Assembly: GCA_030037695.1 (NCBI GenBank)
Contig: JASHQF010000020.1
Coordinates: forward strand, 1-38,395
DNA length: 38,395 bases
From: Thermoplasmata archaeon
GTDB taxonomy: Archaea; Thermoplasmatota; Thermoplasmata; Lutacidiplasmatales; UBA184
Direction: 5' to 3'
The notes under the pieces: generated by a model
The model's database searches: none
Told to the model about the DNA's origin: nothing
What the model saw: the letters and a program-made list of their open reading frames with translations, nothing else
Translations under genes and position numbers: made by a program
Shown: positions 1 through 38,395 of the stretch, in pieces
How positions within the stretch are numbered: position 1 is the stretch's first letter
How the letters are laid out: each line of letters starts with the position of its first letter

Positions 1-127
1 AATATCGAGCGGGGGCGTACGCGGCGATTGCGTAACCCCCGACGAGGACACCGCTAAGCGTGCTCGGCCAGTGGAGCAGAATTCCTACCGCCTGCCGCTC
101 CCGCTCATCGGGGTCGACGGGCGACAA
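1..127 (-). CDS. AbiEii-like nucleotidyltransferase toxin, N-terminal fragment (runs off the left edge)
   Basis: Minus-strand frame entering from 127 (TTG start, GGAGG just upstream) reads MSPVDPDERERQAVGILLHWPSTLSGVLVGGYAIAAYAPARY. 'LVGGYAIAAYAPARYS'-like is the NTase-fold entry motif of AbiEii. Overlaps the antitoxin 3' end. Confidence 0.6.
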   Translation of the reverse strand, partial: MSPVDPDERERQAVGILLHWPSTLSGVLVGGYAIAAYAPARY

Positions 128-683
128 GGTCCTCCGCGTTGGCGAAGATGCCTGGATGATCTCGGATCAACTTGACCGCGGCTTCCCGAGTTACGACCGG
201 CTCGCCGTGTAGAACCGTGACTCTCAATGAGTCCACCGGGAAGAGTTCCACCCGCGCGCCAATTCTCTTACGACCCGCCACTGAAATACCGAGCCGTCCG
301 AGGTAGCGCCGCCAAATCTTCAATCGGCTTCGAGGAACAGCAAGCGAGTAAACTCGGGCAAAGACCGACGGACTGACCCTGTATCGGCCCCCGGACCAGA
401 GCTCGACTGCCGTTTCACCCGTCCAAGCCTTTGGGCTGGGGCCCCTCAAGACCGCCTCCCTGACGCGGCGCCATTCAACAGCACGGAGATCCGGCCTCTC
501 GGAGGGACCGAGGCGACGGTATCTACCTCGGCCAACGCGCGCGAGTTGACCACGGTGCTTCAGCTCACTGAGAGTCTTTGCCGCGCGGGGATTGGCTAGA
601 CGTACACGAAAATCTCGTGTCGTGAACTCGCCTTCTCCGTAAAGGTGGTCGATAGCGTCGAGATAGGTGATGGGCATAGGCAC
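105..683 (-). CDS. AbiEi-like antitoxin/transcriptional regulator (N-terminal winged helix)
   Basis: 192 aa; wHTH-like N-terminus 'GEFTTRDFRVRLANPRAAKTLSELKHRGQLARVGRGRYRR', followed directly by the NTase-like frame. Confidence 0.6.
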   Translation of the reverse strand: MPMPITYLDAIDHLYGEGEFTTRDFRVRLANPRAAKTLSELKHRGQLARVGRGRYRRLGPSERPDLRAVEWRRVREAVLRGPSPKAWTGETAVELWSGGRYRVSPSVFARVYSLAVPRSRLKIWRRYLGRLGISVAGRKRIGARVELFPVDSLRVTVLHGEPVVTREAAVKLIRDHPGIFANAEDLVARRPR

Positions 684-698
684 TAAACATCGGAAGTA

Positions 699-708
699 GT
701 ATTAATAC
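699..708. promoter_or_regulatory. Perfect 10-bp palindrome GTATTAATAC overlapping the probable TATA box of the AbiEi-like gene
   Basis: Direct reading; lies 22-31 nt upstream of the ATG at 677. Confidence 0.45.
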
Positions 709-951
709 AACGCCTATACGCGGGGGAACGCCATCTCGCTCCACTCAACCGGTCCCCGGCTCCAATGTTAGAAGATACTCCCGAGCTCCGGCGCATGTGC
801 AACGGCTCTTGCAGCTACCTCAACCCGCATGGTGTCGGCATCGAGTTCGAGGTTAGCGAGTCTCCATCTGAGGGGTATACCCTAGGTCGTCAGTCCTGAG
901 CCGGGCACCCTCTGACAGAAGTTTAAGGCAGAGTCGTCGTTTGAACCACGG

Positions 952-1998
952 ATGCCGTTTTGCACGCATTGCGGAAGGCCACGGCCCAGCGACGCAGCCT
1001 TCTGCCCTTCTTGCGGTAGTCCAGTGCCTGGCGCAAAGCCCTCGGAGCCGCCACGCTCACACTCATCGTCGCTGTTTCCCGCCCCCGTTGCAAGGATAGG
1101 GAGTTTCGGAGCGTCCGCACGTCTGGGCGAGAAAATCGACATTGGCAGGGTCGTGAACTTGTTCCCCGGTGCCAGGTTCTCGCCGAACCCGAAGTTCTCC
1201 CCCGCGATGAACTCAGAACTCGTCTACGAGCTCCAGGATTCAGAGTCCCATCGCAAGATGCAGGTTAGGATCGAGAGGTCTGGCGTAGTCAGCGTGGCTG
1301 GAGGCCGGACCGTAGACGATGCGGTCCGAATTCTTTCCGGGGTCCGGGCGACTCTTCAACGAGAATTGGGACTGCCGGGCAGTTTCAAATTTCAGATTCG
1401 GTTTGGGGCCAACCGGGTGTTCTACGGCCGGGGAATCCGGATCGCGTCGGTCCCCAGCGTGATTCCTAAGTCAATCTACCTGAACCTGGAGCCGGCGCTG
1501 ACGGGAGGGGATCCTGAGGGGTTGAACCTCGCTCCGAGCGGAAAGTACAATCGAGGCGGATCTGTTCATCCCGTGATCTCCGTCGACGAAGCGGTCCGGG
1601 TAACTCTCGAGGTCCTTACGGGGAGGCCCAGCGAGGGGTTGGTCCCTCAGAGCTTCTTAGGGTTCCTTGGCCTCCTCGACGTCCCCGACTGGTGCCGGCA
1701 TCTCGCCGTGTGCCGGCTACCGAGATCCTCGCTCGCCGCCATAATGCCCCGGAGCTTGGACAAAAGTGGTAACGTTGCCTTGACGGGATCAGTTCAGTTC
1801 ACCACGCCCGGCAGCATCGCGCAGCTTTCCCTTGCCAGGTCCGAGCTCCTTGAGCTGCTTGATCAGCACAACCTGTTCGGCACGCTCACGCCTTTCGATC
1901 AGATCCCTGCGGACGTGCAGCACGATGCCTCGGCCCTCGACTACAATGCAACTAATGAAGAATATTGGCCCGAGCAGAGCTGGACGACCGTGCCGTAG
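952..1998 (+). CDS. N-terminal double-CxxC zinc-ribbon protein with possible TBP-like region
   Basis: 348 aa; MPFCTHCGRPRPSDAAFCPSCGSPVPG. TTTAAG at 922-927, ~27 nt upstream of the ATG (leaderless arrangement). Confidence 0.75.
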   Translation: MPFCTHCGRPRPSDAAFCPSCGSPVPGAKPSEPPRSHSSSLFPAPVARIGSFGASARLGEKIDIGRVVNLFPGARFSPNPKFSPAMNSELVYELQDSESHRKMQVRIERSGVVSVAGGRTVDDAVRILSGVRATLQRELGLPGSFKFQIRFGANRVFYGRGIRIASVPSVIPKSIYLNLEPALTGGDPEGLNLAPSGKYNRGGSVHPVISVDEAVRVTLEVLTGRPSEGLVPQSFLGFLGLLDVPDWCRHLAVCRLPRSSLAAIMPRSLDKSGNVALTGSVQFTTPGSIAQLSLARSELLELLDQHNLFGTLTPFDQIPADVQHDASALDYNATNEEYWPEQSWTTVP

Positions 1999-2094
1999 TC
2001 GCTCCACAGGGATTCGGGGTCGGTTGAGATGGTTATCAAGCGCGATTCCAAATGTCATCGCCGCCTGATCGGCCCCTTAGCTCCTCCAGCCCAA

Positions 2095-2832
2095 CTAAAC
2101 CACCCGGAATAAGTCGATTTTCGCGCGGACTCGCGCCATGAGATCCTCTACGTCGAGCGTCAGCCCGTACCGCTGGAAGTACCGGGACAGGGCACGCGCA
2201 CCCGCCGCTGCGGCCGTGAGCGCTTGATTGAGGCGAACCCAAGCAGGGGTCCCTAGTCGATCGATCCGGACTCCGGCAGCAAGATCGATGACCCACGGTT
2301 GACCGTCGTGTACTAGAATGTTGAAGGGACTCAAGTCGGAATGGACGATTCCTGCCTCGGCGAGGGCCTCGACAGCCGCCACCGTTTCCTGAAGAAACGC
2401 TTCGGGATCGCCAAGGCGGGCATGCTGAAGCATGGGCGCAGCCCCGGCGACGGTCCCTAGATACTGCATCGAGAACATATTTTCCACTCGACGTCCGGGT
2501 TGGGGAACCCGAGCTCCCCCTTGCCAGGCGTAGCTTAGGAGGTCATGCTCAATCAGCGCCCGCTGACCCATGGTCTCGAGTTTGATCGGCCGACCACCCC
2601 GGTGAGCGGTTCGATAGAGGCGGTACGCCTTTACAACGATCAGACGATGGTCGTCTCTGCAGAGATAGACATCCGCCTCCTTGCCGGAGCCGAGACGTTG
2701 GCCGACCTCGGTGGCCAGGCCACACTCCAGGATCGCGTCCGCTACCTCACTGTGGGTGGGCTCGGCGAAGCCGATCTGCCCGGTCCGCACCTTCCAGTGC
2801 ACGCTCTTGTCGAGGTACTCTTCGTTGGGCAT
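2095..2832 (-). CDS. RIO-type serine/threonine protein kinase
   Basis: 245 aa; P-loop 'GSGKEADVY', catalytic loop 'IVHSDLSPFNILVHDGQPWVIDLA' typical of the RIO family. Confidence 0.85.
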   Translation of the reverse strand: MPNEEYLDKSVHWKVRTGQIGFAEPTHSEVADAILECGLATEVGQRLGSGKEADVYLCRDDHRLIVVKAYRLYRTAHRGGRPIKLETMGQRALIEHDLLSYAWQGGARVPQPGRRVENMFSMQYLGTVAGAAPMLQHARLGDPEAFLQETVAAVEALAEAGIVHSDLSPFNILVHDGQPWVIDLAAGVRIDRLGTPAWVRLNQALTAAAAGARALSRYFQRYGLTLDVEDLMARVRAKIDLFRVV

Positions 2833-3183
2833 CGGTTGACCCGGCCCAGGCTCGCAGACTCACGAGATTGGAATGCGGCGGCCTAGCCACGCGAGACCGA
2901 AAGAGGTCAGTCGGCCCACGGGGCGCCGGCATCCACATCGATTGCCATGATTCCCGTGAACCTCCTAGCCGTTGGCCGAATAGGAGACCCGCGAGGCCGT
3001 ATCTAAGGGCTTCGTCGACTCGGTAAGGGGATGACCGGTTCTGATGTTGCAGGTCCAGATCACGACGAGTCGCCTCTCTTTGCTCCTCGAGCGAGTAACT
3101 GTAGGCGAGTAACTGCCGCGATGGTGTCGACCTCGGACGCCTTCTCAAACCTCTAACCCTCTGACTCCTCGGGCGTTCCGGCT

Positions 3184-3543
3184 ATGCCGGTCGAGCGGAT
3201 TGCCAACGTAGACGAGATCCGAGCTGCGCGGATTCGACCGGACGCTGTCTACACGGAGGTCCTTCGACGCGAGTCGATGAGCGTCGGCATCTACGTCATC
3301 CCGGCTGGGGTTCCTGACGAGCAGGCCCCCCACAACGAGGACGAGGTCTATCTGGTCGTCAAGGGACGGGGAAGGTTTCGGCGGGGACCATCATCCACTC
3401 TTGTCGCTACCGGAGACCTGCTCTACGTTCGGGCACGCGATCCGCACCGTTTCGAAGAGGTCACCGAGGAGCTCGTGCTCGCGGTGTTCTTCGCCCCGCC
3501 CGAGGGGACCGCGGCCCCGAATAGAGCGCAAATTCAGCCTTAG
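3184..3543 (+). CDS. Cupin-domain protein
   Basis: 119 aa; 'PHNEDEVYLVVKGRGRFRRG...GDLLYVRARDPHRFEEV' matches the two cupin motifs. Confidence 0.8.
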   Translation: MPVERIANVDEIRAARIRPDAVYTEVLRRESMSVGIYVIPAGVPDEQAPHNEDEVYLVVKGRGRFRRGPSSTLVATGDLLYVRARDPHRFEEVTEELVLAVFFAPPEGTAAPNRAQIQP

Positions 3544-3557
3544 CCGAGGGAGTCCAC

Positions 3558-3778
3558 ATGGATCCGTTCAGCCACATCCTGCTTGCTTACCTTCTCGGGT
3601 TCGGGCTGGTCGGGGCGCACGGACACTCCAGTATGTTGTTGCGTCCGCCTTTGCGGGCGCTCTCCCCGACGCCGAAGTCGTGATCAATCCCTTTTCGAAA
3701 CGGTTCTCGCTAGTACGAAACCGGAGCATCTCCCACTCGATCCTTGGTGTACCGGCCATTGCACCCGGCTGTACCTGA
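3558..3778 (+). pseudogene. Frameshifted/truncated DUF457 (YdjM-like) membrane-bound metal-dependent hydrolase
   Basis: Frame 0 from ATG 3558: MDPFSHILLAYLLGFGLVGAHGHS. Continues in a different frame as LQYVVASAFAGALPDAEVVINPFSKRFSLVRNRSISHSILGVPAIAPGCT*. The two halves together resemble one DUF457 N-terminus. Confidence 0.6.
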
Positions 3779-4046
3779 GTCATGGAAGTCAGGGGCTGGA
3801 GCTTTCATTCACGCGCATCCGACCGTCTATATCCGTCGATGGGCGTGGTAAGTCGACTCGAGGTGAGCAACGGCGCGACTACCTCCAATCCTCCAGAGCT
3901 ACCTTGAGTTCTGTGAGATTCGACGAAGCTTCAAGGACTCCGGGAGGCTCGAGCTCGATGCAGATTTTGTCTTCCCGACGACCTTACTTCCGCTCGCGGT
4001 ACTCATCTATCAAACGAATGCGGAGCTCCGCGTCTCGAATGCGGCG

Positions 4047-4667
4047 GTGAGAGGATACGTCAAGTGGATCTCGACTGCGGACAGCCCCCCTCCCGGAGGG
4101 ACATCGCTCCCCATCGTTCGACTTCCTCGGGACTTCGGAGAGTATCATGGAGTGATTCGCCGGCTCACGGACCTATCACAGACCACTCAACTCTTCTCTG
4201 AAAACCGAGACGCCTACCGATACCTTCTCTCTGAGCTGATCGACAACGTTTACGAGCACGCTCGTTCGAGGCGCTCATACGTCATGGCCCAGTACTACCC
4301 GAAGAAGGGCATGATCGAGGCGAGTTTCGTGGACGATGGCGTCACGATCCCGCGGAGCTTGGGTGAGGGAACCGGCGCTGAGTATGCCCCAGGCAAAGCG
4401 CATGAGGCCATTCTCGACGCCCTCCACGGGAAGTCGGCCAAGGAGGGTGAAGGTCGCGGGTTCGGGCTACAGTCGTCTGTGCGGCTGGTCAACGCTCTTG
4501 GCGGACAGGTGCTGGTAGTCTCTGGCAGCGGAGCCGTAGTTGCCGTGAGGAAGGGAGAAGTTCTGGCCTACTCCCTGAATCCGCAACTTGAGCTCGACGG
4601 CACTCTTGTGAGCCTGCGGCTTTCGGACACGCAGAAGAGAATAAATCTCTTCGACGAGGTTGAGTAA
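4047..4667 (+). CDS. HATPase_c ATP-binding protein, anti-sigma/SpoIIAB-like (true N-terminus lies upstream, see findings)
   Basis: N box 'LLSELIDNVYEHARS', G1 'DDGVTIPRSL', G2 'GRGFGLQSSVRLV'; no histidine-kinase H-box. Confidence 0.75.
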   Translation: MRGYVKWISTADSPPPGGTSLPIVRLPRDFGEYHGVIRRLTDLSQTTQLFSENRDAYRYLLSELIDNVYEHARSRRSYVMAQYYPKKGMIEASFVDDGVTIPRSLGEGTGAEYAPGKAHEAILDALHGKSAKEGEGRGFGLQSSVRLVNALGGQVLVVSGSGAVVAVRKGEVLAYSLNPQLELDGTLVSLRLSDTQKRINLFDEVE

Positions 4668-4673
4668 GGCGAG

Positions 4674-5024
4674 GTGGGAGTTCCAATGGCACTTGTCGTG
4701 ACCGTGCCGCGTCTAGAGATTCAGAAGGACGTCGGCAGCCTCCTCATGTTCAGGAGCGCGGTGACTCCCTTCTTCCGAAAGATCGCTCGATTTCGTTCTC
4801 ACCAGGTCGTGGTGGACTTCTCGAAGGTGGATTTCATGTCAAGATCCTTTGCTGATGAGTACCTTGCAGCAAAATCCACGTCCAAGAAACTCGTGACCGA
4901 AGAGCATGTTAGCCCTGAGGTCCGAAGGATGTTCGATCTCGTTTCCCGCCAACTTCTCGAGAAACAATCAAAGTTGATGAGAAGGCGGACTCCAATTCGG
5001 CAAACCCAGGTTGTGTCACTGTAA
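4674..5024 (+). CDS. STAS-like (DUF4325) protein
   Basis: 116 aa; 'HQVVVDFSKVDFMSRSFADEYLA' is the DUF4325 signature. Follows the HATPase by a few nt. Confidence 0.75.
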   Translation: MGVPMALVVTVPRLEIQKDVGSLLMFRSAVTPFFRKIARFRSHQVVVDFSKVDFMSRSFADEYLAAKSTSKKLVTEEHVSPEVRRMFDLVSRQLLEKQSKLMRRRTPIRQTQVVSL

Positions 5025-5141
5025 CGGAAGACGCCAACGAACTGCAAGCGGCGTTGCGTGTTCGAAGTAGCGCGCGTTTCGAGGGAGGGTTGGTGCCCTC
5101 CGGCCGACCCCCGACCGTCTTCACGACTGGGAATGCGCGCT

Positions 5142-5159
5142 ACTCTAGACCCGTAGAGT
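5142..5159. terminator. Candidate hairpin ACTCTA-GACCCG-TAGAGT downstream of the HATPase/STAS pair
   Basis: 6-bp perfect stem, 6-nt loop. Confidence 0.25.
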
Positions 5160-5295
5160 GCGTTGCACCCACTCCTCGTAGGGAGACATCATAGATCCTT
5201 CTCCCGCGTCTTCACGAGCTCATCATGTGCTCGGACTCGCAAGGAAAGAACCACGCAAGGGAGCCGTGCTCACCCGAGTAGGGTACGACAGTGGA

Positions 5296-6885
5296 TCAGC
5301 GAAAAATCGGCCGCCCTCGAGCCCACAGGACGAGTCCGACGATACCCGTGACTCCAACTCCGAGGACGATCCAAGGTAGCATGACGAATCCCCCGGGGCC
5401 TAGAGAAGTACATCCGCCTCCGAATCCTAACGAACTCGGTACGGACCCATTGATGACAGATACGTTGGAGGATCCGTCGTTGGCGACGAAGAGACTGCCC
5501 GCTCCGTACGCTGGTGCGAACGGCGCAACTCCGACATGAATTGTGGCCACGATCGAGTCATTGGACCCGTTGATAACGGAAACATTGCAGGACCCTGAGT
5601 TGGACGTATAGAGGTCCCCGTCGAGGGGATCTACGACGGGCGACGTGGGAAGAACGCCCACTCGGATCTCCTTGTCCAAACTGTACGTACCAGGCGACAC
5701 CGCGAAGACCAACGAACCCCCCCAATTGCAGCCATAACTACCGAGTCCGCCTTGACAGTAGGATACTCCTACGGGCACGAAGAGCTCCTTGGCGGCCTGA
5801 TCGAATACCGGTTGACCCGGTCGAAACGTCGCCGCCGACCCGGTCGCTCCGTACAGCGTCACGACCTTAACGACAGTGTCTGTTGCCCCCGAAATCACCG
5901 CCATCTGGGTATCGCCTGTCCCGGAGAGACCCACGACGTAGAGGTTGCCGTTGTCCGTATCGTACGAGACCCCGAGAGGCGCGAAGCCGACGGCCAACTG
6001 GGCCACGAGCGATTCGCTCAATCCCGAAAGCACCGCAACGCTTGCGTTATCGACGGCTAACACAAAGATATCTCCGGTCGCGGGATCGTAGGTAGGGTCC
6101 GTGACGTTTTCCTTCAGGTCGATCAGTTTGACGAGCGAGTCGTTCGACCCGTTAATCACTCCAATGTCCTGTCCCGGGGAAGGAAGGAATTGGTCGAACG
6201 AGAGGTACAGGTTGCCGTTTCCGGCATCGTAGACCGGAGTATCTGGATTATCGGTGAAGGTGATGTTGGCCAAGAGTTTCTCGGTGGTGCTCGACACGAC
6301 GGTAACCCGGGGCGGCGCACCGACCACAGCCTCCTCAGGAACGAAAAGGTTCCCGTTCGAAGTATCGACCGCCGGCTCAAGGGGATCCTGCCCTATGGAT
6401 ATCGTCGTAACAACTGAGTCGTTGAGTGGCGATATGACGCTAAGGCCCGAGTCGCTCACATAGACGTGCCCGTCCACCGAGTCGTACACCGCGGGCTGGG
6501 GGCCATTCCCCACGGGGATGCTTGGTAGAGGCGATGGGGAACCGGCCACGATAGCGCCCTCGCGAGGCGTAGAGGGCACTTGCGACCCTCGTGGGACCAT
6601 TTGCACGGAAACCCCGCCCCCGCCAACTGCCGGTTCAAACCCCTCGTCGATTCCCCCAACCAGCGCTAAAGCCGCTGCTGCGATCGCCAAGGTTGCCAGC
6701 GCGAGTGGCAAGAATCGCTGGGTTCGCAAGATCGCCGTTCGAACCGAAGGCGAATTGACGAAATAAGGCTTGTCGAATTGGGGTCGATGGCGCCCCCATC
6801 TTGGAAGAGTGGGGCCGATCGGATTGCAGTATTGGGCTCGAACAATGGATGTGATCGCAGAGGATGCTCGCACGGCGTCTGGCAT
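5296..6885 (-). CDS. Secreted/membrane-anchored YVTN-type beta-propeller surface protein (true start probably downstream of the listed one)
   Basis: N-terminal hydrophobic segment 'FLPLALATLAIAAAALALVGG'; repeated 'VYDSVDGHVYVSDSG..VI', 'VINGSNDSLV', 'YDPATGDIFV'; C-terminal TM 'WIVLGVGVTGIVGLVLWARGR'. Confidence 0.8.
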   Translation of the reverse strand: MPDAVRASSAITSIVRAQYCNPIGPTLPRWGRHRPQFDKPYFVNSPSVRTAILRTQRFLPLALATLAIAAAALALVGGIDEGFEPAVGGGGVSVQMVPRGSQVPSTPREGAIVAGSPSPLPSIPVGNGPQPAVYDSVDGHVYVSDSGLSVISPLNDSVVTTISIGQDPLEPAVDTSNGNLFVPEEAVVGAPPRVTVVSSTTEKLLANITFTDNPDTPVYDAGNGNLYLSFDQFLPSPGQDIGVINGSNDSLVKLIDLKENVTDPTYDPATGDIFVLAVDNASVAVLSGLSESLVAQLAVGFAPLGVSYDTDNGNLYVVGLSGTGDTQMAVISGATDTVVKVVTLYGATGSAATFRPGQPVFDQAAKELFVPVGVSYCQGGLGSYGCNWGGSLVFAVSPGTYSLDKEIRVGVLPTSPVVDPLDGDLYTSNSGSCNVSVINGSNDSIVATIHVGVAPFAPAYGAGSLFVANDGSSNVSVINGSVPSSLGFGGGCTSLGPGGFVMLPWIVLGVGVTGIVGLVLWARGRPIFR

Positions 6886-7182
6886 CCCGAGGCTCGGGCC
6901 GATTCCATCCTACGGCCGAGACTCGGGGCTCGCGCCCAAGGGCAAATACGCTCTCCCTGGCCCCACAAAGCTCGACTGACGCACCGAAGGGCACCATTTC
7001 TCCCTCGGAAGGCGCGCCACTCTAAACTCGCAAGCGGCTTTTCACCCCCGGATGCGCCTCCGAGGTGGACCCGTTCGCGCGTGCGTGGCCCCACTGCGGT
7101 TGCACGCCCGGGCCGATACCTCAGATCATCCTTCGGGAGGCGAACCGGAGCGACAGGTCCGAACTTGTGTCGTGGCTGGATC

Positions 7183-9093
7183 CTAGCGAACCAGTCCGGC
7201 GGCAGCTCTCAACGCCGGGTACCGGGGATCCGCCCGGACCGCAGAGAACAGCGGCAGAACGGTCACCCAGTACATCGCGTTGAAGGGCAGCTTCAGGCTC
7301 TTCTCCATCCACGCGAAGAACTGGTCAGCGTCATGGAGAGCACCGTAGGCCCAGGCGAAGTCCAGCGGCGACACGTAGTTCTTCCGGGCCGTCTCGTGCA
7401 TCGCTTCGATGGCCCGGCGAGCCCCCTCCTGCTGACCCAGCGCGGCGCGGGCGATCGCATCGTACGCGTGACCCGCGTATCCGAGCTCGGGCGAACGCGG
7501 GAGCTCGAGCAGCTCGAGCGCTTCCGCCGTCCGGGAGCTTTGCGCCAGGACGGCGAGCCGGTACAGGTTCAAGGTCTCGGGTCGGTGGCCCTGCTGAAGC
7601 GCGGCGTCCCAGTCCGCCAGCGCATCGGAGAGCCGGTCCTCCGACCAGTGGAGCACCCCGCGATGCTCCAGCATACGCGGGGAGATGGGATCGATCTCAC
7701 GCCAGAGCCCGAGCTGAGCGGCGGCCTCGGGCTCCCGCACCTCCTGCCGGAGCAGCATGAAGTACCAATGTCGAGCCTGGGCGAGACCGGGGTCGAGCTC
7801 GAGGGCGCGATGGTACTCGGCCTCGGCCTCGACCCACCGCTTCTCGAAGGTGTGGAGGATCCCGAGGGAGGCGTGCGCTTCCGCGAGCGAGCTATCGAGC
7901 TCGAGCGCCTTCCGTGTGGCTTGCAAGGCGAGCGGGTACACGCTATCGGGCGGCGCGCTCCGGTTGTCGATCAGGATCGTGTAGCAGTCGGCAATGCCAG
8001 AGTACGCGCGGGCGAACGCCGGGTCGAGGCGGAGGGCCTCCTCGAAGAGCCGACGGGCGGCCTCGATCGACTCGGTCGTCCGTCGGTTCCATAGGGTCCG
8101 GGCCAGGAGGTAGCGTTGGTACGCTTCGACGTTCGAGGTCGGGGGGCGAGGCGCGGCACTCCCGGACGGCAGGACGAGACGCAGCGCGTTCGCCACGCGT
8201 TCGGCGATCTCGGATTGGATCTGGAAGATGTCGAGCACGCCCCGGTCGAACGTCTCGGACCAATGGTGCTCGTCGGTGGCGGGGTCGAGGAGCTGCACGG
8301 TGATCCGGAGCCGGTCCCCGGATTTCCGGACGCTGCCCTCGAGCACCGCATCCACCTCCAGTTCCGCCCCGATCTCGGCCACCGACTTCGTGGTCGACTT
8401 GTACCGGGCGGTGGAGGTCCGCGCCACGACGCGCAGCCCCTGGATCCGGGAGGTGACCGCGATGATCTCCTCGGTAAGCCCGTCGGAGAGGTACTCGTCC
8501 TTGGGATCCGGGCTGATGTTGGTCAGGGGGAGGACGGCGATCCTAGGCACGGAGGGAGCTCGGGACCGTGGCTCACCGGTGGCCCAAGGCAGGACCACCC
8601 GATAGATCGGTATCGGCTCCGGAATGCCCTTGAGGCTCTTCGGGCCAAGCGGCTCGAGGCGGTACGGCACCTTGTGCCGAACCTGATCGAAGACCTGGGC
8701 GGACAGGCAGACGCCCCCCGACTCTGCGAACGGCTCGATCCGGGAGGCAATGTTCACGGCATCGCCGAGGATGTCGCCGCCCCGGTCCTCCACATCGCCG
8801 AGGTGGATCCCTGCCCTCAGCCGCAGCGGGTGGGCGCCGGGCCTCGAGTTCCGTTCGTAGAGCGACCTTTGCAGAGCGACCGCACATTCCACCGCGTCTC
8901 GGGCGTTGGGAAATTCGAGCAGGAGCCCATCCCCGATCGACTTGATCTGCCGGCCCTGGTGGGCTCGAAGGATCGGCTCAAGGAGGGCCCCCTGCTCGTC
9001 CAGCAGGCGCAGGGCTCCTGGCTCGTCCTGGTGGGAGTCAGACGTGAATCCGGCGAGGTCGGTGAACATGATGGCGGCGAGTCGGCGGGCCAT
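7183..9093 (-). CDS. Class III nucleotidyl cyclase with TolB_N-like and TPR domains
   Basis: MARRLAAIMFTDLAGFT..IKSIGDGLLLEF..GGDILGDAVNIASRIE; 'IAVLPLTNISPDPKDEYLSDGLTEEII'; C-terminal TPR repeats. The ORF extends to 9165, but the paralogs begin at (M)xxRRLAA. Confidence 0.88.
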   Translation of the reverse strand: MARRLAAIMFTDLAGFTSDSHQDEPGALRLLDEQGALLEPILRAHQGRQIKSIGDGLLLEFPNARDAVECAVALQRSLYERNSRPGAHPLRLRAGIHLGDVEDRGGDILGDAVNIASRIEPFAESGGVCLSAQVFDQVRHKVPYRLEPLGPKSLKGIPEPIPIYRVVLPWATGEPRSRAPSVPRIAVLPLTNISPDPKDEYLSDGLTEEIIAVTSRIQGLRVVARTSTARYKSTTKSVAEIGAELEVDAVLEGSVRKSGDRLRITVQLLDPATDEHHWSETFDRGVLDIFQIQSEIAERVANALRLVLPSGSAAPRPPTSNVEAYQRYLLARTLWNRRTTESIEAARRLFEEALRLDPAFARAYSGIADCYTILIDNRSAPPDSVYPLALQATRKALELDSSLAEAHASLGILHTFEKRWVEAEAEYHRALELDPGLAQARHWYFMLLRQEVREPEAAAQLGLWREIDPISPRMLEHRGVLHWSEDRLSDALADWDAALQQGHRPETLNLYRLAVLAQSSRTAEALELLELPRSPELGYAGHAYDAIARAALGQQEGARRAIEAMHETARKNYVSPLDFAWAYGALHDADQFFAWMEKSLKLPFNAMYWVTVLPLFSAVRADPRYPALRAAAGLVR

Positions 9094-9423
9094 CGGTGCC
9101 GGGTCCTTAGTCGGGGGGCCTTTTGCCCTCATCGCCCCTAGGTCAAGTCCGGTCCCTTGCTTCACGCTCGCTCGAACGAAGGTCCCCCCTCGCGCTCCCG
9201 TCCAAGCGAGGCGCAGCCTCCCTCCGCGCGACCGAGCGTTCGTTGCGCCTACGTTGTGTCCACATCGGACACGGGGTTCGCACTTGCGACCCTCCGCGTG
9301 CAGGTGGACAGCCTTGGCCCCCCCTCTCGTTCTCCCAGGCGGTGAGCCTTCAATCCGGCGAGAGCACGTGCAGGTCCGGCCCCTTAGGGAAGGCGCCGCA
9401 CGCCCCGGCCGAAGCTTGCTTGC

Positions 9424-9957
9424 CTACTCTAGATCCAGCGCGGCCTCCCTGCGGAGCAGACCTGCCACTTCCGCCTGGGTGGCCTCTTCCATGTTGAAGT
9501 CCGCGCCCAGCATCTTGCGATCGATCTGCTGGATCCGGTTGTACAGCCACTCGAACTCGTGCATGATCAACGGGTCCTTCGACGAGGTTCGGGCCCGTCC
9601 GATAACGTCCACCGGGCTCCGGAGCGCGACATAGTACCCGTCGATCCACGTCCCGAACGCTTCCCACACAAGGTAGGGGGTCAGAACGCGAGCATGCGTC
9701 AGGGAGCCCACCAGCTCGAAGAAGGCGGCCACCTCGAGGTTGACGATGTCGTCATGCCGGCCGGCCAAGAGGTGTTCGGCGAGGGTGCGCCGCCGTCGCC
9801 GGTAGGCCGGCGAGTCGAACCGTTCCCGGAGGGTCATCACGGCGTTGGCGCTGTTGAGGTGCTGGGAGACTCGGACCTGCCACCAGAGCAGGGCGACCGT
9901 GCCGACGGCGATCGCCCAAGCCGCGACCGCTGCGAGCGTAGTGGTGTTGAGATCCAT
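9424..9957 (-). CDS. Single-TM DUF4760-like hypothetical protein
   Basis: 177 aa; N-terminal TM 'LAAVAAWAIAVGTVALLWWQVRVSQ', then soluble 'LRERFDSPAYRRRRRTLAEHL' region. Confidence 0.6.
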   Translation of the reverse strand: MDLNTTTLAAVAAWAIAVGTVALLWWQVRVSQHLNSANAVMTLRERFDSPAYRRRRRTLAEHLLAGRHDDIVNLEVAAFFELVGSLTHARVLTPYLVWEAFGTWIDGYYVALRSPVDVIGRARTSSKDPLIMHEFEWLYNRIQQIDRKMLGADFNMEEATQAEVAGLLRREAALDLE

Positions 9958-10139
9958 CGGGCGCTGCGCTCTCGGCAGGCCGTCTCGGGTATAACCGTCG
10001 ACCCCGCTCGCTCCTCGGCCGGACGGTTCCGGTCCGCCGGCGCGAATCGGGAGGGAGCTAGCGTTATCTCCGCAGGGACTCCGGCGGACGGTCGGCCGGG
10101 TCCACGCTTCGAGTTTCTCCGGCCCAGCGGAAGCACACC

Positions 10140-11657
10140 ATGGAGAGTCAGGGGGCGGTTGCGGCTCCGTCGATGCGGGCCCGGGCCGGGTCGCCGCACC
10201 TCTCCCTCGGCAGCGAGGCGGGCATCATCGCGGCCCTCCTGATGGGGCTCCTGCTCGGCGCGCTCGACAACTTCATCGTCGCCACGGCGCTTCCGAACAT
10301 CGCCCGGGACCTCCACGATCTCTCCGGGCAGGTCTTCGTCGTCACGAGCTACCTCATCGCGCAGACGGTCGCGATCCCGATCTTCGGCAAGCTCTCCGAC
10401 CGGTTCGGCCGGCGCTCGTTCTACCTGTTCGGCCTCGTCATCTTCCTCGGCGGCTCGGTCCTCTCCGGCCTCAGCCAGAACCTCAACGAGCTGATCGCCT
10501 TCCGCGCCGTGCAGGGCCTGGGCAGCGGCGCGTTCTTCACGGTCGTCTTCTCCATCGTCGCCGACCTCTTCCCCCCGAAGATGGCGGCCCGCCTCGTCGG
10601 CATCCTGTCCGCCGTCTTCGGCATCGCGATCGTCGCGGGCCCCCTCATCGGAAGCTCGATCATCGACGTGACGACCTGGCGGTGGATCTTCTTCGTCAAC
10701 CTCCCCGTCGGCTTCGCCGCGATCGCGCTGGTGCTCTCGACGATGGGCCCGATGCGGCCCGCCTCGACCGTCGCCCGTCCGTTCGACACGCTGGGGGCGG
10801 GCCTCATGACGATCTGGGTCGGGACCCTGATCTTCGCCCTGGTCGAGGTCTCCAACGGCTGGGCGTGGACGGACCCGCGTACGGTCGGGCTCCTGGCCAC
10901 GGCGTTGATCGTGCTGCCCCTGTCGCTGTGGCAGGAGTGGCGGGCCGCGGACCCCCTGATCCCGCTGCGCTACTTCCGGATCCGCCTCGTGGCCGCCTCG
11001 AGCGGCGTGAACTTCCTTCGAGGGGCGCTCTTGGTCGTGGTCGTCACGTTCGTCCCCATCCTGGTCGTCGACGGCTTCGGGGGAACGGCCGACATGAGCC
11101 GGGACGTCCTCTACGCGATGATGGTCCCGATGGTCCTCGGGGCGGCGGTGAGCGGCCCCATCGTCACCCGCATCGGCTACCGGATCCCGCTGGTGATCGG
11201 GCTGGCCCTCGCGAGCGTGGGGACCTACCTGCTCACGCAGGTCCCGACGCTCCCGCCCCTGTTCCGGTTCGACTACGGGATCGTCCCGCTGGGGCTGGTC
11301 GGCGCCCTCGTTCCGGTCGGCTGGGGCGTGGGGATGACCTTCGCGCCCACGCAGCTCGCGATCCAGTACAGCGTCGCCAAGGACGACCTCGGGGCGGGGA
11401 CGTCGCTCGTCTGGTTCCTGTCCAACCTGGGCGGGGCGATCGTCGGCTCGCTCCTCGGCGCGTACCAACTGGGCGTCTTCCGGTCGCTCCGCCTCCCGTT
11501 CCCGCAAGCGTTCGCGGTCTCGATCCAGCACGTCTGGTGGGGGTTGGTCCCGGCGGCCCTCCTGGGCCTCGTGTTCGCGTTCATCGTCTCGGGCCGCCTG
11601 CCCAAGACCGCCGACGCCGAGAGCGAAGGCTCCGCCGGCGCGCCGGTCATGATGTAG
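10140..11657 (+). CDS. MFS transporter, DHA2/EmrB-QacA type (about 14 TM)
   Basis: 505 aa; 'LDNFIVATALPNIARDL', 'GKLSDRFGRRSFYLFGL', 'WRWIFFVNLPVG'. Confidence 0.92.
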   Translation: MESQGAVAAPSMRARAGSPHLSLGSEAGIIAALLMGLLLGALDNFIVATALPNIARDLHDLSGQVFVVTSYLIAQTVAIPIFGKLSDRFGRRSFYLFGLVIFLGGSVLSGLSQNLNELIAFRAVQGLGSGAFFTVVFSIVADLFPPKMAARLVGILSAVFGIAIVAGPLIGSSIIDVTTWRWIFFVNLPVGFAAIALVLSTMGPMRPASTVARPFDTLGAGLMTIWVGTLIFALVEVSNGWAWTDPRTVGLLATALIVLPLSLWQEWRAADPLIPLRYFRIRLVAASSGVNFLRGALLVVVVTFVPILVVDGFGGTADMSRDVLYAMMVPMVLGAAVSGPIVTRIGYRIPLVIGLALASVGTYLLTQVPTLPPLFRFDYGIVPLGLVGALVPVGWGVGMTFAPTQLAIQYSVAKDDLGAGTSLVWFLSNLGGAIVGSLLGAYQLGVFRSLRLPFPQAFAVSIQHVWWGLVPAALLGLVFAFIVSGRLPKTADAESEGSAGAPVMM

Positions 11658-11836
11658 CGGGCTGCCCCGACCTCGCCCCGCCGGTCCGTCGCCCCTCCGG
11701 GAGGGCCGAGCGCTCGGCGAGAGCCCCCTTCCGGGCGGGCGCCGATCGAACCGGTCCGGCTCCCTAACTTGCCCGCCAGGTCTCACCGGTCGGTGGGCCT
11801 TCGAGTCGCTGCGCAGGGCACGCGAGCCGAGCCGTA

Positions 11837-13813
11837 CTACGAGGGACCTTCCGGCGCCGACGGCTCGCGAAGCTGGCGCTGGCGTCGAAGAATGTCCTGG
11901 ACTCGGGGGTCCTGCCGGGCGGTCGCGTACAGGGGCGAGTAGAGGAGCTCGAGCAGCGGTAGCACCCCGTGCCGGAGGGCGTACTCCATCGAAGCGATGA
12001 ACGCGTCGACCTCGCCGAGCGCGTAGTGCAGGAAGCCGATGAAGAACACGACCATCTCGCCCTTCCGCTGCCGATCCTCGAGCTGGGCGATCGACCGGCG
12101 AGCGATCGCCGGGTCCCCCTGGCGAACGGCGAGGATGCCGCGGTACAGGAGCGTCCACGGGCTGTCCGGCCGTATCCGCTCCATCTCGCGGATCGAGGCC
12201 TCGGCCTGGCCGAGGTCGTTCTTCCCGAGGTAGTACTCGCTCATGTGGGCGTTCGTCCGGAACTGGACGCGGGGCTTCGACTCCTTCCAGAAGGCGAGGG
12301 CGTCGGCCTCCCGCCCGGCGTACACGAGCGCGCGGCCGTAGAACGAGAGGACGTTGGCGTCGTCCGGGTTCAGGTGGCGGGCGGCGTCCAGGAGGCGGAT
12401 CGCATCGCCGAGATCCCCGTCCCCCGCCGCCAGCTGCGCCAGCCAGCGGTACGGGTCGGCCAGGCTCGGGTTCAGCTCCATGGCCCGGCGGGCCTCGCGT
12501 TCGCATTCCACGAACCGGTCGGATCCGAGGCACAACGCCGCGAGGGTCGAGTGCGCCTCGGCGATGCTCTCGTTGATCTCGAGCGCCCGGTGGAGCTCCC
12601 GGTCGGCCCGGTCCTCCGCCTCCCGGAAGTGGATCGCCCCTTCCGTGGCGAGCCAGAGGAGGGTCTCCGCGAGGCTCACCCGGGCCCGGGCGAAGTTCGG
12701 GTCCCGCGCGACGGAGCTCTCGAACAGGGAGAGCGCGGTGCGGATCCCCTCGAGCGAGCCCTTCTCCCCGAACAGCTGGCGCCCGTGCAGAAACAGCGAG
12801 TACGCCTCCATGTCCGAGGTCTCCGGCGGGGCGGAGGGGGCCGGCGGGGGCGCCCCGGAGGGGGCCCCCCGAACGTGCGTCGTGACGGCCCGGGCGACGT
12901 GGCCGGCGATGTCGTCCTGGATCGCGAAGATGTCGTCGAGCGGCCGGTCGTAGCGCATCGACCAGATGCCGGCCTCCGACCGCACGTCCACCAGCTGCAC
13001 GGCGATCCGCACCCGGTTGCCCGACTTGCGGACGCTCCCCTCGAGCGCGACGCCGACGTCCAGCTCCTCGCCGACCTCACGGATCGACTTCGCCGAGCCC
13101 TTGTAGCGCTGGACCGACGTCCGGGAGATCACTCGGACCTGGGGGACCTGCGCCGTGCGGGAGATCAGTTCGTCCGTCAGGCCGTCCGCGAAGAAGTGGT
13201 CGGCCGCCTCGGTGCTCAGGTTGGCGAGCGGCAGGACCGCCAGTCGTAGCGGCTGGGGGCCCTCGTTCGCGGGCGAGGGGGCGGGGGTCCGCGGCGCCCC
13301 GACGGCGACGCGGTAGATCTCGACCGGCTCCTCGACGTTCTTGAGGCGCCGGACGCCGACCGTCTCGAACACCATCGGGAGCTTGTTCCGCACCTGCTGG
13401 TAGACGGTCGCCGAGAGGCTGATCCCGCCCGGGTCGGCCAGCGGCTCGATGCGGGAGGCGACGTTCACGGCGTCGCCGACCACGTCGCCGCCCTCCTCCA
13501 CGACGTCCCCGGCGTGCAGCCCGATCCGAAGGAGGAGCTGGTCCCGCGGCCCGACCGACCCGTTCCGACGTGCGTTCGCGCGTTGGATCTCCACCGCGCA
13601 CCGGACCGATTCCACCGCGCTCGCGAACTCGACCAGGAAGCCGTCCCCGAGCGTCTTCACCTCGTGGCCCCCGAAGGCGGCGAAGATCGGCCGCACGAGC
13701 GCCTGATGCTCTCGCCGTAGGCGCAGCGCCGCCTCCTCGTCCTCCTGCCCCAGCTTCGTGTAGCCGACGATGTCGGTGAACATGATCGCGGCGAGCCGAC
13801 GCGACGAGGCCAT
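11837..13813 (-). CDS. Class III nucleotidyl cyclase with TolB_N-like and TPR domains
   Basis: MASSRRLAAIMFTDIVGYT..VKTLGDGFLVEF..GGDVVGDAVNVASRIE; 'LAVLPLANLSTEAADHFFADGLTDELI'; TPRs. TTAAT about 25-29 nt upstream of ATG 13813. Confidence 0.88.
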   Translation of the reverse strand: MASSRRLAAIMFTDIVGYTKLGQEDEEAALRLRREHQALVRPIFAAFGGHEVKTLGDGFLVEFASAVESVRCAVEIQRANARRNGSVGPRDQLLLRIGLHAGDVVEEGGDVVGDAVNVASRIEPLADPGGISLSATVYQQVRNKLPMVFETVGVRRLKNVEEPVEIYRVAVGAPRTPAPSPANEGPQPLRLAVLPLANLSTEAADHFFADGLTDELISRTAQVPQVRVISRTSVQRYKGSAKSIREVGEELDVGVALEGSVRKSGNRVRIAVQLVDVRSEAGIWSMRYDRPLDDIFAIQDDIAGHVARAVTTHVRGAPSGAPPPAPSAPPETSDMEAYSLFLHGRQLFGEKGSLEGIRTALSLFESSVARDPNFARARVSLAETLLWLATEGAIHFREAEDRADRELHRALEINESIAEAHSTLAALCLGSDRFVECEREARRAMELNPSLADPYRWLAQLAAGDGDLGDAIRLLDAARHLNPDDANVLSFYGRALVYAGREADALAFWKESKPRVQFRTNAHMSEYYLGKNDLGQAEASIREMERIRPDSPWTLLYRGILAVRQGDPAIARRSIAQLEDRQRKGEMVVFFIGFLHYALGEVDAFIASMEYALRHGVLPLLELLYSPLYATARQDPRVQDILRRQRQLREPSAPEGPS

Positions 13814-13950
13814 CGCCCCCGGAGTTGCCGGCCCTAGATTAACGGCCCGCCCCGGAACGCGACGCACCTAGCGTGAGGGCCCCTCGGCACGGCCCAGCCA
13901 CGCGCCGGTCCGCGTGGGGCCGGGGGTCGATCCGGCGGGCGCGGGCCAGC

Positions 13951-14868
13951 TCAGGTGGGGCCCGGCCGTGGGAGCAGGCGCGACCAGTCCTGAGCGCGGG
14001 ACCAGGCCCGGAAGGAGGTCCATTCGACCCCGGGGTAGTCCCTCTTCAGTTTCGGGATGTCCGCGCTGTAGCCGACGCGGTCGAACCACTCGAACATCTT
14101 CGCGGAGTCCGCGCTCTGCTTGCGGACCTCGTCGAGCGGCACCGCGGTGTAGCTGAGCCGGACGCCCGCGGCCTCCGAGATCTCCCGCGCCATCTCGACG
14201 GGCGTGAGCTCGTCGGAGGCAAGGTTGAACCGCTTCCCCCGGAACGCGGCGCGCCGCTCGATCGCGAGGGTCGTGAACTCCGCGATCTCGGGAAGGGAGA
14301 TGACCTGCAGCTTGCGGTTCGCGGGGATCCCCAGCGCCACGACGCCGTGGGCATAGCCGCCGCTGAACCTGGGCGAACGGAAGTTCTCCATGAAGAAGAC
14401 GGGCGCGACGATGGCGTGGTCAAGGCCGAGCTCCTTCAGGCGCCGCTCCACCTCGAGCTTGCTGTCGAAGTGGGGGATCCCCGTGTTCCGATCCGCATCG
14501 CTCACCGAAGAGTAGACGAGGTAGGGGACCCCCGCCGCGTGCACTGCCTCCGCACCGGCCTTCCCCCAACGAGCCTCGACCGCTGGCCCCTGCTCGAACG
14601 GCGTAGCTACGAGGAATGCGACGTCGAACCCCTTCGCGGCCCTCTCCACCGAGGCAGGGTCCCCGAGGTCTCCTGGCAGGACGTCGGCCCCGGCCTTCTT
14701 GAGCTCGGTCGCCGCGGGGCCGTCCGGCTTGCGGGTCAGAGCTCGAACCTGGTGACCCCGGCGAAGGAGGAGCCGGGCCAGCGCCCCGCCCTGCTGACCG
14801 GTGGCCCCCGTAACGAGGACGCGCTGGGGTTCGGAGGTTCGGCCCGAGAGCTCGTTCGAGGGCGTCAT
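13951..14868 (-). CDS. NmrA-family NAD(P)-binding protein
   Basis: 305 aa; 'RVLVTGATGQQGGALARLLLRRGHQVRALTRKPDG'. Confidence 0.88.
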   Translation of the reverse strand: MTPSNELSGRTSEPQRVLVTGATGQQGGALARLLLRRGHQVRALTRKPDGPAATELKKAGADVLPGDLGDPASVERAAKGFDVAFLVATPFEQGPAVEARWGKAGAEAVHAAGVPYLVYSSVSDADRNTGIPHFDSKLEVERRLKELGLDHAIVAPVFFMENFRSPRFSGGYAHGVVALGIPANRKLQVISLPEIAEFTTLAIERRAAFRGKRFNLASDELTPVEMAREISEAAGVRLSYTAVPLDEVRKQSADSAKMFEWFDRVGYSADIPKLKRDYPGVEWTSFRAWSRAQDWSRLLPRPGPT

Positions 14869-15003
14869 GTCCGACGGACTCCGGCGCGCTCGCAGATAAG
14901 CCCGGGCTGACGGCAGAGTAACTTGCCTCGGTCGCGGTCACCGTGGGGTCCTCCCGCCGCAGGCTAGGCGAAGGCGGGGCAGCGAGGGTTCGGGGCCCGG
15001 CGC

Positions 15004-16356
15004 TCAGCCCTGCGTGACCGAGTAGGTCTCCCAGCTGCCCTCGAGCCCCTTCAGGGGTTGCGACGGCCGTTCGCTGAAGCGGACCCCGGAGCCCACCGAG
15101 AGGTCCCGGACCGTCCGGGAGGTCGCGACCTCGCCCGCGCCTGCGGTGTCGCAGATCCGGGAGGCGATGTGGACCGCGATGCCGGTGATGTCCCCCGGGC
15201 CGACGATGCATTCTCCGGTATGGACGCCCGCCCGCAGGGCGAGGCCCACGCGCCGGGCCTGTTCGCTCAGGGCCTGGGCGCACCGGACGCCCCGCGTCGG
15301 TCCGTCGAACGTGGCCAGCAGCCCGTCGCCCGTGGTCTTCACGATCTCCCCACGGTACCGGGTCACCTCGGTCCGCGCTTCCGAGAGGAAGCGGTCCATC
15401 AGGCTCTTCCACGCCGCGTCCCCGACCGAGGCGGCCCGGCGCGTCGACTCCACCACGTCCACGAAGACGACCGTCTTCAGCACCCGGTCGCTCTCGTCCC
15501 CCGCGCGGGGCAGGTGCTCGAGGAACCCCCGCTGGGCCGCGAGCGACTCGCGTCGGGCCTCGGCGTTGGCCCAGAAGAAGTGGTCGTTCCCCGGGATCGA
15601 GACGAGCTTCGCCCCGGCGACGTGGGCGGCGACGTAATCGGACGCCTCCGCGCGAACGGACCGGTCGCCCGGACACTTCAGCACCAGGGTGGGGACATGG
15701 ACGACGGGCAGGGTGGCACGGACATCGATGTCCAAGTTCAGCCGGGCCAGCACCGCGGAGGCGGAGGGGGAGGAACCGAACCGGATCACGCGGCCGTACC
15801 AGCGTTTGAACTCCGCATCGTCGGTGCGACTCGGCGCCTGGAGCGCCACGAGCCGGTCGATGTACGCAGGAGTTCCCCACTCCTCCTCCGACTGCCGGAT
15901 CGACAGCTCGACCTCCTCCCGTGTCGGCGCGTAGGGGAAATCCGGTGCCCACGAGCCGCGCACGGTGGGCTCGATCAGTATGAGACCGAGGGTGCGCTCG
16001 GGGTACGTCGCCGCGAAGAGCAACGCCATCGCCGCCGTATCGGTGGCGCCGAAGATCACCGCGCGCTCGCAGTGGGCCGAATCCATGACCGCCCGCACGT
16101 CGTCCATCCGGTCCTCGAGCGTGGGGGTCCCGACGACCCGGTCGGAGAGCCCGACGCCACGCTTGTCCCAGAGGATCACCCGGGCGGACTTCGCGAGTTC
16201 CGCGAAGTACTGGGCGGTGGAGGGGTTCTCCCAGACCAGCTCGAGGTGGGAGATCGCCGTCCGTCCGTAGACCAGGTCGACCGGACCTGAACCGAACACG
16301 CTGTAGGCGATCCGAAGGTTGCCGCTCCGGGCGTAACGGACCTCAGGAGGTTCCAT
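15004..16356 (-). CDS. Alpha/beta-hydrolase-like domain fused to a class III nucleotidyl cyclase domain
   Basis: MEPPEVRYARSGNLRIAYSVFGSGPVDLVYGRTAISHLELVWENP..; C-terminal 'VVFVDVVESTRRA..VKTTGDGLLATFDGP..GPGDITGIAVHIASRI'. Confidence 0.85.
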   Translation of the reverse strand: MEPPEVRYARSGNLRIAYSVFGSGPVDLVYGRTAISHLELVWENPSTAQYFAELAKSARVILWDKRGVGLSDRVVGTPTLEDRMDDVRAVMDSAHCERAVIFGATDTAAMALLFAATYPERTLGLILIEPTVRGSWAPDFPYAPTREEVELSIRQSEEEWGTPAYIDRLVALQAPSRTDDAEFKRWYGRVIRFGSSPSASAVLARLNLDIDVRATLPVVHVPTLVLKCPGDRSVRAEASDYVAAHVAGAKLVSIPGNDHFFWANAEARRESLAAQRGFLEHLPRAGDESDRVLKTVVFVDVVESTRRAASVGDAAWKSLMDRFLSEARTEVTRYRGEIVKTTGDGLLATFDGPTRGVRCAQALSEQARRVGLALRAGVHTGECIVGPGDITGIAVHIASRICDTAGAGEVATSRTVRDLSVGSGVRFSERPSQPLKGLEGSWETYSVTQG

Positions 16357-16576
16357 CGGGCGCGACACCCCAGCGAAACGGTCGGCGATATAGCGGTTCC
16401 AACGGCTGGCCGCGCGCGGGAGCCTCCGGGACGTCGGCGGCACAGAGGGGGAGGAACCCCTGCCTCGGGGGGCCCTCCTGTCGCTCGGGCCCCCTCCCGC
16501 CGGACGGCCCCGCACGTCGATCGCGCTGGGAGGGAGGTAACGCCATGTACCGATTCCGATGGACGTCGGCGCTGCG

Positions 16577-17542
16577 ATGCGGGCCGCCGTCGTCCGTGCG
16601 TTCGGCGCCCCGCCATCGTGGAGCGACTTCCCCGAGCCCGCCCCCGAACCGGGCGAACGGGTGGTAGCGGTCTCGGCCGCCGCGGTGAATCCCCTGGTGC
16701 TCACCCGGGCGTCCGGGGCGCACTACAGTGCGGGGACCCAACTCCCGTTCGTGGCTGGGGTCGACGGGGTCGGCAGGTCCGCGGAGGGCGATCGAGTCTA
16801 CTTCAGGGTCGGTCGGCCCCCCTATGGGTCGCTGGCCGAACGCGTGCCGGTCCCGGCGAGCCGAACGCTCCCGGTGCCCGCGGGGGTGTCGGACGTCACC
16901 GCCGCGGCGTCCGCGATCCCGGGGGTCTCGAGCTGGATCCCGCTGACGCGGCTCGCTCCCGTTCGCACGGGCGAGGCCGTGCTCATCAACGGGGCGACCG
17001 GCTCGGCGGGGCGGATGGCCGTCCAGATCGCCCGCCACCTCGGGGTCGACTCGGTCATCGCGACGGGCCGGGACCCTGCGAAGCTCCACGAACTGAACTC
17101 GCTCGGGGCCTCGGAGGTCGTTCCGCTGGGGGAGCCGTGGGACGCCTTCCGGTCGCGCGTCCGGGAGCTCGTGCAGGAGGTAAGGGTCGGTGTGGTGATC
17201 GACTACCTCTGGGGTCCCTCGGCCGAGGCGATCCTCGCGGCGCTCGGCGGACCCGCGGCGCCCCGGGGAAGTGCGAGGGTCCGCTACGTCTCGGTAGGCG
17301 CGATCACCGCAGAGGCCGTCGCGCTCCCGTCGGCCGTGCTTCGGAGCTCCGGCGTCGAGATCCTAGGGAGCGGCATCGGGGCCTCTCCGGACGCTGAGAT
17401 CGTCGAAGGGACCCGTGAGTTCTTTGCCGCCCTGGAGCAGCGGAAGTTCCGGGTCGACGCCGAGGAGCAACCGATGCCGAGCGTCGAGCGTAACTGGGGC
17501 AGGACCGGCGGAGAGCGGCGGTTGGTGTTCACGCTCCCGTAG
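16577..17542 (+). CDS. MDR-family quinone/zinc-binding oxidoreductase-like protein
   Basis: MRAAVVRAFGAPPSWSDFPEPAPEPGERVV..AVLINGATGSAGRMAVQIARHLG. Confidence 0.8.
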   Translation: MRAAVVRAFGAPPSWSDFPEPAPEPGERVVAVSAAAVNPLVLTRASGAHYSAGTQLPFVAGVDGVGRSAEGDRVYFRVGRPPYGSLAERVPVPASRTLPVPAGVSDVTAAASAIPGVSSWIPLTRLAPVRTGEAVLINGATGSAGRMAVQIARHLGVDSVIATGRDPAKLHELNSLGASEVVPLGEPWDAFRSRVRELVQEVRVGVVIDYLWGPSAEAILAALGGPAAPRGSARVRYVSVGAITAEAVALPSAVLRSSGVEILGSGIGASPDAEIVEGTREFFAALEQRKFRVDAEEQPMPSVERNWGRTGGERRLVFTLP

Positions 17543-17801
17543 GCGAGCCTTGGGCCGCCCCGACCGGGCCAGGGGGCGGGATCCGATTCCGGAGGGAGCC
17601 CCCTGGGATGGAAGTTTTCGGGCTCCATGGGCGAATCCTACAGCGAATTCGCAGGAGCTGGGGCGCGGGGGATTCTTGAGCCGCTACGGCGGAATCGCGT
17701 GGGCCCGGCCCGCGCTCTCTCTCCGCCCGGGGTGCGGCTGGTTTCGTTCCTCCCGCGAGCGCCTCCAGATGCGCTTAAGGAACCGGACGCATCGCAAGCC
17801 C

Positions 17802-19760
17802 GTGGCCGCCGACCGCCGCCTCGCGGCTGTGATGTTCACGGACACGGTCGGCTACACGGCGTCGACGCAGACCAACGAGGGGCACGCCCTCGATCTCCTG
17901 CGCCAGCAGAGCGAGCTGCTCCGCCCCGTCGTCGCCCTGCATCAGGGGCGCGAGGTGAAGTCGACGGGCGACGGGTTCCTGGTCGAGTTCGACAGCGCCC
18001 TGAAGGCCGTGCAGTGCGCCGTGAACATCCAACGGCGGATCTCCGAGCGGAACTCCGAGGGGGGCCAGAAGCCGATCCGGATCCGCATCGGCGTGCACCT
18101 GGGGGACGTCGTTCGGACGGGCCCCGACATCCTGGGCGATGCGGTGAACATCGCGGCCCGGATCGAACCGCTCGCCGAGCCGGGGGGCATCTGCGTCTCG
18201 GGGGCGGTCTTCGAGCAGGTGCGCTCGAAGGTCACGGACCAGTTCGAGAAGCTCGAGCCGCGGGTCCTCAAGGGCCTCGCCGCTCCGATCGACGTCTACC
18301 GCGTGGTGCCCTCGTGGGAAGGGAGCGGCGGGAGCGTCGCGAGGGACGCCGCGCTCCTCGCGGACAAGACCCGGATCGCCGTGCTCCCGTTCGCCAACAT
18401 CAGCCCGGACCCGAACGACGAGTACTTCGCGGACGGGCTGACGGAGGAGCTGATCGCCAACCTGTCGCTCGTACCGGGCCTCAAGGTGATCGCCCGGACC
18501 TCGGTGATCGGGTACAAGAAGGCCGAGAAGAAGGTCGCCGCGATCGGCAAGGAGCTCGGGGTCGGGACGGTCGTCGAGGGGAGCGTCCGGCGGGCCGCGA
18601 ACAAGATCCGGGTCACCGTGCAGGTGATCGACGTCGCCACGGAGGAGCATCTCTGGACGGCGAAGTACGACGACGATCTCGACGACATCTTCGCCGTCCA
18701 GAGCGAGATCGCCACGAAGGTCGCGACCTCGCTGCCCGGGAGCCTCGTCCAACCCCAGGTCCCGGTGCCGGAGCTCGAGCGCCCGAAGGAGACCCAGGCG
18801 TACCTCGCCTACCTCCAGGGGCAGTCGCTCATCTGGAAGACGGACGAGCCGTCCTTGCGCAAGTCGCTGGACCATTTCCAACGGGCGATCGAGACCGATC
18901 CGACGTTCGCGCGGGCCTACGCCGGCCTCGCCCGGGCGTACATCAACCTCGGCAACGAGGGGTACCTCACCTGGACCGGCGCGATCGAGATGGGCCAGGC
19001 GGCCGCCGAGCGGGCGAGCAAGCTCGATCCGGATCTCGCGGAGGCGCACGAGCTGCTCGGGGAGCTCGCGTTCATGGCCGACGCTCCGGCGGAGATCCTC
19101 GACAAGGAGCTGCGCCGGGCCCTGGAGCTGAACCCCAACCTCGCGCAGGCCCACAGCATGCTGAGCTCGCTGGCCGGCTCCTTCGGGATCCTGGAGTCGT
19201 ACCTCCTCCTCGCGGACGAGGCGTACCGGCTCGATCCGCTCTCCCCGCCGATGATCCGCCGGCAGGGCGAGGCGTACTTCAACTCGGGTCAGTACGAGGA
19301 GGCGCTGGCCCACTGGAAGAAGCACATCGAGTCGGACCCGCTCGACGCCTACCGCGGGATGGCCGAGTACTGCATCTTCAAGGGGGATCTCGCGGGGGCC
19401 GAGAAGATGGTACGCGAGGTCGAGCGCGTGGCTCCGAACAGCGACCCCGCGTTCCTCTGGCGAGGGTACCTCGCGGCGCTGCACGGCGATCGGGCCACCG
19501 CGGAGCGCATGATCGCCAAGATCGACGAGGTGTTCAAGAAGGGAAGTTCGCGCCAGTCGTCGATCGGGTACATCTACTACGCGCTCGGCGAGCTCGACCG
19601 GTTCTTCGAGTACATGGTCGCGGCGGCGAAGAACCACACGCTGCAGGCGGTGCGGGTCCGCCTCTCTCCGCTGCTGGCGGCGGCCCGGAGGGATCCGCGG
19701 TTCGTGATGCTCGTGATCCAGGCCGGGCGGCCGATGCAGGCCTCCAAGCACGCGGGCTGA
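17802..19760 (+). CDS. Class III nucleotidyl cyclase with TolB_N-like and TPR domains
   Basis: VAADRRLAAVMFTDTVGYT..VKSTGDGFLVEF..GPDILGDAVNIAARIE; 'IAVLPFANISPDPNDEYFADGLTEELI'; TPRs. GTG 17802 chosen because CTTAAG lies 23-28 nt upstream; alternative ATG at 17769. Confidence 0.88.
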   Translation: MAADRRLAAVMFTDTVGYTASTQTNEGHALDLLRQQSELLRPVVALHQGREVKSTGDGFLVEFDSALKAVQCAVNIQRRISERNSEGGQKPIRIRIGVHLGDVVRTGPDILGDAVNIAARIEPLAEPGGICVSGAVFEQVRSKVTDQFEKLEPRVLKGLAAPIDVYRVVPSWEGSGGSVARDAALLADKTRIAVLPFANISPDPNDEYFADGLTEELIANLSLVPGLKVIARTSVIGYKKAEKKVAAIGKELGVGTVVEGSVRRAANKIRVTVQVIDVATEEHLWTAKYDDDLDDIFAVQSEIATKVATSLPGSLVQPQVPVPELERPKETQAYLAYLQGQSLIWKTDEPSLRKSLDHFQRAIETDPTFARAYAGLARAYINLGNEGYLTWTGAIEMGQAAAERASKLDPDLAEAHELLGELAFMADAPAEILDKELRRALELNPNLAQAHSMLSSLAGSFGILESYLLLADEAYRLDPLSPPMIRRQGEAYFNSGQYEEALAHWKKHIESDPLDAYRGMAEYCIFKGDLAGAEKMVREVERVAPNSDPAFLWRGYLAALHGDRATAERMIAKIDEVFKKGSSRQSSIGYIYYALGELDRFFEYMVAAAKNHTLQAVRVRLSPLLAAARRDPRFVMLVIQAGRPMQASKHAG

Positions 19761-19794
19761 CGCGCGGACGACGGCACCGCGGGCGCGCGGGGAC

Positions 19795-20190
19795 CTAGTC
19801 CTCGGGGTTCAGGGTGAGGACGTTCCCGTCCGGGTCCGCGATGCGGGCGAACTTCCCCCACGGTCGTTTCGTCACGGGCGCGTCCAGCCGGACCCCGCGG
19901 CGCTCCAGCTCGGCGACCTTCTTCTCGAAGTTGCCGCGCACGTGGAACGTGATCCCCTGGTTCCCCGGGCTCAGCTCTTCCCCGATCTCCGAGCCCTGGC
20001 AGAGATGGATCAGCCCGTTCTCGCCCCGGTGCCCCACGGTCACCCAGTGGCCGAGGTCCTGGACGACCTCGAGATCGAGCTGGGACGTGTACCAGGCCAC
20101 CGCTCGCTGGCGGTCCGACACCACGATCGTGATCGCGAAGAGGTAGAGCTCCGACTCGTGCGGGGACTTCGCCTTCGAGGTCGCTGCCAT
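19795..20190 (-). CDS. VOC-family (glyoxalase/bleomycin resistance-like) protein
   Basis: 'ESELYLFAITIVVSDRQRAVAWYTSQLDLEVVQDLG..GKFARIADPDGNVLTLNPED'. Confidence 0.85.
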   Translation of the reverse strand: MAATSKAKSPHESELYLFAITIVVSDRQRAVAWYTSQLDLEVVQDLGHWVTVGHRGENGLIHLCQGSEIGEELSPGNQGITFHVRGNFEKKVAELERRGVRLDAPVTKRPWGKFARIADPDGNVLTLNPED

Positions 20191-20562
20191 GGAGCGGGCA
20201 CGGCGCCTACGGTCAAGATGACGCGGGGGGTCCAGGGGAGGCGTTCGAGGGCGCCGAGGACGAGCGAGCCGCCGGGTCGACGCGCGCTCGGGACCGAGGT
20301 ATCGGGCCGGCGCACCGCGCGCGAGCCAGCCTACGACCGTCGTTTCAGGGCCCGGCGAAGGTGATCGTCGAACCAAGTACGGTACAACCAGAACCGGCGG
20401 GGGAAGAGGAGTTCGCTCGGAGCAGCTCCGGTCTCGCCGGAGCTAGCCGTTTCCCGCCACGACCCGATCTACGCTTTCGGGCCCGCCGGGGCAGCGCTCC
20501 GCGGTCCGGGGTCGGCAGTGCAACGCGTATCCCGAGCCTTCGCCTCCGGGACCCCGACGCAG

Positions 20563-21108
20563 ATGGAGAGGAACGCCTCTTCCGGCGCCGCGGGCACCGG
20601 GCTCGCCTCGTGCCGGCGGGTGCGTTGGCCGGACGATCTCCCGACGGTCCGTCGCCTCTTCCTGGACTACCGGCAATGGCTTGCGGACCACCAGGATCCC
20701 GACGCTCGATCGAGACCCAGGGTGCTGTCGGGGCTCTCCCTGGTCGACCGGCTCATCGCGGAGCTCCCCGGGGCCTACGGACCCCCGACCGGTGACATCC
20801 TGCTGTGGTTCCAGGACGGGAGCGTCGTCGCGTGCGGTGCGCTTCGTGAGCTAGTGCCCCGGGTCGGTGAGATCAAGCGCATCTACGTTCGACCGGAGTT
20901 CCGCGGCAAGGGGTTCGGGCCCACGTTCGTCCGAGCGCTCCTCGACCGGGCGCGGGAGGTCGGGTACGAGCGGCTGCGGGTCGACACGTTGCCGTCGATG
21001 CAGGCTGCGATCGAGTTCTACCAGGAGCTCGGGTTCCGCCCGATCCCCTCGTTCTGGCCCCACCCCGTGAGGGACGCGCTGTTCTTCGAGCGTCGCCTCG
21101 TCGACTGA
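20563..21108 (+). CDS. GNAT N-acetyltransferase
   Basis: 'GEIKRIYVRPEFRGKGFGPTFVRALLDRAREVGYERLRVDTLPSMQAAIEFYQELGF'. Confidence 0.88.
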   Translation: MERNASSGAAGTGLASCRRVRWPDDLPTVRRLFLDYRQWLADHQDPDARSRPRVLSGLSLVDRLIAELPGAYGPPTGDILLWFQDGSVVACGALRELVPRVGEIKRIYVRPEFRGKGFGPTFVRALLDRAREVGYERLRVDTLPSMQAAIEFYQELGFRPIPSFWPHPVRDALFFERRLVD

Positions 21109-21281
21109 TCTCAGGTGCCGCCGGTGCGGGCGTCTCCCGAGCCCCCGGGGACCCGTGGCTCGGATGCCCTCCCCCCTCGGGACCCGAGTAGGCGAGCGGA
21201 AGGGGACCTAGACCCACGGAAGGACCCCGATCTTGGCCCCCCTTCCGCGGGTCGCGAAGCACGCTCCTCAACGGCTTTCAG

Positions 21282-21938
21282 GTGCGGGGGGTAGCCCGCA
21301 GGGTGAGACCCACGACCCGAGGCGCCTGCTCGCCCCGCCACTGGCTCGGGTACTATCGATGGACGGCGGACCGACCGCCGCGGGAGCTCCTGCTCCAAAC
21401 GCTGAACCACATCGACTGGGAGGGCCGACGGCGACGCCGCCGCGAGGCGGTCGAGCTCGGGTTCGGCTCGGGGACCGACGCGCTCGAGCTCCTCCGCCGA
21501 GGCTGGCGCGTGCTGGCGATCGACGGGCAGGTGGCCGCCGCGAAGTTCCTGGAGCGTCGCGTGCCCCCGCGGCTGCGCGCCTCGCTGACCACGGTGGTCG
21601 CCCCGATGGAGGGGCTGGAGCTGCCTCCGACCGACCTCGTCTACGCCAGCTTCTCGCTCCCGTTCTGCGACCCGGAGCGTTTCCCCGACCTTTGGCGGAC
21701 CATCCGTACGTCGCTCCGACCCGGGGGGCATTTTGCGGGTCAGCTGTTCGGGACCGACGATGCCTGGGCCGGTCGCCGACCGTTCAGCTTCTTCGACCGG
21801 GCCGGAGTGCAGCGCCTGGCCCGGGGGTACACGATCGAGCTCCTGCGGGAGACGGTCGAGGAGGGCCGATCGTACCGCGGGCCGAAGCATTGGCACTACT
21901 TCGATGTGATCCTGGAAAAGCCCGGCCGTGTGCCTTGA
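21282..21938 (+). CDS. Class I SAM-dependent methyltransferase
   Basis: 'AVELGFGSGTDALELLRRGWRVLAIDGQ..LVYASFSLPFCDP..LRPGGHFAGQLFG'. Confidence 0.8.
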   Translation: MRGVARRVRPTTRGACSPRHWLGYYRWTADRPPRELLLQTLNHIDWEGRRRRRREAVELGFGSGTDALELLRRGWRVLAIDGQVAAAKFLERRVPPRLRASLTTVVAPMEGLELPPTDLVYASFSLPFCDPERFPDLWRTIRTSLRPGGHFAGQLFGTDDAWAGRRPFSFFDRAGVQRLARGYTIELLRETVEEGRSYRGPKHWHYFDVILEKPGRVP

Positions 21939-21995
21939 GGCGGACCGCCCCGGCCCACGGCCGCCCGTTCGCGGCCCGTACGGCTTCGGAAGAAC

Positions 21996-23075
21996 TCACG
22001 CCAGGGCGTCCGGCCGTGCGAGATCCGGGGTCCGCTCCGAGTCGACGCCGGGTCCGTCCATCCGGAGCAGTTGCTTGCCCACGTTCTCCCCGGCGTACAG
22101 ACGGGCCAGCCCGCGAGGGGCCTCGCGAAGGCCCACGAGGACGTCCTCCTTGGACTTGAGGCGGCCCGACCGGAGCAGCGGCAGCATCGCCGAGATCGCC
22201 TCCTCCCGCCGAGGGATGTAGTCCCGGCCCAGCAGGCCCTCCATCCTTCCGTTGACCATGACGAGGTTGAGGTAGCTCCCCGGACCGGGGGGCGGGGGCT
22301 GCACGGCGTAGCGGGAGGTCGCGCCACTCAACACTACGCGCCCGCCCTGCCTCAACCGCTCCAGCGCGAGGTCGAGGAGGGGCCCGCCGTCGTTGTCGAA
22401 GAAGATGTCGATGCCGTCCGGGCAGAGGGCGGCGAGCCGCGGGCCGACGTCCTCGCTCTTGTAGTTGATCGCGGCGTCGACCCCCGCCTCGCGGGTCAGC
22501 CACTCGCACTTCGCCGCCGATCCCGCCACCCCGATCACCCGAAGGCCGTGGATCTTGGCGAGCTGCGAGGCGATCGAGCCCACCCCTCCCGCCGCCCCCG
22601 AGATGACGATCGTCTCCCCGCGCTTCGGCCGGGCGACCTCGTGGATGCCAAAGTACGCGACGAGGCCGGTGAGCCCGAACACTCCGAGCGCCCAGTTGGG
22701 GGGGATCCCGTCCGGGACCCGGTAGGTCGGGCTGAAGCTCTTTCCGTCGGTGACGGAATAGTCCTCCCAGCCCATATGGCCGTGCACGATCTGCCCGGGC
22801 GAGAACTCGGGGTGGCGCGACTCGACGATGCGCGAGACCGCGATCGTGCTCATCGCCTCCCCGAGCGGGATCCCGCCGGAGTCCGGCACCGCAGGGTCGG
22901 CCGGGGCGATCAGGAACCGCTGCGTGGGTTCGAAGGAGAACCAGAGATTGCGGGCGAGGAACTGCCCGTCGGCCGGGGTAGGCACAGGAGACTCGACCCA
23001 CCGGAAGTTCGCCTCGGAGATCTCCCCGGCGGAGTGCCGGGCCACGAGCCACCTCCGGTTCGTCCGGGCCGTCAT
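21996..23075 (-). CDS. MDR-family NADP-dependent oxidoreductase (CurA/leukotriene-B4-dehydrogenase-like)
   Basis: MTARTNRRWLVARHSAGEISEANFRWVE..TIVISGAAGGVGSIASQLAKIHGLRVIGVAGS. Confidence 0.88.
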   Translation of the reverse strand: MTARTNRRWLVARHSAGEISEANFRWVESPVPTPADGQFLARNLWFSFEPTQRFLIAPADPAVPDSGGIPLGEAMSTIAVSRIVESRHPEFSPGQIVHGHMGWEDYSVTDGKSFSPTYRVPDGIPPNWALGVFGLTGLVAYFGIHEVARPKRGETIVISGAAGGVGSIASQLAKIHGLRVIGVAGSAAKCEWLTREAGVDAAINYKSEDVGPRLAALCPDGIDIFFDNDGGPLLDLALERLRQGGRVVLSGATSRYAVQPPPPGPGSYLNLVMVNGRMEGLLGRDYIPRREEAISAMLPLLRSGRLKSKEDVLVGLREAPRGLARLYAGENVGKQLLRMDGPGVDSERTPDLARPDALA

Positions 23076-23227
23076 GCTGGGTCCCCTCGCCTTGAGCGAT
23101 AGCGCTTCCGCGACGTAGTCTCCGCCACGGTCTATAGCTTGTCGAACCTTCGGGGAGGTTCGGTGCACGGCCCGAGGGTCGTGCGTGACTCGCGATTATC
23201 ATCCCCGCCGGCGTGGGCCCGCGGCAG

Positions 23228-23743
23228 ATGGACCCGACCGTCACCGTCCGGAGGATCGAGGAGCGGGAGTGGCTCGCGTTCCGCGCGCTCCGGCTCCGTT
23301 CGCTGAAGAGCGATCCGCTCGCGTTCGGCAGTACCCTCGCGAAGGAAGCGAAATACCCCGACGGAAAGTGGCAGGAGTGGTGCCGCTACGGCGCCATCAG
23401 CCCCGAAGGGGCGACGTTCGTCGCCGTCGACCGTGCCGACGCCCTCGTCGGGATGGTCGGATCGTTCACCGACACGGGCCGGCCCCACCTCTGGGGGCTC
23501 TGGGTGCGGCCCGAGCATCGCCGCCGATCGATCGGCCGGCAGCTGATGGACGCCGTGCTCGACTGGGTCGACCACGCCGGCCCGCCGCGGGCGGTGCTCC
23601 TCGACGTGAACCCGTCCCGGGACGGTGCCGTACGGCTCTACGAAGCGCTCGGCTTCGCCTTCAGCGGGATCGAGCAGCCGCTCGGTCACGATCCGCCGGC
23701 GATCGCTCGCCAGATGGTGCGACCGACGGCCGGCGGCCGCTGA
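23228..23743 (+). CDS. GNAT N-acetyltransferase
   Basis: 'HLWGLWVRPEHRRRSIGRQLMDAVLDWVDHAGPPRAVLLDVNPSRDGAVRLYEALGF'. Confidence 0.88.
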   Translation: MDPTVTVRRIEEREWLAFRALRLRSLKSDPLAFGSTLAKEAKYPDGKWQEWCRYGAISPEGATFVAVDRADALVGMVGSFTDTGRPHLWGLWVRPEHRRRSIGRQLMDAVLDWVDHAGPPRAVLLDVNPSRDGAVRLYEALGFAFSGIEQPLGHDPPAIARQMVRPTAGGR

Positions 23744-23776
23744 GCGAGGGACCTGATCGCGGTTCGCGGCCCAAGA

Positions 23777-24478
23777 TCACTTCGCCAGGGCCACGAGGTC
23801 GCGCGCGAGCTCCGCGGGTCGGGTGAGCATCGGCCAGTGACCCGCTTCGAGGATCCGGTGGGGCCCCTCGAGCTTGCCCCACTTGCCCGCGACGATCTCG
23901 TCGACCGGATCCCCGCTCAGGGTGCAGAAGATGTACGACTCCTGGACGCGGTCGTAGTCCGCCGAGAGGGTGATCGGGTCCGTCCCGAGCTTCACGGGCC
24001 AAGGTGTGGCGTGGGCCAGCATGCGCTTCAACGCCGGCCCCGTGACGTCCTTACCGATCCGTCCGACGATCTCCGGAGTGAGGGGGATCCCCGTCGCTCC
24101 CTCGGGAGCCGGGCCGAACTCCCGCGTGGGGTCGAACCCGCCCTGGGGCTCGCGCACCCTCTCGGGCCGGAACGCATCGACATAGATGACCGAGCGAACC
24201 TTGTCGTGGGCGCGGTCGGCCACGGCCGCAGCGACCTTGCCGGCGAAACTGTGCCCCACCAGCACGAGGTCGTCGAGATCGTTGTACCGGATCACGTTGA
24301 GCACATCCCGGGTCGCGGTCTCCATGCCCACCTCCTTCGAGGCGAGGTGGACCCGCTCGCCCATCCCGGTGAGGGTCACCGGGACCGCGACATGGCCCGC
24401 CTTCGCGAGCGGGGGAACGACCTCTTTCCAGGCCCACGCCCCGAGCCAGGCGCCCGGGATCAGGACGAACTGCGTCAT
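23777..24478 (-). CDS. Alpha/beta-fold hydrolase
   Basis: 'MTQFVLIPGAWLGAWAWKEVVPPLAKAGH..LVLVGHSFAGKVAAAVADRA'; C-terminal His region 'LEAGHWPMLTRP'. Confidence 0.85.
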   Translation of the reverse strand: MTQFVLIPGAWLGAWAWKEVVPPLAKAGHVAVPVTLTGMGERVHLASKEVGMETATRDVLNVIRYNDLDDLVLVGHSFAGKVAAAVADRAHDKVRSVIYVDAFRPERVREPQGGFDPTREFGPAPEGATGIPLTPEIVGRIGKDVTGPALKRMLAHATPWPVKLGTDPITLSADYDRVQESYIFCTLSGDPVDEIVAGKWGKLEGPHRILEAGHWPMLTRPAELARDLVALAK

Positions 24479-24562
24479 CGGCGGCTGCGAGGAGCGGCCC
24501 GGCTTAAGACGCCCCCCGGGACGGCGTGGAACACCCCTCCTCGCGGCCCCATCGGGGCTAGC

Positions 24563-24982
24563 TCACGGGAAGGAGCCCGGGGGGCCGATGCCGGAGGGCC
24601 CCCCGATCCAGTTCCAGAAATCGTCCCGCCAGAAGTCGACCTCGGCCCGGACGTGCCGAAGGGGGATGACGTGGAGTCCGGCGTTCTCGGCCTCCCGAAG
24701 GCGATGCCGGAGCTGGTCGACGGTCTCGTCCGAGAGGACCTTCAGGACGGCCTCGAGCGCCGAGCGGAACCCGACGTCGAGGATCCGGTCCGGGTGGCGC
24801 AGCACGAGGCGGTAGTGGTGGTGACCGCCCGAGCCCTCCACGCGCAGCACCTGCCACTCGAGCCGCTCGCCGCGCTGCCCGGCGAGACGGAACGCGGCCA
24901 AGTTGCCGAGCGATTGCGCGACGAAGTTTTCCTCGCCGAGCCCGGCCCGAAGGTAGATCGCGACCTCGACCCCGCGGTGCAT
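24563..24982 (-). CDS. Hypothetical protein
   Basis: 139 aa ORF in an intergenic slot with protein-like composition ('RLEWQVLRVEGSGGHHHYRLVLRHPDRILDV'). Confidence 0.5.
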   Translation of the reverse strand: MHRGVEVAIYLRAGLGEENFVAQSLGNLAAFRLAGQRGERLEWQVLRVEGSGGHHHYRLVLRHPDRILDVGFRSALEAVLKVLSDETVDQLRHRLREAENAGLHVIPLRHVRAEVDFWRDDFWNWIGGPSGIGPPGSFP

Positions 24983-25094
24983 CGGACCCCGGGGCGCTAG
25001 GTCCGCGGGTTCTTGAGAGCCGTCGTTCCCACGCTCGCCGGCCCCCGCGCGGGCCCCCCTCCTGCGCTAAGTCCTCGGGCTCGATGCCCCGGAC

Positions 25095-26081
25095 GTGCGG
25101 ACTCGACGCCTCGGTCGGCGCGGACCTACCGTCTCCGCGATCGGGCTCGGGTGCATGGGCATGTCCCAGTCGTACGGTCGGCCCGACGACCCGGAATCGC
25201 GGGCCACCCTCGATCGCGCCCTCGAGCTCGGGATCACGTTCCTCGACACCGCCGACATCTACGGTCCGTTCGCGAACGAGGAGCTCGTGGGCCGGGCGAT
25301 CCAGGGGCGACGCGAGCGAGTGTTCCTCGCCACGAAGTGCGGCCTGGCCCCGGGCGAGCCCGGCGGGCCGAACCGGGTCGACGGTTCCCCCGAGCACATC
25401 CGAGCGGCGTGCGAGGCGAGCCTGCGCCGGCTCGGGGTCCCGTCGATCGACCTGTACTACCTGCACCGCGTCGACCCCCGCACCCCGATCGAGGAGAGCG
25501 TGCGGGCGATGGCGTCGCTCGTGGCGGAAGGCAAGGTCCGCTACCTCGGTCTCTCCGAGGTCAGCGCGCGGACGCTGCGCCGCGCCCACGGGGTCCACCC
25601 GATCACGGCGGTGCAGAGCGAGTACTCCCTCTGGACCCGCGACCCCGAGGAGGGGGTCCTCGCGGCCTGTCGGGAGCTCGGGATCGGCTTCGTGCCGTTC
25701 AGCCCGCTCGGGCGGGGATTTCTCGCGGGCGGCGTCCGCTCGCTCGAAGGCCTACCTCCCGGGGACTTCCGTCGCACGCTGCCGCGCTTCTCGGCCGAGA
25801 ACCTGGACCGCAACCTCCGGCTCGCGGACGGGCTCGGGGCGCTCGCCGCAGAGCTCGGATGCCGGCCCGCGCAGCTCGCTCTGGCGTGGCTCCTCGCGCA
25901 GGGGGAGGAGATCGTGCCGATCCCCGGGACCAAGCGGCGGACGTACCTCGAGGAGAACGCGGCTGCGGTCGACCTGGTGCTCCCCGCCGCGACCCGCGAG
26001 AGTCTGGACGCCCTGTTCGCGCGCGAGGCGGTCGCAGGGGCGCGGTACCCACCGTCCTCCCAAGCGATGGTCGACCGGTAG
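25095..26081 (+). CDS. Aldo/keto reductase
   Basis: '[57 protein letters not shown]'. Confidence 0.92.
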
Positions 26082-26223
26082 GCGACGACGACCCGCCGCG
26101 AGTCCCCCGACCCCGAGCCGCGTCGTGCCGACGGGCCCCTCGCGTCGTGGGGAGCCCGGGCCGCGTCGAGGTCCCCTCCGCGAGCCGACGCATGCCACCT
26201 CCGCCGGCGGTGCGGGGTCCCAA

Positions 26224-26231
26224 TTCATATA
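26224..26231 (+). promoter_or_regulatory. Probable TATA element (TTCATATA) of the initiator tRNA gene
   Basis: About 25-32 nt upstream of the mature tRNA 5' end, AT island in a GC-rich context. Confidence 0.55.
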
Positions 26232-26255
26232 CGGCACCCTTCATGGCGGAGCCGC

Positions 26256-26356
26256 AGCGGGGTGGGGTAGTCAGGAAAGCGCCGGCGCTCCCGGCGCCCT
26301 GAAATCCCGACGGGCTCATAACCCGTAGATCCATGGTTCAAATCCATGCCCCGCTA
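26256..26356 (+). tRNA. Initiator tRNA-Met (CAU) containing a D-loop intron (26278-26303)
   Basis: Acceptor AGCGGGG/CCCCGCT+A; anticodon arm ACGGG-CTCATAA-CCCGT; T arm CATGG-TTCAAAT-CCATG. A1-U72 plus GGG/CCC anticodon stem are archaeal initiator signatures. After intron removal the D arm is GGGTAGTCAGGAAATCCC with A14, G15, G18, G19, A21. Confidence 0.92.
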
Positions 26357-26360
26357 CTCT

Positions 26361-26388
26361 CCCACGCCAGCGTTCGCCTGACGTTGGG
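26361..26388 (+). terminator. Imperfect hairpin after the tRNA
   Basis: CCCACGCCAG-CGTTCGC-CTGACGTTGGG, one bulge and one mismatch. Confidence 0.25.
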
Positions 26389-26450
26389 GACGAGATCCCG
26401 GACCTAGAGACCGGAGGCTCGGGGGGCCCCGCTCCGCCGGGTACGGTCGT

Positions 26451-27599
26451 TCACTCGGTCAGGTTCGTCGTGATGATCCGGTCGAACGAGGCCGGCTTCG
26501 GGGGCCATCCGTCGGTCATGTAGGCGCGGAACCCGTCCCGGGTCGTGTCGCGGAGCGCATCGTTCGTCCTGCGCTCGAAGCCGATCGTCGTCGAGTACCG
26601 TTCGGGGGGCGGGAGCCCGTGGATCGCCCCGTAGTGCGCGGGGAACACCTCCGTGTCGTCCGGCAAGCGCAGCAGTTTCTCCGTGAGGCTCGCCCAGAGG
26701 AGGTCGACGTCTCCCGTGCCGAGGTCCGCGCGTCCGCACGACCCCGGCAGGAGCGTGTCGCCGGTCAGCACGGCCCCGTCCGAGCGCAGGCTCAGGTGGT
26801 CGAGCGTGTGTCCCGGCGTCTCGAGGACGGTCAGCTCCGCGCGCCCGTAGGGGATCGCCTCGTCCTCCGAGAGGGTCCGGTGCGGGTACTGCGCCTCGGA
26901 CCGGGTCCCGACGTAGATCGGGGCGTCGGTGCGGAGATGGAGCCGGGCGTGGCCCGAGAGGTGGTCGGCATGCGTGTGCGTCTCCACGATCGCTGCGAGC
27001 CGCAGCCGCCGGCGTCGTAGGGCCTGAAGGTACGGCGCGACCTCCCGACCCGGGTCGACGATCACCGCCTCCCGGGACGAGCGGTCGTAGAGCAGGTACG
27101 CGAGACATCCGGTCGAGACGTTCGGGAACTGCTGGAGGACCCGTCCCACGGAAGGGTCGCTCGCGTACCGTGGGATCGTAGGGTCGACGAGTCGTGCGTA
27201 ATCGTCGATCCCACCGGAGAGGAGCGCCACCTCGCTGCGGCCGGCGCGGAGCAGCAGCTCCACCGCCCGGCGTGAGGTGCCGCCGTGATGGCAGTAGACG
27301 ACGATCGGGACGTCCCGCGGGAGCTCGGAGGCGCGGGCGGGCAGTTGCTCGAGGGGGATCCAGCGATCGTCCGGCAAACGCGCGATCGCTCGCTCGGGGC
27401 GGGGCCGGACGTCCAGCAGGGTGGGGGGCCGGCGCCCGCCTACCAGCGCGGCCAGCTCGGCACAGTCGATCTCCGGGACGAACGGCCCTTCGGCCGTGGG
27501 AAATCCGTGGGCCGGCATCCTGCGGCGATGCGAGCCGCCCGCGGGGCGGGAGGACCGAAGACGGGCCCCCTGGGGCAGGTTCGCCGTACTGCCGGTCAC
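26451..27599 (-). CDS. Rhodanese domain fused to MBL-fold persulfide dioxygenase-like domain
   Basis: Rhodanese loop 'VVYCHHGGTSRRA'; MBL 'ETHTHADHLSGH'; PDO-type 'LTGDTLLPGSCGRADLGTGD'. GTG start overlaps upstream stop (GTGA); alternative ATG at 27518. Confidence 0.88.
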   Translation of the reverse strand: MTGSTANLPQGARLRSSRPAGGSHRRRMPAHGFPTAEGPFVPEIDCAELAALVGGRRPPTLLDVRPRPERAIARLPDDRWIPLEQLPARASELPRDVPIVVYCHHGGTSRRAVELLLRAGRSEVALLSGGIDDYARLVDPTIPRYASDPSVGRVLQQFPNVSTGCLAYLLYDRSSREAVIVDPGREVAPYLQALRRRRLRLAAIVETHTHADHLSGHARLHLRTDAPIYVGTRSEAQYPHRTLSEDEAIPYGRAELTVLETPGHTLDHLSLRSDGAVLTGDTLLPGSCGRADLGTGDVDLLWASLTEKLLRLPDDTEVFPAHYGAIHGLPPPERYSTTIGFERRTNDALRDTTRDGFRAYMTDGWPPKPASFDRIITTNLTE

Positions 27600-28753
27600 T
27601 CGACCACCACCGGCACCGACTGGATCGCGTTGTTGCCGTACTGGAAGTCGTTGTCGTCGGCGCTCTCGGGCTGCACCTCACCTTGGGCATCGGCCGCCCG
27701 TGCCCGCACCACGGTCGGGCCGGGCCTCGCGGGGGACCAGCTGTACGACCAGTCGGACCAGTCGTACGGTCCCTCGCCCGGGACGAGCTCGGCCGCTCTC
27801 CACCCTTCTCCGACGTCCACGTCGACCCGCGTCACGGGAGATCCCCCGGACCAGGCTCGACCGTGGACGACCTGTCGCGGTGCCCGGGCGATGCGCTCGC
27901 CCGGCGTCGGCGTGACGATGATCGACTTCACGCGCAGACGCGTGACCGGGCGGGAGACCGCGCGGCCGTCCTGGAGTCGTCGGTAGACGTACCGGGACCG
28001 TTGGTAGTAGCCGCGGAACGGGGAGCGACGGACGGCGATCTGCGTGAGCCACTTCACCCACGCCATGCCGTACCAGCCCGGGACGACGAGCCGGACCGGG
28101 CCCCCGTGCTCCGGCCGGAGGGGCTCGCCGTTCATCCGAAGGGCGACCACCGCGGTGCCGCGGGCGGCCTCGGGCACGGAGAGGCTCCTCGCGAACGCGC
28201 GACGGCGGCCACCGACCTCACCCCGGTCGGCGCCCGAGAAGACGACCTCGCGGGCCGGGCCTCGAGGCGCGGCGTGGTCTAGCAACGTCGAGAGCCGGAC
28301 ACCCTCCCAGAGGGCGGCCCCGACCGCGCGATCGTCCCATCGGAGCTCCCCGTCGGCGGCCCGCGCGAACCGGGTGCGGCTGTTCCCCGCGCATTCGAGC
28401 GTCGCGGCGACGCGCGCCTGGGGGAGCTCCTCCAGCTCCTCGAGGGACCAGCGCCTGGGGTGCGCGACCGCTCCCCCGACCTCGAGGCGCCACGGGGTCG
28501 CAGGCTCGGCGGGCGTCGGGAAGTGGGACCGCACGAACAGCCCCTCGGCGGGGGTGCGGGCGGGGCCGAGCGCCGCGAGCGAGGTCGCCGCGTTCCCCGC
28601 GTCGACCCGAACGGGGGCGAGGGGGCCCTCGGGGGTCGGGATCGGTGCCCGGGGCCCGCGGACGGCCAGGGTCCCGCCCGCCGCCAGGTGGGGGCCCGAG
28701 CTGGGCGGGAACCTCCCGCGGCTCGGACGACGGGGCGGGCGCCGGTCGCTCAC
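27596..28753 (-). CDS. Sulfite oxidase-like molybdopterin-dependent oxidoreductase
   Basis: 'VAATLECAGNSRTRF' (Mo-ligand Cys), 'GGPVRLVVPGWYGMAWVKWLTQIAV', C-terminal dimerisation-like domain. GTG start VSDRRPP within GTGA overlap. Confidence 0.85.
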   Translation of the reverse strand: MSDRRPPRRPSRGRFPPSSGPHLAAGGTLAVRGPRAPIPTPEGPLAPVRVDAGNAATSLAALGPARTPAEGLFVRSHFPTPAEPATPWRLEVGGAVAHPRRWSLEELEELPQARVAATLECAGNSRTRFARAADGELRWDDRAVGAALWEGVRLSTLLDHAAPRGPAREVVFSGADRGEVGGRRRAFARSLSVPEAARGTAVVALRMNGEPLRPEHGGPVRLVVPGWYGMAWVKWLTQIAVRRSPFRGYYQRSRYVYRRLQDGRAVSRPVTRLRVKSIIVTPTPGERIARAPRQVVHGRAWSGGSPVTRVDVDVGEGWRAAELVPGEGPYDWSDWSYSWSPARPGPTVVRARAADAQGEVQPESADDNDFQYGNNAIQSVPVVVE

Positions 28754-29619
28754 GCGAGGCCACTTCCTCGCTCGATCGGAGTGCGGACCAGGTTCCCCCA
28801 CTCCGTCCAGGAGCCGTCGTAGTTGCGGACGTCCGGGTAGCCGAGCAGGTACCGGAGGACGAACCAGGTGTGGCTCGAACGCTCCCCGATCCGGCAGTAC
28901 GTGATCACGGGCGCGGACGAGGAGATCCCCTGGGCCCCGTAGAGATGCTCCAGCTCCTCGCGGGTCTTGAACGTCCCGTCGTCCTTCACGGCCTGGGCCC
29001 AGGGGATGTTCCTCGCTCCGGGGACGTGCCCGCCCCGCTGCGCGTGCTCCGTGGGGTACTCGGGCGGGGCGGTGAGCTCCCCGGAGAACTCCTTCGGGCC
29101 CCGGACGTCCACGAGGTGGACCTTCCGTTCCTGGACCTTCGGCAAGGCCGCGCGCACGTCGTCGAGGAACGCCCGGAGCTTCGCGTCCGCCGGCGTCCCT
29201 TCGAACGTCCCCCGGGCGGGGCGCGGAACCTCCTTCGTGAGCGGCCGATCCTCGGCGATCCACTTCTTCCGGCCGCCGTTCAGCAGCTTCACGTTCTTCG
29301 CCCCGTAGAGCGCGAGCACCCAGTAGGCGAACGCGGCGAACCAGTTGTTGAAGTCTCCGTAGAGCACGATCGTCGTCGTCGGCGAGATGCCGGACCGCCG
29401 GAGCAGCTCGGTGAGGGCCTCCTGGGAGAGGATGTCCCGCCGCACCGGGTCGTTCACATCCTTGCGCCAGTCGATCAGGACGGCCCCGGGGATGTGGCCG
29501 AACTCGTAGTTCGCGGTCGGGTCGTAATCGACCTCGGCGACGCGCACGTTCGGGTCGGTGAGGTGCGCGGCGACCCAGTCGGTCTCTGCCAGCGTCTCGG
29601 GGTGGGCGTAGGCTGCCAT
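28750..29619 (-). CDS. Thiosulfate/3-mercaptopyruvate sulfurtransferase (tandem rhodanese)
   Basis: 'DWVAAHLTDPNVRVAEVDYD..', active loop 'VITYCRIGERSSHTWFVLRYLLGYPDVRNYDGSWTEWG'. ATTTAAG ~25-30 nt upstream. Confidence 0.92.
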   Translation of the reverse strand: MAAYAHPETLAETDWVAAHLTDPNVRVAEVDYDPTANYEFGHIPGAVLIDWRKDVNDPVRRDILSQEALTELLRRSGISPTTTIVLYGDFNNWFAAFAYWVLALYGAKNVKLLNGGRKKWIAEDRPLTKEVPRPARGTFEGTPADAKLRAFLDDVRAALPKVQERKVHLVDVRGPKEFSGELTAPPEYPTEHAQRGGHVPGARNIPWAQAVKDDGTFKTREELEHLYGAQGISSSAPVITYCRIGERSSHTWFVLRYLLGYPDVRNYDGSWTEWGNLVRTPIERGSGLA

Positions 29620-29856
29620 GATCCTACGGGGCCGCGCTGGCTCTTAAATCCGGTCTATCGGTCCGTAAGAGCCTGAAGGTATTCCACGCCCGGTGCACCG
29701 CTCGGGTCCGCCCGCCAAGACGGTGGTTTCGAGGAGGATCGGGGCCGGTCCCGTCTCGGGCCCGTTCCGGATAGAGCTAGGTATTTATTGTCCGAGCTCC
29801 GACCCTGGAGGTCGACCGGCGTTCGGTGTCCCCGGCGCGGCGCAGACCCGTTGCTC

Positions 29857-30411
29857 TCAGCTTTGCGTCGGAGGAGGCGCGGCCGCCTTCGGTCGGGCCG
29901 TCCGGCGCCGCGGGGGCTTCTTCGCCTCCGTGCCCGGCTCCGCATCGGACGTGAGCCCGCCCTCCGCGGCAGGGGCCGGTCCGGCGGCTCCGGGGGTAGG
30001 GGGGGCCGGTGGGTTCGGAGCGGGCGGCGGCATCGAGGGAGCGCTCGGATCGGCCGGCCTCGGGGGGGAGGGCGGGGCGATCGGCGGCGGCGCGGACGGA
30101 GCCAGGGGCGGACTGCTCGGCGTCGGGGCGGGTGCCGGGCTGGTCACGGGTTTCGTCGCAGGCGCCCCGGGGCGGGGCGGGATCGGAACGAACTCGCCCG
30201 GACGCCACGTATGGGGCTGACGCAGGATCGTAGGGTCCTTGAGGAACAGGTCCGCGTGCCCGCAGCTTCGGCAGATCCGGGTCCCGAGCGAGAGCTCCCC
30301 GCCGGCCCGCAGCGAAAGGCTGCCCCGGCCGATCGAGCCGGTTTTCAGATTGTTGACCCAGACGAACTCGCCCGCGCCGCAGTTCGAGCAGACCGGTACC
30401 ACCGACGCCAC
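29857..30411 (-). CDS. Four-cysteine zinc-ribbon protein with long Pro/Ala-rich basic tail
   Basis: 'VCSNCGAGEFVWVNNLKTG..ICRSCGHADLFLKD', then PAPAPTPSSPP..PPRRRTARPKAAAPPP. GTG 30411 chosen because CTTTAT lies ~28 nt upstream; the ORF extends to 30504. Confidence 0.7.
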   Translation of the reverse strand: MASVVPVCSNCGAGEFVWVNNLKTGSIGRGSLSLRAGGELSLGTRICRSCGHADLFLKDPTILRQPHTWRPGEFVPIPPRPGAPATKPVTSPAPAPTPSSPPLAPSAPPPIAPPSPPRPADPSAPSMPPPAPNPPAPPTPGAAGPAPAAEGGLTSDAEPGTEAKKPPRRRTARPKAAAPPPTQS

Positions 30412-30518
30412 CTGCGGGTCGGTAGGGTCCGTCGACTGGATAAAGTTCCCGCGGGGGCCCGGGGCCGCGGGCAACTCCCTTGTAATCCCAGGGATTCCGG
30501 GCACCGGGGGTACCGAGC

Positions 30519-30977
30519 GTGCCGTTCGCCACGATCGCGGTCGCGATCGACGGCTCCGACACCGCCCGCGCCGCGCTCGCGGAGGCGATCGTGATCGCCC
30601 GCGCGTTCAGCTCGGCGGTGAGCGTGCTCGCGGTCGCGCCGTTCGCGCCGGTCTACGTCGCCCCGAACGAGCCGTTCGTCGTCCCGCCGATCCCGGAGAG
30701 TCCGGCGCCGAAGTACCGGGAGATGGTCGACGCCGCGGTCCGCGAGGTCCAGGGCGCCGGCGTGGCGCCGGTGACCGGCACCTGCCTGGAAGGGGTCGTG
30801 GTCGACGAGCTGCTCGCCTGGCTCGACGCCCACCCGACCGACCTGCTCGTCGTCGGCTCGCGCGGGCTCTCCACCGCCCAGCGGTTCCTGCTGGGGAGCG
30901 TGTCGACCGGGCTCGTCACGCGGGCGCCGTGCCCGGTGCTCGTCGTCCGCCCGAGGCCTACGAAGCCGACGGCGTGA
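30519..30977 (+). CDS. Universal stress protein (UspA family)
   Basis: 'ATIAVAIDGSDTARAALAEAIVIARAF..DLLVVGSRGLSTAQRFLLGSVSTGLVTRAPCPVLVVRP'. Confidence 0.93.
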   Translation: MPFATIAVAIDGSDTARAALAEAIVIARAFSSAVSVLAVAPFAPVYVAPNEPFVVPPIPESPAPKYREMVDAAVREVQGAGVAPVTGTCLEGVVVDELLAWLDAHPTDLLVVGSRGLSTAQRFLLGSVSTGLVTRAPCPVLVVRPRPTKPTA

Positions 30978-31464
30978 CGTAGAGGCGCGTCGGCACCGGC
31001 AGTTTGTGGGCGGCGCCCCGCAGGGCCTCCTTCGCCACTCCGATCCGTGCCTCGGTCGTGTAGACGGTGAGGATCTCCGCGCCGATCGGGGCCCGGACCG
31101 CGTGGCCCACGGCCTTGCCGAAGGCGCGCCGCATCCCGTCGGAGATACGGTCCGCGCCGGCGCCCATCGCCATCTTGTGCTCGCGCAGGATCTGGTGCGG
31201 GAACCGCCGGACCTTGAGGTGGAACTCGTTCGGTGCGCCGCGCTCCAGGATCCGTACGGCCTTGATCCGTGCGGCCTCGAGGGCGATGTCGCGGATCTGG
31301 CCGGCCTCCTCCGTGCCCAGCGTGAGCGTCCAGGGGAACTTCGCCGTCAGGTTCCCCGTGTCGAACTGCGTGACACGGACCGTCGGGATACCCCCCATGT
31401 ACTCCTGCCGGGTGTACACCTGCCCCTCGATCTTGCGGTACATCCGGGCCGGCTTGCGCGTCAT
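30958..31464 (-). CDS. rpl10e: Ribosomal protein L10e (uL16), archaeal type
   Basis: 'MTRKPARMYRKIEGQVYTRQEYMGGIPTVRVTQFDTGN..RRFPHQILREHKMAMGAGADRISDGMRRAFGKAVGHA'. Confidence 0.95.
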   Translation of the reverse strand: MTRKPARMYRKIEGQVYTRQEYMGGIPTVRVTQFDTGNLTAKFPWTLTLGTEEAGQIRDIALEAARIKAVRILERGAPNEFHLKVRRFPHQILREHKMAMGAGADRISDGMRRAFGKAVGHAVRAPIGAEILTVYTTEARIGVAKEALRGAAHKLPVPTRLYVTPSAS

Positions 31465-31491
31465 GGGGCGCGGGCGAGACCCCCTTGCCCT

Positions 31492-32463
31492 CTAAAGAGT
31501 TGCCGTCGCGCGCCGGGCTCCGGCGGTCTCCCCCGGGCGGCGGACGGGGCCCCGGGAGCCCGGCCCGAGGCGGGCGACGTGGGCGCCGCGGCCGCCCACC
31601 GTGGTCTCGAAGAAACAGATGCGGGCCGACCGGAGCCACCGGGTCCCGGCCGCCCAGGCCGCCTCGCGCTCGGCGACCGCGACGAAGCTCTCGCCGAACA
31701 TCGCCTGCGCGGCGACGAGGCCGCTCGCCCTCAGCCGTGCGAGCGTGGCCCGCAAGCGGGGCGAGGCGAGGCCTACCCGATCGGTGAACCGTCCTGAGCG
31801 TCGGACGAGCTCGAGGAGGTCCGGCGGGCCGCGCAACGTGAGGAGGCGGGCGGCCTCCCGTCGGAGACGGGCGAGCGTCCGCGCGCTGCCGAGGAGTCGC
31901 GACGTGGGGACGGGGGGCCCGACGACCCCGACCAGCACCCTGCCGCTCGCGCGGCGACGGACGACGCTCCCGTGAGGGGGGAGGCCCGGACGGGTGCGAG
32001 CTTCGAGCCCCGCCCCGAGGATCGCCGCGACCCCTCCGAGACCTCCGCCGCCGTAGAGATCGGCGAGGTGGGCGATCTCGATCGCCCGGGCCCGGGGCCG
32101 GCGTAGCAGGTGCGCGACCGCGAGGGCGGTGGCGAGCGCTCCGGCGGCGCTCGTCCCGAACCCCTGGCCGATCGGGACGTCGTGCCGTAGTCGCACGCGC
32201 AGCGTACCGCGCGCGCTCCCCCGGAGGCGTCGCGCCACCTCCTCGGAGATCCGCAGCCGACGCCCGTCCTCGCCGCGCACGGAGAGGAGGGAGCGGTCGC
32301 CCGGGGACCAGGTGGCGTCGGCGGTGACGCCCAGGGCGAGGACGATCCCGATCCCCCTCGAGCCGCGGGCCCGGGGATCGCGCGCCCCGGTCTCGGGCCG
32401 GACGATGCCCGTGACGTGGGCCGGCGCGAACGCCACCGCATGCCGCGCCCGGGCCCCGCCCAC
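31492..32463 (-). CDS. Archaeal pantoate kinase (GHMP family)
   Basis: 'AFAPAHVTGIVRP..GSRGIGIVLALGVTADA..DVPIGQGFGTSAAGALATALAVAHLL'. Confidence 0.85.
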   Translation of the reverse strand: MGGARARHAVAFAPAHVTGIVRPETGARDPRARGSRGIGIVLALGVTADATWSPGDRSLLSVRGEDGRRLRISEEVARRLRGSARGTLRVRLRHDVPIGQGFGTSAAGALATALAVAHLLRRPRARAIEIAHLADLYGGGGLGGVAAILGAGLEARTRPGLPPHGSVVRRRASGRVLVGVVGPPVPTSRLLGSARTLARLRREAARLLTLRGPPDLLELVRRSGRFTDRVGLASPRLRATLARLRASGLVAAQAMFGESFVAVAEREAAWAAGTRWLRSARICFFETTVGGRGAHVARLGPGSRGPVRRPGETAGARRATATL

Positions 32464-32493
32464 CGCCGCCCCGGCGGCCGCGGACGTTCACTA

Positions 32494-32501
32494 CTTATAA
32501 G
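32494..32501. promoter_or_regulatory. Palindromic TATA element CTTATAAG between divergent pantoate kinase and PAN genes
   Basis: Perfect 8-bp palindrome in a 93-bp divergent intergenic region. Confidence 0.6.
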
Positions 32502-32556
32502 CCGCCTCGCCTAGTACGGTCGCGGAGATCGACGTGGCAGGGGGCCGGGGGCGTCG

Positions 32557-33762
32557 ATGAGCGATTCGGAGACGCCGCCGGCGACCCACGAGACGTTCGA
32601 CCGGGTCAACTTCCTCGAGCTTCGCAACACCCAGCTCGCCGAGGCGATCAAGCGCGTCGAGAGCGAGCGCCACTACATGGAGGCGGAGATCCTGCGCCTC
32701 CAGCGCGAGGTGAAGCGCCTCAAGACGGAGCTCGACCGGCTCCGCTATCCCCCGCTGATCGTCGGGAGCGTCCGCGACGTCCTCACCGACGGACGCGTCG
32801 TCGTGAAGTCGTCGACCGGGCCGGACTTCGTCGTCAACGCCGCCGAGACCGTCGAGCACGGCAAGATCACCGTGGGAAGCCGCGTCGCGCTCAACAAGCA
32901 GACCCTCGCGGTCATGGGCGTCCTCCCGGCGTCGCTCGACCCGCTCGTCACGGCGAGCGAGATCGTCGACAAGCCGTCCGTCACGTACCAGGACATCGGG
33001 GGGCTGCCGGATCAGATCCGGGAGATCCGCGAGGCGGTGGAGTACCCGCTCCTGCGGGCGGAGCTGTACAAGAAGGTGGGCGTCGATCCGCCGAAGGGGG
33101 TCCTGCTCATCGGCTCCCCCGGGACGGGAAAGACGATGATCGCGAAGGCGGTCGCGCACCACACGAACGCGACGTTCGTGCGGCTCGTCGGCAGCGAGCT
33201 CGTCCAGAAGTACATCGGCGAGGGGGCGCGGCTCGTCCGCGAGCTGTTCCAGCTCGCGCGCGAGAAGGCGCCGACGATCATCTTCATCGACGAGGTCGAC
33301 TCGATCGGCGCGAAGCGCCTCGAGGTGGCGACGAGCGGCGACCGCGAGGTCCAGCGGACGCTGATGCAGCTGCTCGCGGAGATGGACGGCTTCGAGCCGC
33401 TCGCGAACGTGAAGATCATCGCGGCGACGAACCGACCCGACATCCTGGACGACGCACTCCTGCGACCGGGCCGGTTCGACCGGATCATCGAGGTGCCGGT
33501 CCCGTCGTTCACGGGTCGGGTCGAGATCTTCAAGATCCATACCCGCGGGATGGCCCTCCGCGAACCGATCGATTTCGAGACCCTCGCGGGCCGGTGCGGC
33601 GAGGCGACCGGCGCCGACATCCGGGCGATCTGCACCGAGGCGGGGATGTGGGCGATCCGCGAGGAGCGCGACAGCGTGACGACGGCGGACTTCGAGCGCG
33701 CGATCGAGAAGGTCGTGGGCGAGGAAGAGCTCCGGAAGGAGTCCGTCACGATGTTCGCCTGA
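32557..33762 (+). CDS. pan: Proteasome-activating nucleotidase (PAN)
   Basis: Coiled-coil N-terminus, OB segment, 'GSPGTGKTMIAKAVAH', 'IIFIDEVDSIGAKR', 'ALLRPGRFDRIIEVPVP'; C-terminal HbYX-like ending '..VTMFA' (M-F-A, i.e. hydrophobic-aromatic-X). Confidence 0.95.
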   Translation: MSDSETPPATHETFDRVNFLELRNTQLAEAIKRVESERHYMEAEILRLQREVKRLKTELDRLRYPPLIVGSVRDVLTDGRVVVKSSTGPDFVVNAAETVEHGKITVGSRVALNKQTLAVMGVLPASLDPLVTASEIVDKPSVTYQDIGGLPDQIREIREAVEYPLLRAELYKKVGVDPPKGVLLIGSPGTGKTMIAKAVAHHTNATFVRLVGSELVQKYIGEGARLVRELFQLAREKAPTIIFIDEVDSIGAKRLEVATSGDREVQRTLMQLLAEMDGFEPLANVKIIAATNRPDILDDALLRPGRFDRIIEVPVPSFTGRVEIFKIHTRGMALREPIDFETLAGRCGEATGADIRAICTEAGMWAIREERDSVTTADFERAIEKVVGEEELRKESVTMFA

Positions 33763-33776
33763 CGCCCGCGCGGGGT

Positions 33777-34724
33777 TCAGGCGGGCGCGATCGCGCCGAG
33801 GCCGAGCCGCCCCAGGATCCGAGGCCCGCTCGCGACGGAGAGGTCGAACAGGTAGGCGGGGGACCCGGGTCGCGCCGCGACCGGTCGGTCCGCCACGACC
33901 GCCCCCTCGGCCGGGAGGAGGTGATCGACGATCGCCGGAACGATCTGCAGCCCGACCGCGACCTGGAGCTGGGCGCCGGGGCCCGCGTCGCCCCGGTAGT
34001 ATCGGCAGCGGGTGAACGTCCCGGTGAGACGCTGCCCGGGCTCGAAGCTCCCCTCGGGAGCGAGGACCTCGCCGCGGCTGACCTCGTCCGCGTCGACCCC
34101 CTTCAGGGCGACCCCCACGCGCTCCCCGCACGTCGCGTCGGTCCGATCGACGTCGTGGACCTGGATCGAGCGGACCTCCACGGTCTTCGGTCCGGGCCAC
34201 AGGCGGAGCCGGTCGTGGGCCCGGAGGGTGCCGCGTCGGACCACGCCGAGCGCGACCGTGCCGACCCCCTTGACCGGGAAGACGTGGTCGATCGGGACCT
34301 CGACCGGTCCCTCCACCTGGGCCGCCGCGAGCGTGTCGAGATGGGCGCGGAGCCGCAGCGGGTCGAGCGGGAGCGCCGTCGTCCCCTCGAGCCGCGTGCC
34401 CTTGAGCACCCGGGCGAGGTCCGCCTCGCCCACCGCCGGACCCGCGACGACCGTCGTCGGCACGCTCGCGAGATCGACGACCGCGATCGTCTCGGCGATC
34501 GGGCGCGAGAGCTCCTCGACCACGAGGAGCGCCCCGTCGGCCATCCCGAGGGCGACCGCGAGGGGGGCGATCTTCTCGGGGAACTGCGTCGGGGCGACCA
34601 GGGTGACGGCCCGATCGCCGTGCACGTCGTGGTAGAGCGTGACGTCCGAGACGGTCCCCTTCTTGCCGAGCTCGCCCGCGATCGCGGTCCCCCCGACGAT
34701 CGCGAGCGTGAGCGCCGCCGTCAT
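33777..34724 (-). CDS. Degenerate EF-Tu/SelB-like protein lacking the canonical P-loop
   Basis: 'LAIVGGTAIAGELGKKGTVSDVTLYHD' replaces GHVDHGKT; EF-Tu domain-2-like 'VPIDHVFPVKGVGTVALGVVRRGTLRAHDRLRLWPG'. Confidence 0.8.
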   Translation of the reverse strand: MTAALTLAIVGGTAIAGELGKKGTVSDVTLYHDVHGDRAVTLVAPTQFPEKIAPLAVALGMADGALLVVEELSRPIAETIAVVDLASVPTTVVAGPAVGEADLARVLKGTRLEGTTALPLDPLRLRAHLDTLAAAQVEGPVEVPIDHVFPVKGVGTVALGVVRRGTLRAHDRLRLWPGPKTVEVRSIQVHDVDRTDATCGERVGVALKGVDADEVSRGEVLAPEGSFEPGQRLTGTFTRCRYYRGDAGPGAQLQVAVGLQIVPAIVDHLLPAEGAVVADRPVAARPGSPAYLFDLSVASGPRILGRLGLGAIAPA

Positions 34725-37321
34725 CGCCCCTTCCCGGCGGGGGTCCGGGCGACGACGATCTCCCCGTCCTTCGCGTCGACGGCGACCGTGCTGCCGTCGG
34801 GCAGCTCCCCCGCGAGCAGCTTCGAGGTGAGCGGGTCGACGACGAGGCGCTGGATCGTGCGCTTGAGCGGTCGCGCCCCGAAATCCGGGTCGAAGCCGCG
34901 GCTCCCGAGGAGGGCGCGCGCCGGGTCAGTCACGCGCAGGGTGATCCGGCGGTCGGCGAGCCGGGCCTGGACCTGGGCGAGCTGGAGGTCGACGATCTCG
35001 GCGATCTCCTTTTCCGAGAGGGTGTGGAACAGCACGATCTCGTCGACCCGGTTGAGGAACTCGGGGCGGAAATGCGCGCGGAGCGCGGCCTCGACCTTGC
35101 GACGGCGCTCCTCCTCCCCGCTGCGGGTCCCGAGCGCCTCCGTGCCGAGGTTCGAGGTCAGGATGACGAGCGTGTTCCGGAAGTCGACGGTCCGTCCCTG
35201 GCCGTCGGTGAGCCGCCCGTCGTCCATCAGCTGGAGGAGCACGTTGACGACGTCGGGGTGGGCCTTCTCGACCTCGTCGAAGAGGACGACGGTGTACGGG
35301 TGGGTCCGCACCGCCTCCGTGAGCTGCCCGCCCGCCTCGTAGCCGACGTAGCCGGGGGGCGCCCCGACCAGACGGGCGACCGACGCCTTCTCCATGTACT
35401 CGCTCATGTCGATCCGGACGAACGCCCGATCCGAGTGGAACAGGAGCGCTGCGAGAGCCTTCGCGAGCTCCGTCTTCCCGACGCCGGTCGGCCCCACGAA
35501 CAGGAAGACGCCGACCGGTCGGTTCGGGTCGGCGAGGCCGGAGCGGGATCGGCGGACGGCGGCCGCCACCGCCGCGACCGCCTCCTTCTGGCCGACGACC
35601 CGCCGGGCGAGGTCGGATTCCAGGCGGAGGAGCCGGTCCCGCTCCCCCTCCAGGAGCCGGGTGACCGGCACACCGCTCCATTTCGCGATCACCCGCGCGA
35701 CGTCCTCTTCCCCGACCTCCTCCCGGAGCATCGCGGCGACCCCGGCACGCCCCGGGGAGCGGGCGGGGGCGGCCAGCTTCTTCTCGAGCTCGGGGATCGT
35801 GCCGAACCGCAGCCGGGCGGCCCGCTCGAGGTCCCCGGCCCGCTCCGCGCCCTCCTCCTCCGCCCGGGCGCGGTCGAGCTCGGCCCGGGCGGTCCGTACC
35901 CGCTCGACCTCCTCCTTCTCCTTGCGCCACCGGGCCTCGAGCTCGACGTTCCGCTCCCGGAGGGTCGCGAGCTCCTTCTCGAGCGCCTTCAGGCGGTCCC
36001 GGCTCGCGGCATCGCTCTCCTTGGCGAGGGCCGTCCGCTCGATCTCGAGCTGGCGGATCCTCCGGGTGAGCTGATCGAGCTCGACCGGCCGCGAATCGAG
36101 CGCGAGGCGCACCCCGCTCGCGGCCTCGTCGATCGCGTCGATCGCCTTGTCCGGGAGGTGACGGTCGGGGAGGTAGCGCGCCGAGAGGGTCGCCGCCGCC
36201 ACGATCGCCGCGTCGGCGATCCGCACGCCGTGGTGGAGCTCGTACCGCTCCTTGAGACCCCGAAGGATCGAGATCGTGTCCTCGACCGTCGGCTCCTCGA
36301 CCGGCACGGGCTGGAACCGGCGTTCGAGCGCCGCGTCCTTCTCGATGTAGCGGCGGTACTCCTGCGTCGTCGTCGCGCCGATGCAGTGCAGGGTCCCCCG
36401 GGCGAGGGCCGGCTTGAGGAGATTGGAGGCGTCGAGCGCTCCCCCCTCCGTCGCCCCCGCATGGACGAGGGTGTGGAGCTCGTCGACGAACAGGACGACC
36501 TTGCCCTCCGAGCGCTCGACCTCCTGGAGGACCGCCTTCATCCGCTCCTCGAACTCCCCGCGGAACTTCGCGCCGGCGAGGAGCGCGCCCAGATCGAGGG
36601 CGACGAGCCGTTTATCCCGCAGCGCCTCGGGGACGTCGCGGGCGGCGATGCGCAGGGCGAGCCCCTCGACGATCGCCGTCTTCCCGACGCCCGGCTCGCC
36701 GATCAGCACCGGATTGTTCTTGGTCCGGCGCGAGAGGATCTGGACGACCCGACGGATCTCCTCGTCCCGGCCGATCACCGGGTCGATCTTCCGATCCCGG
36801 GCGAGGGCCGTGAGGTCGCGGCCGTACTTCTCGAGGGCCCGGTACTGCGACTCCTCCTGACGGCTCTCGACCGGTCGGTCGCCACCGCGGACCGCCGCCA
36901 GCGCGGCCTCGACCGCCGGCCGACGTACGCCCGCCTCGTCGAGCACCTCCCGGGCGGGCGAGGGGACCGCGAGGAGCCCCTGGAGCAGCTGATCGACGCT
37001 CGTGTACCGGTCCTTCCGCTTCATCGCTTCCGCCTCGGCGGCGTCGAGGACCTGGGAGAGCGACCGGGAGAGGTACTGGTCCGACGCGGCGACCCGGTCG
37101 GAGGTCGGCAGCGAGGCGAGGCGCTGCTCGAGCCGCCGCCCGATCGCCGCCGGGTCGGCCCCGAGGCCCGCCAATAGGCTGGTCACGGTGCCGTCCGGCG
37201 ACGCGAGGAGCGCCGCGAGGAGATGCTCGGGCTCCACGGAAGCATGGCGGAGCTCGGCGGCGCGCTGGAACGCGGCCTCGAGGGCGGACCGGCTCGCGTC
37301 GGTCAGTCGATCGAGGTGCAT
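34721..37321 (-). CDS. clpB: ClpB-type AAA+ disaggregase
   Basis: 866 aa; Clp_N domain; Walker A '[15 protein letters not shown]' and '[16 protein letters not shown]'; coiled-coil middle domain. Confidence 0.94.
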
Positions 37322-37347
37322 CGCTGCCGCATCATCCGGGCGAGCCG

Positions 37348-37354
37348 CTTTAAG
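37348..37354. promoter_or_regulatory. Shared TATA-like element CTTTAAG between divergent clpB and pyrD
   Basis: 27 nt from the clpB ATG (37321) and 24 nt from the pyrD GTG (37378). Confidence 0.6.
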
Positions 37355-37377
37355 TCGCGCCCCCGTGCACGGCCGCC

Positions 37378-38337
37378 GTGGCCGACCTCGGCGTCCGGTG
37401 CGCGGGGCTCGAGCTGAGGAACCCGTTCCTGCTCGCCTCGGGGATCTGGGGCGAGACGGGGGCCTCGCTCGCCGGGGCGTGGCGCGCGGGCGCGGGCGGC
37501 GTGATCACGAAATCGATCGGCGCCGGGCCTCGACCCGGGTACCCGAACCCGACCGTCGAGACGTACGAACGCTGGGGGATGCTCAACGCGATGGGCCTCC
37601 CGAACCCCGGGATGGAGGGGTACCGCGCGGAGATCGCCGCCGCGCTCGCCTCCGGCGCCACCGTGATCGGCTCGGTGTTCGCCGGCGATGCGGACGGCTT
37701 CGCCGACCTGGCCCGCCGGATGGGCGCCGCCGGGGTCCATGCCCTCGAGCTGAACCTGAGCTGTCCCCACGCCGAGGGGTTCGGGACGGAGGTGGGCAGC
37801 GACCCCGCCGACGTCGAGGCGATCGTCCGAGCGGTCCGGGCCGCGACCGACCTCCCGGTGATCGCGAAGATCACCCCTAACTCCGCCGACCCGGCCGCCC
37901 TCGCCGCCGCCGCGGAGCGGGGCGGCGCGGCGGCCGTGAGCGCGATCAACACGTTGCGCGGGCTCGCGATCGACGTGCGGCTCCGCCGACCGATCCTCGC
38001 GCACGGCCTGGGCGGGTTGAGCGGGGCGGCGATCAAGCCGGTCGGGCTCGCCTGCGTCTGGCAGATCGCCGAACGGGTCTCGGTCCCGGTGATCGGGGTC
38101 GGGGGGATCCGCTCCGCCGAGGACGCCCTCGAGTACGTGATGGCCGGGGCGACCGCGGTGGAGGTCGGGACGGCGGTCGCGTTCGAGGGGATCGACGTCT
38201 TCGGGCGCCTCGCTTCGGGGCTCTCGCGACTCTTGGACGACCTCGGGATTCCCTCCGCGCGGGCGGCGATCGGCTCCGCGCGGAGCTCCGCCGTTCCGAC
38301 CGAGACCCGGCGGAACGCACCGCCTGGCTCCCCCTAG
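37378..38337 (+). CDS. pyrD: Dihydroorotate dehydrogenase
   Basis: 'LGVRCAGLELRNPFLLASGIWG..ITKSIGAGPRPGYPNPTVETYERWGMLNAMGLPNPG..LELNLSCPH..VIAKITPN'. Confidence 0.93.
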   Translation: MADLGVRCAGLELRNPFLLASGIWGETGASLAGAWRAGAGGVITKSIGAGPRPGYPNPTVETYERWGMLNAMGLPNPGMEGYRAEIAAALASGATVIGSVFAGDADGFADLARRMGAAGVHALELNLSCPHAEGFGTEVGSDPADVEAIVRAVRAATDLPVIAKITPNSADPAALAAAAERGGAAAVSAINTLRGLAIDVRLRRPILAHGLGGLSGAAIKPVGLACVWQIAERVSVPVIGVGGIRSAEDALEYVMAGATAVEVGTAVAFEGIDVFGRLASGLSRLLDDLGIPSARAAIGSARSSAVPTETRRNAPPGSP

Positions 38338-38395
38338 TACCGCGATCGGTCCGTGCGGTCCCGGAACGCCCGCCGGCGGCTCGGGCGCGCCGACG

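Follow-up and report, generated by a model that had tools for sequence, protein, structure and literature searches.

How did four class III nucleotidyl cyclase genes come to lie so close together in an archaeal genome, and what in the cell would read their product? In the published view, very few archaeal adenylate cyclases belong to class III, and it is not known which enzymes produce the cAMP of archaea (PMC8646023). The window, that is, the whole stretch of 38,395 nucleotides that was analysed, is contig C114 of a MAG (1.58-Mb assembly, completeness 78%) of the Thermoplasmata, genus UBA184 (Lutacidiplasmatales), with the MAGs UBA184 and AcS5-107 as congeners. The genes on which the argument turns are as follows.

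7183-9093, minus strand: CycA, with a class III cyclase homology domain (CHD), a TolB-like domain, and a TPR superhelix (Pfam, catalytic residues, TIGR02800).
9424-9957, minus strand: DUF4760 gene adjoining CycA (Pfam; a 75% homolog lies beside a type ii CNB gene, introduced below, in another genus, locus L174).
11837-13813, minus strand: CycB, CHD, TolB-like domain, and TPR (Pfam, orthologs, AlphaFold2 model).
15004-16356, minus strand: alpha/beta-hydrolase-cyclase fusion of the LipJ/Rv1900c type (1ybt match, LipJ model, His at the position of the transition-state Asn).
17802-19760, plus strand: CycC, CHD, TolB-like domain, and TPR (Pfam, tree, catalytic residues).

All four cyclase open reading frames lie where the initial annotation had placed them, and their codon-position composition (GC3 of 0.85-0.94) indicates that they are truly coding. 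The Pfam Guanylate_cyc domain (PF00211) exceeds its cut-off of 21.9 bits in each, with scores of 44.2, 55.3, 30.9, and 49.5 bits; Pfam also recognizes an alpha/beta hydrolase in the fusion protein and TPR repeats in the other three, whose central domain resembles the N-terminal region of TolB (in the third paralog, TIGR02800 matches residues 188-313 with E 8e-7). The metal-binding Asps, the Lys, the purine-specifying Asp, and the transition-state Asn and Arg (D-K-D-D-N-R) are intact in CycA, CycB, and CycC, as had been claimed, and the activity that the annotation drew from them stands as a prediction: the three are predicted to be soluble homodimeric adenylyl cyclases. The same residue set occurs in 116 of the 117 CHD-TolB domains compared, the sole exception being a DRDDRR domain on contig C120 of the genome that carries the window, in a cyclase that is probably decaying. 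The AlphaFold2 model of CycB (mean pLDDT 90.8, pTM 0.58) shows the cyclase domain followed by an alpha/beta domain and then the TPR superhelix, the three being loosely placed relative to one another; its CHD matches 3mr7 (the best PDB match), Ma1120, and Rv1900c. Together with the domain calls, this model is consistent with the soluble TPR inputs proposed earlier.

The fusion protein, in which His replaces the transition-state Asn, matches PDB 1ybt (E 2.5e-35) and the NCBIfam LipJ model over its full length (332.6 bits, E 3e-99, model residues 4-446), but its score lies below the equivalog cut-off of 800 bits, so the protein is LipJ-like rather than LipJ. The DUF4760 protein might at most be an accessory; it was rejected as a general partner of these systems because just one further copy occurs across all loci.

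The initial annotation had allowed that the region might be bacterial DNA joined into the contig by misassembly. A step in GC content near 7 kb of the window could be taken as a sign of such a join; from 10 kb onward GC is 69-74%, and Lutacidiplasmatales genomes have a GC content of about 69% (PMC9287336). The same contig, however, encodes an archaeal proteasome-activating nucleotidase (PAN; TIGR01242, 577 bits, above cut-off) that is 92% identical to its counterpart in a genome of the same genus and lies within a 3.6-kb stretch syntenic with that genome, so the cyclases do not sit on a bacterial contaminant. Their nearest relatives, moreover, are archaeal and come from many independent MAGs. 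With these relatives, PAN, the synteny, and the tree described next, a chimera can be set aside for the cyclases and is, in our estimate, extremely improbable; the archaeal setting holds.

The annotation had further proposed tandem expansion after transfer from a bacterium, and the locus has features in favor of a recent local duplication of that kind: a span of 12.6 kb holds three genes of one architecture, rhizobia commonly encode that architecture, and tandem cyclase copies do exist in other genomes (e.g., G093). The phylogeny argues strongly against it. In a tree of 116 proteins CycA, CycB, and CycC are placed apart, in three clades that also hold relatives from other Thermoplasmata, and a constraint uniting them in one clade is rejected (AU test, p 4e-6). 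The nearest own-genome paralog of CycC lies on another contig (C107), and CycB is 37-40% identical over its full length to the other two paralogs, as against 71-80% to its orthologs, which come from nine named MAGs and in several cases are covered full length (full-length orthologs, 71-77%). Recent tandem duplication is thus very improbable. Nor does CycB anchor a conserved gene cluster, since none of its window neighbors recurs beside its orthologs, except for one 41% glyoxalase match near one of them. The separate clades and the orthologs lacking shared neighbors indicate that the cluster is a local meeting of old paralogs. The best 80 relatives in GTDB are nearly all archaeal MAGs, the exceptions being two from Armatimonadota and a few titled only "bacterium." Archaea may have acquired the cyclases from bacteria long ago; the bacterial rows available to the tree and its rooting were only those from Armatimonadota and rhizobial plasmids.

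The window is a small part of a much larger repertoire. Its genome encodes 14 PF00211 domains in 1.58 Mb, and a congener (97% complete, 1% contaminated) encodes 14 in 1.7 Mb. The domain is present in 67 of the 106 genomes of the order, with a maximum of 21 in one MAG, and in 154 of 200 Nitrososphaeria genomes, where the proteins are mostly short (about 265 amino acids). MAGs of Nitrososphaerales and Thaumarchaeota reach 15-16 cyclase domains. These counts do not support the premise of the annotation that class III cyclases are rare in archaea. Copy number differs between species, and the genes are dispersed. The richest genomes hold 8-13 cyclases per Mb, an unusually high density when set against the about 16 class III cyclases of Mycobacterium tuberculosis in 4.4 Mb and the about 28 of Sinorhizobium meliloti in 6.7 Mb. 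Archaeal class III cyclases as such are not new, given that COG2114 is enriched in sponge Thaumarchaeota (PMC9289680); the main text of the Lutacidiplasmatales genome paper mentions neither cyclases nor cAMP (PMC9287336).

A receptor had been sought in the window without success, and we likewise found no CNB gene there. A candidate for the effector is nevertheless encoded elsewhere in the genome: a genome-wide search recovered two CNB genes (PF00027), both outside the window. The CNBs of the order split into two clean classes. Type i has a phosphate-binding cassette without the Arg and is present also in cyclase-free genomes, and the type i protein of this genome (C3:5238) was rejected as the receptor on these grounds. 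Type ii proteins are about 150 amino acids long and carry the motif FFGEM[AS]L...PR[ST]AD, in which the cassette Glu and Arg are invariant (81 of 81). The type ii gene of the window genome (C125:14397-14795; 152 amino acids; PF00027 above cut-off) has an intact cassette and shares its contig with a cyclase about 20 kb away. The protein consists of the CNB alone and has no fused HTH, so it is not a transcription factor of the CRP/FNR kind; its model (pLDDT 89.8) matches the domains of CRP, GlxR, and PKG. From the cassette and the fold we infer that type ii CNBs bind cAMP.

Across the order, type ii CNBs track the cyclases: of the 67 genomes with cyclases 55 have one, and of the 39 without cyclases just 1 does (Fisher 4e-17, a value that overstates certainty because related species are counted as separate). 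In the one exception (G040), a TolB-TPR open reading frame beside the CNB gene runs off the end of the contig, and most simply its cyclase domain was cut away there. Twelve cyclase-positive genomes lack a type ii CNB; four of these, at 57-81% completeness, have 5-21 cyclases. The co-occurrence is not one block of descent, since three genera (g4, g5, and g6) each contain some species with both CNB and cyclases and others with neither. Of the 200 genomes of Nitrososphaeria, eight have CHD-TolB cyclases, type ii CNBs are present in precisely the same eight, and genomes with only the short PF00211 proteins have no type ii CNB.

The two kinds of genes are also physically linked. Among 74 type ii CNB genes, 10 cyclases lie at a distance of 2 kb or less, where 1.25 would be expected, and 21 at 5 kb or less, where 2.5 would be, so that cyclases adjoin CNB genes about eight times as often as expected. 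In Nitrososphaeria 2 of 10 CNB genes are paired head to head with a CHD-TolB cyclase less than 600 bp away, against an expected 0.065, and a head-to-head pair is also found in a Thaumarchaeota MAG. Cyclase adjacency requires 19 changes on the CNB tree (a short tree with many unresolved forks), which makes it more likely that the pairing arose many times than that it was inherited once. In the window genome the CNB gene adjoins neither a cyclase nor a gene of the family to which we now turn.

Clustering of CNB neighbors revealed a family of proteins with two winged helices, one of AsnC type and one of MarR type. In 21 of 24 occurrences the gene lies no more than 500 bp from a type ii CNB gene, which in most cases it directly follows on the same strand, and the linked genes come from three genera; about 713 kb of cyclase-flanking DNA contained no strong match to the family away from a CNB. 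This adjacency requires 7 changes on the CNB tree. No more than about one CNB locus in four has the partner, and it was not found in Nitrososphaeria, where it was accordingly rejected as the partner. The neighboring double winged-helix protein is likely to be the DNA-binding output of the type ii CNB in several genera, and the pairing suggests a split CRP.

The reading that we prefer, with a probability of about 0.68, is that many cyclases feed one cAMP pool that is read by the type ii CNB, which in some lineages would act through a DNA-binding protein encoded by another gene. The TPR superhelix and TolB-like domain would sense protein or ligand partners and so regulate many soluble adenylyl cyclases. 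CycA, CycB, CycC, and the LipJ/Rv1900c-type fusion would together raise the cellular cAMP, as their catalytic sites suggest; the type ii CNB, with its canonical cassette and no output domain of its own, would be the receiver, and gene order suggests that transcriptional output could run through the winged-helix partners in some lineages. The wider version, in which two phyla of soil archaea share a many-input, one-receiver network whose split CRP joins the CNB to the double winged-helix protein in Lutacidiplasmatales and to other partners in Nitrososphaeria, is put forward tentatively, as a possibility that we rather doubt.

Signaling might instead be local, each TPR cyclase acting in its own complex and the CNB either buffering cAMP or acting as a feedback subunit of a cyclase. 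The missing output domain would fit such an arrangement, as would the CNB genes that often adjoin a cyclase or stand head to head with one, but a genome with up to 14 cyclases has one to four CNBs to serve them, and a separate winged-helix family travels with the CNB gene; we consider local signaling unlikely. That the cyclases make cGMP, cCMP/cUMP, or some other nucleotide in place of cAMP, perhaps for a defense role resembling Pycsar, appears decidedly improbable: dispersed genes of variable copy number would suit it, yet the adenine-specifying Lys/Asp pair is present in nearly all CHD-TolB domains, and the CNB stands alone with no fused effector domain.

Set against the published view cited at the outset, class III cyclases here run through whole lineages of archaea, and so does a candidate receptor that is inherited along with them and physically linked to them. 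We found no report of the CNB-cyclase pairing or of the cyclase density of Lutacidiplasmatales in the literature searched, which lay mostly outside subscription journals. A candidate receptor would make archaeal cAMP signaling directly testable, and since the cyclase, the receptor, and the DNA-binding partner are predicted soluble proteins, they could be studied in Escherichia coli even though the organisms are uncultured.

Each component has a counterpart among known systems. The CHD-TolB-TPR architecture is also bacterial: plasmid-borne rhizobial proteins (e.g., WP_283200916.1 of Rhizobium sp. BT03) share the domain order and are about 37% identical to CycB over 83% of its length. The rhizobial and Armatimonadota proteins fall outside the archaeal ones in the tree, and a check of two Armatimonadota genomes revealed no type ii CNB. 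The short Nitrososphaeria PF00211 proteins share an archaeal class III cyclase domain with the window cyclases but, judged by their size, have no TolB/TPR region. The fusion is built like M. tuberculosis Rv1900c (LipJ, PDB 1ybt), a hydrolase-CHD fusion that likewise has His at the transition-state Asn, and differs in the residue before TxGDG, which is Lys in the archaeal protein and Asn in Rv1900c. The type ii CNB, finally, has in common with CRP/GlxR and with the PKA/PKG regulatory domains the CNB fold and a cassette with invariant Glu and Arg; unlike them, it is a stand-alone protein of 150 amino acids with neither a fused helix-turn-helix nor a kinase.

CycA (window 7183..9093, minus strand), a cyclase with a class III cyclase homology domain (CHD), a TolB-like domain and a TPR superhelix, is adjoined by a DUF4760 gene (9424-9957). 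A homolog of the latter in another genus (L174:6172-6843), 75% identical to the window copy, immediately adjoins a gene for a type ii CNB, the stand-alone candidate cAMP receptor. The MFS transporter gene of the window (10140-11657) likewise has a homolog (L224:7649-9277), located in a Thaumarchaeota MAG, that adjoins a CHD-TolB cyclase and a CNB. In three archaeal genomes outside Thermoplasmata (L203, L205, L207), the type ii CNB is directly followed by a putative isomerase/epimerase gene; its sequence reads like a sugar-phosphate isomerase/epimerase with a TIM barrel, possibly another output of this CNB.

The second CNB type, common across the order, cyclase-free genomes included, is probably not a cNMP receptor:

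G000:C3:5238-5504, type i CNB (L016/L185), cassette GEVFGWSWL without Arg

Elsewhere in this genome, the cyclase paralog L014 (G000:C120:483-716) carries DRDDRR at the catalytic positions (intact set, DKDDNR) and, judged from these residues, is predicted to be either a degenerate copy or a pseudo-enzyme. In the long cyclases L002 and L004 (G000:C10 and C137), the CHD is followed by an ATPase region with a Walker-A motif (GEPGVGKSRLAEE in L002). Long-ORF cyclases of similar size lie near type ii CNB genes in two further genomes (G038 and G067).

GC content is ~0.60 over window positions 1-7000 versus ~0.72 over 8000-38395, with the step near 7 kb. The low-GC part, which may be an island, an older import or an assembly join, includes:

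1-7000, AbiEi-like gene
1-7000, RIO kinase gene
1-7000, HATPase/STAS-like gene pair
1-7000, beta-propeller protein gene

One tRNA was called by Rfam but not by ARAGORN:

26256-26356, plus strand, tRNA-Met (CAT)

Its D-arm region holds about 20 surplus, GC-rich bases that resemble an archaeal tRNA intron of the non-canonical kind.

Proteins with the class III cyclase domain PF00211 occur in 154 of 200 Nitrososphaeria genomes, several per genome. Most are short (about 265 aa), show no relation to the CNB pairing, and constitute an unexplored group of archaeal cyclases.
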